The notes beneath the pieces were generated by a model. The model was not told where the DNA came from. It made no database searches and saw nothing but the letters and a program-made list of their open reading frames with translations. A DNA stretch of 64,000 nt, taken from Phycisphaerae bacterium. Its GTDB lineage: Bacteria; Planctomycetota; Phycisphaerae; Sedimentisphaerales; Anaerobacaceae. Numbering within the stretch: the first letter of the stretch is position 1; the number at the start of each line of letters is the position of its first letter. The position numbers and the translations under genes are program-made. Shown piece by piece: positions 1 to 64,000 of this stretch. The stretch covers positions 1 to 64,000 of the forward strand of contig JAAYBV010000038.1 in NCBI GenBank assembly GCA_012744475.1. The letters run 5' to 3'.

Positions 1-39
1 CGCCGTGCCCACCGTTCACCTTCGGCCTGAAATGCGAAA

Positions 40-240
40 CACTAAAACGGGAAACTCGAAGCACGAAACGCGAAATCCGAAACAAATTCGAATGAAGGAA
101 ATCCGAATGTCCCCGGTACGGGCGAATCATCATTCGCCCCTACCACCCCGGCCGTCCCGGCGCGCCGGGATTCGGATTTGAGGCTTTGGGCTTTCGGGCT
201 TGTTTCGCATTTCGGCATTCGAATTTCGGATTTGGCTACA
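40..240. repeat. Imperfect long inverted repeat (intergenic)
   Basis: The stretch downstream of the PIN-TRAM gene is built from short units such as AAATCCGAAA, TTCGAATG and AAATCCGAAT on the left (about 55-110). Their reverse complements recur on the right (about 170-238), so the whole can fold into a large imperfect hairpin with a smaller palindrome (116-143) at its centre. No coding sequence is supported here. Its role is unknown; an extragenic repeat or a folded 3' region of the minus-strand gene ending at 330 are both possible. Confidence 0.5.
116..143. repeat. 28-nt palindromic repeat, copy 1
   Basis: Member of a dispersed family with arms GTAGGGGCGAAT and ATTCGCCCCTAC around a 4-nt centre. 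This copy has GTACGGGCGAAT on the left and an exact right arm. Other copies lie at 8586, 14456, 15840, 32301 (degenerate), 38972, 40821 and 61706. Confidence 0.8.
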
Positions 241-329
241 AGACTTCCAGTCGGCCTTTCTTGCCCCCCGTCGCGATTTCGGCCGGGCCTCGTGGCTTCC
301 GACTTCGATGGGGCAGGTGGCGTTCTGCC

Positions 330-1436
330 TCAGGAGCGAGCCGACATACGATTCGAACGCGGACTGGACGGCCGCTCCGGCCGGTCGTTGGGCCGGTCCG
401 TCGCGAAGGACTCGAAACGTCCGAAGATCATCTTGCCCGCCGAGGTCTGCAAGGAGCTGGTCACGCTGATCTGCACCTCCCGCCCGATCTTGTTGCGCCC
501 TCCTTCGACCACGATCATCGTGCCGTCGTCGAGATAACCGATGCCCTGGTCGGCTTCCTCGCCCGGCTTGACGATCTTGACCTGCATCGCCTCGCCCGGC
601 AGGGCCACCACTTTGAGGGAATTGGCCAGATCGTTGATATTCACCACGTCAACGCCGCGAACCTGGGCAACCTTCGTCAGATTGTAGTCGGTGGTGACCA
701 GGCGTCCGTTGTGCACCTTGGCAAAGACCATCAGCTTCTGATCGACGCCCTTGGCCTCCTCCGTCTCGGCGACAGCGGTCTCGTCGATTTCCACCTCGAT
801 CACCTGGCTGGACTGCATCTTCTTGAGCACGTCCAGACCGCGACGGCCACGGTTGCGCTTGAGCTTGTCGGCCGAATCGGCGATGAGCTGCAGCTCGTTG
901 AGCACGAATCGCGGCACGATGATCGGCGCGTCGAACAGACGGCTCTCGGACAGGTCGTAGATGCGACCGTCGACGATGGCGGACGTGTCGAGGATCAGCG
1001 GGCGCGCCCCCTTGGTCTGCTTGGCGAACTCGACATACGGCACGACGAAGCGAAAGTCGTCCTTCGTGCGCATCACGATGCTGATCGTGAAGTAACAGAT
1101 GCAGATGCCCAGCATCCACTTGATGGCGACCTTGGCCGGCTCGACCATCTGAATCCGATACGATTCGCCAATCATGTCGACGGCACTGGCCAGGGCGCCG
1201 CTGATCATCATGCCCACAAGAAGGCCGAAAAACACCCCCGCCAACGCGCTGAGTTTGCGCTTGGGCGTCAGGACGTCCAGGAAGAAGAAGAAGATGGTCA
1301 GGCCCACGCCGCTGATGACCACCGACCACCAGCTCGCGGAGTTCTCGGTTGTGCTCAGCTCGACCGATGAGGCGTTGACCACCAGCACGGAGACCACAAT
1401 AACGATGAACACCCCACGAAACAGCCACAATAGCAT
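330..1436 (-). CDS. Integral-membrane PIN-TRAM domain protein (YacL-like)
   Basis: Predicted 368 residues. Four hydrophobic segments lie in the first 130 residues. A PIN nuclease-like domain follows, opening with LILDTSAIVDGRIYDL (acidic metal-site residues) and containing the basic stretch KLKRNRGRRGLD. A TRAM-type RNA-binding barrel comes next (VVALPGEAMQVKIVKPGEE to GTMIVVEGGRNKIGREV), and the tail is short, basic and Ser/Arg-rich. This order is that of the YacL family, thought to be membrane-bound RNases or RNA-binding proteins; the substrate is unknown. The ATG at 1436 is chosen because AAAGG lies 9 nt upstream; a GTG two codons earlier is possible. It stands downstream of rpsA but after a terminator, so it is probably transcribed separately. 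Confidence 0.85.
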   Translation of the reverse strand: MLLWLFRGVFIVIVVSVLVVNASSVELSTTENSASWWSVVISGVGLTIFFFFLDVLTPKRKLSALAGVFFGLLVGMMISGALASAVDMIGESYRIQMVEPAKVAIKWMLGICICYFTISIVMRTKDDFRFVVPYVEFAKQTKGARPLILDTSAIVDGRIYDLSESRLFDAPIIVPRFVLNELQLIADSADKLKRNRGRRGLDVLKKMQSSQVIEVEIDETAVAETEEAKGVDQKLMVFAKVHNGRLVTTDYNLTKVAQVRGVDVVNINDLANSLKVVALPGEAMQVKIVKPGEEADQGIGYLDDGTMIVVEGGRNKIGREVQISVTSSLQTSAGKMIFGRFESFATDRPNDRPERPSSPRSNRMSARS

Positions 1437-1569
1437 CGCCACGACCTTTCAATGATCGTCAGTCCGTTCGGCAATTCTTTCATTATAGCCATCGGCTGCG
1501 CTGTCGGCAACCACGACCTCCTCCGCCCGCCCTCGTGGAATTGCCGCCCGCGTACACGGGTTAGACAAA

Positions 1570-1595
1570 GGGCTCTCCTGCCTGGGGGAGAGCCC
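1570..1595 (-). terminator. Rho-independent-type terminator after rpsA
   Basis: Perfect 9-bp stem GGGCTCTCC / GGAGAGCCC with an 8-nt loop. Read on the minus strand it lies about 60 nt after the rpsA stop and is followed by CTTTGTC, a weak T-tract. It separates rpsA from the PIN-TRAM gene. Confidence 0.7.
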
Positions 1596-1656
1596 TGAAA
1601 ATCGCTTCAGGCGGCAAGCGATGCTGCCCGCCTCGTTTCTACCGGTCGGCCGGTTC

Positions 1657-3450
1657 TCAGCCTTCTGCACCTTCCTTCTTTTCGGGGGCCGGCTTGGCGG
1701 ACCGCAGGGTGATTCCCAGCGTGTCGCCGCCGGAGGGGTAGGAGCTCTCTTCCCTGGCCACCGGCTGCACCTTCGACGACGGCGCCGGTGCGGCGTGCTC
1801 TTCCTGGGCCCACTGCACCCTTCGCAGACTCAGGCCGATTTTGCGAGCTTCGGGATCGACTTTGAGGATCTTCACCTCGACCTCGTCGTCGGGCTTGACC
1901 ACATCCTGCGGCTTGTCGATCTTGTGATCGGCCAGCTCGGAGATGTGCAGCAGACCTTCCAGGTCCGGCTCCAGCTCCACGAACGCGCCGAAGTTGGTGA
2001 GCTTGGCGATCTTGCCTTTGATGATGTGACCGGGAATGTACTTTTCGGGAATCGCACGAATCCACGGGTCCTCGGTCATCTGCTTGATGCCCAGCGAGAT
2101 CCGTTGCTTGGCCTCGTTGACCTCCAGAACCACACACTTGACTTCCTGACCTTTCTCCAGCGCCTCGCTGGGGTGCCCGAACTTGCGGGTCCAGCTCAGG
2201 TCGGAGATGTGGACCATGCCATCGATGCCCGGCTCGATCTCGACGAAGGCGCCGAAGTTCGTCATACTGCGGACGTTGGCGGTCACCACGGTTCCCGGCG
2301 GATACTTGCGGGCGGCCAGCTCCCACGGATTCTGTTCGGTCTGCTTGATGCCGAGCGAGATCTCCTGTTTTTCCTTGTTGACGTTGAGCACGACGACGTC
2401 GATCTCGTCGCCGAGGTTGACCATCTCGCCGGGATGCGACAGACGCCGGGTCCAGCTCATCTCGCTGATGTGCACGAGGCCTTCGATCCCGTCTTCCAGA
2501 CGGACGAAGACACCGTAGTTCATCACGTTGACGACCTTGCCTTTGACCTTTGCGCCGACCGGGTACTTCGTCTCGACGCTCTCCCACGGACTGGGGCTCT
2601 TCTGCTTGAGGCCCAGCGAGATCTTCTCGCTCTCTTTGTCGACGCCGATGACCACGCACTCGATTTCCTGATCCAGATCGACCACCTCGGAGGGGTGCGA
2701 GATGCGGCCCCAGCTCAGATCGGAGATGTGCAGCAGGCCGTCCAGCCCGCCCAAGTCGACGAACACACCGAAGTCCGCGATGTTCTTGACGATACCCTTG
2801 CGGAGCTGACCGACCTCGATCTCGTTGAGGATCTTCTCTTTGCTGGCGCGGCGCTCTTCCTCGATGAGCTTGCGGCGGGAAACCACGATGTTGCGGTTCT
2901 CCACGTCGATCTTGAGGATTTTGCACTCGACGTCCTTGCCGATGAACCGGCTGATGTCGCCCGGTTTGCGAATGTCAACCTGCGAGGCCGGCAGGAAGAC
3001 CGGAACGCCGATGTCCACGAGCAGGCCACCCTTGATCCGCCGGATGACCTTGCCGCTTACAACGTCCCCTTCCTGCTTGGTGTTGATGATGTGCTCCCAG
3101 CCGCGAATCGTGTCGGCCTTGCGCTTGCTCAGAAGGATCAGCCCGCCGTCCGAGTCGGTGTCCTCCAGCAGAACCTCGATCTCCCGGCCGGGCGCGATCT
3201 CGTCCGGACTGCCGAACTCCCCGGCGTCGACCACGCCCTCGCTCTTCAGACCGACCTCGACGATCACGTCGTTGCCGATCTGAGAGACGATGGTGCCCTT
3301 GAGAATCGTTCCCGGCAGACGCGAGTCCACTTTCTTTTGCAGCATCTGTTCGAGGTACTGGTTCTCCATGTCCCCGAACATCTCGCCGATCTGCTCTTCC
3401 AGTTTCGCGTCGGACAGCCCCAGCTTGTTGACTAAGTTTCGATCTACCAT
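1657..3450 (-). CDS. rpsA: 30S ribosomal protein S1
   Basis: 597 residues with six S1 RNA-binding repeats at about 46-110, 127-194, 213-282, 300-368, 387-455 and 474-543. The last four carry the typical pattern of GVFV or GAFVE followed by GLLHIS or [11 protein letters not shown]1 binds mRNA on the small subunit and helps to start translation. The tail after the sixth repeat is Pro/Lys/Glu-rich and low in complexity. The start ATG at 3450 (MVDRNLVNK) is chosen because AGGGGAA lies about 9 nt upstream; an upstream in-frame start at 3522 would add 24 residues unlike any S1. The gene lies downstream of ispH on the same strand, a neighbourhood known in other bacteria. Confidence 0.95.
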
Positions 3451-3613
3451 AGATTCAGATTCCCCTGTGGAGTCTTTCCGTGCGACCGACCGACGCTCCA
3501 CATACACATCAGCCGGCCTCAATGCCGCAGTGCATCAATCCAAGTTGATATTGGCATCCCCCTGCTCACGCAGCAGAAGGCACTACACGCTCGAACGCGA
3601 CGAGGCGACGGAC

Positions 3614-4465
3614 TCACTGTTCTTCGCCAAATCGCTCCAAATGCTTGACAAATTCTTCAATCACCCAATCCGGAGTGGAGGCCCCGGCCGTCACACCGGC
3701 CACCTTCCTGCCGAAAAGGGTCTTTTTATCAAGTTCGTCCCAATTCTGCAAGTGAAAGGTCGCTTCGTTGTGTTTTTTGCACAGGTCGGCTAGGCGGCGG
3801 GTGTTGGCGCTGTGGAGCCCTCCCAGGACAAACATGATGTCCACCTGCTGGCACAGCTCGATGGCGGACTCCTGTCGTTTGATCGCCTCCTTGCACAGGG
3901 TATTGACCACCTTCAGCTCGCTGAAGCGGCGGCGGGCGATGGCGTCCAGCATCCGTCCGAGATGCTCGGGGCTCTGCGTCGTCTGGCAGACGATGCCCAG
4001 CCGCCCGTTGTGGGGCAGCTTGTCCAGATCCGCCTCGTCGGCCACGACGACCACATCGTTGACGCACCCGACCACCCCCTGGACCTCCGGGTGGTTCTCC
4101 TCGCCGATAATCACGACCTCGTAGCCCTCGGCTTCGAGCTGCTGGACAATCTGCTGGAGGCGCTTGACCAGGACACAGGTGGCGTCCACGATGTGGAAAC
4201 CCTCGTCCTTGAGCCGGCTCAGCTCGCTCGGGGCCACCCCATGAGAGCGGATCAGGACCGTCCCTGAATCCATTTTGTCAATGGAATCGACTGTATGCAG
4301 GCCAGCGGCCCGCAGCCGTTCCACCTCGTCCTTGTTGTGTATTATCGGACCGAGACAGTAGACCGACTGGCCCTCCGGAGCCCGCTTCAACGTCTTCTCC
4401 GCCATGCTGATCGCGTTGCGAACCCCCGGGCAGAACCCGCATTTTGCCGCTACCAGTACCTTCAT
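3614..4465 (-). CDS. ispH: 4-hydroxy-3-methylbut-2-enyl diphosphate reductase
   Basis: 283 residues. IspH is the last enzyme of the MEP isoprenoid pathway. It reduces HMBPP to IPP and DMAPP with a [4Fe-4S] cluster and acts in the cytosol. Visible family motifs: AAKCGFCPGVRNA with C12, YCLGPIIHNKDEV, IRSHGV, VDATC (second cluster cysteine), VNTLCKEAIKRQ (third cysteine region) and the C-terminal GASTPDWVIEEF. The length is normal. The start MKVLVAAK at 4465 is chosen over an ATG 13 codons upstream because the family begins here and GAAGGTGG lies upstream. rpsA starts 163 nt further down on the same strand, so co-transcription is possible. Confidence 0.95.
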   Translation of the reverse strand: MKVLVAAKCGFCPGVRNAISMAEKTLKRAPEGQSVYCLGPIIHNKDEVERLRAAGLHTVDSIDKMDSGTVLIRSHGVAPSELSRLKDEGFHIVDATCVLVKRLQQIVQQLEAEGYEVVIIGEENHPEVQGVVGCVNDVVVVADEADLDKLPHNGRLGIVCQTTQSPEHLGRMLDAIARRRFSELKVVNTLCKEAIKRQESAIELCQQVDIMFVLGGLHSANTRRLADLCKKHNEATFHLQNWDELDKKTLFGRKVAGVTAGASTPDWVIEEFVKHLERFGEEQ

Positions 4466-4600
4466 ATTCGATCCATGCCACCTTCGGCCAATCACGACGC
4501 ACAAACAGAGCGGGAGCGGGCCGATCCACCCACTCCCGTTGACTCCTCTTATCTTACACGTTCACAGGTTCGCGGTGCGGTCCCATCAAACGCGGAATCC

Positions 4601-5290
4601 CTATTCCACCGGCTGAATCCAGAGGTTGCGGTACTCGATCGCAGCGCCCTCGCTCTGGAGGCAGATCTTGCCGCCGCGTTCGGAGCACTGCGTAGCCACG
4701 TTCTGGAGCGTGCCGTTAACCAGTACAACGACCCAGTCGTCCTTGCAGATGATGTCGTAGGCATTCCACTGGCCGGGCTCCTTCTCGCTGCTGTCATGGA
4801 GCTTGATCGTGCGGCGGCCCTGGACTCGACTGCCGCCTCTGGCGTGCTGGGCGGTCTCGACGCCGTCAATAACCCAGAAATCGCCTGCGCTGCCGGCCTG
4901 GAGCTGGCATTCGAGGCTCCTGGGCCAGACCTTGTCGGCCCCGCTGGTGTGCACCAGTACGCCGTTATTGCCCGGCTTGGCGGGCCACCGCCATTCGACG
5001 TGCAGATGGTAGTCGGCATACGGCGTTTCGGTCCGCATGTAGCCGGCCGGCTTGCCCTCACAACGCAGCACACCCTGGCTGATCGACCATGTCTTGGCGA
5101 CGTCGGCGTTCGCGTCGGGCAGGAACAGCTTCCAGCCGGTGAAGTCCGTCCCGTTGAAGAGAACGATCTTCTCCTTTGGCACGGTCGCAGAGACCGCCTC
5201 AACTGCGGCGACCGGTCCGGCCGTCAGAACAATCAGCAGCACCACGGCGACCCCAATCAGGGTCGCGCGCCTTCTATCCTGGCTTGGCAT
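4601..5290 (-). CDS. Secreted DUF1080 (3-keto-disaccharide hydrolase-like) protein
   Basis: 229 residues: a signal peptide (hydrophobic run LIGVAVVLLIVLTAG, cleavage near VAA) followed by one DUF1080 jelly-roll domain. Typical elements are LFNGTDFTGWKL, WRWPAKPGNNGVLVHTSG, SLECQLQAGSAGDFW and the closing IEYRNLWIQPVE. Family members characterised elsewhere cleave 3-keto-glycosides; the substrate here is not readable. The start at 5290 is chosen because AAAGGAG lies about 9 nt upstream; two ATGs further up lack such a site. It is the last gene of a three-gene operon with the Gfo/Idh oxidoreductase 40 nt upstream. Confidence 0.88.
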   Translation of the reverse strand: MPSQDRRRATLIGVAVVLLIVLTAGPVAAVEAVSATVPKEKIVLFNGTDFTGWKLFLPDANADVAKTWSISQGVLRCEGKPAGYMRTETPYADYHLHVEWRWPAKPGNNGVLVHTSGADKVWPRSLECQLQAGSAGDFWVIDGVETAQHARGGSRVQGRRTIKLHDSSEKEPGQWNAYDIICKDDWVVVLVNGTLQNVATQCSERGGKICLQSEGAAIEYRNLWIQPVE

Positions 5291-5330
5291 TTTCGACACT
5301 CCTTTCATCGAACGCGACATCAGCCGACGA

Positions 5331-6653
5331 TCAGACCAACCTCGTCTTGCCCGGAACCGCCACCTCCGGCATGGCCAGCGTGCCGAACTCGTACGCCGGC
5401 GGCGCCAGGTCCAGCTTCGAGGCGTTCATCACCCAGTCCCACTTCAAGGCCCGTCCCGTGTAGGCGCTCATCCGGCCCATGATCGCGGTCATCGTACTCT
5501 CGGCAATCCGCTTGCCCTCGTTCAGACGTTTGCCCTGCCGGATAGCGGCGATCTGATCGGCGTGCTGAGTCAGGCAGGGATCGAACCGGTCCCAGGCGAT
5601 CTCGGCCGCGTTGGGGCCTGTGATCACAACCCGGCCGAAGTCCAGCCGCGCCGAGCCCTTGGTCCCGACGATGTGCTGATAGTGCGGATTCGAGATGCCG
5701 TCCTGCTGGGTGCCCTTGTAGGAAACGCTCACGCCGTTCGCGTACTCGTATTCCACCGCGAAGTGGTCGTAGGAGTCGCCATACTCCGGCTCTGTCCGCT
5801 GTTGCCGGCCGCCCAGGGCAAAGCACTGAACCGGAGGTCCGCCCAGAGCCCAGTTGACGACGTCGAGGTCGTGCACGTGCATCTCGACGATGAAGTCGCC
5901 GCTCAACCAGGTCATGAACAGCCAGCGACGCAGTTGCCATTCCATGTCCGACCACTGCGGTCTTCGTTGCGAAGGCCCCCAGCCACGCATGGCGTCTCCC
6001 AGGCGGAAGCATTGCCCGCTCTGGATCGTGCCCAGCGCGCCGTCGCGAATGCGTTTCATCGCCTCGACCAGGTGCGAAATCCGGCGCATCTGCGTACCGG
6101 CCACAAACGTCAGGCCCTTCTGATCCGCCAGCTCCGCCGAGGCGATCACCGAGCGCACCCCCACCGGATCCACCGCCACCGGCTTTTCGGCAAACACGTG
6201 CTTGCCCGCTTCAAAGGCCGCCCTGATGTGCATCGGGCGGAAATGCGGCGCGGTCGTCAGGATCACCACATCCACGTTCGTCGCCAGCACCTTCTTGTAG
6301 GCGTCCCAGCCGACGAAGCAGGTCTCATCGGTGACTTTGACCTTGTCCCGGATCGGGTTCGGATCTTCGCCTTCCTTGGGTTGTCGGGTCAGCGCCGCGC
6401 GACATCTGTCCAGCGAATCCTTGAACAGGTCGCCCATCGCGATCAGTTCGACGTTCTCGGCCGCCACCAGAAACCGGGAGGTATCGTGCATGCCCCTCCC
6501 GCCGCAGCCAATCAAACCGACGCGGATCTTGTCGCTGCCGGCGGCGAATGCACGCGGGCTCAGGCCCGAGGCCACCGCGGCGGACACTACGCCGGCCGCC
6601 GCCCCTTTCATGAAGTCACGTCTCGATACTGCATGCTTGATTCCATCGTTCAT
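5331..6653 (-). CDS. Gfo/Idh/MocA-family oxidoreductase, twin-arginine exported
   Basis: 440 residues. The N-terminus has a Tat signal (SRRDFMKGAAAGVVSAA), so it is probably exported folded. The Rossmann domain starts with KIRVGLIGCGGRG. The sugar/cofactor motif AEKPVAVDP contains the conserved Glu-Lys-Pro. The C-terminal domain carries GDFIVEMHVHDLDVVNWALGG, as usual in planctomycete members. The family oxidises or reduces sugars and cyclitols with NAD(P). Between two DUF1080 genes, a glycoside 3-dehydrogenase role is likely but inferred. Spacing is 34 nt from the upstream gene and 40 nt to the downstream one. Confidence 0.9.
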   Translation of the reverse strand: MNDGIKHAVSRRDFMKGAAAGVVSAAVASGLSPRAFAAGSDKIRVGLIGCGGRGMHDTSRFLVAAENVELIAMGDLFKDSLDRCRAALTRQPKEGEDPNPIRDKVKVTDETCFVGWDAYKKVLATNVDVVILTTAPHFRPMHIRAAFEAGKHVFAEKPVAVDPVGVRSVIASAELADQKGLTFVAGTQMRRISHLVEAMKRIRDGALGTIQSGQCFRLGDAMRGWGPSQRRPQWSDMEWQLRRWLFMTWLSGDFIVEMHVHDLDVVNWALGGPPVQCFALGGRQQRTEPEYGDSYDHFAVEYEYANGVSVSYKGTQQDGISNPHYQHIVGTKGSARLDFGRVVITGPNAAEIAWDRFDPCLTQHADQIAAIRQGKRLNEGKRIAESTMTAIMGRMSAYTGRALKWDWVMNASKLDLAPPAYEFGTLAMPEVAVPGKTRLV

Positions 6654-6687
6654 CGCTGCACCCCAATCTTGCCGTACATGCGGACCG

Positions 6688-7389
6688 CTATTCCAACGGT
6701 TCTATGTGGATATTGCGAAACTCGATGACGCCCGACTCGACCTGCAGGCCGATGTACCCGCTGCGACGGGTCAGGCCCGGATGTCGCTCGTACAGATAAG
6801 GATAGAACGTCACGTCGGTGTCGACGACCTGCTTTCCGTTCAGAGCCACAGCGATGCGCGAACCGCGGCACTTGATCGCCATCTGCTGCCACTGGCCGGC
6901 CCCGCGGCCCGCTCGCTCGGACGGCGCCTGAATGTCAAAAAGGCTGCCGGTAAACTGGTCCGGCTGCAGATCACCCCACTCGCGCGTCGCATCGTCGAGA
7001 ATCTGGACTTCGATTCCCGCATGGGAAGGATCGCCTCGCAGTGGAGACCGGAGGAAGACGCCGCCGTCGGCGCCCGGCGAGATTCGGAACTCCAGCGACA
7101 GCACAAAGTCGCCGTACTGGTCCACTGTCGCCAGCCAGCCGGCCCCGGATGCCGCAGAAGCGTCCGCACCTGCCGAGGCCGCATCCGACGACGCTCGACC
7201 CGTGAGCACGCCGTCCGTCAGCCGCCAGCGGCCCTGCTCGCTCCCGATCACCTGCCAGCCGACCAGACCGGTCGCGAGCAGATCGGTCCGTTGCGACTCG
7301 CGGCAGAACCGCGCCGGCGTACAGGAACCGAGTATCATGACGGCACAAAGCAAGAAAATGAATGGCCCGGCCTGGCCTGCATGACGCAT
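6688..7389 (-). CDS. DUF1080 lipoprotein (3-keto-disaccharide hydrolase-like)
   Basis: 233 residues, first gene of the operon 7389-4601. The N-terminus is a lipoprotein signal with lipobox LGSC (FLLCAVMILGSCTPA), so it should be membrane-anchored. DUF1080 features: GWQVIGSEQGRWRLTDGVL, FVLSLEFRISPGADGGVFLRS, GIEVQILDD and the final GVIEFRNIHIEPLE. The start at 7389 is well fixed by GGAGGTG 5-6 nt upstream. It is only distantly similar to the copy at 4601-5290, so the two may take different substrates. An upstream in-frame extension has no coding character. Confidence 0.87.
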   Translation of the reverse strand: MRHAGQAGPFIFLLCAVMILGSCTPARFCRESQRTDLLATGLVGWQVIGSEQGRWRLTDGVLTGRASSDAASAGADASAASGAGWLATVDQYGDFVLSLEFRISPGADGGVFLRSPLRGDPSHAGIEVQILDDATREWGDLQPDQFTGSLFDIQAPSERAGRGAGQWQQMAIKCRGSRIAVALNGKQVVDTDVTFYPYLYERHPGLTRRSGYIGLQVESGVIEFRNIHIEPLE

Positions 7390-7578
7390 ATCACACCTCC
7401 TGCTGGTGTAGCGGATTGGCCCCCCCCGCGTTCGATTGACATCGCTCATAGTGTCGTCGCATTTCGACACGCACGCCTTAGTAGAAACCATCGGCCCAAA
7501 GCTCACAGGGCCAAGGCTACCGGGTCGCCCGGCGGCCGTCAAGTGCATTTCGCCGCTTCCACAGGTCCGTGCGTTTGC

Positions 7579-7607
7579 TTGACGCGGCTGCCGCCTTGCG
7601 ATACGAT
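7579..7607 (+). promoter_or_regulatory. Sigma-70-type promoter candidate for the cyclotransferase gene
   Basis: TTGACG, a 17-nt spacer, then TACGAT. The predicted transcript start (about 7614) leaves a leader of about 37 nt before the ATG at 7651. Confidence 0.55.
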
Positions 7608-7650
7608 TGATCGGTGTCGTGAGATGATGTCGGCGCGAGAGAATGGGCCT

Positions 7651-8589
7651 ATGTCGGATCGAAACTGGATGCAGCAGCCGTCGGGTTCGCCTGGCCAGGC
7701 CGAAGCAGGAAGGGATGTGCGGTGGGCTCTCGATCTGCGCAGAGGCCTGCGGATGGCGGCGATGCTCGTGCTCTGGGCCGGCGTCACCCTGCCGGCCGGG
7801 CGCGCGGTGATCGCCACACAGCAGAGCGCCGAGGCGAATTCCCCGCCCCCTGAAACCGCGCCGCCGCCCGAGGAAGCCCCGGTCGTCTACTACGGCTACA
7901 ACATCGTCCGGACCTATCCGCACGATGAACGCAACTTCACCCAGGGTCTGGTCTACGAGGACGGCTATCTCTACGAAGGGACCGGGCTCTACAAGCAGTC
8001 GGTGCTGACCAGGCGCCACCTCGAAAGCGGCCGGTATGTCAAGCGGCTCCGTCTGCCCGATCAGTACTTCGGCGAGGGGATCGCGCTCTTCGGCGACAAG
8101 GTCATCCAACTGACGTGGAAATCCGAGGTGGCGTTCGTCTACGACAAGACGACGTTCCGCGAACTGGAGCAGTTCCATTTCAGCGGCCAGGGCTGGGGCC
8201 TGACCAGCGACGGAACCCGGCTGATCCTCAGCGACGGGACCAGCGTGCTGCGTTTTCTCGACCCAAACACCTACGTCGAAACCGGCCGCCTCCGCGTCCA
8301 CAACGACCGCCGCCCGGTGCGCCAGATCAATGAGCTGGAGTTCATCGACGGGCAGATCTACGCCAACATCCTGCCGACCGATTACATCGCCATCATCTCG
8401 CCGCAGACCGGCCGCATCACCGGCTGGATCGACCTGACGGGCCTCTACATCCCTCCCGAGTACAGCCCCTCCAACATCGTCCTCAACGGCATCGCCTATA
8501 TCCCCGAAACCAGGCATCTGCTCGTCACCGGCAAGTGCTGGCCCAAGATCTACGAGATCGAGCTGGTCCCGCAGACCGCCGAGCCGTAG
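7651..8589 (+). CDS. Glutaminyl-peptide cyclotransferase (plant/bacterial type)
   Basis: 312 residues. It matches the five-bladed propeller glutamine cyclotransferase family, which turns N-terminal glutamine of peptides into pyroglutamate. Motifs: YPHDERNFTQGLVYEDGYLYEGTG, in the usual place, then FGEGIALFG, IQLTWKSEVAFVYD, GWGLTSDG, INELEFIDG and NIVLNGIAY. A hydrophobic helix (MAAMLVLWAGVTLPAG, about residues 33-48) and a Pro-rich linker precede the enzyme, so it is exported or anchored. The start is uncertain: ATG 7651 has only a weak Shine-Dalgarno site, and ATG 7624 is in frame. A promoter candidate ends at 7607. It converges on the GH20 gene. Confidence 0.87.
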   Translation: MSDRNWMQQPSGSPGQAEAGRDVRWALDLRRGLRMAAMLVLWAGVTLPAGRAVIATQQSAEANSPPPETAPPPEEAPVVYYGYNIVRTYPHDERNFTQGLVYEDGYLYEGTGLYKQSVLTRRHLESGRYVKRLRLPDQYFGEGIALFGDKVIQLTWKSEVAFVYDKTTFRELEQFHFSGQGWGLTSDGTRLILSDGTSVLRFLDPNTYVETGRLRVHNDRRPVRQINELEFIDGQIYANILPTDYIAIISPQTGRITGWIDLTGLYIPPEYSPSNIVLNGIAYIPETRHLLVTGKCWPKIYEIELVPQTAEP

Positions 8590-8613
8590 CGGCGAACAAT
8601 CATTCGCCCGTAC
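8586..8613. repeat. 28-nt palindromic repeat, copy 2, between convergent genes
   Basis: Begins GTAGCGGCGAAC and ends ATTCGCCCGTAC. Its second to fourth bases are the TAG stop of the cyclotransferase gene, and it ends 2 nt before the stop of the convergent GH20 gene. The position suits a bidirectional terminator. Confidence 0.75.
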
Positions 8614-8614
8614 T

Positions 8615-10219
8615 TCAATCGAGCGGCCGGAACGTGATGCCCAAGACCCGCAGCCGTTCGAGGTGGTGACGCAATCGGCTGACGAACTGCTCGTAGTCCT
8701 TCGCCTCCCTCGCCGACCAACCGATCTCCGCCAGCGCCGCCGCACGCGGATAGGCCATATAGTACCGATGCGCAGGCGTGGCAATGAACTCGCCCCAGAG
8801 CTGGCCCTGCACGCCCAGCACATGCCTGACCCTGTCGGGCGCGATGGCCTCCGGCACGGGATCGTAGGAGTACACCTGGGCCAGCGGCAGGTTCCCTCCG
8901 ATCGCCAAAGGCTCCGACGCGGCCGGGCCTTGATAGTAGTCGAAGTACGTGTGCGACGTCGGCGCCATCACGACGTCGTGCCCGGCGTTGGCGGCCGCGA
9001 TGCCCCCCTGCTCGCCCCGCCACGACATGACCGTGACCCCGGGCGCCAGGCCGCCCTGCAGAATCTCGTCCCAACCCACCAGCCGCCGGCCGTGACTCGA
9101 CAGGAACGCGTCCATCTGCGCGATGAACCAACTGTGCAGCCCGTGGGCGTCCTTGAGCTGCAGTCGTTTCATCTGCGCCTGCATCTCGGGGTCGTTGGTC
9201 CAAAGCTCGATGTTCGCTTCGTCGCCACCGATGTGGATATGCCTGCTCGGAAACAGCTCCATCACTTCGGTCAGCACATCCTGGAAAAAGATGACCGTTT
9301 GCGGACGGGGCGCGACCAGACCCGAGGTCTCGCGCCATCGCTTCTGGGGTTCCAGCGAGGCGAGGCGATCCGGTGCAATGCCCAGTTCCGGGTAAGCGAC
9401 GATCTCGGCTCCGGCGTGGAACGGCATCTCAATCTCCGGCACGATCGTGATGTGACGGTCGGCCGCGTACTGGACGATCTGGCGAATGTCGTCCTGCGTA
9501 TAGAAGCCGAAGCAGCGCGGCCCCGTGCCGTCGCGATGGCGGAGGTTCCAGTCCATCTGCGAACCGAGTTCTGTGAGCTGGGGGTACTTCTTGATCTCGA
9601 TCCGCCAGCCCTCGTTGTCCGTCAGATGGATCTGCAGACGGTTGAACTTGTGCAGCGCCATCACGTCGAGGAAGCGCAGCACGTCGTCTTTGGCGATAAA
9701 GTGACGGGCCGGATCGATCAGCAGACCGCGCCAGCCAAAGCGAGGATGGTCCGTGATCCTCACGCAGGGCACGTCCCACGCAACATCGTCCACTCTCGTC
9801 GGACGCAAGACCGCCGCAGGCAGAAGCTGCCGCAGCGTCTGGATGCCATAGAACAGCCCTGCCGGCTGCGCCGCAACGATCGCGACCTGTTCCGGCGTCA
9901 CGCGCAGCTCGTAGCCCTCGGCGCCGAGCGTCGAGAGGCTATCGTCCAGCCGCATCTCGATGGCCCGCTCGCCCGGCTTGGATGACGTCGTCGGTTCCAG
10001 CACAAATCCCATCGCCGGCGCCAGCGCTGCGGCCAGCTTCTTCGCCTCGACCGCCGCCGCACCCTGCGCGACGATCCGCGTCGAAGGCGTGACACGAAAG
10101 GCCCCGTCCGCCCGCTCGACCGCGACCGGCTGCGGAATCACGTTGATGTCGCCACCGCTCGCCCTCGACGACAACCCCAAAACCAGAACCACTCCAAACG
10201 CCATCACAGATCGCAGCAT
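8615..10219 (-). CDS. Beta-N-acetylhexosaminidase, GH20
   Basis: 534 residues with a signal peptide (SVMAFGVVLVLGLSSRASG). An N-terminal GH20b-like domain (about 25-150) precedes the TIM barrel. The barrel carries DHPRFGWRGLLIDPARHF, KFNRLQIHLTDNEGWRIEI, IVPEIEMPFH and the catalytic Asp-Glu pair in HIHIGGDEANIELW (about residues 326-333). The family releases terminal GlcNAc or GalNAc from chitin fragments or glycans, using the substrate's acetamido group as nucleophile. It ends in a usual form (LRVLGITFRPLD). The start follows AAAGGGA by about 9 nt. It is transcribed alone and was probably exported for glycan use. Confidence 0.92.
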   Translation of the reverse strand: MLRSVMAFGVVLVLGLSSRASGGDINVIPQPVAVERADGAFRVTPSTRIVAQGAAAVEAKKLAAALAPAMGFVLEPTTSSKPGERAIEMRLDDSLSTLGAEGYELRVTPEQVAIVAAQPAGLFYGIQTLRQLLPAAVLRPTRVDDVAWDVPCVRITDHPRFGWRGLLIDPARHFIAKDDVLRFLDVMALHKFNRLQIHLTDNEGWRIEIKKYPQLTELGSQMDWNLRHRDGTGPRCFGFYTQDDIRQIVQYAADRHITIVPEIEMPFHAGAEIVAYPELGIAPDRLASLEPQKRWRETSGLVAPRPQTVIFFQDVLTEVMELFPSRHIHIGGDEANIELWTNDPEMQAQMKRLQLKDAHGLHSWFIAQMDAFLSSHGRRLVGWDEILQGGLAPGVTVMSWRGEQGGIAAANAGHDVVMAPTSHTYFDYYQGPAASEPLAIGGNLPLAQVYSYDPVPEAIAPDRVRHVLGVQGQLWGEFIATPAHRYYMAYPRAAALAEIGWSAREAKDYEQFVSRLRHHLERLRVLGITFRPLD

Positions 10220-10325
10220 GGCCAGGTCCCTTTCAAAATCACCGCATCAGAACCGACCATACCGCCCCCCGCCCCGCCCCGCAATCCCAAACTCCACCGG
10301 AACCGGTCGCGACACACACTTGACG

Positions 10326-10470
10326 CAGCCGGGAGATCCCTGTAGACTATCTCCCGGATGTGCGAAGGGAAGCTATGCGACGAGAGGTTCCCACAATCTG
10401 GCTCCCAATGCCGCCCAGCAAGTACATGCGGAGCGATAATGATTATCGAAAGGCCTGACCCCGAACCCTC
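10326..10470 (+). repeat. 145-bp repeat, copy 1
   Basis: Same length as 12610-12754, with only three differences found by eye. It opens with a perfect 9-bp hairpin (CCGGGAGAT at 10329-10337, ATCTCCCGG at 10349-10357) and ends with a module holding CGATAA-TGA-TTATCG and AAAGGCCTGACCCC. The last 25 bases before GAACCCTC recur inverted at 14221-14245. It lies in the gap between the GH20 gene and an A/T-richer cassette. No transposase is present in it. Confidence 0.85.
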
Positions 10471-10477
10471 TCATGCC

Positions 10478-10651
10478 ATGAAATATGAAAACTCCATTCG
10501 AAAGGCCCTTTGGATGTACGATCCGACGCAGGCAACTCTATATCCTAGGCCAGGTTATTTAGCAGACGTCGACGACTTGGGGTCAACTGTAAGGGAGGTC
10601 TGGAAGAATTACGATTGGAGGAAGTTGACATATGGAAGGCGGCGTCAATAG
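10478..10651 (+). CDS. Possible small protein, 57 aa, unrecognised
   Basis: An A/T-richer open frame starting MKYENSIRKALWMYDP directly after the 145-bp repeat and ending LTYGRRRQ. No Shine-Dalgarno site is visible, and its end overlaps the next small frame by 20 nt. It could be a real short gene or the tail of a longer gene cut by the repeat. Nothing resembles a known domain. Confidence 0.25.
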   Translation: MKYENSIRKALWMYDPTQATLYPRPGYLADVDDLGSTVREVWKNYDWRKLTYGRRRQ

Positions 10652-10808
10652 GATCTCTATCGTTGAGGATTTGCGTTGCCTGACCAAGATCACGGATCAG
10701 AAATTGAACCTCATAATATCAGAGAGGAGAATGGCTATCTGTCGGTCTGGCACTCCTGTCATGATCGTGAACGCATGCGTCGAAGTTCTGCCAAAACTCG
10801 CTGGATAG
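10632..10808 (+). CDS. Possible small protein, 58 aa, unrecognised
   Basis: ATG 10632 follows GGAGGA by about 9 nt, and the stop TAG lies at 10806-10808, 15 nt before the next gene. The product begins MEGGVNRISIVEDLRCL and ends VNACVEVLPKLAG; it has no signal peptide or membrane helix. The good ribosome site and tight spacing to 10824 suggest a real first gene of a short operon. No function can be named. Confidence 0.4.
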   Translation: MEGGVNRISIVEDLRCLTKITDQKLNLIISERRMAICRSGTPVMIVNACVEVLPKLAG

Positions 10809-10823
10809 TGAAAGGGATCTCGA

Positions 10824-12467
10824 ATGACAGCCGGAGACAAGCGTGATCCAGCATCTGTGACACAGGAAGCGAGGGCCAGTGACGCGAAAGCAATAACTGT
10901 TGTCCTATCCCTTTGTGTCGTAAGCAGTCTTGTGATACAGCCTAAAGCACGTGGCCACACTGAAGGCGAGAGTCAGTCGATGGAGCCAACATTTGTGCTG
11001 ACGCAATTGGATGCTACCGATAGCGCTCTTGAGATTAGCTATCGGATTAACAATAATTCTGATCAGGAGATATGGCTGTGCAAGAATCTCGGCTCTGTCT
11101 TCCAGTACTTCAGTTCTGAAGTGTCTATGACTGACGATGGTGAGACCCTCTTAGTCCGCAGACGCCTTGACGTCCCGATAACCGGATTTGCGGAGCAAGT
11201 CTTTGGCAGCTTCATCCGCATACCGAGAGCAAGTAGCCTGGGGGAGACCGCGCTGTTTCCTTTGCCCGTTCGGCCTCATCGTGTCACTTTGCCAGCACGA
11301 GGCAGAGATGAGGCCATCAAATACGTGAAACGGCTCCGAATTGAGGTCGGCTACTACTCCGGCGACCTGCTCCAGATGATTTCGCGCATGCTTGAGGACG
11401 CGCCGAGCGATCCTCAGGCAGAACATGTCGACGATGTGGGCTATCCGACCGATGCTATTGGCTGGTTTGGCAATTCAATATGGTTCAATAAACTCAACGA
11501 GATCGTGCCAGATAGAAACAAGCAGGTCGTGATCCCTTGGACAAACCAAAGCCTCAAAGGTGAGCAAGTCCTCCATGCTGTGATTGGAAACCTCCACGTA
11601 CCCTATGTGGAAAAGGCGGATTTCATGAAGTCTTCATTGGAGAGTTTGCAGGATTGTACCAGGGCAGAGGTCCACTATCAACCCTCTCTATTCGAGTACC
11701 TCTTTCCTCATCCCATCCAACAGGGAGTTCTGGATTATGATGAGAGAAGATATCTGCAAGCTCAGAAGAGACTCCTTGTTGAGGATCCGATTTTGATCAG
11801 TGGCTTGATCAATGGAATCAGCAAGGAGAAAGACCGGAATAGCTGCAGCAGTTGTATCTTGCCTGACCGAAGCACCATGGCTCATGTTGTGTGCTACCGA
11901 GGGCATGAGCGATTGGCATCTTTCGTCGTTTACGATGGCACGACTATCGTGACTGACGATAGGCGATGCTATCGGTACCTCGAGGAGCCTGCTAGCATAA
12001 GAACCATCACATCGGCCATAGAGTGGGTTGAGCCTTTTCGGCTTCGTGTTGCGTGCGCCGCCAATCTCAGTACGCTTTGGTATCGCCTGCGTCTCTATCA
12101 TCAAGCTGAGAGATTACATCTTGAGAATTCGCCTAGTGGAGGGCAGGTAGTATATCCCGCTTCAGAGAGATGGTGTGATGCTATGTTGCAGATCCTCCAG
12201 ATTGCAGAACATGCTGTGAAGGCATATGAGTGTCCTGACGCCGGCGAAGGTCCATGTACCTATGCAATGAACTCGAATTGCGAGCCAGATTCGCCGGGGG
12301 ATACAGTACTGCTTTTCGAGACAAAACCGGGGTGGAACCAGCACGGCGGGCCGGAATTGTTCACGTTCGACAACCACGAGCCCAAAGGCGGCTGCGTCCT
12401 GCTCAACGACGGCACCGTGAAGTTCATCCGCACCGAAGAAGAACTCCACGCCCTCCGGTGGAAGTAG
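10824..12467 (+). CDS. Hypothetical protein with planctomycete C-terminal module
   Basis: 547 residues, not recognised as a whole. A hydrophobic stretch near residues 24-38 (ITVVLSLCVVSSLVI) suggests a signal or anchor. Residues 50-470 resemble no family I know and are encoded by DNA visibly richer in A/T than the neighbourhood. The last 55-60 residues (ETKPGWNQHGGPELFTFDN, CVLLNDGTVKFI, TEEELHALRWK) look like the DGTVKFI-type ending common in planctomycete secreted proteins and pseudopilins, and are encoded in GC-rich DNA. The start follows AAAGGGA by 6 nt. The gene lies between the two 145-bp repeats, which points to an acquired or rearranged cassette. Confidence 0.7.
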   Translation: MTAGDKRDPASVTQEARASDAKAITVVLSLCVVSSLVIQPKARGHTEGESQSMEPTFVLTQLDATDSALEISYRINNNSDQEIWLCKNLGSVFQYFSSEVSMTDDGETLLVRRRLDVPITGFAEQVFGSFIRIPRASSLGETALFPLPVRPHRVTLPARGRDEAIKYVKRLRIEVGYYSGDLLQMISRMLEDAPSDPQAEHVDDVGYPTDAIGWFGNSIWFNKLNEIVPDRNKQVVIPWTNQSLKGEQVLHAVIGNLHVPYVEKADFMKSSLESLQDCTRAEVHYQPSLFEYLFPHPIQQGVLDYDERRYLQAQKRLLVEDPILISGLINGISKEKDRNSCSSCILPDRSTMAHVVCYRGHERLASFVVYDGTTIVTDDRRCYRYLEEPASIRTITSAIEWVEPFRLRVACAANLSTLWYRLRLYHQAERLHLENSPSGGQVVYPASERWCDAMLQILQIAEHAVKAYECPDAGEGPCTYAMNSNCEPDSPGDTVLLFETKPGWNQHGGPELFTFDNHEPKGGCVLLNDGTVKFIRTEEELHALRWK

Positions 12468-12478
12468 GGCCAAGATAG

Positions 12479-12609
12479 ATGACGAGTATCGTGCACAGGC
12501 GGGCGATGCAAGAGGAGCCGGGGACGGTCACGTTCTGGTGGAAGGTCTCGTCCGAGGCAAATTGCGACTGGCTGTCGTTCTACGCGGACGGGGTGCTCCA
12601 AGACCGGAT
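12479..12609 (+). pseudogene. Fragment of a secreted-protein domain, cut at the repeat
   Basis: In one frame it reads EPGTVTFWWKVSSEANCDW, then LSFYADGVLQDRIS, a beta-sandwich segment seen in large secreted planctomycete proteins. The reading runs straight into the 145-bp repeat and stops at 12742 with unrelated residues. No start, ribosome site or domain end is present. The homologous following segment occurs at 14335-14459. Confidence 0.6.
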
Positions 12610-12754
12610 CAGCCGGGAGATCCCTGTAGACTATCTCCCGGATGTGCGAAGGGAAGCTATGCGACGAGAGGTTCCCACAATCCGGCTTCCAATGCCGCCC
12701 AGCAAGTGCATGCGGAGCGATAATGATTATCGAAAGGCCTGACCCCGAACCCTC
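12610..12754 (+). repeat. 145-bp repeat, copy 2
   Basis: Second copy of 10326-10470, same orientation, with about three base differences. The hairpin arms are at 12613-12621 and 12633-12641. It abuts the broken domain fragment on its left and the ankyrin gene on its right (28 nt before the ATG), so the promoter of that gene may lie in or beyond the repeat. Confidence 0.85.
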
Positions 12755-12782
12755 AATTGTCCTTCAGTCAAGGAGTGTTCAA

Positions 12783-14114
12783 ATGCAGACGAGTATGCGG
12801 CTATGCGCGGTCCTGGCGGGGATGGTCCTGTTGAATGGATGTGATAGACAGGAGCCGAATAGGACAGCGACGCGTTTGCGCGAGGCCGTAGCGGCCAATA
12901 GGCTCGATCTGGCGAAGTCACTTCTTGAAGAGGGTGCTGAAATCAACTGCCAAGACCGACACGGGCAAACCCCTCTTCATTTGGCTTCAAAGAATGGCCA
13001 TGCAGAAATGGTCGAGTTTCTGCTGGCCGAGGGGGCAGACGTCAACGCGATAGACGACGTCTTCGGGTACACCGCCTTGCACTACGCCGCTTGCATCGGG
13101 AATGAGACCATTGCGGCGACTTTGTTGAGCAAGGGGGCCGGGGTCAATGCGAGGAGCCAATCCGACGAGACTCCTTTGCACTGCGCTGCCGAATACAACC
13201 ATGGAGGCACGGCCGAGTTGCTTCTTCGGCATGGTGCCGAGATCAATGCCGTTACGACGCTTGACCAGAGTCCACTTCACTTGGCGTGCAGCAGGGCCAA
13301 CGAGGCCGTTACCAAGATTCTCGTAGCACACGACGCCAATGTCGATGCGAAGGATCGCAGGGGCCGTCACCCGATTGATTATGCCATCCTGGAGGGATCT
13401 CGGACACTGGTCGAACTCCTTGCCGATGCCGGAGCCGACCTGGACAGTGCCGGGCAGGATGAGGAGGGCGCTGCCGTCTTTGCCATGCGATGCGGGCAGC
13501 AGGCAATAGCTGGCGATCTGGCCAAGAACAAGGGATGTGTGCTCACGATCCACCTTGCGGCTTATCTGGGAGACCTAGAAGCACTGAAGAACTTTCTCGA
13601 CGGAGGCACTGACGTGAACGTGCGAGACAAGGACGGTTGCACACCATTACATGCGGCCGCGAGGGGCGCGGAGCGTTCGGCAACGGCCTTTCTGCTGGAA
13701 AGCGGAGCCAATCCCATTGCTGAAGATAAGAGGCGGGATACTCCGCTCCACGAGGCGGCCTACCGTGGCAGTTCTGAAGTCATAGAGTGTTTGCTGGCCC
13801 ACGGGGCAGATGTCAAAGCCGCTGGCGACGGCAATTGGACAGCACTTCACTCTGCGGCGGCAGGAGGACACATAGAGGCGGCCAGAACGCTCATTGCCCA
13901 CGGAGCCGACGTCAACGCGGCAAATGAGGTCGGTATGACGCCGTTGCACACGGCTTCGCGTGCGGGTCGCAAGGAGGTAGTGCAATTGCTTTTGGCATCA
14001 GGTGCCGACGCCGCGATAGGGGATAATTCGAGGTCGACAGCACTCGATATGGCAGCGCAGAGTGGCCACAAGGATATCGTCGAGTTGCTGCGTAACTACA
14101 CAGCGAATAACTGA
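12783..14114 (+). CDS. Ankyrin-repeat lipoprotein
   Basis: 443 residues. The lipoprotein signal has its cysteine at about residue 20 (VLAGMVLLNGCDRQ). After it come about twelve ankyrin repeats, many with the canonical TPLH.A....G....V..LL..GADVNA pattern. Ankyrin arrays bind protein partners; the target is unknown, and the location should be the periplasmic or outer membrane face. GGAG lies 7 nt before the ATG at 12783. A related lipoprotein is at 51873-53132, which has an extra C-terminal domain. This gene stands between copy 2 of the 145-bp repeat and an inverted 25-bp remnant of it, so it may have moved with the repeat. Confidence 0.85.
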   Translation: MQTSMRLCAVLAGMVLLNGCDRQEPNRTATRLREAVAANRLDLAKSLLEEGAEINCQDRHGQTPLHLASKNGHAEMVEFLLAEGADVNAIDDVFGYTALHYAACIGNETIAATLLSKGAGVNARSQSDETPLHCAAEYNHGGTAELLLRHGAEINAVTTLDQSPLHLACSRANEAVTKILVAHDANVDAKDRRGRHPIDYAILEGSRTLVELLADAGADLDSAGQDEEGAAVFAMRCGQQAIAGDLAKNKGCVLTIHLAAYLGDLEALKNFLDGGTDVNVRDKDGCTPLHAAARGAERSATAFLLESGANPIAEDKRRDTPLHEAAYRGSSEVIECLLAHGADVKAAGDGNWTALHSAAAGGHIEAARTLIAHGADVNAANEVGMTPLHTASRAGRKEVVQLLLASGADAAIGDNSRSTALDMAAQSGHKDIVELLRNYTANN

Positions 14115-14220
14115 CTGCGCGTGTGGACTAACGCGGACGGGCCCCATTATGAGATTGCGGAGGAGGGGGCCAGCCCTCAAAATACAAATTAGGCTTTCTG
14201 AAGTAGGCGGGCAAGGATTT

Positions 14221-14245
14221 GGGGTCAGGCCTTTCGATAATCATT
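14221..14245 (-). repeat. Inverted 25-bp remnant of the 145-bp repeat
   Basis: GGGGTCAGGCCTTTCGATAA plus five bases is the exact reverse complement of positions 10438-10462 within copy 1 and of the same part of copy 2. With copy 2 it forms an inverted pair around the ankyrin gene. Confidence 0.75.
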
Positions 14246-14334
14246 AACAGGCCGACGGGCGGGCCATGATCTTGGAACGAGGCATGATGCGTTTGTCGGC
14301 CACGTGGGTGACGCAACGTGGCGGTTCGCTGCGC

Positions 14335-14459
14335 GATGGCGTGCTTCAGGACCGGATCAGCGGGGAGGTGGGCTGGCTGCAGAAGTCGTACCCGCTGGGC
14401 GGGACGGGACGCACGCCCTGGTCTGGGTGTACAGCAAGGACAGCAGCAGCGACAGGTAG
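14335..14459 (+). pseudogene. Frameshifted fragment of the same secreted-protein domain
   Basis: One frame reads DGVLQDRISGEVGWLQKSYPLG. After a frame change it continues THALVWVYSKDSSSDR and then meets a TAG supplied by a palindromic repeat. The first part is homologous to the end of the 12479-12609 fragment (DGVLQDRIS in both) but differs at silent positions, so the two pieces come from related repeats or paralogues. No intact gene is present. Confidence 0.6.
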
Positions 14460-14483
14460 GGGCGAATAATCATTCGCCCCTAC
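14456..14483. repeat. 28-nt palindromic repeat, copy 3
   Basis: Both 12-nt arms, GTAGGGGCGAAT and ATTCGCCCCTAC, are exact, with centre AATC. Its TAG terminates the domain fragment to its left. Confidence 0.85.
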
Positions 14484-14489
14484 GTCTCC

Positions 14490-14680
14490 AGTGGGCGCCC
14501 AGTGGTGGTGGAGGCGGTGGCTCGTCGACAACCGACTGGGAGCAGATCACCTACACCTACGACCCCTCCGGCCGGCGGATCGCCAAGGACGTCGATGGCG
14601 AGGTGATGGCGGCGGCCGGTGGGCCGAGGCCCACTCTACGCCTGGGATATGCGTTCGACGCGGGCCAAGCACTTTCGTAG
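14490..14680 (+). pseudogene. Remnant of an RHS/YD-repeat protein
   Basis: The frame reads a glycine/serine run, then TTDWEQITYTYDPSGRRIA, a clear YD-repeat of the RHS type, followed by KDVDGE and LRLGYAFDAGQALS, then a stop. Only one repeat is left, with no start or ribosome site. RHS proteins are large secreted or polymorphic-toxin scaffolds; this is a decayed piece. Confidence 0.6.
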
Positions 14681-14844
14681 GCTGGATTTCGAGAAATGCG
14701 GAGGGAACACATGCGTAGAGCGGCTTGGACAATCCGGCGATGTACACCCACGGCTGCGGCCGCATGCGACGTCCCGCCGTCCATCCGCCCGCACGACTCC
14801 GCAGGTGCATATCGCTGGACCACACGTTCTTGGGAGGCCTTCAC

Positions 14845-15477
14845 ATGAAACGCAAGCTACAGACTCCGATCATGGTCATTCTACTTGTCCTGCTTCCGCT
14901 CATCGCTTTTTCAGGAGCCGAACAGACGCCGTCCGAATCCTACTATGAACGATTGAAGTCACTGGTGAGGGTGAGAGAGGGATACGATGTCTCGATTCAT
15001 CCGACCGCGAAAGACCGAGACGTCAACCTGATAGAGATCGAAAAGGGGGCTGCGGGCGTCGTCTTTGGCGCGTCGATGGATGATGTGATCGCGGTCTGGA
15101 GAAAGCCAGAGTCCATCTGGATCGACGGGATCAGGGAGGCTTGGTTTCTGGGGATTGGCGGATGCGAATTCGGCTTTGTCGACAATCGCCTTACCACCAT
15201 CGCTGTTCCGTCGTTCTCAATCAGGAAAGCCCATCTGGCAAACGGCATCGGCTTTGAATCCTCCTATGATGAAGTGAAGTCTGCTTTGGGTGAGCCTGTA
15301 AAGGCGACAGACTCCAGGCTTCGCTTCGTGACCAAGAGTGGTTATACGGTCAACTTTGACTTCGTTTCGGATGAATGGAGTTCGGGTAAACGTAGGCTCC
15401 AATGCATCAAGATATCATGCCCCGATTCAGGGGAATTTGTGCGAAGCCGCTTCGACAGAGGAGGGCCAACGCGGTAG
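14845..15477 (+). CDS. Secreted hypothetical protein with two internal repeats
   Basis: 210 residues. Signal peptide MKRKLQTPIMVILLVLLPLI with likely cleavage after FSGA. The mature part holds two related segments, GVVFGASMDDVIAVWRKP and GIGFESSYDEVKSALGEP, each followed by short beta-strands; the pattern recalls BamE/SmpA-like small-domain proteins, but this is not secure. The DNA is less GC-rich than the neighbours. GGAGG lies 7 nt before the ATG at 14845. It follows RHS remnants, so an orphan partner or immunity protein is conceivable, though nothing proves it. Confidence 0.65.
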   Translation: MKRKLQTPIMVILLVLLPLIAFSGAEQTPSESYYERLKSLVRVREGYDVSIHPTAKDRDVNLIEIEKGAAGVVFGASMDDVIAVWRKPESIWIDGIREAWFLGIGGCEFGFVDNRLTTIAVPSFSIRKAHLANGIGFESSYDEVKSALGEPVKATDSRLRFVTKSGYTVNFDFVSDEWSSGKRRLQCIKISCPDSGEFVRSRFDRGGPTR

Positions 15478-15519
15478 GCGGCAGACGTCTTGATAATGGA
15501 ATACCACCCGTACGGAAAA

Positions 15520-15571
15520 CCATCGGCAAGCTCGCGCTTGCCGCTGCCACACGTGGCTCTCCGCGCCTGCC
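15520..15571 (+). repeat. 3'-flank palindromic family, partial copy B
   Basis: Contains CCATCGGCAAG and TTGCCGCTGCCACAC followed by a GTGGCTCTCCGCG segment. It matches one arm and flank of the element at 42326-42449, in the same orientation relative to the upstream gene (here plus strand, 43 nt after the stop at 15477). Confidence 0.6.
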
Positions 15572-15697
15572 ATGGGGTTGCCTGGAATATCTGTGCAGCT
15601 ACCGCATGGGCCACAGCCCATCGTACGGGCGTCCGACGGGCTTTAGGGCATGATTACCCGCTTCGAGGTGAGGCGAGGAAGAGGCCCGCGACCCTTA

Positions 15698-15818
15698 TGT
15701 CACTCCGAGCGGAATGAAGTGCAGGCGAGGGGTCTGGCCAACAGAGAATGCGCGCTTCCGGTCTGTGGCCGGATTACTCCGCTGCGCCTGCCTTCGGCAG
15801 GCTCCGGTCGAAATGACA
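15698..15818. repeat. MITE-like repeat with TGTCA / TGACA ends
   Basis: A 121-bp stretch beginning TGTCACTCCGAGC and ending TCGAAATGACA, near-inverted ends, with an internal CGCCTGCCTTCGGCAGGC hairpin. Elements of this look are dispersed in many genomes; only one copy is in this window. It has no coding capacity. Confidence 0.55.
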
Positions 15819-15839
15819 AGGCCGGCATCGGCGTCGTCC

Positions 15840-15867
15840 GTAGGGGCGAATGATGATTCGCCCCTGC
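15840..15867. repeat. 28-nt palindromic repeat, copy 4
   Basis: GTAGGGGCGAAT left arm exact; the right arm ends CCCCTGC instead of CCCCTAC. It lies 21 nt from the MITE-like repeat. Confidence 0.75.
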
Positions 15868-15974
15868 CACAAGCAGTCGGCGGCCTCGCGCAATTCGTCT
15901 GTCTCGACCCCGGCGTCCTGACCGACCCACAGCCAACCGAGGCCAAAACGGGCCATCGCGTGCAGGTATGGGGA

Positions 15975-16003
15975 TTGCGGGCGAGGGGTGATTATGGTAT
16001 GAT
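15975..16003 (+). promoter_or_regulatory. Sigma-70-type promoter candidate for the LamG gene
   Basis: TTGCGG, 17 nt, TATGAT. The predicted start is about 120 nt before the ATG at 16132. The rest of the 15478-16131 gap holds only the repeats listed and no supported gene. Confidence 0.5.
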
Positions 16004-16131
16004 GGAGGGCGCTCGGGGTCGCTTCGGCCGGGGTGTCTGTGCGGCCGGAGGCGATCTGGAGGAGCAACGGGGAGACACTGGGTAGGTACCATGGGTACGG
16101 TCTTGGTGGCAGTTCTTCGAGGAGGACTCGT

Positions 16132-18462
16132 ATGTTCAAGAAACGAACCCCGGAACGGACGTCCCGGCGCTCCGGGACGCTCCTGCGCAGTTTCGTGCTC
16201 GGGCTGACACTAATCCTGACCTCTATCGGCGTCGCAGCCGATCCCTCGCTGGTCGGATGGTGGACGTTCGACGAGGGCTCGGGAACGGTCGCCCACGACG
16301 CCAGCGGGCGGGGCCACGACGGCACGCTCCGGGGCGGTCCGGAGTGGGTGATCGGACGCGTCGACGGCGCGCTGCTGTTCGACGGCAAAGACGACTACGT
16401 GAACATCGGGAGCGTGGGAATCAGCGTGGCCGTCGACAGAACGGTTATGGCGTGGGTCAAGGCCAGCACGGCGACCATACCCGACAAGACGAGCGTCTTC
16501 GGCTTCGTCCCGGACGGAAGCATCGAGGGCACCTATTATGACATGGAAGTGGACGACAAGGGCAACTACATCGCCCACATCTGCGGCTACCAGTGGGTCC
16601 TCGCGCCGGTCGACACGGAATGGCACCATATGGCCGGCACCTACGAAACCGGCACGGGCAGTTGGTTCCTGGACGGCCGGTTCATCGACAGCGCGGATGG
16701 AGACATCGGGACGATCGACCAGGTGCGGATCGGCACGCGGCCCAGCAGCGGCAACTACTTCCCCGGACTGGTGGACGATGTGCGCATCTACAACCGCGCG
16801 ATGACGGAGGCTGAGATTCAGTCCGTGATCGCGGGCACCGACCTGGGGCAGGCGACCGACCCCAGCCCGGCGCACGGGGCACTGGATGTCCCGCGTGACG
16901 CGGTGCTGTCGTGGACGCCCGACGCCTCCGCCGTCCGGCACAACATCTATCTGGGCACGAACTGGGACGACGTGCGTAGCGCCAGCACCGCCGATCCGCG
17001 AGGTGCGCTGGTCGGTCAGGGGCAGGCCGGAGCCACGTTCGATCCCGAGGGTCTGCTCGCGTTGAACCAGACGTATTACTGGCGCATCGACGGCATCGGC
17101 GCCGCTCCCGACAACACCGTATTCAAAGGCAGGGTCTGGAGCTTCGCGTCGGAGTCTTTTGCCTATCCCATCGAGAACATCGTGGCCACCGCGTCGCACG
17201 CGGACGCCGACGCCGGACCGGAGAACACGGTTAACGCCTCCGGCGTGAACGCACAGGACCAGCACTCCATGAACTCGCGTGACATGTGGCTGGCCAGCCC
17301 CGGCCCCGACGAGCCTGTGTGGATTCAGTACGACTTCGATCGCGTCTACAAGCTCCACCAGATGCTGGTCTGGAACTACAACACAGAGTTCGAACTGCTG
17401 CTCGGCTTCGGCCTTAAGAACGTCACGGTCGAATACTCGGCCGACGGCGCTGAGTGGGTTGCACTGGGAGACGTCGAGTTCGCCCAAGCGACGGCCAACC
17501 CCTCGTACGTGTACAACACGACGGTGGATTTCGAGGGCGTTGCGGCCAGGAGCGTCCGCCTGACCGTCCGCAGCGGCTACGGGCTCATCGCGCGGTACGG
17601 CCTCAGCGAGGTGCGGTTCCTGTACATCCCCGCGCACGCGCGCCGACCGCAGCCCGCCGACGGCGCCACCGACGTGGAGATCGGCACGACCCTGAGCTGG
17701 AGCAGCGGACGCGAAGCCGCGTCACACGAGGTCCATCTGGGCGCCGATCCGGCAGTTCTCGCGCTGATCGGCACGCCCGAGACCGCCAGCCTGCCGCCGG
17801 GCGATCTGGCCTTCGGAACGAGCTACTACTGGAGGGTGGACGAGGTCAACGAGGCCGAGGCCATCGGCCTGTGGGAAGGCGATCTCTGGAGCTTCACCGT
17901 CGAGGAGTACGCGAGCATCGACGATTTCGAGAGCTACAACGACGACGTCGACGCCGGCACGACGATCTTCGACGCCTGGCTTGACGGCTGGGTCAACGAC
18001 ACCGGATCGACGGTCGGCTACCTCAATGCGCCGTTCGCCGAGCGGACCATCGTCCACGGCGGCGAGCAGTCGATGCCGCTGGCATACGATAACTCGGCTT
18101 CGCCGTTCTACTCGGAGGCCGAGCGGACCTTCGAGCAGGCTCAAGATTGGACGATCGGCGGAGCCGACCACCTGCGGCTGTGGTTCCGGGGCGATGCCGA
18201 GAACACGCCGCAGACGCTCTACGTCACGCTGGAAGACAGCGCCGGACACACCGCCACCGTCCGCGGCGCGGACCCGGACGCGGTTGTCACGACCACCTGG
18301 CAAGATTGGCAGATCGCGCTGAGCGAGTTCGGCGGGATCGGCCTGGCCAAGGTGGAAAAGATAACCATCGGCGTCGGCAACCGGACCAGCCCGGCCGCCG
18401 GCGGAACCGGCATCGTCTACATCGATGATGTCGGGTTCGGCCGCCCCGCTGCCACGCCATAG
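16132..18462 (+). CDS. Large secreted protein with LamG and discoidin-like domains
   Basis: 776 residues. Signal peptide (LLRSFVLGLTLILTSIGVAA). A LamG/concanavalin-like domain spans about residues 33-230 (SLVGWWTFDEGSG to DDVRIYNRAMTEAE). Two Fn3/Ig-like modules share the pattern of NIYLG or EVHLG, then NQTYYWRIDGI or GTSYYWRVDEVNEA. Between them lies an F5/8 type C-like domain (PVWIQYDFDRVYKLHQMLVW). A last jelly-roll domain, about residues 600-776, contains ADHLRLWFRGD. Such proteins bind carbohydrate or cell surfaces; no catalytic residue is apparent. AGGAGG lies 7 nt before the ATG. A strong terminator follows, so it is monocistronic. Confidence 0.85.
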   Translation: MFKKRTPERTSRRSGTLLRSFVLGLTLILTSIGVAADPSLVGWWTFDEGSGTVAHDASGRGHDGTLRGGPEWVIGRVDGALLFDGKDDYVNIGSVGISVAVDRTVMAWVKASTATIPDKTSVFGFVPDGSIEGTYYDMEVDDKGNYIAHICGYQWVLAPVDTEWHHMAGTYETGTGSWFLDGRFIDSADGDIGTIDQVRIGTRPSSGNYFPGLVDDVRIYNRAMTEAEIQSVIAGTDLGQATDPSPAHGALDVPRDAVLSWTPDASAVRHNIYLGTNWDDVRSASTADPRGALVGQGQAGATFDPEGLLALNQTYYWRIDGIGAAPDNTVFKGRVWSFASESFAYPIENIVATASHADADAGPENTVNASGVNAQDQHSMNSRDMWLASPGPDEPVWIQYDFDRVYKLHQMLVWNYNTEFELLLGFGLKNVTVEYSADGAEWVALGDVEFAQATANPSYVYNTTVDFEGVAARSVRLTVRSGYGLIARYGLSEVRFLYIPAHARRPQPADGATDVEIGTTLSWSSGREAASHEVHLGADPAVLALIGTPETASLPPGDLAFGTSYYWRVDEVNEAEAIGLWEGDLWSFTVEEYASIDDFESYNDDVDAGTTIFDAWLDGWVNDTGSTVGYLNAPFAERTIVHGGEQSMPLAYDNSASPFYSEAERTFEQAQDWTIGGADHLRLWFRGDAENTPQTLYVTLEDSAGHTATVRGADPDAVVTTTWQDWQIALSEFGGIGLAKVEKITIGVGNRTSPAAGGTGIVYIDDVGFGRPAATP

Positions 18463-18497
18463 CGATCAGATCGATGGCATTGGCTCTCGCATACCAC

Positions 18498-18534
18498 GGC
18501 GGGCCCTGTCAACACGGCAAGGGCCCGCCTTTTT
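18498..18534 (+). terminator. Rho-independent terminator after the LamG gene
   Basis: Perfect 9-bp stem GGCGGGCCC / GGGCCCGCC, a 14-nt loop and a run of five T directly after the stem. It lies 36 nt after the stop. Confidence 0.9.
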
Positions 18535-18586
18535 CTGCGCGTCGTTTTCACATGCGTCTAATAGCGGACAGGCGCCCATCCAAGGG

Positions 18587-18615
18587 TTGACGCCGGGGCG
18601 GACGGCGGGTAGCCT
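18587..18615 (+). promoter_or_regulatory. Weak promoter candidate for the symporter operon
   Basis: TTGACG, 17 nt, TAGCCT. The -10 match is modest. It is the best candidate in the 206-nt gap between the terminator and the GTG at 18741. Confidence 0.3.
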
Positions 18616-18740
18616 GACGCCATGCCAAGGTCTGCACAGACAATTGCGGTCGGTTGTGGCCATCCCGGCATGCCGTGGGGCAACCATCGTCCGGACGTAT
18701 TTCTCGTCGACAACGATCCCTGATTGAGGAGAACCATCCC

Positions 18741-18965
18741 GTGAACATGCTGCGTGTGTGGCCGATCGTGTGCCAGTTCGGCGTCGGCGCCGTGTTGTGC
18801 CTGGTCGGCATCTGGGCGGGGTTTCGAGGCGGATACCTCAACCTGCGCATTGCGGAGGACCGGCGGCTCCTCGTGACACTCATCGCAGGGTATCTGCTCC
18901 TGCTGGCTGGGGCATGTGTCTTCACATTCCTGTCGACCCACTGGGCAGAGGGAGGGGCACGATGA
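18741..18965 (+). CDS. Small membrane protein, possible symporter subunit
   Basis: 74 residues if it starts at GTG 18741, which has GAGGAG 9 nt upstream; an in-frame ATG at 18747 would be 15 nt away. Two membrane helices (VCQFGVGAVLCLVGIWAG and LLVTLIAGYLLLLAGACVF) flank a short loop with RIAEDRR. Its stop overlaps the symporter start as ATGA, which implies translational coupling. Small two-helix partners of SSS symporters are known (the DUF485/DUF4212 type); this one has no clear match to either, so the partner role is inference. Confidence 0.7.
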   Translation: MNMLRVWPIVCQFGVGAVLCLVGIWAGFRGGYLNLRIAEDRRLLVTLIAGYLLLLAGACVFTFLSTHWAEGGAR

Positions 18966-20800
18966 TTGCTGAGGTCCTCGGCGGGCCCCTCGATTATGTC
19001 GTTCTGCTGGCCTATTTCGTCGGCATCATGGTGTTCGGCCTGTGGTTCGGACGCTATACCGCGAGCACGAAGGACTTCTTCTTCGGCGGCCAGCGGTTCT
19101 CCTGGTGGCTCATCTCGTTCTCGTGCGTCGCGACGCTCGTCGGCAGCTACAGCTTCATCAAGTACAGTCAGGCCGGATTCGACTACGGCATCTCCAGCAC
19201 ACAGACCTACTTCAACGATTGGTTCTGGATGCCGATCCTGGTGCTGGTCTGGATTCCCATCATTTACTACAAGCGGATTGTGTCGATTCCCGAGTACCTG
19301 GAGGCCCGCTTCGACAAGAAGACGCGCGTGGCGGCCACCTGCGTCATCCTGCTCTACATGGTAGGGTACATCGGCATCAATCTCCTGACTCTGGGCACAG
19401 CCCTTCACACGCTGCTCGGCTGGCACGTCATGACCGGGGCCACCGTGACGGCGGTAGCGGTCGCCCTCTATGTGTACGCAGGCGGGCAGACGGCGGTCAT
19501 CATGACCGACCTTGTGCAGGGCATCATCCTGCTGGGTGCGGGCCTCGGGCTGCTCATCGGCGGCATCTATCATTTCGGCGGCTTCGGCGACTTCTGGTCC
19601 CTGCTGCCACAGACGCACAAGTACGCGTTCTCCGATTTCAACGCGCCGCCCAAGTTCAGCTTCATCGGCATTTACGTCCAGGACGGCCTGGCCAACACCG
19701 GCGCTCTGATGCTGATGAACCAGGCCTTTATCCTCCGCTTCCTCTCCCTCAAGAGCGTCAAAGACTCCCGACGGATGGTTATCTGCTGGATTCTCGTGCT
19801 CACCCCCCTGGCGGCCATCGCCACAAGTTGCGGCGGCTGGCTTGCCAAGGCGCTCGCGAACCACGGCGAACTGACCACCAGTTCGGAAGACTCTTTTGTG
19901 AAGGCCGCCGATTTCCTCTGTTCCCCCGGGGTCTTCGGCTTCATCCTCGCGGCCTTGACCGCTGCCCTGATGAGTACGGCCGATTCCCTCGTGAACGCCG
20001 TCAGTGCGGTCTTCGTCAACGACATCTGGCGACCCTATATCCGTCCCGCGGCCAGCGACAAGCATCACCTGCTGGTGGCGAGAATTACGAGCTTGGCGGC
20101 GGCGGGTCTGGGCCTCGCCCTGGTCCCCATATTCATGGCGGAGGACTCGATCTACGTTGCCCACGGCATGTTCACCGCCGCGGTCACACCTCCGGTTGTG
20201 ATGGCGATTCTTCTGGCGATTCTCTGGAAACGGTACACCCCGGCAGCGGCTTTCGCGACCATTGCGGGCGGGGGCGCCCTGATCGGCCTGTCCTTTGTCT
20301 GGCCCGATGCGCTCGTTGGGCCCCTCGACTTCGGAATGGGCCCTGACAGCTACACGTTCATGCGCGCCCTGTTCGGGCTGCTGGCGGCCGGCGCGGTAGG
20401 TGTGGTCGTCACCTGGTTCACGAAGGCCAAGCCACAGGACGAGATCAGGGGGCTCGTCGCAGGCACTCAGATGGACGCCATGCGCCAGTTCAAAGGAGGC
20501 GAGCCCAACCGCCGGCCCGGCGGGAAAGTCCGTCTGACTGCACAGTTCGACGGGAGCCTCTCAGGGACGAACACGGTGATTGTGCCGCGGTCCGCGCTCG
20601 ACAAGATGGCCGCCGAGCCGGGCGACCTGCTCTACGTGGACGACGTCCGCTGGTGGTATGGGGGCCTGCGCTCCGTTCATGTCAGGGCCGGAGTCCCCTC
20701 GAATCCGGACGGCGGCGACGCGATGCTCATCAGTCCCGAGGACGCCGCCACCGCCCACTTCACCGAAGGGCAGTCCGTGGTCGTCGAAAAGATCCTGTGA
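18962..20800 (+). CDS. Sodium:solute symporter (SSS family)
   Basis: 612 residues with about 12-13 membrane helices in the first 490. SSS hallmarks: DYVVLLAYFVGIMVFGLWFG, then STKDFFFGGQRFSWWLISFS, VGSYSFIKYSQAGF, YVYAGGQTAVIMTDLVQG and FILAALTAALMSTADSLVN, the last with the Ser/Thr cluster typical of the second sodium site. It imports a solute, perhaps a sugar or organic acid, with Na+. Residues about 520-612 form an extra soluble domain (NTVIVPRSALDKMA, GDLLYVDDVRWWYGG) not usual in the family. It overlaps the small gene before it (ATGA) and the next gene (GTGA). Confidence 0.9.
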   Translation: MIAEVLGGPLDYVVLLAYFVGIMVFGLWFGRYTASTKDFFFGGQRFSWWLISFSCVATLVGSYSFIKYSQAGFDYGISSTQTYFNDWFWMPILVLVWIPIIYYKRIVSIPEYLEARFDKKTRVAATCVILLYMVGYIGINLLTLGTALHTLLGWHVMTGATVTAVAVALYVYAGGQTAVIMTDLVQGIILLGAGLGLLIGGIYHFGGFGDFWSLLPQTHKYAFSDFNAPPKFSFIGIYVQDGLANTGALMLMNQAFILRFLSLKSVKDSRRMVICWILVLTPLAAIATSCGGWLAKALANHGELTTSSEDSFVKAADFLCSPGVFGFILAALTAALMSTADSLVNAVSAVFVNDIWRPYIRPAASDKHHLLVARITSLAAAGLGLALVPIFMAEDSIYVAHGMFTAAVTPPVVMAILLAILWKRYTPAAAFATIAGGGALIGLSFVWPDALVGPLDFGMGPDSYTFMRALFGLLAAGAVGVVVTWFTKAKPQDEIRGLVAGTQMDAMRQFKGGEPNRRPGGKVRLTAQFDGSLSGTNTVIVPRSALDKMAAEPGDLLYVDDVRWWYGGLRSVHVRAGVPSNPDGGDAMLISPEDAATAHFTEGQSVVVEKIL

Positions 20801-23295
20801 GCAATCGGACCGCCGGTGACAGAGCACAAGGCACGAGAGCTGTGCGAAAGTCAGTTCGATATCTCGTGTGGGGCGTCGCGGCGACGGCGGTTGTGGTCGG
20901 CGCCGGATCGGGAGTCCTGTTCCTGCGCGGGACGGGGGTCGATTCCGAGGCGCTCCTGGCGTCGCTGGCCCGCGCGACGTCGCCGGCACGGATCGCAATC
21001 GAGTACCCGCTGGACGGGACCCTGTTTCCGCCGGAGATCAGCGCTCCGACGCTGCGATGGAAGGACGAGAACGCCAGCGCGAATCTCTGGCTGGTCACGA
21101 TCGTGTTTGCCGAAGGTCGCAGCCACATCGACCATTTCGCCACGCAGCAGCAATGGCAGCCGGCAGCGCGGCTCTGGGCACAGATCAAACGGCGGTCCCT
21201 GGAGAAGCCGGCGCTCGTGAGGGTGGTCGGGCTCGATCGCCGCACGCCGGAGCAGGCGTTGTCGGCCGGACAAGTCACGATCCGGACCTCATCGGACGAG
21301 GTCGCAGCGCCGTTGTTCTATCGCGAGGTGAACCTGCCCTTCATCGACGCCGTCAAGGACCCTTCCACCATTCGCTGGCGCTTCGGTCCGGTCTCGGCGT
21401 CGTCGCCGCCGCCGGTTGTGCTGGAAAACCTGCCGGTGTGCGGGAACTGCCATTCGTTTTCCACGGACGGCGCAACGCTGGGGATGGACATCGACTACGC
21501 CAACGACAAAGGCTCGTATGCCATCGCGGCGGTCGCCAGGTCCATCACCCTTGAGAAGAACGCGATCATCACCTGGAGCGATTACAGGAGGGACGAACGC
21601 GAGCCGACGTTCGGGCTGCTGTCGCAGGTCTCGCCCGATGGGCGATTCGTCGTAAGCACCGTCAAGGACGAGTCGGTCTTCGTGCCCAAGCCCGGCCTGG
21701 ACTTCTCTCAGTTGTTCTTCCCGGTCAAGGGAATCCTGTGCGTCTACGACCGGCAGACGGGCACATTCCAGTCGCTGCCGGGGGCCGACGACCCGAACCG
21801 GGTGCAGAGCAATCCGACGTGGAGCCCTGACGGCAAGCACATCGTCTTTGCTGCCACGCAGGCGTACCGCGTGCGGCGCGCCGGCGATGAGCACAAGGTG
21901 CTGCTGAGCGCGTCGGATTGCCGCGAATTCCTGGTGGAGGGCAAGCCGTTCCAGTTCGATCTCTACCGCGTCCCGTTCAACGAGGGTCGCGGCGGGCAGG
22001 CCGAGCCGATCGCCGGGGCCTCGTTCAACGGCAAGAGCAACTACTTCCCCCGCTATTCGCCGGACGGCAAGTGGATCGTGTTCTGCCGGGCGCAGAACTA
22101 CATGCTGCTCCAGCCGGACAGCGAACTGTACATCATCCCCGCCGAGGGCGGCCAGGCCCGCCGCTTGCGCGCCAACACCAGGTGCATGAACTCCTGGCAC
22201 AGCTTCTCGCCCAACGGCAAATGGCTCGTCTTCTCGGGCAAGCCCGACTCTCCCTACACGCGGCTGTACCTGACCCATATCGACGAACAGGGCGAGAGCA
22301 CGCCGGCGGTGGTGCTCGACCGCCTGACCGCGCCGGATCGCGCCGCCAACATCCCGGAGTTCGTCAAGGCGGACGCCGCCGCGATTCGACAGATTCGGGA
22401 GAAGTTCATCGACGATGTCTCCTACGCGCGGGCCGCATGGGAGTGCTTCAAATCGGACGACCTGGACGGCGCCGAACGCCACGCGAGAAAGGCGCTGGAG
22501 CTGAATCCGAACAGCGGCGAGGCGCTTCACACCCTGGGACTGGCCTTCTTCGCCGGCCGGCAGTACGGCGAGGCGATCCGGCATCTGTCGCAGGCGGCCC
22601 AAGCCAAGCCCGACGACGGCCGGATTCTGGCCGACCTGGGAGGCGCCCTCGTTGCCGAAAATCGGCTCGACGAAGGCATCCGTTGTCTGCATCGGGCGCT
22701 GGAGCTGGCGCCGGACGTTCACGAGGCGCACTTTAACCTGGGCGTCGCCCAGTCCCGCCGGGGCAACAAAACCGAGGCGATGCAGTGCTGGCTGCGAACG
22801 GTCCAGCTCGATCCCCACAACTACACGGCTCACCACAACCTCGCGGTGCTGCTGGACGAGCAAGGCGAACCGGACCGGGCCCTCGAGCACTACCGCCAGG
22901 CGGCACGGCTCAAGCCGGGCGATTGCATGGCGCAGGCCCACTTGGGGATGGCGCTGTGCGCCCGAGGGGCAACCGAGGAGGGCTTGACGCAGTTGTCCTA
23001 CGCCGCGAGCCTCGACCCGGCCAACACCGCTATCCGCTACCAATTGGCCGTCACGCTGGCTGGGCTCCGGCAGCACGAGCAGGCGATCACGCACTTCCTC
23101 CAGGTCCTGCGGCTGGCCCCACGCCACACCGATGCGCTGTTGGGGCTGGCGACCAGCTACGCCCAAATCGGTCAGGTAGACAAGGCCGTCGCCCGCCTGG
23201 AGGAAGCCAGACGCATCGCCCAGTCCGCCGGCAACCAGGAACTCGTCCAGCGAGTCACCAGGCAGATCGAGTCCTACCGCCGGCGCGACCAATAG
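20797..23295 (+). CDS. PD40 propeller and TPR protein with a CxxCH motif
   Basis: 832 residues. One membrane helix near the N-terminus (WGVAATAVVVGAGSGVLFL) anchors the protein outward. A single c-type haem motif, CGNCH, is at about residues 214-218. PD40/TolB-like blades follow, with signatures NPTWSPDGKHIVFAA, FPRYSPDGKWIVFCR and WHSFSPNGKWLVFSG. From about residue 545 there are some eight TPRs (NPNSGEALHTLGLAFF onward). Haem binding is suggested by the motif but not proven. The GTG at 20797 overlaps the symporter stop; a second GTG at 20842 is possible. It converges on the next gene with 17 nt between stops. Confidence 0.85.
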   Translation: MSNRTAGDRAQGTRAVRKSVRYLVWGVAATAVVVGAGSGVLFLRGTGVDSEALLASLARATSPARIAIEYPLDGTLFPPEISAPTLRWKDENASANLWLVTIVFAEGRSHIDHFATQQQWQPAARLWAQIKRRSLEKPALVRVVGLDRRTPEQALSAGQVTIRTSSDEVAAPLFYREVNLPFIDAVKDPSTIRWRFGPVSASSPPPVVLENLPVCGNCHSFSTDGATLGMDIDYANDKGSYAIAAVARSITLEKNAIITWSDYRRDEREPTFGLLSQVSPDGRFVVSTVKDESVFVPKPGLDFSQLFFPVKGILCVYDRQTGTFQSLPGADDPNRVQSNPTWSPDGKHIVFAATQAYRVRRAGDEHKVLLSASDCREFLVEGKPFQFDLYRVPFNEGRGGQAEPIAGASFNGKSNYFPRYSPDGKWIVFCRAQNYMLLQPDSELYIIPAEGGQARRLRANTRCMNSWHSFSPNGKWLVFSGKPDSPYTRLYLTHIDEQGESTPAVVLDRLTAPDRAANIPEFVKADAAAIRQIREKFIDDVSYARAAWECFKSDDLDGAERHARKALELNPNSGEALHTLGLAFFAGRQYGEAIRHLSQAAQAKPDDGRILADLGGALVAENRLDEGIRCLHRALELAPDVHEAHFNLGVAQSRRGNKTEAMQCWLRTVQLDPHNYTAHHNLAVLLDEQGEPDRALEHYRQAARLKPGDCMAQAHLGMALCARGATEEGLTQLSYAASLDPANTAIRYQLAVTLAGLRQHEQAITHFLQVLRLAPRHTDALLGLATSYAQIGQVDKAVARLEEARRIAQSAGNQELVQRVTRQIESYRRRDQ

Positions 23296-23312
23296 AACCG
23301 GCAAACCACGCG

Positions 23313-25037
23313 TCAACGCTTCACTTGGATGGTCCCGTCCTCGGCGATGTCCACCTGGGCGGACAAGGTCTTGGCCGACTGGAATGCGAATTCCTGCTTG
23401 CCGCGGACGATGACCTTGTCGCGATCGGCGATCAGACCAAGAGGCCGATCGGGGTCGCGGCGCCGCAGTACGTTGGCCAGCAGGAAGGCCTTTTCGAGGC
23501 CGTCCCCCCTGCCGTAGTTGGCGACCTCGTCGGGCTGGGCCAGGCGGTTGCCGTCGTAGATCGAGACCGATTCGAGCTGCCCCAGCCAGGCGTGGACCTC
23601 GTCAAGCGGTTTGGAGCCGGCCCGTTCGAGCGAGACCGGGTTGCGTTCGATGGCGGCCTTGACGAACGGGCGCCAGTCACACGTGTCCATGTCCCGATAG
23701 GCGTAGAAGGCCAGGTCGATCGTGGGGTTGCTCTGCCTTCTCGACTGAAGCTGGGCGATGATCTCCTCGCGACTCTGATCGACCGACAGCTTGACAGGCT
23801 CGACCGCCTTGAAGCTCTTCTGCCTGCCGGGCAGCCTGGGCCGGATGTGCACGAAGTCGGTCAGCAGCTCGACGAACCGTCCGGCCTCGGGCACGTGCGG
23901 TTCGAGGAAGCGACGCAGGGCCTCGCGTCCGGCCGGCTCTCTCAAGTCCGGCTCGTCTTTCTCGAGGAAATCGCTCAGCCGGTCGCAGCGGACGCGTCCC
24001 GGGATCTCGTGCCGCACGAAATCCTCGTCGGACACCTCGGCCAGGAGTTTGTCGTGGGTGGCATCGCCGATCTTGTACGGGCTGCCATGCTCGTAGTGAA
24101 AGAGCGTCTCGGCCTTGAGGAACTGCGGTTGGCCGTGACAATCGCGACAGATCTGGAAATGCTCCTGGTACTGCCGGTGGCAGCGCAGGAAGCTGGCGAA
24201 GCTCGTGATGCTCAGTTCGGTCCGGAGATACTCGCCGATCCGTCCGATGAAGCGGTCGTAGGCTTTCGGGTCGATCGTCGCATCGTCGTAGAAGCAGTGG
24301 ATGTACCCGGTCGGGTGGGCAACGATGGTCACCTGCTCGTTGCGCAGGGCGCGCTGGGCCTTGTACGAGATCTCGGTGCCGTTGAACCACATGGTCTTGG
24401 TGACGAGCCGTCGGTTGTTGGTAAGGATGCCGTCCTGCATGTCGATGAAGTTCTGCGAATGGAGCGGCGTGAGGATCAGATAGATGTCCTCCAGAGGGAT
24501 GCCGCAGACGATAAACGACGCGGCGGCGTACAGCGTCGCCAGCGAGACGCACTCGCCGGCCGCCCGGTCGTAGCCCGGCCGGAAGCGAAAGGCCTCCATC
24601 GCCTCGACCGTCTCGGTCTTCCAGTAGGGAATCACGTCGCCGTTGTACTTGTCGAGCCCGAAATGCTTGCGGATGTCGACGTCGAAATAGTACTGGTCGC
24701 CCGTGTAGCCGAACAGCGCGTTGCTGCCGGCGATCTGCTCGGGACTGATCACGTGCCGGAAGCGGTTGACCTCCGTCTCCTGTTTGGTCAGGCCCCAAGT
24801 CTCCAGGTCGAGGTTGAAGTCGAACTCGTCCATGATGTACTGCCGCATCCGCATCAGCCTGCGGTAGCTGGTCTTGCCTTCGAGCTTGGCGAAGCAATCG
24901 ACCTGACGCCACCTCCACAGCAGCGGGCTCATGATGTTGGCCAGCACGAGGCTGTACATCAGCTCCGGGAAGACGAACACTTCCATGTCCGAGAGCGTGA
25001 TCGCCGACGAATACTTCTCCAGGTCCTTCGCGTCCAT
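23313..25037 (-). CDS. Conserved hypothetical, transglutaminase-like core
   Basis: 574 residues, no signal peptide. The stretch GECVSLATLYAAASFIVCGI followed by LILTPLHSQNF and later GYIHCFYDD resembles the Cys-His-(Asp) order of the transglutaminase/papain-like fold, though I cannot confirm the triad. A CRDCH motif lies near residue 305. The C-terminus ends in short strands typical of a small beta-domain (QVDIAEDGTIQVKR). GAGGAA lies 9 nt before the ATG. The upstream TIGR02757 gene ends 141 nt away on the same strand. Function unknown; a cytosolic peptide-processing or cross-linking enzyme is only one option. Confidence 0.6.
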   Translation of the reverse strand: MDAKDLEKYSSAITLSDMEVFVFPELMYSLVLANIMSPLLWRWRQVDCFAKLEGKTSYRRLMRMRQYIMDEFDFNLDLETWGLTKQETEVNRFRHVISPEQIAGSNALFGYTGDQYYFDVDIRKHFGLDKYNGDVIPYWKTETVEAMEAFRFRPGYDRAAGECVSLATLYAAASFIVCGIPLEDIYLILTPLHSQNFIDMQDGILTNNRRLVTKTMWFNGTEISYKAQRALRNEQVTIVAHPTGYIHCFYDDATIDPKAYDRFIGRIGEYLRTELSITSFASFLRCHRQYQEHFQICRDCHGQPQFLKAETLFHYEHGSPYKIGDATHDKLLAEVSDEDFVRHEIPGRVRCDRLSDFLEKDEPDLREPAGREALRRFLEPHVPEAGRFVELLTDFVHIRPRLPGRQKSFKAVEPVKLSVDQSREEIIAQLQSRRQSNPTIDLAFYAYRDMDTCDWRPFVKAAIERNPVSLERAGSKPLDEVHAWLGQLESVSIYDGNRLAQPDEVANYGRGDGLEKAFLLANVLRRRDPDRPLGLIADRDKVIVRGKQEFAFQSAKTLSAQVDIAEDGTIQVKR

Positions 25038-25178
25038 CCGTTCGATTCCTCAAGCCAATGCCACTGTTGCCGCCCCACCCCGCCAGCAATACGTCCCGCC
25101 CGCCGCCGGAGTTTACCAGAAATCGTGGCAATCACAACCGTCAGAGCATTCCATACGACATCTGAGAGGGAAGACGAA

Positions 25179-26075
25179 TCAACTGCCATTCGCGCCCGGC
25201 CAGTCGGGACGCTGGAGACACACGTCGAAGAGTTCACAGGATTCGCAACCCGAGCGGTGGCGGCCGGTGCAGTCGTCGAGGATGCCGATGCGAGACAGCG
25301 AGAAATCGTATTTGACCGGATCGGCCGGCGCGATGGTGGCGAAACCCTCCGTGACCTGCACGGCGGTCGATTGCGAGATCGTGTTGCTGTCGTGCAGACC
25401 CAGGATGCGGCAGAGGCGGGCCATGTGCACATCGAGCGGCACGATCAGTTTCGCGCGGGCGAGGCTCTTCCACAGTCCCGGATCGACGTCGTCGGACCGG
25501 ACCATCCATCGCAGGAACAGGTGCAGCCTCTTGCTGGCGCTGCCCCGGCTGGGACTGGCCAGCAGGTACATCAACCCCCGGCTGACCTGGCCGCCGTGCT
25601 TGCGGGCATAGGCATCGGTCAGACGGTCGCAGAACCTCGCCAGCGCAGGCAGAACGTTCCGTTCCTTCGGATCGAAACCCTCGACGAAGAACGATTCGAT
25701 GCTCCCGTGCTGGCGAAGCACCGGACGCAGCAGTTCCAGCAGGTCGCCCAAATCCTCGGCGGTCGTGAAGCGGTGCTTGAACCCGGCCAAACGCGCTCGA
25801 CGCGACGGCGAGAAGTTCATCACGAAATCGTATGGCCCGCAATCCATGCGTGCGAACAGATCGTTCAGACTGCGTTGAATCTGCTGCACGCGACCGTAAG
25901 CCAGGGCCGCCGCGAGGAAGGAGGCGACCTCCGCATCCTGCCGCCGGCCGAACCGATGAGCGAATTGAAGAGGGTCGGCGCCGATGAGCCGGCGATGGTT
26001 GTACCGCGTGTGGACCCGTTCGAGGATATTTGCCAGGACCTCGGCTCGTGGAGGCGACGCGAGCGAGGCGGTCAT
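25179..26075 (-). CDS. TIGR02757 (DUF2400) family protein
   Basis: 298 residues, helical, cytosolic. It fits the TIGR02757 family by YNHRRLIGADPLQFAHRF, AAALAYGRVQQIQRSL, KRLHLFLRWMVRSDDVDPGLW, LIVPLDVHMARLCRILGL and the C-terminal cysteine cluster CESCELFDVC, which could bind metal. The family is widespread but has no firm function; part of it recalls HhH-type DNA glycosylase folds. The ATG overlaps the cheD stop by 4 nt, so the two are translationally coupled. Confidence 0.85.
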   Translation of the reverse strand: MTASLASPPRAEVLANILERVHTRYNHRRLIGADPLQFAHRFGRRQDAEVASFLAAALAYGRVQQIQRSLNDLFARMDCGPYDFVMNFSPSRRARLAGFKHRFTTAEDLGDLLELLRPVLRQHGSIESFFVEGFDPKERNVLPALARFCDRLTDAYARKHGGQVSRGLMYLLASPSRGSASKRLHLFLRWMVRSDDVDPGLWKSLARAKLIVPLDVHMARLCRILGLHDSNTISQSTAVQVTEGFATIAPADPVKYDFSLSRIGILDDCTGRHRSGCESCELFDVCLQRPDWPGANGS

Positions 26076-26569
26076 TCGGCCCTCTGCGGCATCTTCTTAC
26101 GCGGGATGTCGCCCGCGAACCGGCATTCGATTTCGCCGGTCTGGGTGTTGAACCGGACGCGCCGGCCGCGTGTGCCGCCGACCTCCTGGCGGACGACGCG
26201 GATGCCGGCGGCCTTCAGGACCTCCAGGGCCGCCGCGACATTGCCCTGCCCGATGCTCCCGTCGGCATTCGGGGTCTTCAGGACCGCCGCGCCGCCGAAG
26301 ATGCTGGCCTGATAGTGGCGCGGCTCGGCGTCGATCTGCAGCATGGCGTTGACGATCTGTCGGGTCGCACTGGTCCCATAGGTACCGATCTCCGGGTCGG
26401 AAGCATCCTTGGGCCGGTCCCGAAGGAAGTGATTCATCGCTCCGAACCCCTCCTTGGCATTGTACAGACAGACGGTGACGCAGGAGCCAACGAGGGTCTC
26501 GGTCATCACGGGCCGGCGGGACGCGTAGAACTGGCCCGGCCGCAGGAATTTTCGCAGCAACGCAGTCAC
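26072..26569 (-). CDS. cheD: Chemoreceptor glutamine deamidase CheD
   Basis: 165 residues. The CheD fold is recognised by VGSCVTVCLYN with the catalytic cysteine C30, GAMNHFLRD with H47, and FGGAAVLKTPNADGSIGQGN. The enzyme deamidates glutamines of methyl-accepting chemotaxis proteins and can pair with CheC. No other chemotaxis gene lies in the window. It sits between the ABC ATPase (25 nt upstream) and the TIGR02757 gene (4-nt overlap), in line with the kor genes. Confidence 0.9.
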   Translation of the reverse strand: MTALLRKFLRPGQFYASRRPVMTETLVGSCVTVCLYNAKEGFGAMNHFLRDRPKDASDPEIGTYGTSATRQIVNAMLQIDAEPRHYQASIFGGAAVLKTPNADGSIGQGNVAAALEVLKAAGIRVVRQEVGGTRGRRVRFNTQTGEIECRFAGDIPRKKMPQRAE

Positions 26570-26594
26570 AGGTCTTGCAGGCCCCCAGAAAAGA

Positions 26595-27398
26595 TCATCC
26601 CAAGTCGGCGGAGCGGACGCTGGCGAGGAACCGCTCGCCGCTCCTGATCACCTCGACACGACAGTCGAACAAGGCCGTCAGGTGGGCCGAAGTCAGCAGA
26701 TCGTCGGGCGTGCCCTGGCCGACCACCCGGCCGCCCTTCATCAACACGATCTGGTCAACCGCAGCCGGCAGCTCGTCCAGATGATGCGACACGATCACCA
26801 CCGTCGGCGGCCGGCTCCGCGCCAGCAGCCGGTCGAGGACAGCGACGCAGGCCGCACGCGAACCGATGTCCAATCCTACCGTCGGCTCGTCGAGAAGCAA
26901 GATCTTAGCGTTCGAGACCATCGCCCGGGCCAGAAGCGTCTTCATCTGCTCGCCGGAAGACAGGTCGCCGTAGGCCCGCTCGCCGATCTCACTGAGGCCG
27001 ACCGACACCATCTCTTCGTCCACGCGGCGCCACTGGCTCTGATCGACGTCGCGATGCGGAGGCAACACGATCGTCCCGAACAGCCCCGTGGCCACAACGT
27101 CGCGCACACACATCCGGTCGTCGAACTTTGGCGCCCGCGAAGGCTCAATCAGTCCGATCCGGCTGCGGACATCGGCGAGGTTGACTCGCCCATAGGTGCG
27201 GCCGTCCACGCTGACGACGCCCGTCGAAGGCCAGAGGTAGCCGGCCAGCACCGCCATCAGCGCCGATTTGCCCGATCCGTTGGGCCCGAGGATCGCGCAA
27301 CAACTGCCCGCCTCGACACTCAGGCTGATCTCGGCGAGAATGACGTTGTCCCTTCGGGTGACCCCGACGTTCTTCAGTTCTATCGCGTTGCGACTCAA
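26595..27398 (-). CDS. ABC transporter ATP-binding protein
   Basis: 267 residues with a complete ATPase set: Walker A GPNGSGKS, Q-loop region GLIEPSRAPKF (Q not obvious), signature LSSGEQ, Walker B ILLLDEPT and switch His in VIVSHHLDELPA. Overall it resembles the ModF/iron-siderophore type of cytosolic ATPase. No permease or binding protein is adjacent, so its partner is elsewhere or it acts without one. It starts 19 nt after korB and is probably transcribed with it. Confidence 0.88.
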   Translation of the reverse strand: MSRNAIELKNVGVTRRDNVILAEISLSVEAGSCCAILGPNGSGKSALMAVLAGYLWPSTGVVSVDGRTYGRVNLADVRSRIGLIEPSRAPKFDDRMCVRDVVATGLFGTIVLPPHRDVDQSQWRRVDEEMVSVGLSEIGERAYGDLSSGEQMKTLLARAMVSNAKILLLDEPTVGLDIGSRAACVAVLDRLLARSRPPTVVIVSHHLDELPAAVDQIVLMKGGRVVGQGTPDDLLTSAHLTALFDCRVEVIRSGERFLASVRSADLG

Positions 27399-27417
27399 AG
27401 CCAGACCCAGGCCACCG

Positions 27418-28284
27418 TCAGCCAGCCCTCCGGAACGTCTCGATCAGCGCCGCGAGTTTCCCGGCGTCCACGTCCCGTTCGCAAAGCGGACGCGGATCAT
27501 CGCGATACATCTGCGTGTTCTCTTCGAAGCTGCTCTTGGGATTGACGTAGAAGACGCCGAGAGGCAGCCGGTCGGTCTCCGTCGCCTTGGCAAAGGCCGC
27601 TATGCGGTCCGACGGATCGTGCGAATCGTCCAGGTAGTACACGTGGTCCTTGAACCACTGGTACGTGTTGAGCTTGTTGAACGTCACGCACGGCTGGAAG
27701 ATGTCCACCAGCGCGTAGCCCTTGTGCCGGATGGCCCGCTTGAGGATCTCTCTGGTCTGCTCGCGGTCGCCCGCGTTGGCCCGCGCAACGAAGCTCGCGT
27801 CCAGCGCAATGGCCACCGCCAGCGGATTGAACGGTTTGAGAATCACGCCGGCCACCTGGACGGGCGTCTTGAATCCGCGCCGGCTCGTGGGCGACGCCTG
27901 GCCCTTCGTCAGGCCGTAAACCATATTGTCGTGTACGATGTTGGTAATGTCGGGATTGCGGCGGATGCAATGGATGAAATGGTTGCCGCCCTCGCCATAC
28001 ATGTCCCCGTCGCCGCTCTCGGCGATCACCGTCAGCTTCGGATTGACCGCCTTGATCGCGGTGGCCGGAGGCAGCGCCCGGCCGTGCAGACCGTTGAAGA
28101 AATGGCACTTGAGATAGTGCGGAATCTTGGCCGCCTGCCCGATCCCCGAGACCATCACGAGTTGTTTCGGATCGATCGCCAACTCCGTGAGCGCCTCCTT
28201 CAGCGTCTTGAGGATGGGATAGTTGCCACATCCCGGACACCAGGCAATGTCGATGTCACCCATCTCGAAAACATCTGTCGCCAT
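27418..28284 (-). CDS. korB: 2-oxoacid:ferredoxin oxidoreductase, beta subunit
   Basis: 288 residues. TPP-binding subunit of the two-subunit 2-oxoacid:ferredoxin oxidoreductase type: [14 protein letters not shown] at the start, [15 protein letters not shown], and the TPP/Mg motif [20 protein letters not shown] with [15 protein letters not shown]. It decarboxylates a 2-oxoacid (2-oxoglutarate, pyruvate or a branched-chain acid; the sequence does not decide) and reduces ferredoxin. It follows korA by 29 nt. An oxygen-sensitive, anaerobic or microaerobic metabolism is implied. Confidence 0.9.
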
Positions 28285-28313
28285 GAGGACCCCACAAGAT
28301 TGATTATTGATTA

Positions 28314-30044
28314 TTACCGATTGCCAATTTCGGTGAGTCCTTCGACCACATCTTCGACCGTAAAACCGAGGCCGTCGTACTTGACCAGGGCCTCGTCCAC
28401 GTCCACGCCCGCGTGCAGGCGGATCAGCTTGCGGAACTGTCCCGTCGCGTTGCCCTCGACCACGACCGTCCTGCGGGCCTTGCGGATGAGGTCGGCCGTG
28501 CTCGGGTGCAGCGGATACACCTGGCTGTAATGCAGCATCGCGGTGTCGGTCCGGCCCATCTCGGCCAGAGCCTCTCGAACGATGTGGTACGTCGAGCCCC
28601 AGCAGATCACGAGTCTCTTGTAGTTCTTCGGCCCGATCAGCTCCGGTCGAACGACGTCCTTCCTGAGCGCTTCGCCTTTGGCCAGACGCTTGTCGACCAT
28701 GGCCACGCGCACGTTGAGGTCTTCGGTGATGTGGCCTTCCTCATCGTGCTCGTCGCTGTCGACGGCGACAAGGCCATCCCCATAACCCGGGATGCCGCGA
28801 GGAGAAATCCCGTTCTTCGTCAGCTCGTAGCGGCGGTAGTCCCGCGTGGTCTTGACGATGTGCCTTTCGGCCTTCGTCTTCGACAGATCAAACCCTTTGA
28901 AGTTGTAGTAGGAATCGATCAGATACTCGTCGGTCAGGATAAACGCGGGGACCTGGTGCTTGTCGGCAAGGTTGAACGCCCTCTGCGTCAGATAGAAGGC
29001 CTGTTCGAGCGTTCCGGGCGCGAAGAGGATTCGCGGGAACTCACCATGCCCGGCGTAGAGGGCCAATTCGAGGTCCGCCTGCTCCGTCCGCGTGGGCAGG
29101 CCCGTGGCTGGTCCCGGCCGCTGGGCCAGGTGGATCACCACGGGGCATTCGAGCATACCCGCCAGGCTCACGCCTTCGGTCATCAGGGCAAAGCCGCCGC
29201 CGGAGGTGGTCACCAGGGCGCGGGCGCCGGCGTACGCCGCGCCGATCGCCATATTGACCGCCGCGATCTCGTCCTCCGCCTGCTCGGCCAGGACACCCTG
29301 CTCGAGGCCATGTTGGGCGAGAAAGGTCAGCACGTTGGTCGACGGCGACATCGGATAAGACGAAACGAAGTTGCAGCCGCCCGCGATCGCGCCGAGCCCG
29401 ACCGCTTCGGCGCCGCTGAGCAGCATCTCGTCCGCAACCTTGGGGCTCGGTTTGAAGGTCAGCTTCAGCCCATCCGGGACATCGAGCCTGCCGACCGCAT
29501 CGTAGCCGGCCTGCACCGCCTTTACGTTATTGGCGACGATGTCGTCGGTCTTCTTCGCGAAGAACCGCCGGACGTAGGCGACGACCGCGTCCAGATCGAG
29601 CCCGAGCAGGCCCGCGATCGCGCCGACCGCCACCACGTTCGAGTAGATCTTGCCGCCGATATCGGAAGCAATCTGGGTGAACGGAACAGCCAGGAATCGA
29701 TGCGATTCGACGTCATCGTCGCCGACCACCTCGCGCTCGCCGACGAGCACCGTCTCGGGCGAGAGCCTTTCGGCGACATGGGCGACGGCGCCCTCGTTCA
29801 GGGGCACGAGAATATCCATGCGGCTGACCGGCGCCGCGACGCGCCTGCCGCAGACGCGGATCGTCGTCGAATTGGCGCCACCCCGCACGCGGGACATGTA
29901 CTCCTTCGTGGCAAAAACGTGGTAGCCGGCGGCTTTCAGGATGCGCGTCACCAGATGCTCGACCGTCTGCACGCCCTGTCCGGCCTGCCCGCACAGGACG
30001 ATGGACACGTCCTGCTTCTTCGCTGCCTGCTGCGTACCCCTCAT
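28314..30044 (-). CDS. korA: 2-oxoacid:ferredoxin oxidoreductase, alpha subunit with fused gamma domain
   Basis: 576 residues. Residues 1-190 are the gamma-type domain ([33 protein letters not shown]). The alpha domain follows ([52 protein letters not shown]). A gamma-alpha fusion is typical of the KGOR-like two-subunit enzymes. With korB it forms the complete enzyme; the iron-sulphur cluster cysteines of the larger PFOR type are absent here. GAGGA lies about 8 nt upstream of the ATG. A good promoter lies about 100 nt upstream. Confidence 0.9.
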
Positions 30045-30147
30045 TCGGTCATCCTCGATTCATCCGACTCGATCGCCCGGCGAGATCACAAGCCGCCCAT
30101 CTTACCCATCCACCTGAGACCTCGCACATGCCGGCGTTGCCAGCGGT

Positions 30148-30175
30148 ATTATGATGCACGACCGAACGGTGTCAA
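30148..30175 (-). promoter_or_regulatory. Sigma-70-type promoter for korAB and downstream genes
   Basis: Read on the minus strand: TTGACA, 16 nt, CATAAT. The predicted start near 30141 gives a leader of about 97 nt before korA. It lies just past the stop of the upstream gene. Confidence 0.6.
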
Positions 30176-30179
30176 TGGT

Positions 30180-32288
30180 TCAGTGTTTCGGAGGAATCGC
30201 CAGGAGGATTTCCCGCAACTCCTGCGGTTTTGTCACCGGCTGCTGGCAGGCGTGGTCCCGGCAGACATACGCGGCGGCGTGTCCGTCGATGGGCCCCAGG
30301 CCGTCCACGAAGGGAGCCACCTCCTCGACGGCCCGGCCCTCAGGGCCGAACGGGTGGACCAGGAGCACGGCGTTGGGCAGAAAGTGACGGCGGACTTCGT
30401 CCAGCAGAGCATCGGTCTGGGCCTGCTGCTGCGACGCGGCGATGACAATCTCCTGGCTCGGTCCGAGCACAAAACACAGCGCGGTCAACATGGTGGTCAG
30501 TGCGGTCGGCGACTCGACCATGGGGATGGAGAAGGCATCCAGCACCCGCCGGGCCTGCGTCGCATGGCGTTCGTCGCCAGTGAGCTTCGCCAAGCGGAGC
30601 AACGCCATGGCCGCGGCGGAATTGCCGCTGGGAACGGCACCGTCGTGGAACGGCTTTTCGCGCACGATCAGGGGTTGGCCATCACCTGCGGCCAGGAAGA
30701 ACCCGCCAGACTGATTGTCCCCGAAGAGATCCATCATCCCGTCGGCCAAGCTTGCCGCCTCCCGCAGCCATCGTGCATCGAACGTCGCCTGATACAGATC
30801 GACCAGACCGCCGATCAGGTATGCATAGTCGTCGAGGAACCCCTTTTCGACGGCCCGCCCGCCTCGGAAGTACCGCATCACCCGGCCCTCCACACGGAGC
30901 GCTTCGAGCACGAATCGGGCCGCCCTCTCGGCCGCCGTGACGTATCGCAACTCGTCCAGCACGGCGCCACCACAGGCCATCGCAGAAATCATCAATCCGT
31001 TCCAGCCCGTGATGATCTTGTCGTCCCGGTGCGGACGCGGCCTGGCGCCGCGGTGTTGCAGAAGCATCTCGCGGGCGTCGGCCATTTCGTCTTCGATCTC
31101 TTCCGGCGCGCCCGTCCAACCGTTATCGGCGTTCCGTTGCAAACGCGTAAGGTGCAGGATGTTCCTTCCGTTCTCGAAGTTGCCTTTATTCGTAATTCCA
31201 TAGCGTTCACAGAAGAGCGTGGCCTGGCGTTGCGAGAGGATCGATTCGATCTCGGCCTGTGTCCAGACATAGAAGGCGCCTTCCCTGCCCTCGCTGTCGG
31301 CGTCCTCGGCGGCGTAGAACGCGCCGCCACTGTCGGTCAGGTCACGCAGCACGTAGTCGAAGACCCCGCGCGCCAACGATGTGTATCGCTCGCGGCCCGT
31401 CGCCTGGAACGCCTGAACGTAGACATGGCCCAGCAATGCCTGATCGTACAGCATCTTCTCGAAGTGCGGCACCCGCCATTGCCGATCGGTCGCGTAGCGG
31501 TGGAAGCCGCCGCCAAGGTGGTCGTGGATGCCTCCGGCGGCCATGGCGTCCAGCGTCGCGGTGACCATGCGCATGGCCTCCTCGTCACCCGTGCGGTGCG
31601 CGTAGCTCAACAGAAACGCGAGCGTGCCGGGCTGCGGAAACTTGGGCGCATCGCCGAACCCGCCGTGTGACTCGTCGAAGGAGCGGGACAACGCCGCAAA
31701 GGCTCTCTCCGCCGCGTCGGCCGTGCGTGTAGCGGTTGGGACCTTCAGCGAACCTGTCATCTCGAGTTTTATCAGCGAGTCGGTGACCTTCTGCGCCGAT
31801 TCGAGCAACTTCCGTCGCTTGTCGCGCCAGGCCTGGGCGATGGCCAGAAGGACTTGCTGAAAACTGGGTCGGCCGTACATGCTGGTCGGCGGAAAGTACG
31901 TCCCGCCGTAGAAAGGCCTGCCATCTGGGGTCAGGAACGCTGAGAGGGGCCACCCTCCTGAGCCGGTCATCATCTGGACCGCTTTCATATAGGCTTCGTC
32001 GACGTCGGGCCTCTCCTCGCGATCCACCTTGATGCAGACGAAGTGGTTGTTGAGTATGGCCGCCGTCGCCTCGTCCTCGAAGCTCTCTCGCTCCATGACG
32101 TGACACCAATGACACGTGGAGTAGCCGATCGAAAGAAACACCGGCTTGTCGCGCCGGACGGCGCTGGCGAAGGCCTCCTCCCCCCACGGGTACCAGTCTA
32201 CGGGGTTCCGCGCGTGCTGGAGCAGATAGGGGCTGGTCTGGTGCGCCAGCCGATTGGCACCCCTGGCAGCACGTGGTCCTGCGGTCAT
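30180..32288 (-). CDS. Thioredoxin-fold protein of the SPATA20/YyaL family
   Basis: 702 residues. An N-terminal thioredoxin-like domain ([21 protein letters not shown], in two parts, then [16 protein letters not shown] with CHWC) is followed by an (alpha/alpha)6 barrel like those of glycan epimerases and hydrolases ([40 protein letters not shown]). The family is conserved from bacteria to man but its reaction is not settled. No signal peptide, so cytosolic. The gene begins about 40 nt after the ferritin-like gene on the same strand, with a degenerate palindrome between them. Confidence 0.88.
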
Positions 32289-32300
32289 GGACGCCCCCCT

Positions 32301-32328
32301 GTACGAGCCAATGTCGATTCGCCCCTGC
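32301..32328. repeat. 28-nt palindromic repeat, degenerate copy 5
   Basis: Only the right half (GATTCGCCCCTGC) is well kept; the left half is GTACGAGCCAAT. It ends 2 nt before the stop of the ferritin-like gene. Confidence 0.45.
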
Positions 32329-32330
32329 CG

Positions 32331-32822
32331 TTACGTGATTTGTTCCAACGACTGGACGAGGATGCGAACGTGCTTCATCTCCTCCTGGATGACCTCTTCT
32401 ATCGTCCGGCGGTCGATCTCCTGCGGGACAAAATCCTTCAATCCGGTGTAGTAGACGATCGAGTCCTTCTCCTTCTCGATGGCCAGCCTCAGGACGTCGG
32501 CCTTGCTCTCGTTGCCGGTAAGCTCCTGGGTCGGGTCGGGCTGGATCCCGAAGACCGCCAGTCCCGCCATCGCCCGCGCGTCGGGCATGTCGATCCGGTT
32601 GGGTTCGATCTGTCCGAGCTTCCAGTGCTCGGCGGCCAAGCGCTCGCGCATCTGCCGGAACACCTCGATGTGCTTGCTTTCCCATTGGGCCAGTTGAACC
32701 AGGAGCGTGCTGATGCTCGGATCGTCGCACAGACCCGCCGCCCGGCGGTAGAATTTCACCCCGTTTCGCTCGATCTTCTCGGCGATTTCGAGCACCTCGT
32801 AGCCGCTCATTTCCACGTCCAT
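32331..32822 (-). CDS. Ferritin-like / rubrerythrin-type diiron protein
   Basis: 163 residues, four-helix bundle. Likely diiron ligands lie in EIAEKIERNGVKFY, WESKHIEVF (ExxH), IEKEKDSIVYY and IQEEMKHVRIL (ExxxH). A C-terminal rubredoxin domain is missing, so it is a ferritin-like rather than a full rubrerythrin. A role in peroxide or iron handling is likely. The start ATG 32822 has GGGAG 8 nt upstream; an ATG 14 codons earlier lacks a site. Confidence 0.82.
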   Translation of the reverse strand: MDVEMSGYEVLEIAEKIERNGVKFYRRAAGLCDDPSISTLLVQLAQWESKHIEVFRQMRERLAAEHWKLGQIEPNRIDMPDARAMAGLAVFGIQPDPTQELTGNESKADVLRLAIEKEKDSIVYYTGLKDFVPQEIDRRTIEEVIQEEMKHVRILVQSLEQIT

Positions 32823-32944
32823 CGCTCTGACTCCCACATCCGAACCGGCCCCGGTGCCCGACAAGACTCCCGCGCACCGCCCATTCTATCAGCTCTTTAT
32901 AGGCCGCCAAGGCCCGCCCGGTTCAGAAATGCGCCGGTTGCCTC

Positions 32945-32973
32945 TGGTCAAATCGCCCCCAGTCTGGTAGACT
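32945..32973 (+). promoter_or_regulatory. Possible promoter for comEC
   Basis: TGGTCA, 17 nt, TAGACT with TG two bases before it (extended -10). It lies 13 nt before the ATG at 32986, so the leader would be very short. Confidence 0.35.
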
Positions 32974-32985
32974 ATCGATATCACT

Positions 32986-35556
32986 ATGGACGAGATTCGG
33001 AGAAGGTTGGCCCTTATCGAGGCGCAGCTCAGCGGGCAGAGTCTGCACGCGCGACTGATCGACACTGCCGGTTTGTTCTTTCCAGCGGTCGGTCTCATGG
33101 CGGGAATTGTCGCGGGCGACAGGATGACGCCATGGCTCGCCCGGGCCGATCCGGCGGCCTGGCTTGGCGTAGAAGTCCTATTGGCAGCGGCCTTCTGCGT
33201 CGGGATGGCCTGCACGCATCGGCGTCTGCGGCCCTCCGTCGCGGCGTGGGGCGCGCTGCTCTGCTTTCTGGCGCTTGGCGCCGTCCGCCTGGGCGCCTAT
33301 CAGACGGCCAGCGGCAACGACATTCGTCACTTCGTGGGCACCGAGCGGGTCCTGGCGACCGTACGTGGACGTATTCTCACAAAGCCACTGCGCATCCGGG
33401 AGGACTGGTGCTTTGCCGAGCTGACGTTTACCGATCCACCTACAGCCTTCTACATGAAAGTAGACCAGATCAAGACCGGCAGCGGCTGGGTGGACGTGTG
33501 CGGCGTCGTGCGCACGCAAATCGAGGAACCAACACTGCGTCTGAGAGCCGGCGACGCCATCCAGGCCTACTGCTGGCTGTATCGATTCGCCAAGCCGAGG
33601 AACCCGGGGCAGTTCGATCTGGCCGCACACCTGGCCCGCCGCAACATCTATGTCGGCGCCTCGGTCCCTTCGGCAGATGCCATCGAGCGACGTGACACCC
33701 GTCGTGCGAACTTGCCGGCCCGCCTGCATGCGCAATTCAGCCAGGGCGCTTCGGCGGCACTGCTGTGCGGCTCGGCGTCCGCGGACGACCCTCATGGCCT
33801 GGCGGAGGCTCTGCTGCTGGGCAACCGGGACCGTATCGACCGGCGCACCTACGAGGCATTTCGCCAAACGGGCCTGCTCCATATCGTCAGCCTCTCCGGG
33901 ATGCACCTGGCCATCTTCGCCGGGGCGATCTGGTGGTTGGGCAAGATGGCCGGCCTGATGAAGCCGGGACGCGCGGCCCTGTGCGCCGTCGCCACCGCCG
34001 CGTTCCTGCTGACCGTCCCGGCGCGGGCGCCCACCGTTCGCGCGGCGATCATCGTCTGGGCCTTCTGCGCCGCCGCCCTGGCATGCCGTCGCACCAGCGC
34101 TCTGAACGCCTTGTGTCTGGCCGCGATCGTCCTGCTGCTGATCCGACCGACCCAGTTGTTCGAGGCGGACTGGCAGTTGTCGTTTGCGGCTGTGGCGGGG
34201 ATTCTCGCACTGACCGGCCCTATCGAGCTTTTCATCCACGACCTCACACGCAACTGGTTTCACTGGCAGGACATGTCCCTGGGCTGGCCCTCGCGCGCGA
34301 TCAAGCGGATCGGCAGTAGTTCAATCGGGCTTCTCGCAGCCGGCACAGGTGCCTGGCTCGGCGGTGCGGGGATTCTGCTATACCACTTCGGGACGGTCAC
34401 GCCGCTGGCCAGCCTTTGGACGGTGCTGGTTTCTCCCCTGGTGTCCGTAATCCTGCTGGCGGGATTCCTCAAGATCGCTCTGTTCTTCCTCCTGCCGACC
34501 TTGGCCGCTATTCTCGGGGTCGTCTTGACCGTCATCACGGACCTGTTCGTTCGTATCGTGGTACTTCTGAGCTGCCTGAATGCCAACACGATTCTGGTCG
34601 GGCGCGTCACGGCGGGGCTTGTCGTGGCTTACTACGGGCTGGTGCTCATCGCCCGCTTCGGGTGCGTTCGCCGGGCTTACCTGAAGCAGGTCCTGTGCGC
34701 CGTGCTGGCCATTCTCCTGCTCGCGTGGATCGGCACGATCAAGTGGAGCCGCACCCACCGAGACCATCTGCAAATGACCTGCCTGGACGTGGGGCACGGC
34801 CAGGCGATCGTCATCCAACTGCCCGGCACGAAGACCATCCTCTTCGACGCCGGTTCCATGCACCACCGGGACATCGGATCACGCATCGTAATGCCCTTCC
34901 TCAACTCCGTGGGCATCGCGGAACTCGAAGCCATCATCGTCAGTCACGGCGACATCGACCACGTCAACGGAATCCCAGAGATTGTAGATGGCTGCACGAT
35001 CCGTCACGTGTATGCTCACGAAGCATTCTGTGCCCAGGCCCTGAGCGGCGCGACGGTGCGGCTGCTAATCGAATCCCTGGGTGCCGGAGGCCATCAGATA
35101 GAGCGGCTACCGGCGGCCCTCGATGCCGGAGCGGCCACGATTCGCCCGCTCTGGCCTCCCGGCGACCGGTCGGGCACGCAGGAATTGAGCGACAACGACC
35201 GTTCCCTGGTTCTGCTGATCGAATTCGCGGGCGCGAAGATTCTCCTGTGTTCGGACATCGAGGAGTTCGCCCAGCAGCAGCTTCAGGTCCGATATCCCGA
35301 TCTGAGAGCGGACATTGTGGTCGTTCCGCATCATGGTTCGGCGACCACGCTCGATGAGGGGTTCCTGAAGGGCCTTGGGCCCGCAGTGCAGATTTGCAGT
35401 TGCGACCGAAAGCAGTACGCGCGCAGGGGCCATTCGGCCGAAGAAGAAAATACCGGCGGATTCGCAACCGCTCGGAACGGCGCGATTAGCGTTTGCGTAG
35501 AGAGAAGCGGTATGGTATCAACGGCACGGCAGATTGAACATCCAGAAGGAGATTAG
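32986..35556 (+). CDS. comEC: DNA internalisation protein ComEC/Rec2
   Basis: 856 residues. The order of parts is DUF4131 (about 40-190), the multi-helix Competence channel domain (about 265-560, with TGLLHIVSLSGMHLAIFAG) and the C-terminal metallo-beta-lactamase domain (LDVGHGQAIVIQLPG, SHGDIDHVNGIPEI, VPHHGSATT). ComEC brings single-stranded DNA across the inner membrane; the C-terminal domain probably degrades the other strand. The metal motif is HGDIDH rather than HADxDH. Length and order are complete. The alkaline phosphatase gene follows after 4 nt with its ribosome site inside comEC. Confidence 0.93.
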   Translation: MDEIRRRLALIEAQLSGQSLHARLIDTAGLFFPAVGLMAGIVAGDRMTPWLARADPAAWLGVEVLLAAAFCVGMACTHRRLRPSVAAWGALLCFLALGAVRLGAYQTASGNDIRHFVGTERVLATVRGRILTKPLRIREDWCFAELTFTDPPTAFYMKVDQIKTGSGWVDVCGVVRTQIEEPTLRLRAGDAIQAYCWLYRFAKPRNPGQFDLAAHLARRNIYVGASVPSADAIERRDTRRANLPARLHAQFSQGASAALLCGSASADDPHGLAEALLLGNRDRIDRRTYEAFRQTGLLHIVSLSGMHLAIFAGAIWWLGKMAGLMKPGRAALCAVATAAFLLTVPARAPTVRAAIIVWAFCAAALACRRTSALNALCLAAIVLLLIRPTQLFEADWQLSFAAVAGILALTGPIELFIHDLTRNWFHWQDMSLGWPSRAIKRIGSSSIGLLAAGTGAWLGGAGILLYHFGTVTPLASLWTVLVSPLVSVILLAGFLKIALFFLLPTLAAILGVVLTVITDLFVRIVVLLSCLNANTILVGRVTAGLVVAYYGLVLIARFGCVRRAYLKQVLCAVLAILLLAWIGTIKWSRTHRDHLQMTCLDVGHGQAIVIQLPGTKTILFDAGSMHHRDIGSRIVMPFLNSVGIAELEAIIVSHGDIDHVNGIPEIVDGCTIRHVYAHEAFCAQALSGATVRLLIESLGAGGHQIERLPAALDAGAATIRPLWPPGDRSGTQELSDNDRSLVLLIEFAGAKILLCSDIEEFAQQQLQVRYPDLRADIVVVPHHGSATTLDEGFLKGLGPAVQICSCDRKQYARRGHSAEEENTGGFATARNGAISVCVERSGMVSTARQIEHPEGD

Positions 35557-35560
35557 GCCA

Positions 35561-36802
35561 ATGACGAATCGTCGCAGCGTGTGGACAGCAATCACCTTGA
35601 TGATCACCCTCGTAGTCCTGGCTTGGACGACTCTGACGTCGGCGGAGGTCTTCAACTATCCGACCCCTCAGACGGACCCGAACGACATCAGCTTCTACCA
35701 GGCGCCGGCCAAAATGCAGTCGTATCCGGCCGGAGCCGCCCGGGTCCGAAACGTCATCCTCTGCATCGGCGACGGCATGGGCCTGGGCCAGGTGACCCTG
35801 GCGCGCATGAAGGCGATCGGCGCCGAAGGCAAGATCCACATGCAGCGTCTGCCGGTCCATGGGCTGATCTCCACCCACTCGGCCAACAAGCTGGTGACGG
35901 ACTCGGCGGCGGGAGGAACCGCCCTGGCTTGCGGGGTCAAGACCAACAACGGGATGATCGGCATGGCGCCCGATGAGACGCCCTATTACAGCATCCTGGA
36001 GGCGGCACAAGCCAAGGGGATGGCGACCGGCCTGGTCGTCACCTGCACGATGTCACACGCGACTCCCGCATCGTTCGGCTCGCATGTCAAGAGCCGCAAG
36101 ATGGAGCCCGAGATCGCCGCGCAGTTGATCGGCAATCGGATCAACGTCCTGTTCGGCGGAGGACGCAAGTACTTCCTGCCCAAGTCGCATTCCGACAGCG
36201 GGCGAAAAGACGACAGAGATCTGCTGGCCGAGGCCGAAGACGCCGGATACACCGTCATCGGAACCGCCAATCAGTTGCGATGGGTTCGCGGGCCTCTCGT
36301 GCTGGGTCTGTTCCAGCTCGATGGGTTGACCACGCTGTCGCCGGAACCGATGCTGGCGGAGATGACCAGGAAGGCCATCGACATCCTCGACGAGACCGCG
36401 ACGGACTCGCGGAAATACGGCCGGGGCTTCTTCCTCATGGTCGAGGGCAGCCAGATCGACTGGGCCTGCCACGCCAACAAGGCCGAAGCCTGTGCGCGGC
36501 AGGTCTTGCTGTTCGATGAGGCGGTTCGCGCGGCGGTCGATTTCGCCGTCGCCGACGGTCGCACCCTGGTGGTCGTCACCGCCGACCATGAGACCGGCGG
36601 CCTGACCATCCCCGAGGGGAGCCTCAAAGGCGACGAAATCAAGGCGCACTGGTCGACCAGGGGACACAGCGCCTCGCCCGTGCCGGTCTACGCCATCGGG
36701 CCGAAGTCCGAGCGGTTCGGGGGCGTGTACGACAACACGGAGGTCCCGCAGAGAATCGCCCAGACGCTGGGAATCAAACCGTTTCCGCAGGCCAGAAAAT
36801 GA
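35561..36802 (+). CDS. Alkaline phosphatase
   Basis: 413 residues with a signal peptide (VWTAITLMITLVVLAW, cleavage near TSA). Metal and catalytic motifs of the PhoA-type superfamily: NVILCIGDGMGLGQ (D71), VTDSAAGGTALACG with the nucleophile S115, TCTMSHATPASFGSHV, EGSQIDWACHAN, TADHETGG and the zinc-site His in STRGHSASPVPVYA. It releases phosphate from monoesters in the periplasm. AAGGAG lies 9 nt before the ATG at 35561, inside the end of comEC. Confidence 0.92.
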   Translation: MTNRRSVWTAITLMITLVVLAWTTLTSAEVFNYPTPQTDPNDISFYQAPAKMQSYPAGAARVRNVILCIGDGMGLGQVTLARMKAIGAEGKIHMQRLPVHGLISTHSANKLVTDSAAGGTALACGVKTNNGMIGMAPDETPYYSILEAAQAKGMATGLVVTCTMSHATPASFGSHVKSRKMEPEIAAQLIGNRINVLFGGGRKYFLPKSHSDSGRKDDRDLLAEAEDAGYTVIGTANQLRWVRGPLVLGLFQLDGLTTLSPEPMLAEMTRKAIDILDETATDSRKYGRGFFLMVEGSQIDWACHANKAEACARQVLLFDEAVRAAVDFAVADGRTLVVVTADHETGGLTIPEGSLKGDEIKAHWSTRGHSASPVPVYAIGPKSERFGGVYDNTEVPQRIAQTLGIKPFPQARK

Positions 36803-37005
36803 GACGCCGACGAAGCTTACGAATGGACGCCACGCACGCGCCTGCCGTTCAAGTGGGCGACAAGGTCCGCAAGGGACAGAATCTGTGTGCGAGTGAAGCC
36901 GAGACTACCTGCATCTGTCCGATCACAGGGACTGTGGCGGAGGTTCGGTTCGACCCGGCGCAGCACGAGTTCGTGGTCACGATAGCGCCGACCAAGCCGG
37001 GCTGA
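36799..37005 (+). CDS. Small barrel-sandwich (biotinyl/lipoyl-like) protein
   Basis: 68 residues; its ATG overlaps the phosphatase stop (ATGA). The pattern VQVGDKVRKGQNLCASE, CPITGTVAEVRFDP and FVVTIAP is that of a barrel-sandwich hybrid as in biotin/lipoyl carriers and RnfC/NqrA N-termini, but no MKM or DK attachment lysine is seen in the usual turn (ETTCICP instead). It is therefore probably not a carrier. An ATG at 36823 would give a shorter form. Function unknown. Confidence 0.6.
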   Translation: MRRRRSLRMDATHAPAVQVGDKVRKGQNLCASEAETTCICPITGTVAEVRFDPAQHEFVVTIAPTKPG

Positions 37006-37046
37006 GATTCAGTGTCGCGCAGGGGCGGGCATTCGAGCACGTCGCT

Positions 37047-37712
37047 CTATCGCATATGGACGACGATCTCGACGCGTCGGTTCTTCGCCTTGCCGGCAGA
37101 GGTGGTGTTCGGCGCGACCGGACGGGCCGGGCCACATCCAGAGGCGCGAACCTGGCCGTCGGGGATGCCTTGGGCCATCAAATAGCGTGCCACCGAGAGC
37201 GCCCGCTCGGCGGACAGCTCCCAGTTGTCTTTCCAGAGGTCCTTGGTCTTGGCGATAGGGTCGGTGTCCGTGTGCCCGACGACGTCGATCTCCTTGCCGG
37301 AGTATTTCGACTTCAGGACGGACAGGATATGGTCGAGTTCGGCGCTGGTGGCGCTCTTCAGCTCGGCCTTGCCCGATTCAAAGAGGATCGTATTGGGCAG
37401 CGTCACGGTGATCGTCCCGGCCGCCGGATCGAAAGCCACGTCATACCCCTCGCCGAAACCCGTCGCTTGGGCCGGAGTCTGATTCAATTCCTCGATCTGA
37501 CGACGCAGCTCGTCGATCGTCTGCTGGTCCTGGCTGATCTTCTGGGCCAGTTGCTGCTTCTCGTTCTGGAGGTTCTCGAAACGCCCTTTGAGGTTCTGGT
37601 GCTCGACGTTGAGGTAGTCGTACTTCTTCTTGTAATCGGTGCAGCCGGAAACCAGAGACAGCCCTACAACCAACATCAGCGGGACGATCGCTTTGACCTT
37701 GACGACGTGCAT
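37047..37712 (-). CDS. OmpA-family lipoprotein
   Basis: 221 residues. Lipoprotein signal with lipobox VSGC. A coiled coil (about residues 28-75, with EHQNLKGRFENLQNEKQQLA) precedes the OmpA domain (about 95-220), which carries ILFESGKAELKS, VVGHTDTDPIAKTKDLW and NWELSAERALSVARYL. OmpA domains bind peptidoglycan non-covalently, so this is a Pal- or MotB-like tether. The start is fixed by AAGGAGG 7 nt upstream. The prepilin peptidase ends 41 nt upstream on the same strand. Confidence 0.9.
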   Translation of the reverse strand: MHVVKVKAIVPLMLVVGLSLVSGCTDYKKKYDYLNVEHQNLKGRFENLQNEKQQLAQKISQDQQTIDELRRQIEELNQTPAQATGFGEGYDVAFDPAAGTITVTLPNTILFESGKAELKSATSAELDHILSVLKSKYSGKEIDVVGHTDTDPIAKTKDLWKDNWELSAERALSVARYLMAQGIPDGQVRASGCGPARPVAPNTTSAGKAKNRRVEIVVHMR

Positions 37713-37753
37713 TCGAAACCTCCTTGCAATCCTATGAACGCAACTGTGCCCTC

Positions 37754-38935
37754 TCAGTGCAAGAAAAGAAAGGCAAATTCCCTTACAATCCGATCGTGCA
37801 GAATCATAACGGTCAAGACAGCTAAAGACAAGAACGGACCGTAGGGAATCTGGCGAATTTTTTTGAAAAACGTCTGGAAGAGCGCCCAACCGAGTCCGAA
37901 GAACGGCGCGACGAAGAACGCGACGACCACCATCAGCGGGCCGATCACCGCTCCGGCGGCGCCCATCAGGTGGACGTCGCCCAGTCCCATGGCCTCTTTG
38001 CCGAAGGCGAGCGTCCCGAGGACCCGGGTCGCCCAGACAACGGCACAGCCGACGAAGTAACCGAACAGGCTGCCGAGGAACCCGGCGACCGCCGGGTAGA
38101 TCAGGAGGCCGGCCCACCACGTCGCGACCGCCGCCGGCCGGGTCAACGCGACGTTGGCCGCGATCGCCCCGAGCACAATGGGTGTCAGGAAGATGACCTC
38201 TCGCATCGCTTCGAGGCGATGGTTGAACTCGGGATCGTCGGCAAACGGGAAGGCCCCCTTCTCGACCTCGGGCTTGACCTCGACGGGTTTGGCCCCGGCT
38301 TGGGCTTCGGGCTCCTGGTAGCTGCGATGGATCAGGCCCGCTTTCAGAAGCAGCAGGCTGATCGCCAGGCCGATTCCCGCGCCGAGGGCCAAGGCGCCGG
38401 TCTCCGGCGAGGCGACTGGCAGCAGCGAAAAGGCCTTGATGACTTCCGGATCGATCAGATACCCCCCGACCGCTGCGCCGACGAACCCGACGGCGGTGGC
38501 GAACCAGCAGATCGACAGCGGAATGATCCACAGTTCCAGGTCGATCCCCGAGCCGGCGATGAACGCCGCCAGCAGGACCACGTGAACGACATAGACGAAC
38601 CGCCCGTTCGGCGCCTGCATGCCCTGCCGCAGCGGCGAGTAGAAATAGACCAGGTACAGTCCGAGAAAAACCAGCCCGGTGAGCAGCTCCACGACGAAAT
38701 ACCGTGGCGAGATGCGCATGCCACAATGGCGGCACTTCGCTCGCAGGACGAGCCACGAGACCAGCGGAATGTTGTCGTAGAACCGGATGGGTCTGCCGCA
38801 GCCGGGACAGGCTGAGCCGGGGCTCACCAGCGACTTCTCACGGGGCAGCCGGTAGATCACGACGTTCAGAAAACTGCCGATGCAGCAGCCGAACGCAAAC
38901 GTGAACGCACTGATGATCCATTCCTGTGCCGCCAC
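37754..38935 (-). CDS. Prepilin peptidase (type IV leader peptidase/methylase)
   Basis: 393 residues. The N-terminal methylase part holds [12 protein letters not shown] and the zinc finger CPGC...CRHC. The two catalytic aspartates lie in [12 protein letters not shown] and [10 protein letters not shown] soluble insert of about 75 residues ([32 protein letters not shown]) divides the membrane helices. It cleaves and methylates prepilins and pseudopilins, such as those at 54794 and 56146. The GTG start at 38935 is chosen because GGGAGG lies just upstream and the family begins here; the frame is open much further up without family similarity. Confidence 0.88.
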
Positions 38936-38971
38936 ATCGCCTCCCGTGCCACCGTGGACGCCCTGCCGTTC

Positions 38972-38999
38972 GTACGGGCGAATGATGATTCGCCCCTGC
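38972..38999. repeat. 28-nt palindromic repeat, copy 6
   Basis: GTACGGGCGAAT left arm, ATTCGCCCCTGC right arm. It ends 1 nt from the stop codon of argG and lies between argG and the prepilin peptidase gene. Confidence 0.8.
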
Positions 39000-39000
39000 G

Positions 39001-40230
39001 TTACCTGCCGCCCTTCTGCTCCCTGCGTCCGACCGCTCCGGCTACCCTCATCGGCAGCCCGAACAGCCGAATGAAGCCCTTCGCGTCGGTCGGATCGTAC
39101 TCGGCGCCCATCTTGAAGCTCGCCAGGTCCGCCTGGTAGAGACTGTGCGGGCTCTTCATGCCGGCCGGAGTGCAGCGGCCCTTGAACAGCTTGACTCGGA
39201 CGTCCCCCACGACGCTGCGCTGCGTGACGTTGATGAAGGCGTCCAGCGCCTCGCGCAGCGGGCTGAACCACTGGCCGTAGTAGACCAGCTCGGCGTATTT
39301 CAGCGCGACCTGCTGCTTGTAGTGCATCGTTTCGCGCTCCATCGTCAGGCTTTCGAGAGCGGCGTGGGCGGTCATCAGGATCGTCCCGCCGGGTGTCTCG
39401 TAAACCCCGCGCGATTTCATGCCCACGAGGCGATTCTCCACGACGTCCACCTGGCCGATGGCGTGGCGGCCGCCGATTTCGTTGAGCGTCTCGATCATCT
39501 TGACGCCGCTGGTGAGCCTGCCGTCGAGCCGAACCGGGACGCCCTCGTGGAACCCAATCGTCACGTAGTCGGGCTTGTCGGGCGTGCGGCTGACCGGCTG
39601 CGACATCACGAACAGCTCGTCCTTGGGCTCGTTGGCGGGGTCTTCGAGGTCGGCGCCCTCATGGCTGATGTGCCAGAGGTTGCGATCTCGCGAGTAGATC
39701 TTCCTCTTGCTCTGCTCGATCGGGATATTGTGCTTGCGGGCGTAATCGACCGCGGCTTCGCGGCTGGTCAGCTTGAAGTTCGGGTCCTTCCACGGCGCGA
39801 CGATCTCGAGAGTCGGGTCCAGGGCCATGAAGGTCAGCTCGAACCGGACCTGATCGTTGCCCTTGCCCGTGGCGCCGTGGGCGACCGCGGTGGCCTTCTC
39901 GGCGTGCGCGACGTCCACCTGGTGCTTGGCGATCAGAGGCCGGGCGATGCTGGTGCCCAGCAGGTAGCCGTTCTCGTAGATGGCGCCGCTCTTGAGCATC
40001 GGCCAGAGGTAGTCTTCGACAAACTCCCGCCGCAGGTCCTTGACGATGCACTTGGTGGCGCCGCTGGCCAGGGCCTTCTTCTTGATGCCCGCCAGCTCGT
40101 CGCCCTGCCCCAGTTCCGCGGCAAACGCGATGACGTCGTACCCGTAGGTTTCCTTCAGCCAGGGCAGGATCACGCTCGTATCGAGCCCGCCGCTGTACGC
40201 CAACACGACCTTCTGCTGCTTCTTCGCCAT
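39001..40230 (-). CDS. argG: Argininosuccinate synthase
   Basis: 409 residues, normal length. It joins citrulline and aspartate with ATP in arginine synthesis. Motifs: [19 protein letters not shown] (P-loop of the N-type ATP pyrophosphatase fold), [32 protein letters not shown] and [26 protein letters not shown] lies about 7 nt before the ATG. No other arg gene is near; a palindromic repeat abuts its stop. Confidence 0.96.
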
Positions 40231-40360
40231 AGTGCCATCCTCAAAACGCCAAGAATTTGGAAACGCGGATTATACGCATACCCCCGGCGTGATTCAACCG
40301 AATATCGCAGGCGGACACCCTCCAAAGGCGGATGGCTGGAATTCGGTCCCGATCGCCTCC

Positions 40361-40669
40361 TCAGGGGGCGCCTTCGCTCTGCGGCGTCTGTGCCCAGCCG
40401 CCGGGGGCGCCCCCGCGCCGGTCGCGGCTGTAGTAGAAGTACAGCGACAGGTCCACCGCCACCAGAACCATGTTCAGGGCATACAGGGCGATGATCCAGT
40501 CGAAGGACTGCGTGGCCTTGTAGATCACGCCGTTGAGGTAGCCGAAACAGACGATCGCCATGAACAGCGGGCTCTTGCCCTCGACCTTCCGCGTGCGCAG
40601 CGACTTGGCAATCGAGATCGGCCAACTCACTCCGAAACAGACCAGCATCACCGCTTCGAATACGGACAT
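40361..40669 (-). CDS. Small membrane protein, PQ-loop/SemiSWEET-like
   Basis: 102 residues with three membrane helices. FGVSWPISIAKSLRTRKVEG followed by KSPLFMAIVCFGYLNGVIYK recalls the PQ-loop/SemiSWEET pattern (here SWP in place of PQ). A short hydrophilic tail (SRDRRGGAPGGW) follows. SemiSWEETs move sugars as dimers, but the match is only suggestive. The start 40669 has GAGGAG 9 nt upstream. Confidence 0.65.
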   Translation of the reverse strand: MSVFEAVMLVCFGVSWPISIAKSLRTRKVEGKSPLFMAIVCFGYLNGVIYKATQSFDWIIALYALNMVLVAVDLSLYFYYSRDRRGGAPGGWAQTPQSEGAP

Positions 40670-40820
40670 ACCACAAGACTCCTCACCCACAACGGCACAA
40701 CAGCGGAAGACACTCCCGGCGTGCAGGATGCTCCTGTGTGCTCCGGCACCCCCGCGGGAGATGCAAGGCGCAGAGTCTCTATGCGGCACAGCGGCACGCC
40801 CACTCGTACGTATTCCTGCG

Positions 40821-40848
40821 GCAGACGCGAATGAGGATTCGCCCCTAC
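40821..40848. repeat. 28-nt palindromic repeat, copy 7, overlapping a stop codon
   Basis: Right half ATTCGCCCCTAC exact, left half GCAGACGCGAAT. Bases 40845-40847 are the TAG stop of the bacterioferritin gene on the minus strand. Confidence 0.7.
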
Positions 40849-41312
40849 TCCATCTGCTCGATCAGGTAGTTCTGGAAGCCGATCTGCTTGATCTGGTCGA
40901 GCTGCACCTCGATCCAGTCGATGTGTTCCTCCTCGTCGCGGAGGATGGACACCAGCAGCTCGCGCGTGCCGTGGTCCCCGGCATCGCCTGCCAACCGGAT
41001 GTTGGCGTTGTAATCCTTGATGGCGGTTTCTTCCGCCTTCCAGTCGTTCTTGAGCTGCTTCTCGACGTTGTCGCCGATGCTGATCTTGTTCAGCTTGCTG
41101 ACGGTGGGCTTGCCTTCGAGGAACAGGATTCGCTCGATCAGCTTCTCGGCATGCTTCATTTCGGCGATGGCCCGCTTCTGAATGGCTTCGTGAAGACGTC
41201 CATAACCCCAATTTTCGCACATCTCGGAGTGAACCATGTACTGATTGATCGCGGTCAACTCGTCGGCCAGCCGGGCATCCAGCGCCGCAATGACTTTTTC
41301 GTTTCCCTTCAT
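40845..41312 (-). CDS. bfr: Bacterioferritin
   Basis: 155 residues. All ferroxidase ligands fall at the same numbers as in E. coli Bfr: E18, E51, H54, E94, E127 and H130, and the haem ligand M52 is present (IAEMKHAEKLIERILFLEG). The protein should form a 24-mer that oxidises and stores iron and binds haem between subunits. AAGGAG lies about 11 nt upstream of the ATG, and a promoter candidate is 75 nt away. The stop codon lies inside a palindromic repeat. Confidence 0.95.
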   Translation of the reverse strand: MKGNEKVIAALDARLADELTAINQYMVHSEMCENWGYGRLHEAIQKRAIAEMKHAEKLIERILFLEGKPTVSKLNKISIGDNVEKQLKNDWKAEETAIKDYNANIRLAGDAGDHGTRELLVSILRDEEEHIDWIEVQLDQIKQIGFQNYLIEQME

Positions 41313-41387
41313 CGGTATTTCTCTCCTTACCTGTGATATTCCATCTGCCCCCGCGGGCAGTTCTCGGCCATGAGGACTACGCAGGCG

Positions 41388-41416
41388 ATACTAACGCCCC
41401 GGCCAAGATGACGCAA
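41388..41416 (-). promoter_or_regulatory. Promoter candidate for bfr
   Basis: On the minus strand: TTGCGT, 17 nt, TAGTAT. It leaves a leader of about 70 nt. No clear Fur box was seen. Confidence 0.45.
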
Positions 41417-41462
41417 AGAGGGGAATTCCCTGATTTTCGACAAAAAAGACGAGAGCCCGGCG

Positions 41463-42155
41463 TCAGTCGATTTCCCTGATTCTTATGTTGCGGAAGTAGA
41501 CCGGCGCGCCGGCGTGCTTGCCCTGCAACCCGATGTTGCCGTGCGTGGGCAGCTCGGCGAAGGGCGTGCTCAGCCAGGACGGGATCTCGCTGCCGTCCGG
41601 GTTCGTCTTGGCGCTGGTCCACAGGGCCATGTTCATGACCGAGACCATCTCGCTATTGATCATGACGTAGATCATCTGATCGCGGCACGTGACGGTCATG
41701 CGGTTCCACTCGCCGGGCCTCTTGACCATGCTTTTGGTCGGCGCCAGGTGGCCGAAGATCGCACCACAGTGCCACGTGGCGGGCTGCTTGGCCCACTCCT
41801 CGGAGAAATCGTCGGCGATCTGGATCTCGACGGAGTTGGGAATCCAGTTCTGCATGTCGGTGCAATAGACGATCACGCCGCTGTTGGTGCCTTCGGCGGT
41901 CTTGAACTCCAGATCGAGGATGAAATTGCCGTAGTCCTTCTTCGTCCAGATCGCCTCGTCCTTGCTGGCGGTCAGGACCCCGTCCTCGAACGTCCAGACG
42001 CCCTCGGGATACGTCGCATCGGACAGGTCGGGGGCAAACAGGTTGCTCCACGAACTGACCTTCGGGTGCGTCTTGGGCGGCACGGCGAGATTCTGACTGC
42101 ACGACGACAACAGGAGACTGCCACCGACCACCGCCAACACCACTGCCTTGTTCAT
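41463..42155 (-). CDS. DUF1080 lipoprotein, third copy
   Basis: 230 residues. Lipobox LSSC (VVGGSLLLSSCSQN). DUF1080 parts: GVWTFEDGVLTASKDEAIWT, DYGNFILDLEFKTAEGTNSG, GVIVYCTDMQNWIPNSVEIQ and PVYFRNIRIREID at the end. It belongs to the 3-keto-disaccharide hydrolase-like family but lacks a Gfo/Idh neighbour. The start at 42155 is chosen because an AAGGAGCAAGGAA purine run precedes it; an ATG 11 codons up has none. A T6 run 8-13 nt after the stop may aid termination. Confidence 0.87.
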   Translation of the reverse strand: MNKAVVLAVVGGSLLLSSCSQNLAVPPKTHPKVSSWSNLFAPDLSDATYPEGVWTFEDGVLTASKDEAIWTKKDYGNFILDLEFKTAEGTNSGVIVYCTDMQNWIPNSVEIQIADDFSEEWAKQPATWHCGAIFGHLAPTKSMVKRPGEWNRMTVTCRDQMIYVMINSEMVSVMNMALWTSAKTNPDGSEIPSWLSTPFAELPTHGNIGLQGKHAGAPVYFRNIRIREID

Positions 42156-42325
42156 TTCCTTGCTCCTTGAGAAGAACCGATACCTCACTCGATTCGGCGC
42201 CCTGTGGCGCGGACCGGCGGGACATTCTACCGCCCCGCCCTCGCCACCGCCAGCGCTAACCGTCGCATTGCCTCACCCGTGTCTGTGCGAGTTTCACGGC
42301 AAGGCTCATTTCCAGCGCAGAGAGC

Positions 42326-42449
42326 CATGTGTGGCAGCGGCAAACGAAGCAAGGCGGAGTTTGCCGATGGCTTCGACGCCATGCGTATCACCATCGGCAA
42401 GTCTTCGCTTGCCGCTGCCACACACATGCCCGCATGTTTTCACACACAC
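42326..42449 (-). repeat. 3'-flank palindromic family, copy A
   Basis: Inverted arms: CATGTGTGGCAGCGGCAA ... GCCGATGG and CCATCGGC ... TTGCCGCTGCCACACACATG, followed by a tail GCATGTTTTCACACACAC. It lies 28 nt past the stop of the EamA gene (minus strand). Related copies are at 15520, 48323, 60212 and 61783. Confidence 0.75.
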
Positions 42450-42476
42450 CCTCGCGCCGGCGGGGAGATGAACGGC

Positions 42477-43334
42477 CTACATCCGGACGCTTCGCACCGT
42501 CTCAAAGGCGATGGCCGCCAGGATGATCGAACCGCCCACGACGGTGCGAAGCGACAGAGTCTCGTCGTGGATCAGGTAGCCGAAGAACGCCGCGTAGAAC
42601 GGCAGCAGCGTCGCGATGATCCCGACCGTCTTGGCGCTGAGGTGCTTGAAGCTGGCGGAGAACAGGGTGTGAGGAACCGCCGTGAAGACCACGCCCAGCA
42701 GGAGCAGCAGGCCCCCCGTGGCGGGTGTCCAGGCCGCTCGGTCGATGAACAGCCACGGCAGCAGCACCAGTCCCGTCACCAGCATCTGCCAGAACATCAG
42801 CACGCTGCTGGTGTACTGATGGACGTACTTGCGCGTCAGCAGATTGCGGACCATGAAGAACAGGCCGGAGATCACGCCCAGCACGATCCCCCGGGTCGTC
42901 GCGTCCGACAGGCTCATCGCCGGCGTCATGATCACAATCCCGATGAAGACCACGACCGCCAGGAGGACGTCCGACTTTCGCAGACGCTCCGAGAAGAGGA
43001 ACGGCTCGATGATCGCCGTGATGACCGGATAGGTGTGCAGCGACAGGATTGCCACCGCAGCAGTGGAGACCTTCAGCGCCTTGAAGTACGTCAGCCAGTG
43101 GGCACAGAGCAGCAATCCCAGCGTGACCATCAACACGTAGTGCCGGCCCCCGCCCGCCTTCAGCGGCCTTCGCAGAGCCGCGAGCATGGCCACCAGGGCC
43201 GCCGCCCCGATCAGCGATCGCAGGCAGATGATGTGCGGCACCGGCAGTGCGATGCCCTTGGCGAACATCGCGGTGCCGCCCCACATCAGGACGGCGACAT
43301 TGAGCTGAATGAGGCTGATCTTTCTGGGTTGCAT
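42477..43334 (-). CDS. EamA-family (DMT) transporter
   Basis: 285 residues, ten membrane helices in two EamA halves. Landmarks are NVAVLMWGGTAMFAKGIALP at the first helix, LTYFKALKVSTAAVAILSLH and, in the second half, FTAVPHTLFSASFKHLSAKT. The family exports or imports metabolites such as amino acids; the substrate is not readable. It is transcribed away from the GH32 gene and followed by the repeat at 42326. Confidence 0.88.
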   Translation of the reverse strand: MQPRKISLIQLNVAVLMWGGTAMFAKGIALPVPHIICLRSLIGAAALVAMLAALRRPLKAGGGRHYVLMVTLGLLLCAHWLTYFKALKVSTAAVAILSLHTYPVITAIIEPFLFSERLRKSDVLLAVVVFIGIVIMTPAMSLSDATTRGIVLGVISGLFFMVRNLLTRKYVHQYTSSVLMFWQMLVTGLVLLPWLFIDRAAWTPATGGLLLLLGVVFTAVPHTLFSASFKHLSAKTVGIIATLLPFYAAFFGYLIHDETLSLRTVVGGSIILAAIAFETVRSVRM

Positions 43335-43449
43335 ATCGCGTCACGAGACCGCCGAACGGTCCCGGCCCTTTATGCTGGAAACGCCTGACAAACACAAGGA
43401 CGAAATCGTGTTGCCGCCACATCGTCGTCGATTCTGTCCTCACAGAGCC

Positions 43450-43478
43450 TTGCCTTGGGGAGCGAAAACCCGCATAAT
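43450..43478 (+). promoter_or_regulatory. Promoter candidate for the GH32 gene
   Basis: TTGCCT, 17 nt, CATAAT, about 97 nt before the ATG at 43575. Confidence 0.5.
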
Positions 43479-43574
43479 CCTCCCATAGGACTTGCCCGGG
43501 TGACGCAGGATGCAAGCCGCCTGAAGACAGGTCCGTCGAATACGGTCGTGACCGCAAAGTGAAAGGACGCCGCC

Positions 43575-45689
43575 ATGCGACAGTGGGCACTGATTCTCCT
43601 GCCGTTGGTTCTGGCCGGCCTGTGCCAGGGGACACAAAAACCGGACCTGCTCATCTGCGATTTCGAGGGCAGCGATTACGCCGGCTGGCAGGCCACGGGC
43701 GACGCGTTCGGCAACACTCCGGCCCGAGGCACGCTGCCCGGGCAGTTGGCGGTGACCGGCTTCGTGGGCCGCGGTCTGGTCAACAGCTTCCGCGAACGCG
43801 ACGCCTCGACGGGCACGCTGACCTCGCCGCCCTTCCAGATCGAGCGCAATTACATTCACTTCCTGATCGGCGGAGGCGGCTATCCCCGCCTGACCTGCAT
43901 AGACCTGATCGTCGACGGCAGGACGGTCCGCACGGCCACCGGACGCAACAACCGCCCCGGCGGCTCCGAGCGCCTGACCGCGCGGTTCTGGGATGTTTCC
44001 GATCTCATGGGCAAGACCGCACGACTGCGGATCGTGGACAACCATACGCGTCTCTGGGGCCACATCACCGTCGATCACATCTTCCAGGCGAACTCAAAGG
44101 ACGATTTCGACCAGAGCAAAGAGCTTCGGCTCAGCGCGCGATATCTCAACTTCCCGGTCAAGAGCGGCGCCGCCAAGCGGCGTGCCCGGGTCATCATCGA
44201 CGATCGCGTCGTCCGCGAATTCGAGATCGAGCTGGCCGACGTCAGTCCCGATTTCTATGCCTTCCTGGACGTCAGCGCGTTCCAGGGCGTGACGGCCACC
44301 ATCGAGGTGGACGGCCTGCCGCGTTCCTCGCGCGGCCTGCACCTCATCAGCCAGTCCGATGAGATTCGAGGCGCCGAGAACCTGTACCGCGAGAAGCTCC
44401 GGCCGCAGTTTCATTTCACCTCGCGACGGGGCTGGAACAACGACTCCAACGGCTTGGTCTTCCACAAAGGTTTGTACCACCTCTACTACCAGCACAATCC
44501 GTATGGCGTGCAGTGGGGCAACATGCACTGGGGCCACGCCGTCAGCGTCGACCTGGTTCACTGGACCGAGCTTTCCATCGCCCTGTATCCGGAGCAGTTC
44601 GGCGACTGGTGCTTCTCGGGAAGCGCCGTGGTCGACGTGAACAACACCGCCAGCTTCCAGAAAGGCGATGAGCCGCCCATCGTGGCCGCCTACACCAGCA
44701 CCGGACGAGGCGAGTGTATCGTCTACAGCAACGACGGCGGACTGACCTTCACCGAATACGAGGGCAATCCCGTCGTCAAGCACCAGGGACGCGACCCAAA
44801 GGTCATCTGGTATGGGCCCGGAAGGCACTGGGTCATGGCGCTGTACCACGAGGTCGACGACAAGCGCACGATTGCGTTCTACACCTCCGACGACCTGAAG
44901 AACTGGCAATACGCCAGCCTGATCGAAGGCTTCTACGAATGTCCCGAGATCTTCGAGCTGCCGGTCGACGGCAAAGCCGATGACAGGCGATGCGTGCTGT
45001 ACGCCGCCGACGGCGACTACCGGATCGGTGCGTTCGACGGCAGGACCTTCACGCCCGAATCGGACAAGATCAAGTTCAGCCACGGCAACTGCTTCTACGC
45101 CTCGCAGACATACAGCAACATCCCGCCCGAGGACGGGCGGCGCATCCAGGTCGCCTGGGGGCGGGTCGAGACGCCGGGAATGCCGTTCAATCAGATGATG
45201 CTGTTCCCGGTCGAACTGACGTTGCGAACGACGGAGGAAGGGCCGCGCCTGTTCGCGGCGCCGGTCCGGGAGATCGAACGGCTTCAGGAGCCGCACCGTG
45301 GCTGGGAGAGCCAGAAACTGACGCCGCGAAAAGACCTGCTCTCCGGCGTCAAGGGCGAGCTGTTTCGCGTACGCGCCCGGTTCGAGCCGGGGCAGGCCCA
45401 GCGCGTGACACTGGACATTCGAGGCGTCCGCATCGTGCTCGATCCGCAGAAGAATCAGCTCTCCTGCCTGGACAAGACCGCCCCGCTGTCGCCTGTGGAC
45501 GGCAAGATCGCGCTGGACGTCCTGGTCGATCGCACCTCGATCGAGATCTTCGCCAACGATGGCCGCGTCTACATGCCGATGGGTGTGAAGTTCACCGACG
45601 AGAACCGGTCGCTGGGCTTCTTCTGCGAGGGCGCCCCGATCACGGTGAACTCGCTCGACGTCTTCGAGATCGCCTCGATCTGGCCATAG
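43575..45689 (+). CDS. Secreted glycoside hydrolase family 32
   Basis: 704 residues with a signal peptide (MRQWALILLPLVLAGLCQG). Residues about 25-270 are a non-catalytic extension built of beta-strands, perhaps a sugar-binding jelly roll. The five-bladed GH32 catalytic domain follows: nucleophile D290 in RGWNNDSNGLVF, D407 in GRDPKVIWYG and the acid/base E455 in FYECPEIFEL. The C-terminal beta-sandwich ends in FANDGRVYMPMG. GH32 enzymes hydrolyse fructans, levan or sucrose. The nucleophile motif is WNNDSNG instead of the common WMNDPNG. AAAGGA precedes the ATG. Confidence 0.92.
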   Translation: MRQWALILLPLVLAGLCQGTQKPDLLICDFEGSDYAGWQATGDAFGNTPARGTLPGQLAVTGFVGRGLVNSFRERDASTGTLTSPPFQIERNYIHFLIGGGGYPRLTCIDLIVDGRTVRTATGRNNRPGGSERLTARFWDVSDLMGKTARLRIVDNHTRLWGHITVDHIFQANSKDDFDQSKELRLSARYLNFPVKSGAAKRRARVIIDDRVVREFEIELADVSPDFYAFLDVSAFQGVTATIEVDGLPRSSRGLHLISQSDEIRGAENLYREKLRPQFHFTSRRGWNNDSNGLVFHKGLYHLYYQHNPYGVQWGNMHWGHAVSVDLVHWTELSIALYPEQFGDWCFSGSAVVDVNNTASFQKGDEPPIVAAYTSTGRGECIVYSNDGGLTFTEYEGNPVVKHQGRDPKVIWYGPGRHWVMALYHEVDDKRTIAFYTSDDLKNWQYASLIEGFYECPEIFELPVDGKADDRRCVLYAADGDYRIGAFDGRTFTPESDKIKFSHGNCFYASQTYSNIPPEDGRRIQVAWGRVETPGMPFNQMMLFPVELTLRTTEEGPRLFAAPVREIERLQEPHRGWESQKLTPRKDLLSGVKGELFRVRARFEPGQAQRVTLDIRGVRIVLDPQKNQLSCLDKTAPLSPVDGKIALDVLVDRTSIEIFANDGRVYMPMGVKFTDENRSLGFFCEGAPITVNSLDVFEIASIWP

Positions 45690-45730
45690 CCCCGCGTTGC
45701 CATCCCAACCGGCATACGACAGATACGCCG

Positions 45731-45777
45731 GAAGAATCGCAGGTGATTCTTCGCCCGCGAAGGCCGCGCCCTTTTTT
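45731..45777 (+). terminator. Hairpin and T-run after the GH32 gene
   Basis: Stem GAAGAATC / GATTCTTC with a 6-nt loop (45731-45752), then a GC-rich stretch with a T6 run at 45772-45777. The T-run does not directly follow the perfect stem, so termination is likely but not certain. Confidence 0.45.
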
Positions 45778-45906
45778 CGCACAAGCCCTTCAAACCGATG
45801 AACTGGAAATGCCTCCGTCAAGTAGGATTAAACAAGTCTGATATGAAGACCGTTGACATCGTTGCGTTTTTTGCGGGCAGACATGGTGTGAAGGGAGGCA
45901 TGAATC

Positions 45907-47703
45907 ATGGCACGATTGCATATCGAGAGCATGGGGGTTGTAGCAGCAACATTATTCTTCCTGGCCGGCGCAGCGGCGCAGGCACAGGCGCCCGACGTGG
46001 CCTGGACGTTCGGTGCGATCGGGTCGTCTTCGTACCGGCTGGACGCTTTCACGCCGGCCGGAATCGAGTTCGGCACGATCGGCAGCGCGGACCCGACGCT
46101 GGCCCTGGCGTTGGGCAAACGGTACCAGGTCAAGGTGGTCGACTACATGATGCACCCGTTTGAGGTGATCGCCAAATCGCCGTCACCGACACAGGACAAA
46201 GTGCTGCTGTCAATGTCGATCGCCGGACCGTCGGAAGCCGATCCGAAGGTCAACTGGCAGGACGACGGCCGAGGAACGGTCGCATTCACACTGACCGCCG
46301 AGTTGTACCAGGCGATGACCGAATCGGGCCGGACGCCCGGCTATCGGTGCCGGCCGCACTTCATGGAGATGCGGGGCGATTTCACCGTTACCGGCCTGCC
46401 CCTGGCTGAAACCATCCAACCATCACCCATCCGAATCGACCTGGCGACCGTCGCCTCGGGCCTGATTGCCCCCGTGGACCTTCAGCCTGACCCGGACGTC
46501 GCCGCACGGCTCTACGTCGTCGATCAGGCGGGTCTGGTGCGTACCATCGAACAGGGACAGCTCCTCGAAACGCCCTTCCTCGACGTGCGAGACCGCCTCG
46601 TCCAGCCTCTGGGCATTCTCGGCAGCTTCGATGAGGACGACTACGACGAACGAGGTTTGCTGGGAATGGCGTTCCATCCGGGATTCGCCGACCCGAGCAG
46701 TCCCGGCTACCGCACGCTGTACACCTACACGAGCGAGCCGGTCGGCGGACCCGCCGATTTCACGCTCGACCTGGCTTCCGAGGAGGTGAACCACCAGAGC
46801 ATCGTGACGGAGTGGCAGTTGGCCCGGGTGCAGAACGTGGTCGATCCGAGCACCGCCCGCGTGGTGCTGCGAATCGATCAGCCGCAGTTCAACCACAACG
46901 GCGGCTATCTCGCCTTCGGCCCGGACGGCTACCTCTACATCGCCCTCGGCGATGGGGGCGCCGCCAATGACGCTGGAGCGGGCCACGGACCCGACGGCAA
47001 CGGTCAGAACATCCGGACCGTTCACGGCAGCATTCTGCGGATCGATCCCTTGCCACCGGCCTCGACGCCCGACAGCCGCAACGCACCAAGCGCCAACGGG
47101 CAGTACCGCATCCCCTGGGACAATGAGTTCGTCGGCATCGAGGGCGTCGATGAGATCTTCGCGTACGGCTTCCGCAACCCGTACCGTTTCAGCTTCGAGC
47201 CGCTCACCGGCGCGCTGATCGTCGCAGACGTCGGACAGGGCCACGTCGAAGAGATCAACATCGTGCGCAAGGGCGGCAACTACGGCTGGAAGATCAAAGA
47301 GGGTGACTTCCTCTTCGATCCCGAAGATATCGCGGTCGGCGTGCCGTTCGAGGACCCGGCTCTCATCGATCCGGTGGCCCAGTACGACCACGACGACGGT
47401 CTGGCGGTGGTCGGCGGGTTCCTGTACTTCGGAACGCAGGTGCCTCAGTTGCGCGCGATGTACGTGTTCGGCGACTTCTCCCGCGCGTTCAGCGCGCCAC
47501 AGGGCCGGCTCTTCGTCGCCGACCTCTGGTCTGGACAGATCGCGGAGTTGCTCATCGGCAACGAGCAGCAGCCTCTCGGCCTGTTCGTCAAGGGGATGGG
47601 ACAGGACCGCGACGGTGAGGTCTACGTCCTGGCCAGCACCGCGCTGGGACCCTATGGCAATACGGGGGTCGTATTCAAGATCGTCGCGGTCCCCAATCCG
47701 TAG
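45907..47703 (+). CDS. Cupredoxin-PQQ sugar dehydrogenase fusion
   Basis: 598 residues with a signal peptide (VVAATLFFLAGAAAQAQA). Residues about 30-165 look like a cupredoxin: YMMHPFEVI (H83) and GYRCRPHFMEMRG with C148, H151 and M153 or M155 form a type-1 copper ligand set. Residues about 175-595 are a soluble glucose/sorbosone dehydrogenase propeller (DQAGLVRTIEQG, FNHNGGYLAFGPDGYLYIAL, GFRNPYRFSFEPLTG, EINIVRKGGNYGW). It should oxidise sugars in the periplasm with PQQ and may pass electrons to its own copper. GGGAGG precedes the ATG by about 10 nt. It stands 217 nt after the GH32 gene. Confidence 0.85.
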   Translation: MARLHIESMGVVAATLFFLAGAAAQAQAPDVAWTFGAIGSSSYRLDAFTPAGIEFGTIGSADPTLALALGKRYQVKVVDYMMHPFEVIAKSPSPTQDKVLLSMSIAGPSEADPKVNWQDDGRGTVAFTLTAELYQAMTESGRTPGYRCRPHFMEMRGDFTVTGLPLAETIQPSPIRIDLATVASGLIAPVDLQPDPDVAARLYVVDQAGLVRTIEQGQLLETPFLDVRDRLVQPLGILGSFDEDDYDERGLLGMAFHPGFADPSSPGYRTLYTYTSEPVGGPADFTLDLASEEVNHQSIVTEWQLARVQNVVDPSTARVVLRIDQPQFNHNGGYLAFGPDGYLYIALGDGGAANDAGAGHGPDGNGQNIRTVHGSILRIDPLPPASTPDSRNAPSANGQYRIPWDNEFVGIEGVDEIFAYGFRNPYRFSFEPLTGALIVADVGQGHVEEINIVRKGGNYGWKIKEGDFLFDPEDIAVGVPFEDPALIDPVAQYDHDDGLAVVGGFLYFGTQVPQLRAMYVFGDFSRAFSAPQGRLFVADLWSGQIAELLIGNEQQPLGLFVKGMGQDRDGEVYVLASTALGPYGNTGVVFKIVAVPNP

Positions 47704-47793
47704 CACAGACAGCGGGACACACCACGGCAGGGACACTCGTCATGAAGGAACGAACGCGAGCGTCCTTGCCGATCGAGGGCTTGGAGGCGGCAA

Positions 47794-48147
47794 TCAGCCG
47801 AAGATCTTGTGTCGGAAGACGAAGAAGACGGCGCCGAAGATGCACAGGCCCGCCCAGAGGTAGTCCAGACGCACCTGCTCCTTCATGTAGAGGATCGAGA
47901 ACGGCACGAAAATCGTCAGCGTGATGGCCTCCTGGAGGATCTTGAGCTGCCCGATGTTGAGTACCGTGTGCCCGATCCGGTTGGCCGGCACCTGGATCAA
48001 ATACTCGAAGAACGCGATCCCCCAGCTCACCAACGCCGCGATGATCCACGGCCGATGCGACAGGTTCCGCAGGTGCCCGTACCAAGCGAACGTCATGAAG
48101 ATGTTGCTGCAGCACAGTAGCAGCGTCGTCGTCAGAATCACACGCAT
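47794..48147 (-). CDS. DUF486 (DMT-like) membrane protein
   Basis: 117 residues, four membrane helices. It matches the DUF486 family by CCSNIFMTFAWYGHLRNL, SWGIAFFEYLIQVPANRIG and FGAVFFVFRHKIFG. Such four-helix proteins resemble half of a DMT transporter and probably dimerise; the substrate is unknown. The start MRVILTTTLLL (48147) fits the family better than the longer frame. It converges on the dehydrogenase gene. Confidence 0.85.
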   Translation of the reverse strand: MRVILTTTLLLCCSNIFMTFAWYGHLRNLSHRPWIIAALVSWGIAFFEYLIQVPANRIGHTVLNIGQLKILQEAITLTIFVPFSILYMKEQVRLDYLWAGLCIFGAVFFVFRHKIFG

Positions 48148-48322
48148 ACACCCAAGCCCTTTGCCAGCCCAAGACCTTTGGCCCCGTCGCGACCACCGCA
48201 ACCGAGCCAGCGAATATCAAACCCGAAAAGCGGCGAATACACAAGGCCCGCCGTGCGGCCACGCGCCATTTGTGTGTGTGCAGGTGTCAGGGCACCAGCA
48301 TCTCTGAGCCATTGAAGCGGCT

Positions 48323-48490
48323 GGGTGGCAGCCTCAAGTCCGCAGGACTTGGGGATGGCTGAGAGTGTCGGCGTCTCCGGACATAGAAGGCCAAATCGTA
48401 CCCGCTATCCCCAAGGCTTCGCTCCATTCGACTTCGCTCAGGACGGGCTTTGAGGCTGCCACACGCATGCCAGGATATCTTCACACACAC
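48323..48490 (-). repeat. 3'-flank palindromic family, copy C
   Basis: Arms GTGGCAGCCTCAAG ... TTGGGGATGG (48325-48358) and TATCCCCAA ... TTTGAGGCTGCCAC (48407-48462), followed by a tail CATGCCAGGATATCTTCACA. It ends 2 nt from the stop of the YgiQ gene. The 48148-48322 stretch next to it holds no supported gene. Confidence 0.75.
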
Positions 48491-48492
48491 CG

Positions 48493-50310
48493 CTATTTCT
48501 TGCGGCGGGTGTTGGAGTTGTGGAGGCGGGTGATCTTGGCAAGCAGGTCGGGACGCTGGCGGTCGCGCAGGAATTCGGCGAGGAGCGTGCGGTTCTCGCT
48601 CTGGTAGTACTGCATCAGCGCGGCCTGGAGGCGCTTTTCCTTGCGGGAGGTGGGGACGTGGATCTGGCGTCCGGCGGTATCGACGCCGGAGACGTACATC
48701 GCCGTCGAGAGCGTCAGCGGGATCGGGACGAAATCCTGGACCTGGCGAGGCCGCCACGAACGGGACACGAGATATTCGGTCAGCTTCAGCGCGTCCTCCG
48801 GTGTGCAAGCCGGGTGCGCGCTGATGAAGTACGGCACGAGGTACGCCTCCTTGCCGACCCGCCGGCACGACTCGGCGAACCGCTGCTCGAATTCTTCGAA
48901 CACCTCAAAATGAGGCTTGCCCATCCGATCCAGAACCTCCGGGCAGTAGTGCTCCGGCGCGACCTTCAGATGACCGCCGACGAAGTGCCTCACGAGCATG
49001 TCGAGATAATCGCGGCTTTGCAGGGCCAGATCGTGCCGGATGCCTGACGCGACGAACACGTTGGTTCGCTTCGATCCGTTGCGGCTCCAGCGGACAAAGG
49101 CCTCCATCATCTCAAGCATCGGGCCGTGCTCGAAGCTCGCGTGGCGGCAAGGCTTTGGAAACAGGCAACTGACCCGCTCGCACGTCGCGCTCCGGCCGCA
49201 CTCCATACCGTACATGTTGGCCGACGGCCCGCCGAGGTCCTCGATCGTGCCGCGAAACTGCGGATGCCGACGAAGCCGATCCGCTTCGGCCAGAAGCGAA
49301 GGCAGCGATCGCGAGCGGATCTGACTGCCCTGGTGACATCCGATGGAACAGAACGAGCAGCCGCCGAAGCAGCCGCGATGCGTCGTGATGGAGAACTGCA
49401 CCGGCGTCAGTGCCGGCACGCCACCTTGGGCGTCATATCGCGGGTGCCAGGCGCGGGTGAAAGGCAGATCGTAGAGTGCGTCCAACTCCTGGCCGCCAAG
49501 CGGCTCGGCAGAGGGCATCAGCACCAGCGTGCCGGGGTCCTGCTCCTGAACGACCGGTCGCCCTTGCAGCCCGGCCTGCAACTGGTACTGCTGATGGGTC
49601 GCGATGAACAGCGATGTGTCGTCGTTCTGCTGCGACAGCGAAGGCAGGCGCACCGCGTTGTCGGGAACGGCGATGCCCCTGTGGGCGATGTACGCGGTGC
49701 CGGGGATGTCGGTCAGCTCGTGGATCGGCCGGCCCGCGTTCAGCCGGTCAGCGACCTCGGCCACGGCCCGCTCGCCCATGCCATGGATCAGCAGGTCGGC
49801 CTTGGCGTCGACCAGGACGGACCGCTTGAGCTGGTCCTCGATGTAGTCGTAATGGACGAGCCGGCGCAGGCTGGCTTCCAGCCCGCCCAGCACGATGGGC
49901 ACGTCGCGATAGGCCTCGCGGGCGCGGGCGGAGTAGACCAACAGCGGCCGGCTCGGTCGCAGGCCCGTAACGCCGCCCGGGCTGTAGACGTCCTGCCGGC
50001 GCCGGTGGCCCAGTGACGCGTAGTCGTTCAGACGCGAATCGATACAGCCGCTCGTAATCCCCCAGAACAGACGGGGTCTTCCCAGTGCCCGGAACGGCTC
50101 GACGCTTCGCCAGTCGGGCTGGGCCAGGACCGCGACGCGATAGCCCAGCTTTTCCAGCCACCGCCCGATCAACGCGGCGCCGAACGACGGGTGGTCCACG
50201 TACGCATCGGCCGTAATCAGGATGACGTCCGCCCGGTCCCAACCCCTGCGGCGCAGTTCCTCGGCCGTCATCGGCAGGAATCGATCGATATACTCGGCGC
50301 TCTTGCTCAT
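48493..50310 (-). CDS. YgiQ-family radical SAM protein
   Basis: 605 residues. A B12-binding-like N-terminal domain ([35 protein letters not shown]) precedes the radical SAM core with CFGGCSFC (CxxxCxxC) in [19 protein letters not shown]. The C-terminal DUF3362-like part follows ([32 protein letters not shown]) and ends in a basic tail. The family's reaction is not known. The start [13 protein letters not shown] (50310) is the family start. Confidence 0.92.
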
Positions 50311-50501
50311 GGGACGATTATACCACGGGGCCGCTGGCGGTGTTCGGAACACCGAATGCCAATCGCCAACCCTCAGCCGTACGAATCATATTTCCGGAAA
50401 AATCCTCGCCCGCAGACGGCGATTCTGCTATTCTGTTGTCGGCTTCCTGATCCTGGCGCCGTGTCGGACTTCTGATCCGGCTTACTTCAGGAGCGTCGAG
50501 A

Positions 50502-50798
50502 ATGACACATGACGAAGCGCTCATGCTGATCATCTCCTGTGCGGTGGTCGTCGAGATCGTCGCGACGTACCGCCACCTTCGGAAGATTCCACACGCACTT
50601 CTTCTGCTCGGCAGTTTCGCCGGTCTGGTCCTGGGCAGCCTGAGCACCGTGGTCGAAGGCTTCCTCTGGGCCGAGCTGTTCAACTGGCTGGAGCACCTAT
50701 CGCTGATGGCAGGAGCGATCCTGCTGGCGATGTGGTGTGCCCTGGTGTTCGGACCCTGGAACAGGAGGGTCCCTGATGCGCCCGATGGCATATCTTGA
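50502..50798 (+). CDS. Small three-helix membrane protein upstream of a kinase
   Basis: 98 residues, three hydrophobic segments (LMLIISCAVVVEIVATY, ALLLLGSFAGLVLGSLSTVV and LEHLSLMAGAILLAMWCALVF). AGGAG lies 9 nt before the ATG. Its end overlaps the kinase gene by 23 nt, so the two are coupled. Its layout, with the first helices of the kinase, suggests a split membrane sensor. It has no recognised domain. Confidence 0.7.
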   Translation: MTHDEALMLIISCAVVVEIVATYRHLRKIPHALLLLGSFAGLVLGSLSTVVEGFLWAELFNWLEHLSLMAGAILLAMWCALVFGPWNRRVPDAPDGIS

Positions 50799-51768
50799 TC
50801 TGATATCTTTTACTGCCAGTGCAATCGCGGCGGCGTTTCTCGTTCGCGGCTGCAAGCGGACGAGCTTTGCGCCCGCGGTCCCGATCCTCCTGGCCGTTCT
50901 GCTGGCCCTGATGGCGTGCTACCACGCCGCCCTTTTCCTCGAGTGGTCGGGGCTGACCGCCGGACTGGACTGGGTGGAGGACATCGCCGGGCTCTTCATC
51001 CCCTTCACCTGGGCCTTCGTCCTGTATGCGTTCGTCAAGAACACCGTCGAGGACGAGCTGCGAACCTACCAGCAGAGGCTTCGATCGCTGGCGTCGGAGT
51101 TGTCCCTGACCGAGGAACGCGAGCGGCGACGGATTGCCGCGGGACTCCATGACTACGCCTGTCAGAACCTCGTTCTGTCCAAGATGAAGCTCCAGGGCTT
51201 GCCTGTGACCGAGACGGACGAGGTCGAAGGCATCTGCGATACCATCGATAAGACAATCGAAAGCGTGCGCGGGCTGATCTTCGATCTCAGTTCGCCGACG
51301 CTGTACAAGTTCGGCCTCGAAGCGGCTCTGGAGGAACTGCTGGAGGATAAGGTGAAGGCCCAGTACGGCATCGACTGCACCTTTCGCGACGACGGCGCCG
51401 CCAAACCGCTGGCGGAAGACGTCCGCATCGTGCTGTTCCAGTCGGTTCGCGAGCTGCTGATCAACACCATCAAGCACGCGCAGGCCCGCGCCGTGACCGT
51501 GGACATCGGGCGTCTCAATGGCTCAATCCAGATCAAGGTGACGGACGACGGGATCGGCTTTGACGTGGAGGAGGCCCTGACCGGCACTTCGCATCGTCGG
51601 GGGTTCGGCCTGTTCCACATCCGCGAACGGCTGGATTTTCTCGGCGGCCGTCTCGACATGGAGTCCCAACCCGGCCGGGGAAGCCGCTTCACACTCCTGG
51701 CCCCTCTGGAGACAGGGACCACCGCGGCTCGCGAGACGCCTGACGGCTCCGAGGACTCCGCCGGCTGA
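50776..51768 (+). CDS. Membrane sensor histidine kinase, NarL/DegS type
   Basis: 330 residues. Three membrane helices (about 5-24, 33-54, 68-88) without a large outer domain, a short coiled linker (DELRTYQQRLRSLASELSLT), then HisKA_3 with H125 in RRIAAGLHDYACQNL. The HATPase_c domain has SVRELLINTIKHAQA (N box), VTDDGIGFD (G1) and RRGFGLFHIRERL (G2). This class phosphorylates LuxR-type regulators; none is next to it. GGAGG precedes the ATG. Confidence 0.9.
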   Translation: MRPMAYLDLISFTASAIAAAFLVRGCKRTSFAPAVPILLAVLLALMACYHAALFLEWSGLTAGLDWVEDIAGLFIPFTWAFVLYAFVKNTVEDELRTYQQRLRSLASELSLTEERERRRIAAGLHDYACQNLVLSKMKLQGLPVTETDEVEGICDTIDKTIESVRGLIFDLSSPTLYKFGLEAALEELLEDKVKAQYGIDCTFRDDGAAKPLAEDVRIVLFQSVRELLINTIKHAQARAVTVDIGRLNGSIQIKVTDDGIGFDVEEALTGTSHRRGFGLFHIRERLDFLGGRLDMESQPGRGSRFTLLAPLETGTTAARETPDGSEDSAG

Positions 51769-51872
51769 CACTCCGCAGTATTCCCGCACGACCAGAACTC
51801 ATACAGCGCCACGAGAACTAAGGAGAAAGTCGAATCCAGACACATCAGGTCCCCTCGTGGGCGGTGGGCAAC

Positions 51873-53132
51873 CTACGAACCATTGCACTCGCCCCAGGTC
51901 ACGACCTTGCCTTCGAGATCGACCACGATCCTCGCCTCGCAGCACCCTCCGTCCATGCCTGTGGTAAATCCGTCGCGCGGCGTGGTGTATTCGTCGGCGC
52001 ACTGCGCGTTGCAGAGGAGGTACTTGCGTCCGCCCCTGAGGAAGCCGCCGTACTCACGAGCATAGTGCGGAAGGTACTCGAGAACCGCGACGACGTAAAA
52101 ACCATCGCGCGTGGCGATGGGATCGCCGGCCTTGATCGCCGCTTCGAGGTCCAGAGATGCGATGTCATTGCTGTCGGGAGTCCACACCCGATCGAATTCG
52201 ATGCCGTGGCTGATGAGGAAGCCACGCACCGTGACCGGACGGGTGATGATAACCTCGTAAGGTCTGTGTCCATCCGCGTGCAGAACGATCATGTTGGGTT
52301 CGTCCGCAGGTCGCATGCACTCTGCCGGCGTCAACCCGAGGTCGTTTCTGGCTTCCAGATCGGCCTTTCGTTCGCGCAGTAGGGCAAAGCAATCCTCGTA
52401 GCCGTTGCACGCCGCGACGTGCAGAGGAGTGTCGCCGACATTGTCCGCGATGTTGACATCCGCACCATGGTCGAGAAGGAAGCTCGCCATTTCCACGCGG
52501 CTCCACCAGACGGCTTCGTGCACAGGCGTTGATCCCCTTGCATTCCGGGCGTTGACGTCCGCGCCGTGCGAGATGAACAAATCCGACAACTCTATGAGGC
52601 CCTCAATCGCCGCCCGGTGTAACACGGTGTCGCCAACATCCGTAGGCTGCCTGGGATCGGCTCCCGCTGATAGAAGCCTTCGGACCATTTCGTCGCGCCA
52701 TGTGGACGAGGCATATAACAAGACGCAATGCAAAGGGGTCATGCCGGGATGGAACGCATTGGGGCTTGCGTCGCGCAGGTTGACATCCGCCCCGCCAGCA
52801 ATCAGCTTGCGAACTGCCGCCAAATGGCCATACAGAATGGCGCTGTGCAGAGCGGGGCCTTCCGGACCACCCTGGGCGTCCGGATCGGCACCGTGCTTCA
52901 GAAGCAATTCCAGCATCGTCGCGTGCCCCTGTCTGGCGGCCACGTGAGGGGGCGTCCATCCATGTCGATTCCGCGCATTCGGATTTGCGCCATGGGCAAG
53001 CAGCGAACGGACCTGCGAGAGACTGCCGCTGCTCACCGCCTTGTGAATCGCAGGGGTATCACCAGGAGGCTGTCGCTTGCAGCCGCAGAACAGAACAGGC
53101 AATGCCAGCCAAACCAATCCCGCACGTCTCAT
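51873..53132 (-). CDS. Ankyrin-repeat lipoprotein with C-terminal domain
   Basis: 419 residues. Lipobox with C at about residue 18 (LPVLFCGCKRQ). About seven ankyrin repeats follow (HGWTPPHVAARQGHATMLEL, TPLHVAACNGYEDCFALLRE). After about residue 285 a different domain of mixed strands begins, with YEVIITRPVTVRGFLISHGI and a Cys-rich end (CNAQCADEY, GGCCEARIVVD, WGECNGS). The start is fixed by AAGGAG 7 nt upstream. It is a paralogue of the lipoprotein at 12783-14114 in its ankyrin part only. It converges on the kinase gene without a visible terminator. Confidence 0.87.
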   Translation of the reverse strand: MRRAGLVWLALPVLFCGCKRQPPGDTPAIHKAVSSGSLSQVRSLLAHGANPNARNRHGWTPPHVAARQGHATMLELLLKHGADPDAQGGPEGPALHSAILYGHLAAVRKLIAGGADVNLRDASPNAFHPGMTPLHCVLLYASSTWRDEMVRRLLSAGADPRQPTDVGDTVLHRAAIEGLIELSDLFISHGADVNARNARGSTPVHEAVWWSRVEMASFLLDHGADVNIADNVGDTPLHVAACNGYEDCFALLRERKADLEARNDLGLTPAECMRPADEPNMIVLHADGHRPYEVIITRPVTVRGFLISHGIEFDRVWTPDSNDIASLDLEAAIKAGDPIATRDGFYVVAVLEYLPHYAREYGGFLRGGRKYLLCNAQCADEYTTPRDGFTTGMDGGCCEARIVVDLEGKVVTWGECNGS

Positions 53133-53348
53133 CTCCGGCTCCTTCAAACAAGAACGCACCCTGTCCGCTACATATAAGGCACAAGCCGGAGGCAAAGCAA
53201 CAGGGGAATTTCGCGGAGGCGGCAGTCAGGCACTGGTCCGCGCCGGTGATGCAGAGTGGGAAATGGAATGGGGACATCGCGCCCGTCCGTCGCGGTCCGT
53301 TGGGAGGCGACAGAGGGGCGGATGTCCCCGGAATCGACGCAGTCGATT

Positions 53349-54245
53349 TCAGAAGTGATGTACCCAGCGGACCTGGAAACGGTCGCCTTCGGGACGATTC
53401 TTGACGCTGGTCTCGAAGTAGGCGTTGAAGAACAGGTGGTCGTTCTGCGAGAAGCTGTACATCGCACCGGGTCCGATGCCCAGAACCTGTTCGCGGCCGG
53501 AGACCTCCTCGCCGTCCACTTCCGAGTCGGTCACCTGCTTGAGGTAGTAGCCGTTGACACCGGCCCGCAGCTTCTTGGGGATCAGCTCATACGAGGCGGC
53601 GAAGTTGCAGTGGACCGCCTGGCCCGGCTGGACCTCCGTGTCATCGTTCTCATCGTTCCAGAGGTAGTGCACACGCCACGAGGCCGTGAGCTTGGGCGTG
53701 AAGAAGTAGGTGCCCGCCCAGTACGGATTGAACGAGAAGTGGTTGTTGCCGGGGTTCAGTCCCTTGTCGTCGTCGTATTTGCCCGTGGGCCAGATGGTCT
53801 GGAGCTCGACGCGGTGCATGAACTTGGGACCGTTGGCGCCCATGATCGGGTCCCACTGGAGATACGGGCCAACGAGAATGTCGCCCACGCCGGTCCCGTT
53901 GTCGTCCAGGAGACTGACGGCGTCGAAGCTGACGACCGGAACGATCACGTCGAGGCCCCACTTGCCACCGAACAGGATCGGGCGATCGGACTGGTAAATG
54001 AACTGGCTCAGACTGATCCACACATCCAGCTCCGGATCGAACGGGGGACCGTCGACCAGCTCATCGGCCGTGTAGTACTGGATGTACTCCGCGAAGTAAA
54101 AGCCGGGTCCGGCCGGCGGACCGCCATCCATGAAACTGGTGAAACCGAGGTTGACCGCCGGCTGATCGAACGCCGCAACCGGCAGCGCCAACAGGGACAC
54201 GAGCAACAGGCCCGCGCCGAACATAGATGGACGACAGCATTTCAT
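53349..54245 (-). CDS. Outer-membrane beta-barrel, phenol-degradation meta-pathway type
   Basis: 298 residues. Signal peptide ([19 protein letters not shown]). The mature part has alternating beta-strands ending in an aromatic residue (FQVRWVHHF), as for outer-membrane barrels. Segments such as [62 protein letters not shown] and [20 protein letters not shown] are typical of the Phenol_MetA_deg (MetA) family. The family probably forms channels for hydrophobic compounds, but this is not settled. AGGAGG lies 6-7 nt before the ATG. Confidence 0.87.
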
Positions 54246-54491
54246 AGCTTACCTCCTAAAACGGACACATATTGGCCTTCTCACACGAGAATCCGTCGAA
54301 GTCCAGTCGCATGTTAATATCGGAAGTCCGTTCCCTGCGCGACCACATTTTACCGACCTTTTTCCCCCGCCGCGAGTCCGAAATCGACACATTCTGCGCC
54401 GGCTGCGCGGAGGCTCGATTCCTCCGAGGCCCCTTCCGCAGCACTCCGGCGGCGCGCCGCCGGCGGAAAACGTCCGATATCGCTTTAAGTC

Positions 54492-54548
54492 CTATGGCAG
54501 AAAGGACTTGGCAGCCGCCAATTTCCCACGGCGGGAGTGCTCAATCAC
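54492..54548 (-). pseudogene. Remnant of the 3' end of top6A
   Basis: The minus-strand frame reads VIEHSRRGKLAAAKSFLP and then TAG. The intact top6A ends VIEHYLPEKLAAAKSFLP and TGA. Fourteen of 18 residues agree, and the DNA (plus strand, 54496 onward) matches 57241 onward without a gap, with several of the differences silent. Only this end is left; nothing upstream in the frame matches. Confidence 0.75.
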
Positions 54549-54644
54549 ACCGCCGACGGCTCTATGTGCTGGACCACGTGGGACGCAACGCGTCCGGCTC
54601 TGTCCGGTAGCCTCAAGAATGAGCGGGCGTACATGTTGTTAGTC

Positions 54645-54673
54645 TTGACATGGTCGGTGTAGAGGGGTCTACT
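54645..54673 (+). promoter_or_regulatory. Promoter candidate for the pseudopilin cluster
   Basis: TTGACA, 17 nt, TCTACT. The leader to the ATG at 54794 would be about 114 nt. Confidence 0.5.
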
Positions 54674-54793
54674 GATATCTCAGGACCAGTGGATTGTGGT
54701 ATGTCTCCTTGGTGAAAGCGAGTGGCGGGCTTCCGGGATGAGCTTCGGGTATTTCGGCGGAAGTGGAGAAGCAGCCGTTGCGAGATTCCTGAG

Positions 54794-55504
54794 ATGAAGC
54801 GAACCAGCAGAGAACACATGCGAGTCATTGGTTACTCCCGGTGCGGGTTCACACTCGTCGAACTGCTGGTGGTGGTGTCGATCATCGCGCTGATGGTATC
54901 GATCGCCCTGCCGACGCTGACCCGGGCGCAGAGGAACGGAGAGGGAGTTCACTGCCTGGCGAACGAACACCAGTTGATGCTGGCTTGGCTGCAATACGCC
55001 CAGGACAGTGAGGATCGGCTCTGCCAACCCGAGTCATTCACGGCGGCCTTGAGACCCTATGTGAAAATGGACGAGATCTACGTATGCAAGGCCGTTCGGG
55101 ATGAGCACGCGACCAACTCCTATGGTGTTTCGAATACGATGGGAGGGGAACCTCGCGATGGCATCAAGCCTTTTGACAAGTTGCACCGTGTCTCTCATCC
55201 CAGCCAGAGGTCGGTCCTTGTAGATGTGGATGCCGAGTCTCAGAGGTGTTTCTGGCCCTTGCTGTGGAATGAGGACACCTGGATGTGGCGTCCCTGGTCA
55301 TGGCCCCCTTCAACCAGCCTCCAGGGCATGACCGCGAGACACAATGACGGCTGCAACATCTCGTTCGCTGACGGTCATGGCGAATACCGCCGGTGGAAGG
55401 ACCGGCGAACTCTGAAGCTGATCAAAGGCCTGATTGCCGACCCGAATGCCGCTTCAGCCGACAGCGTCGACTTGGAGTTCATGATTGAGGTGTTGACCCC
55501 GTAG
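54794..55504 (+). CDS. Pseudopilin-like protein with prepilin N-terminus
   Basis: 236 residues if it starts at ATG 54794; ATG 54818 (MRVIGYSRCG) is the alternative, and neither has a strong ribosome site. Type III/IV prepilin signal CGFTLVELLVVVSIIALMVS with Gly at -1 and Glu at +5. The body is of the H-x-DG type (PLLWNEDTWMWRPWSW; ARHNDGCNISFADGHGEYRRW), the layout of planctomycete secreted pseudopilins. It should be cleaved by a prepilin peptidase (one is at 37754). Function in a type II secretion-like or surface system is inferred. Confidence 0.85.
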   Translation: MKRTSREHMRVIGYSRCGFTLVELLVVVSIIALMVSIALPTLTRAQRNGEGVHCLANEHQLMLAWLQYAQDSEDRLCQPESFTAALRPYVKMDEIYVCKAVRDEHATNSYGVSNTMGGEPRDGIKPFDKLHRVSHPSQRSVLVDVDAESQRCFWPLLWNEDTWMWRPWSWPPSTSLQGMTARHNDGCNISFADGHGEYRRWKDRRTLKLIKGLIADPNAASADSVDLEFMIEVLTP

Positions 55505-55536
55505 GCAGACAGGCTCAGCGGAGGCTTTGCTCGATA

Positions 55537-56127
55537 ATGTTCCGAGTTCCCGATTGGTTGCGATACGAAGTTCGCCACAAGATCGAGCGGCTCCGCGACG
55601 GGTACCAGCATCTTCACGTGAAGGACTCGGTCAATGACCACCCGCGGACAATCGTGGGCCTGAGTGTCTTTTCCGTACTGCTGCTGGGAATCGTTCTGAC
55701 GCTCGTCCTCAGGGAGACGCCCGTGCGCCGGCATCAGGGAGGGAAGGGAGCTTGGTTCTATGATTTGAATACCGGCACGCTGTTTACTGCGGACAGCAGC
55801 AGGCCCAACCCGATCGAGGCCCCTTCGGGCGCGTTGCCCGACGGCGGGCCGGCCGGCTTCAGGGCTCACGTGTACAGCTATGTGCTGGAGCCGAACGCAA
55901 CCGAGCGTTTTGTGGGTTTTCTGGAGAGGCCGGACCCGCACGCGAATGTGCGACAACTCGCCTCCGACGGGGCCGACTTCACGGACTGGGCGCGCGGCCG
56001 GCTGATCCGACGTGTTGACGACGACAAATGGGTTTCACCGGCCAGTCCAGCGGGACGCGAGATCATAGAGAACCTGACACGTCCCAACCGAATGGGCCAG
56101 ACTCCCATCTACCACGTTCCAAGGTAA
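55537..56127 (+). CDS. One-helix membrane protein between pseudopilins
   Basis: 196 residues. A basic cytosolic N-terminus (RYEVRHKIERLRDGYQHLHV), one membrane helix (IVGLSVFSVLLLGIVLTLVL) and an outer part with AWFYDLNTGTLFTADSS, a pattern found with pseudopilins in planctomycetes. No catalytic motif. It sits 32 nt after the first pseudopilin gene and 18 nt before the second, so all three form an operon. Role unknown; a scaffold or partner is likely. Confidence 0.75.
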   Translation: MFRVPDWLRYEVRHKIERLRDGYQHLHVKDSVNDHPRTIVGLSVFSVLLLGIVLTLVLRETPVRRHQGGKGAWFYDLNTGTLFTADSSRPNPIEAPSGALPDGGPAGFRAHVYSYVLEPNATERFVGFLERPDPHANVRQLASDGADFTDWARGRLIRRVDDDKWVSPASPAGREIIENLTRPNRMGQTPIYHVPR

Positions 56128-56145
56128 TCTGTGCGGAGAGGCGAT

Positions 56146-57192
56146 ATGAAGAAGGCCTTCACGTTGGTGGAATTGTTGGTTGTCATCGGGATCATTGCCC
56201 TCCTGATGGCAGTCAGCTTGCCCGTGATGCATCGCGCGAGAGAGCAAGGCGTCGAGACGGCCTGCCAATCGAACCTGCGCCAGATGGCGATGATTCTGAA
56301 GACGTACACCGCCGACCACGATCAGTTGTTTCCCGATCCAAGGTATATCTATCATTCACCCGAGTCTTTCGATCGAAGCAAGTGGGGTGCCTATCCGGTG
56401 TGTTGCCGTTGGCATGACGCCCGAATCGGGCCGGATAGTATATTATTGCAGGAGCATCTTGAGTTGCGCGGCTCACTCCGGCCGTATCTGGGAAACATGG
56501 ACATCCTGATCTGCAAGACCGCGAAACGGGCCAACGAGAACAGAGGATGCTGCAACTCCTGCCCGCTCTGCTCGCACGATCCCGGGATCCGCACGACAAC
56601 CCAATACACCTACACCATGAATGCACATCTGGGAACCGAACTCACCACAGGCGGATCAGGAGCCGCATCTGGCAATCTCAGATTCGACAGTCGCACAATC
56701 AGAAGCACGGCGACGCGAAGGGAATCCCAAGTGACACGCAGTCCATCCAGCGTCTTTCTCTTCGGCGAACAGAACTCATGGGCGGTGAATACAATCGGCA
56801 GGCAACCCCTCTATGCCGACTCCCATTGGCCGGCAGAGTTTGAGTTGAGCGGCAAGATTGGTCCAAGCGGCGGGCATTTTGGAACGCTCTACTTGTCGGA
56901 TCTTCAGATCCTCCCCACCTATATGATCGGTGGATCTCACCTGGCTAAGGACGACTGGCGAATCGGCCATGCTTTCGCCACCTGTCATCGCCCGCGGAGC
57001 GGGGACTTGAACACCGGTCACTCCTACACGGTTATGCTCGATGGGCACGTCGAGAGGGTGACCGTGGCAGATCAACTCCGGCGGTCTCGACGCGTCCCGC
57101 GTCTGGGCGAGAGCCGTCTCGGTCCGGGGGGCAATCTGGCGCTGGCCTGGCCCATCGACATTCCTCCGCCGGGCGGTTGGGAAAACCAGTGA
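56146..57192 (+). CDS. Pseudopilin-like protein
   Basis: 348 residues. Prepilin signal MKKAFTLVELLVVIGIIALL, with Ala rather than Gly at -1 and Glu at +5. GGAGAGG lies just upstream of ATG 56146. The middle part has a Cys-rich stretch (CKTAKRANENRGCCNSCPLC) that could bind metal or form disulphides. A GHSYTVMLDGHVERV segment replaces the usual H-x9-DG end, and the tail is Pro/Arg-rich. It ends 44 nt before the stop of top6A. Confidence 0.85.
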   Translation: MKKAFTLVELLVVIGIIALLMAVSLPVMHRAREQGVETACQSNLRQMAMILKTYTADHDQLFPDPRYIYHSPESFDRSKWGAYPVCCRWHDARIGPDSILLQEHLELRGSLRPYLGNMDILICKTAKRANENRGCCNSCPLCSHDPGIRTTTQYTYTMNAHLGTELTTGGSGAASGNLRFDSRTIRSTATRRESQVTRSPSSVFLFGEQNSWAVNTIGRQPLYADSHWPAEFELSGKIGPSGGHFGTLYLSDLQILPTYMIGGSHLAKDDWRIGHAFATCHRPRSGDLNTGHSYTVMLDGHVERVTVADQLRRSRRVPRLGESRLGPGGNLALAWPIDIPPPGGWENQ

Positions 57193-57236
57193 CTCGGCAA
57201 GGACCCGTGACTACATACCGGTGGCTCATCCCTGCA

Positions 57237-58319
57237 TCACGGCAGAAAGGACTTGGCGGCCGCCAGTTTCTCGGGCAGGTAGTGCTCGATCACGTAGTTG
57301 AGGTCGTGGACCGCGAAGGCCTGCTGCTCGGCCCTGACACCCATATCGAGCAACTGCTGGATGGCGTCCTGCCAGGGCTTGAAGTGCTGGACGAACGGGT
57401 CGTTCTTCAGCGCATCCTTGGCCCGCTTGACGTCGACCTCCTTGAGGGGATGAGTGGGGAGCTTGTAGTCGATGATGTCTTGGGGTGTGACTCCGAGAAA
57501 CCTGGCGTTGGGCACACAGAAATAGCGGTTGATGTGTGCGGCGTTGCCCGAGCCGACCTTGAGGGTCCGGTAGATGTTGAACATCCCGTACGGGTCGCAG
57601 TCCACGAAGGCGTAGACGGGCAGCTTCAGCTCGTCGGCCAGCCGACGGATGAAACGTCGGCACGCCCGCGTCGGCACGCCGCCCATCGAAACGAGGATGC
57701 AATTGGCCTTGCGCCAGTAGCTGTGCTTGACCAGGCGCTGGAACATGCCGGCCGTCTCGATGGCCAGGACGAACTTGGCCTTCGTCTCGAACTTCAGGTG
57801 CTCGACCGAGATGGGGATCGAATAGGCGCCGGAGCCAAACTGCGTGCAGTCGATCCGCAGAGGCTTGCCCGTGTCCGGCTGGCGGTCGACGACGATGAGC
57901 TGGCCGGCGATCTCGCCGCCCTTCTCCTCCGGGATGAAGCCGAGCTGCTCGCGGTTGACCTCGAACAGCGCTTCGATGTCGTCGAGCACGGTGTCCGATT
58001 CCGGCTGCTCGTCGAACCGCGCATCGTCCCAGTTCTTCGAGACGTAATATGCCTCTCGCTTGGTCATGATCTCGTCGTCTTCGACGAGCGTCTTGGCGGT
58101 GGACATCATGCGAAGGGTCTGGGCGAACGTCTTGACGGTTGCGACGGTCAGCGTGCGGGTCTTCCGCTTGCCCCGCAGTTCGAGGAAGCCGGTCTTCGGC
58201 AGGTACTTCACGTTGCTCAACGCGCGCAGCGGGAACGACAGCGTGGGCTTGCCCTTGTGCTGAATCTTGTCCCGAACGGAGGCGGCGGTGTCCTTAATTC
58301 GATTGGCCAGCTTGCTCAC
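57237..58319 (-). CDS. top6A: DNA topoisomerase VI subunit A
   Basis: 360 residues, the normal length. It has a winged-helix (5Y-CAP) domain with the catalytic tyrosine in TKREAYYVSKNW (Y91/Y92), and a toprim domain with LPVYAFVDCDPYGMFNIYRT (DxD of the metal site). Subunit A cleaves both DNA strands; with subunit B it forms the A2B2 type IIB topoisomerase that relaxes supercoils and decatenates DNA. It is homologous to Spo11. The start is GTG 58319 (AAAGGAG 6 nt upstream), overlapping the top6B stop as GTGA. A decayed copy of its 3' end lies at 54492. Confidence 0.9.
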   Translation of the reverse strand: MSKLANRIKDTAASVRDKIQHKGKPTLSFPLRALSNVKYLPKTGFLELRGKRKTRTLTVATVKTFAQTLRMMSTAKTLVEDDEIMTKREAYYVSKNWDDARFDEQPESDTVLDDIEALFEVNREQLGFIPEEKGGEIAGQLIVVDRQPDTGKPLRIDCTQFGSGAYSIPISVEHLKFETKAKFVLAIETAGMFQRLVKHSYWRKANCILVSMGGVPTRACRRFIRRLADELKLPVYAFVDCDPYGMFNIYRTLKVGSGNAAHINRYFCVPNARFLGVTPQDIIDYKLPTHPLKEVDVKRAKDALKNDPFVQHFKPWQDAIQQLLDMGVRAEQQAFAVHDLNYVIEHYLPEKLAAAKSFLP

Positions 58320-60112
58320 GATCGGCTCCTTTCGAGGACGTCGGTCAACTGCATCACCAGGGTCTGTTCCTGACGCTCGGTGAGGTCCAGCATCTCCCGA
58401 AGAGCGATGGCGACGTGGGGAATGTATTTCTGGATATAGGCTTTCTTCTTTTCCGATTCGGCGGCTTTGCGTCGCCGGCGGATGAACACCGCCAGCTGCC
58501 GGCCGCACTCCTGGAGCGCCAGCCGGACCTCCTTGATGATCTCGGGATAGTGCGCTACCGCCTCCTTGCTCTCGGAGGTGAACGGCACCCAGACCGACGC
58601 CATGTGCACCAGTATGACCAGCGGGCCTGAGGGCAACGCGCCGTTGGCCTGCTGGAGGGCGTAGTTGCGCCAGTCCGTGGAGATCACCGACTTGGTCATC
58701 GCGCAGGCCGACTGCTGATAGAGCAGAGGCACGCGATTGGCGTAGCGCAGCACGCGCGCCAGCCCGTCGGCCTCCAGCGAGCCGCCGTAGGCGAGCCCTG
58801 CCTCGATCTGGAAGGGATTGCCCCGGTAGACGGACGGTGGACGCGTCACGGCGGTGTAGAAATCGGCCTCGATCTGCGTCTTGAGACCCGCCAGAATCAG
58901 CTCCTCGCCGATCGGGCTGAGACAATCGGTCGGCGGGTTCATGATCTTCGTGTGGTTGATCGCTTTGAAGAGATTGTCCGCCTCCTGCCGGGCGATCCGC
59001 GCGGGTCGGGCTCGCTCATAGAGCTTGGCGGCCTCGCAGATCTGCTTGGCGACGCGCATGCTGACGCGGGAAAAATCCGTGTGCAGGAAGGACTGGAGCG
59101 TCTGCGCCTTGGTGTCGTGGAGCATTTTGATGAGCACGCCCAGCTCGACCCCATACGGGTGCGGCTTGATCTCTCGCGTCTCGACGGGCAACTGGTCCGT
59201 GGCCCGCTTGTAGTCCTTCACCTCGCCTTCGGGCGTGACGAACTGGAGCGAGACGTGCGGATTGGCGATGGCAGTCTGTTCGAGGTACTCCTCCACCGAC
59301 TGGCGGCCCTTCTGGTACTTGGCTTCCAGTTCGATCTCGACCTTGGTGCCGCGATCGACAGGCCATTCGATCGTCTCATCGACGATGATTCGCGGCTCGT
59401 TCTTCTTGGTGTCGATCTCCAGCTCATAATGATGGGCCGGCTTGTTGCGGCTGGTCTTCGACGTGATGGAGACGGGCTTGCCCGTGGTGAGCTGGCCGTA
59501 CATGCCGGCCGCCGAGATGCCGATCCCCTGCTGGCCGCGTGACATCTTGAGCCGGTGGAACTTCGAGCCGTACAGCAGCTTCGCGAAGATCTTGGGAATC
59601 TGCGTCTTGACGATGCCCGGGCCGTTGTCCTCGATCGTCACGCGGAAGCGATCTTCCCCCGAGCCGGGCGCGACGATCACCTTCACCTCAGGCAGGATGC
59701 CCCCTTCCTCGCACGCGTCGAGCGAGTTGTCCACCCCCTCCTTGATCGTCGTCAGCAGCGCCTTTCGCGGATTGTCGAAACCGAGCAGGTGGCGGTTCTT
59801 GGTGAAGAACTCCGCTACGGAGATTTCACGCTGGCCGCGAGCCATGTCCTCGGCGGTTGCGCGGCCAACCGGCTGTTTCGTCGCTCGTCGCTCGTCGCTC
59901 GGGCCTTGCGGCTCGGGCAATGGCTCCGGCGTCGGGATCGGCTCGGGCGCCGTCGTCCTGGTCTTGCGGACCGCCTTCTTCGCAACCTTCCTGGCAGTCT
60001 TCTTCGTCGCCTTCTTCACCGTCTTCTTGACGGGCTTCCGTGCGGCCTTCTTGTGCTTCGTATGAACCGCCCCGGCTTTCGTCGCGGCGGCCTTCTTCCT
60101 GGCTTTTCCCAT
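58316..60112 (-). CDS. top6B: DNA topoisomerase VI subunit B with lysine/alanine-rich tail
   Basis: 598 residues. Residues 1-52 are a Lys/Ala/Arg-rich tail with KK, KKA and KKT repeats, like histone H1 C-tails; a Pro/Glu linker follows (EPIPTPEPLPEPQG). The GHKL ATPase domain has the N box KEGVDNSLDACE (124-135), DNGPGI (162-167) and SRGQQGIGISAAGMYG (191-206). Transducer and C-terminal parts follow (RPPSVYRGNPFQIEAGLAYG). ATP binding dimerises B and drives strand passage by A. It precedes top6A with a 4-nt overlap, as in archaeal operons. Confidence 0.92.
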   Translation of the reverse strand: MGKARKKAAATKAGAVHTKHKKAARKPVKKTVKKATKKTARKVAKKAVRKTRTTAPEPIPTPEPLPEPQGPSDERRATKQPVGRATAEDMARGQREISVAEFFTKNRHLLGFDNPRKALLTTIKEGVDNSLDACEEGGILPEVKVIVAPGSGEDRFRVTIEDNGPGIVKTQIPKIFAKLLYGSKFHRLKMSRGQQGIGISAAGMYGQLTTGKPVSITSKTSRNKPAHHYELEIDTKKNEPRIIVDETIEWPVDRGTKVEIELEAKYQKGRQSVEEYLEQTAIANPHVSLQFVTPEGEVKDYKRATDQLPVETREIKPHPYGVELGVLIKMLHDTKAQTLQSFLHTDFSRVSMRVAKQICEAAKLYERARPARIARQEADNLFKAINHTKIMNPPTDCLSPIGEELILAGLKTQIEADFYTAVTRPPSVYRGNPFQIEAGLAYGGSLEADGLARVLRYANRVPLLYQQSACAMTKSVISTDWRNYALQQANGALPSGPLVILVHMASVWVPFTSESKEAVAHYPEIIKEVRLALQECGRQLAVFIRRRRKAAESEKKKAYIQKYIPHVAIALREMLDLTERQEQTLVMQLTDVLERSRS

Positions 60113-60211
60113 CGGTTCGATTCTTTCCTCCCAAGTTCAGCCCATCCAAAGGCATCACCTGATAGCGAAAACCGGCATCTGCGTCAAGCCCGCGTTTGAG
60201 CTTGCTGGTGG

Positions 60212-60330
60212 GTGGCAGCCTCAAGGCGAAGTGAAACGGAGCCTTGGGGATGGCCCATCGCACACGCAACCAGGATCGTAGCAGCGGACCAAATCACCAT
60301 CCCCAAACGCTGCGCGTTTGAGGCTGCCAC
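60212..60330 (-). repeat. 3'-flank palindromic family, copy D
   Basis: Arms GTGGCAGCCTCAAGGCG ... TTGGGGATGG (60212-60253) and CCATCCCCAAACGC ... TTTGAGGCTGCCAC (60297-60330). It lies 7 nt past the stop of the second Gfo/Idh gene (minus strand); the CACACA tail is missing here. Confidence 0.75.
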
Positions 60331-60337
60331 GCGCCAC

Positions 60338-61528
60338 CTACGTCCTGGTGAACTGGGGGATCGGGAGCGTCTCGCCGTCCTTGAGCGCCGACTGGTGCGC
60401 GACGACCCCTGGGACGGTCATCGCGAGGGCCTCGTAGACGTTGACGAGCGGCTCACGGTCTTCGAGGATCGCGGTGATGAACTCGTTGGCCAGCGGCCCG
60501 TGCGAGCCCCCGTGCCCACCGGCGGGCATGCCGGGCGGCAGCGCCGGCACCGTGATATCCGGCAGGTCTTTCAGCAGGCCGTGATACTCCGTGTCCTGCA
60601 TCCAACCACGCTGGCCGTAGACGCGACCGGTCTCGACGACCACGTCCTGCACGCCCATGCACATGAGCATGCGCGAGGCGCCGCCTTCGCTCGTCTGGAA
60701 CAGGGCGATCTCGTCGCTGTACGGATTTTCGTACTTGTTGGCGCCCGGCTTGTTGGACGGCAGACCCGCGTCGAAACCAATGCACGAGACGGAGGTGAAC
60801 CGCCCGCCGGAGACGCCGACGTAGTAGGCGGTCGAATGAGTCGGATACCACAGCGGAGGCGAGCCGATGCGCCAGCCGTTGAACGACGGAATCGGGGTGG
60901 GACAGAAATGGAAGTACTCGCCCTCGGAGTAGACGAGCTTGCCGAAGCCGCCGGCCCGGTAGATCTGCCGCATCGCGCAGCAGTCCGCGCGGTAATAGCT
61001 CGTCTCGGCCATCATGTACTTCAGGCCGGTCTTCCGAACCGTCTCGACGAGATGCTCGGCCTGCTCGATCGAGCCCCACACCGCCGGCACCGCCGTCATC
61101 ACGTGCTTGCCGTGGTTGAGCACCTCCATGCAGTGCTTGGCGTGGTTCGGGGCATCGGTGGCGACGAAGACCGCCTCGATCTTCGGGTCTTTGACGAGCA
61201 CCTCCAGCGACTCGTACGACTTCTCGCAGCGGCACGCCTGCATCAGCCCCGCGCGCCGCTCGGCGATCAGATCGCTGACCGCGACGATCTCGACGTTCGG
61301 ATGGTCCTGGAAGCCGAAGGCGGCGCCGAACTGGCAGACGCCGTAGCCGACGATGCCCACGCGCACCTTCCGTTCGGAGACCGGCTGCCAGACCTTCTCC
61401 GTGGATCGCTGGCTGCCCCTGGCGGCGCCGGTGGAAAGGCTCGCCGCCGCCGTCGCTCCGAGCGAAAGCCGGCCCAGCGTTTCGAGAAAATCGCGGCGGT
61501 CCATCGGTCCCAATCCAGCAGTCGACAT
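60338..61528 (-). CDS. Gfo/Idh/MocA-family oxidoreductase without the EKP motif
   Basis: 396 residues. A Tat-like N-terminus (MDRRDFLETLGRLSLGATAA). Rossmann fold VRVGIVGYGVCQFGAAFG. The place where the family has Glu-Lys-Pro reads HVMTAVPAVWGS, so the lysine is missing. The C-terminal part holds EGEYFHFCPTP and PLWYPTHSTAYYVGVSGGRF. Such subgroups exist in planctomycetes, and the reaction may differ from NAD-dependent sugar oxidation. The start 61528 has AAGGAGG 8 nt upstream. Confidence 0.85.
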   Translation of the reverse strand: MSTAGLGPMDRRDFLETLGRLSLGATAAASLSTGAARGSQRSTEKVWQPVSERKVRVGIVGYGVCQFGAAFGFQDHPNVEIVAVSDLIAERRAGLMQACRCEKSYESLEVLVKDPKIEAVFVATDAPNHAKHCMEVLNHGKHVMTAVPAVWGSIEQAEHLVETVRKTGLKYMMAETSYYRADCCAMRQIYRAGGFGKLVYSEGEYFHFCPTPIPSFNGWRIGSPPLWYPTHSTAYYVGVSGGRFTSVSCIGFDAGLPSNKPGANKYENPYSDEIALFQTSEGGASRMLMCMGVQDVVVETGRVYGQRGWMQDTEYHGLLKDLPDITVPALPPGMPAGGHGGSHGPLANEFITAILEDREPLVNVYEALAMTVPGVVAHQSALKDGETLPIPQFTRT

Positions 61529-61705
61529 CGGTCAGCCTCCTTCATTGCAGGCAGTATATGAACCGGCCGCAGCACACGTGCGGCTCGCGGTCCGGCCGGC
61601 CCATTCTACGCCGATTCGACGCACCGCGCCAAGAAGTCATGCCCAAGAGGGTGCATGACCGCTTCTGCGAGGCTCGCTTGGGTACCCTGCAGAAGCACGA
61701 ATGAC

Positions 61706-61733
61706 GTAGGGGCGAATGATTATTCGCCCCTAC
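61706..61733. repeat. 28-nt palindromic repeat, copy 8
   Basis: Both arms exact (GTAGGGGCGAAT, ATTCGCCCCTAC) with centre GATT. This and copy 3 are the best copies. Confidence 0.85.
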
Positions 61734-61782
61734 CGGGTTCTTCGCATTGGGCACCTTTCGGTGTCTGCGAGCATCCAAGGCC

Positions 61783-61857
61783 ACCATCCCTCCCGATGTA
61801 CATCGGGACTGCGCGTTTGAGGCTGCCACACACATGCCAGGATGTTCTGACACACAC
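61783..61857 (-). repeat. 3'-flank palindromic family, copy E
   Basis: CCATCCC, an inner palindrome CCCGATGTACATCGGG, GTTTGAGGCTGCCAC and the tail ACATGCCAGGATGTTCTGAC followed by ACACAC. It lies 24 nt after the MFS stop (minus strand). Confidence 0.7.
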
Positions 61858-61881
61858 CGAAGACCAAGCGATCCGGCATCT

Positions 61882-63231
61882 CTACCGGGCCTGGCGCCGG
61901 TAGGTCTCTTTCATGACCAGCGTGCAGGCCAGAGCCAGAACCGATGCGACGAGGAGCACCAGGAGCACGACGCGATAGCCGGCGAGGGGGTATCCGGCAT
62001 CGGGAGCGTGGGGATAGGCGTCCAATATCCGTCCGAGCAGCCACATGAACACCGCGCCTCCGAAGAACGGGAACAGGTTCACCGTTCCGACGGAGGTCCC
62101 CGCCATCGCGACGGGAAACAGCTCCTTAGTCGTGGTGAAGCCCATGATGACGATGGCGGACGAGAACACCGAGAACAGGAAGAACCACACGTAGAGCGCC
62201 CATTGCGGCAGGCTCGCGGGCCGCATGACCACCAGCAGCATCAGCAACGTGAGGATCGCGGAGGCGAGGATGAACACCCGCTTGCGACTGTGCAGCAGGC
62301 GCTCGGACAGCAGGCCCAGCAGCGGACTACCGACGATCATGCCCCAAGCGAGCATGCTCAGGACCGCTCCGGCCTGGCCTTTGCTCATGCCGTAGACATG
62401 CATGAGATACGGACCGCTCCAGAGGCCGCCGAAGCCGAAGAAGATGCCGCAGTCGAAGAAGAACCAGATGGCCACCGGCCAGAAATGCTTCGTCCCAACG
62501 ACCCGCTTGGCGCCCGCGAACAGACCAATGTTCGCAGTGGCGCCATCAGGCGTTTCCTGCGGCGCCTTTGTAGACACACTCCCGTCGCCCGTCGGCGCGA
62601 TCGAAGGCCAGCCCTTGTCGGAAGGCCGGTCGCGGACGATGAGCCAGACCAGGGCCATCAGCAGCAGGCTTGCCCCTCCGATCACCTGAAACGAGATGCG
62701 CCACCCGAACCATGTGGCCAGCAGACCGAGAAGCCACGTCCCCGCCAGCACGCCCACGCCTCCGACGGCGTTGAGGATTCCGGCCATCACGGCAAACTCG
62801 CCGGCCCGGAACCACTGCGAGAGGATCTTCATGGTGGGGATGAAGACCATCGAGACGCCCAGGCCGACCGCCACCCGCGCGGCAAAGGCGGTGCGGATGC
62901 CCGGCGCCAGGCCGAAGAACACGCTGCCGGCCGCCGCCAGCAGCAGAGAGACGGTGACGGTCTTGCGAGGTCCGACGGAATCGGCCAGCAGGCCCGCCGG
63001 AAACTGCATCGCCGCATAGCAGTAGAAGTACACCGAGCCGAGCAGACCCAGGACGCCCGCCGCGACGTCGAAATCGGCCGCCAGATCGTCCGCCACGACG
63101 GACAGCGAAAGCCGATGGAAGTAGACGAAGAAATACGCCAGCCCGAGCACCGCGAAGATGGCCCACCGATAGACCATCATCCTCCGCTCGTGCGGCGTCG
63201 GTGTCACCGGACCCATCGTCTGTAGCGTCAC
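61882..63231 (-). CDS. MFS transporter
   Basis: 449 residues, twelve membrane helices. It belongs to the major facilitator superfamily: FFVYFHRLSLSVVADDLAAD, then GSVYFYCYAAMQFPAGLLAD with the loop DSVGPRKTV, and WFRAGEFAVMAGILNAVGGV. Overall it resembles anion/organic-acid or phosphosugar uptake members. The GTG start at 63231 is chosen because a GAAGGAA purine run lies about 9 nt upstream; ATG 63252 has no site. The preceding gene is the GH43-like one on the same strand, so sugar uptake is likely but inferred. Confidence 0.85.
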   Translation of the reverse strand: MTLQTMGPVTPTPHERRMMVYRWAIFAVLGLAYFFVYFHRLSLSVVADDLAADFDVAAGVLGLLGSVYFYCYAAMQFPAGLLADSVGPRKTVTVSLLLAAAGSVFFGLAPGIRTAFAARVAVGLGVSMVFIPTMKILSQWFRAGEFAVMAGILNAVGGVGVLAGTWLLGLLATWFGWRISFQVIGGASLLLMALVWLIVRDRPSDKGWPSIAPTGDGSVSTKAPQETPDGATANIGLFAGAKRVVGTKHFWPVAIWFFFDCGIFFGFGGLWSGPYLMHVYGMSKGQAGAVLSMLAWGMIVGSPLLGLLSERLLHSRKRVFILASAILTLLMLLVVMRPASLPQWALYVWFFLFSVFSSAIVIMGFTTTKELFPVAMAGTSVGTVNLFPFFGGAVFMWLLGRILDAYPHAPDAGYPLAGYRVVLLVLLVASVLALACTLVMKETYRRQAR

Positions 63232-63365
63232 AGGCTCACTTCCTTCCCGCATCGAAAAGACTGGAGGCCGTAGGCTGTAGGAGTCCTTCCAGCCTCCCGG
63301 CTCGTTCGCCCCATTCTACAGGGGCCTGTGACCGGGCGCCAACCTTTCAACTCGCCGCAGCAGCG

Positions 63366-64000
63366 TCACCACTGGCAGTCGAAGCGTTCGAGGAACGGCA
63401 GCGAGCCGGGCGCCGAGCCGACGTGGAGGCCCCACTCGATCATCTCGCCATCGCGCTTGTCACGGAATGCCCGTGGTCGATAGGCCCCAGGGGCAAGAAG
63501 GACTGCATCGAGGTCCTGCAGCTTCGAGAAGGTCAGGCCATCCGGAGCATATTGCAGCGTCTTTCCGATTCCTTCCGGGCCGGTGCCGCCCATCGCCACG
63601 ACGCCGTACCCAACCGGCCAGACCAGTACTTCGTGTACGCCCTGGATGACGGGATTGCCGTCGTACCTGACGTAGGGCCCCTCGGGTTTCTCTGCGATCG
63701 CCACCTCCATGTTTGTATGGGCGGGCGCACCGTCTCCAGGGCTCCCCTTGTAGTAGAGCCAGTACTTCCCTTCCCGCACGAGCAGGCACGCATCGTCAAC
63801 GCCCACGCTATCAAAAGACGAGTTCGGCAGGAACCATCGCTTCTTGGCTGGTCGCAAGATCGGGTTGGTTGTGAGCTTCTGCCACGGCCCGTCCGGTGAA
63901 TCCGCCACCGCAATGCCGATGGCCGTCTCGGTTACCTCGTTAGCTTTGTTCTGGAATGACCTGGGTGCACCTGTGTAGAACAGATAGTACTTGTCCTTGG
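63366..64000 (-). CDS. GH43-like five-bladed propeller protein (5' end outside the window)
   Basis: The reading frame runs off the window at 64000; 211 codons including the stop are visible. It has propeller blades with KDKYYLFYTGAPRSFQNKAN, AIGIAVADSPDGPW, GVDDACLLVREGKYWLYYKG, MEVAIAEKPEGPYVRYDGNP and GLHVGSAPGSLPFLERFD. This pattern fits the GH43/GH32-like fold or related glycosidase-like proteins; the nucleophile region is not in view. It ends 134 nt before the MFS start and is probably co-transcribed with it. Confidence 0.7.
   Translation of the reverse strand, partial: KDKYYLFYTGAPRSFQNKANEVTETAIGIAVADSPDGPWQKLTTNPILRPAKKRWFLPNSSFDSVGVDDACLLVREGKYWLYYKGSPGDGAPAHTNMEVAIAEKPEGPYVRYDGNPVIQGVHEVLVWPVGYGVVAMGGTGPEGIGKTLQYAPDGLTFSKLQDLDAVLLAPGAYRPRAFRDKRDGEMIEWGLHVGSAPGSLPFLERFDCQW

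Follow-up and report, generated by a model that had tools for sequence, protein, structure and literature searches.

A dispersed promoter-start repeat as the probable 5' boundary of orphan RHS-tip and immunity-like cassettes in a genus of Phycisphaerae

The window, that is the whole stretch of 64,000 nucleotides that was analysed (Phycisphaerae bacterium, assembly GCA_012744475.1, contig JAAYBV010000038.1, positions 1 to 64,000; contig C10 of the source genome G000), harbours three consecutive units, each consisting of a short repeated module and the gene behind it: module 1 with a 547-aa protein, module 2 with an ankyrin lipoprotein and module 3 with a 210-aa secreted-type protein. The features of this array are the following.

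8615-10219, minus strand: gene for a glycoside hydrolase of family 20, at the end of the left synteny block
10310-10403, plus strand: module 1 (profile match, E=2.3e-25; promoter scan match at 10320)
10320-10325, plus strand: -35 of module 1, TTGACG
10326-10470, plus strand: 145-bp unit, copy 1, from the repeat search
10343-10348, plus strand: -10 of module 1, TAGACT, after a 17-nt spacer
10358-10651, plus strand: 97-aa open reading frame leaving the unit, weak coding evidence
10364-10370, plus strand: Shine-Dalgarno sequence of module 1, GAAGGGA
10375-10377, plus strand: start codon of module 1
10375-10458, plus strand: leader open reading frame of 27 codons (MRREVPTIWLPMPPSKYMRSDNDYRKA), peptide without sign of selection
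10437-10462, plus strand: END3, copy 1 (TAATGATTATCGAAAGGCCTGACCCC), a separate short repeat in the last ~30 bp of the unit
10824-12467, plus strand: 547-aa cargo protein with a signal-peptide-like N-terminus, a domain at aa ~24-262 and a C-terminal domain ending in an H-x-DG tail
12479-12609, plus strand: RHS fragment, truncated (...FWWKVSSEANCDWLSFYADGVLQDRIS), with its junction to copy 2 at GATCAGCcGGGAGaT
12610-12754, plus strand: 145-bp unit, copy 2, canonical -35 replaced by RHS-fragment sequence
12783-14114, plus strand: ankyrin-repeat lipoprotein cargo, Imm-Ank-like, lipobox LLNGC
14215-14603, plus strand: RHS fragment (VLQDRISGEV...ITYTYDPSGRRIAKDVDG) with homology to the sequence following the RHS unit on contig C65
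14221-14246, minus strand: inverted END3 copy closing the ankyrin cargo
14646-14738, plus strand: module 3, diverged (profile match, E=2.5e-6)
14845-15477, plus strand: secreted-type cargo gene behind module 3, 210-aa protein (open reading frame 14725-15477, GC3 0.65)

The original prediction, made from the letters of this stretch, had described two repeats of 145 nt in the same direction with about three differences, which are indeed present and differ at exactly three positions (10399 T/C, 10404 C/T, 10424 A/G). Equally, the 9-bp hairpin claimed for the start of the unit (CCGGGAGAT...ATCTCCCGG) and the palindrome claimed near its end (CGATAATGATTATCG at 10434-10448) were recovered, neither half being expected by chance (0 in 100 shuffles), and no transposase lies between the copies, as had been stated. 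Searching the whole genome with the unit, a check proposed at the same time, retrieved further copies. Near-full copies amount to six on four contigs (two each on C10 and C85, one each on C42 and C50), which present a common structure in six places and are for the most part mutually 92-98% identical; additionally, the 5' half was found without the rest in four places and the last ~30 bp by itself in further ones. As the 5' half and the last ~30 bp also occur separately, the 145-bp unit is a composite, with a module at its 5' end and END3 as its 3' tail. The 97-aa open reading frame had no match in a Pfam search, an Rfam search of 9-16 kb of the window gave nothing real and a search for plasmid DNA gave no match. 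A reading of GTGCG as part of a group II intron was abandoned once the promoter alignment had been made.

The 5' two thirds of the unit represent a module of ~95 bp, in which the aligned copies share TTGAC, a 17-nt spacer, TANNNT, the Shine-Dalgarno sequence ATGTGCGAAGGGA, the start ATG CGN NGA GAG and then a few conserved codons. The spacing of 17 nt was found by pattern matching in 15 of 17 modules; TTGA, GGG and the start region are invariant across the aligned modules, and -35, -10, Shine-Dalgarno sequence and start constitute the most conserved parts of the module across the genomes of the genus. This arrangement corresponds to a predicted sigma-70-type promoter followed by a brief leader and a start codon. 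In copy 2 the truncated RHS fragment lies upstream, joined at GATCAGC[C/G]GGGAG[A/G]T, and the copy is left without a -35. The hairpin, which overlies the spacer and the -10, is perfect over 9 bp in the two C10 copies exclusively and partly retained elsewhere, with the same positions pairing in 68% of cells across 15 modules versus 26-46% when slid along the alignment; this dyad may be a weak operator or due to chance. A hairpin sequestering the ribosome binding site was also considered and rejected as too weak, with one compensatory pair only. Comparison of the 27-codon leader among six copies gave 9 synonymous and 18 non-synonymous changes, and no purifying selection on the peptide was seen in these copies.

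Counts across the six genomes of the genus are based on a sequence profile of the module, R1, which identified 36 modules distributed over all six genomes, 16 of them in the source genome. Matches of the unit in a blastn search against 89 genomes of the family were confined to the genus and none was found in the viral contigs searched for the module, while a pattern scan of named genomes matched in Phycisphaerales bacterium Planc_01 only, at loci overlapping those of genome G002, which we take to be this same organism. Within one genome, a near-identical predicted promoter sequence stands before non-homologous genes, as is characteristic of mobile promoters, and the similarity between modules spans the 5' leader and about ten codons.

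The tail END3 has 21 matches in the genome at up to 3 mismatches, whereas its reversed control has none. Within the 145-bp units it forms the end of the leader; elsewhere it is found inverted, downstream of a cargo gene and ahead of an RHS fragment, and on C65 it closes a complete unit of RHS core, tip and partner gene. Inverted END3 pairs enclose cargo at copy 2 of C10 and at both C85 copies, and most module copies are devoid of END3. It could be either a functional site or the shared edge of duplicated segments; an identity as transposon end or Tn3-like terminal repeat was dismissed on account of wrong orientation and length. A separate REP-like family is represented at 14455-14484 by a short palindromic repeat of which the genome has dozens of further copies.

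The gene for the 547-aa protein is A/T-richer than its surroundings, as originally claimed, with a GC content of 0.52 and a GC3 of 0.56-0.57, and cargo behind modules is A/T-rich overall (median GC3 0.63 versus 0.84, p=6e-9), whereby the host reference of 0.84 is the median of window genes only and thus a rough yardstick. The gene is not foreign to the group: orthologs are present at other loci in two sister genomes (G002 and G003), with no RHS gene found near either, and 94 of the order's 161 genomes have relatives, many of which share the C-terminal domain only. A chimeric origin, considered for the GC jump at the end of the gene, was discarded as the orthologs carry the same tail. The H-x-DG tail (12270-12467) is common to many proteins of the order, and a free-standing copy of it adjoins a 547 ortholog at locus L064.

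The family of the 547 N-terminal domain is encoded directly behind RHS tips with the motif AHE[LMI]xHA at four loci, each in a different genome (G000 C65, G046, G037 and G039); at a fifth RHS locus, on C18 of G001, the tip is different and a gene of the NDL family lies in between. Metalloprotease-like RHS tips with this motif are located at L024:10973-12100, L143:562-1458, L207:567-1421 and L204:4477-5480, and those of L024 and L143 had no match among Pfam toxin models. The 547 family itself matches no Pfam or NCBIfam model and consequently belongs to no named immunity family, and a single-sequence structure prediction was unusable (pLDDT 34). The neighbourhood of RHS tips fits a putative immunity or partner protein, but most full-length relatives reside away from RHS genes, so that this function is proposed only.

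Among the other cargo, the ankyrin lipoprotein (Pfam Ank_2, 4e-115 on the longer open reading frame 12642-14114) matches the Imm-Ank type, while its unlike neighbour, the 547 protein, is tied to RHS tips by neighbourhood only. Of RHS itself, no core was found in the window's own cassette, which holds the fragments 12479-12609 and 14215-14603. The former exists intact in the 2572-aa RHS protein of locus L181 in G001, a full-length protein that reveals the source of the RHS pieces; the latter is 86% identical to C65:33184-33568. Further along the window, 16195-18441 belongs to a gene family of which every member of the genus carries tens of diverged copies in its genome.

What follows the module elsewhere links it to RHS tips. 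At two loci of G002 the frame opened by the module ATG continues into an RHS-associated core; one of them retains an intact tip in a 361-aa open reading frame starting at the module (TIGR03696, 89 bits versus a cut-off of 32.5) and has core and variable tip but not the large N-terminal body of RHS proteins, that is an orphan RHS tip cassette, whereas the other has a stop after the core. On C80 a 5'-only copy reads into an RHS-upstream domain at the contig end. The 547 family is found behind modules on C10 and on C27 of G003, with its N-domain on C30; ankyrin lipoproteins on C10 and on C23 of G001 (module G1C23_2); the YYQAC family on C46; and the NDL family on C25 and as second gene on C85; further genes stand behind other modules. 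Some weaker modules (G0C61, G1C5, G4_3) precede GC-rich, host-like genes, hence not all cargo is RHS-linked. The cargo was set against the DNA that follows RHS cores in relatives, over ~1.4-4.5 kb: of 12 cargo genes, a small set chosen post hoc, 4 matched behind RHS tips, versus 3 of 124 control genes (p=0.001), the three being prepilin-type genes. Several cargo genes, from families following RHS tips, are thus probably orphan immunity or partner genes. Other module-borne genes (L241, L252-L256) appear defence-like by eye, including an HD-domain protein and a NACHT-like ATPase.

Comparison with sister genomes places modules at junctions of synteny. Window positions 316-10147 are collinear with G001, G002 and, to its contig's limit, G003, with homology ending at ~10299, ~20 bp before the -35 of module 1, and 23.3-30 kb has its collinear counterpart on a different contig of the sister genomes; as the flanking blocks match different sister contigs, the array occupies an intervening stretch with no match. 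On contig C27 of G000 the left flank is that of G003, where the module carries the 547 gene, and the right flank is that of G001, where the module carries the ankyrin gene; the homology to the latter begins inside the module, and the left-flank match stops 250-480 bp before it. Synteny switches at the module with the cargo changing too, and C27 represents the best evidence that the sequence behind a module may be exchanged. Both junctions, at copy 1 and on C27, suggest exchange of cargo at the module, presumably by homologous recombination. On the other hand, the modules of C61 and of C32 in G001 are orthologous on both sides, so not all modules are mobile. The recombination scar that the original prediction offered as the vehicle of the cassette comes close to these findings, with further copies, a cassette absent from the syntenic locus of close relatives and synteny breaking at the module. 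The chief technical risk lies in misassembly at repeats: G000, in 118 contigs, seems to be a draft assembly, some RHS-related contigs end in these repeats and some junctions could be erroneous. Contigs C65, C64 and C80 end inside RHS-related repeats, and the RHS loci of G000 are therefore incompletely assembled.

The 145-bp unit is probably a dispersed promoter-start module combined with a boundary repeat, which would mark the 5' end of orphan RHS-tip cassettes and now front orphan immunity-like or accessory genes. The RHS body is missing here as at most other copies, where the module directly precedes an accessory gene; a gene captured in this way would gain an immediate promoter and an mRNA leader, and the recurrence of the module at many loci would offer homology for recombination swapping the downstream DNA. 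Promoter activity, immunity function and homologous recombination as the route of spreading are what we infer from the sequence. Passive debris, that is RHS-locus fragments duplicated along with accessory genes and with no role in expression or exchange, is an unlikely account of the repeats, since debris would not retain -35, -10, Shine-Dalgarno sequence and start as its most conserved parts and the same module precedes unrelated genes in distant contexts, even if the truncated RHS fragments around the copies, the leader peptide free of selection and a copy 2 lacking its -35 speak for it.

Alternatively, the unit might be a non-autonomous MITE or REPIN-like transposable element that ends in END3, depends on mobilisation in trans and includes an incidental promoter, which would agree with an END3 that occurs 21 times, often in inverted pairs around cargo, and with a long unit of common structure at six places. 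Yet the one Y1_Tnp gene of the genome lies away from all copies and without the repeats in its flanks, which led to rejection of a link to an IS200/REP (Y1) transposase; the aligned flanks display no common or sharp left border, no target-site duplication and no paired ends on most copies; most modules are without END3, four copies are 5'-only, and at most copies the END3 pairs are oriented wrongly to bound the unit, which renders this explanation quite improbable. Of the original prediction, mobilisation in trans thus gained no support and the scar was near; it missed that most of the repeat is a predicted promoter and translation start tied to RHS cassettes. A very improbable alternative is the ordinary conserved promoter of one regulon, reflecting shared regulation and neither shared descent nor capture: the conserved spacing and the partly conserved dyad over the -10, a conceivable repressor site, would suit it, but a similarity through the 5' leader and ~10 codons is too long for convergent regulation, the 145-bp units are too alike and synteny breaks at the module. 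An extension of the preferred reading, a module that bounds and starts RHS-derived cassettes, is more speculative and rather doubtful: the genus might run an integron-like capture without integrase, with the fixed module as docking site for the exchange of RHS tips, immunity genes and other foreign genes, in which case a newly landed gene would be expressed at once.

Orphan RHS tips and immunity genes are already known, and the expression of a lone immunity gene after loss of the weapon is mostly unclear. A repeated promoter-start before orphan tips and lone partner genes would provide a concrete and testable expression route, and the module may show how RHS-partner genes are captured, swapped and switched on. 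Furthermore, foreign genes and defence-like cargo can be sought with the model R1 as sequence handle in a phylum for which few tools exist, and the family of the 547 protein, which is widespread and has no name, is linked to metalloprotease-like RHS tips.

Several known systems bear resemblance. As in REP/REPIN elements with their RAYT transposases, END3 is short, dispersed, partly palindromic, intergenic and often arranged in inverted pairs; unlike them, it has no linked RAYT and its pairs enclose whole genes. Mobile promoters have reportedly been described by Matus-Garcia in 2012 and by van Passel in 2014. In the form in which they are cited in PMC8049555, these are equally short repeated promoters before non-homologous genes in one genome; compared with that account, the present module includes a leader and a start codon, is associated with RHS cassettes and is limited to one genus, and its spread resembles a homologous exchange that involves the flanking cargo more than the insertion of a promoter alone. 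Ankyrin immunity proteins (Imm-Ank) have been described in planctomycetes (PMC3482391), and polyimmunity loci (PMC3482391) would be alike in the adjacent unlike immunity-type genes, ankyrin included, with no toxin beside them, whereby toxin neutralisation is putative here; unlike there, each gene has its own repeat promoter module and the 547 family is unnamed. There is also a likeness in layout to orphan rhs-CT and cdiA-CT immunity arrays (PMC3150448, PMC3967940), in which detached RHS core and tip segments with a small gene are arrayed, recombination between conserved segments can load new tips and orphan immunity genes are kept and expressed. The main contrast is that most orphan tips of E. 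coli lack translation initiation signals (PMC3150448), whereas here a dedicated and dispersed predicted promoter with start codon precedes the tips and, mostly, a partner gene whose tip is gone.
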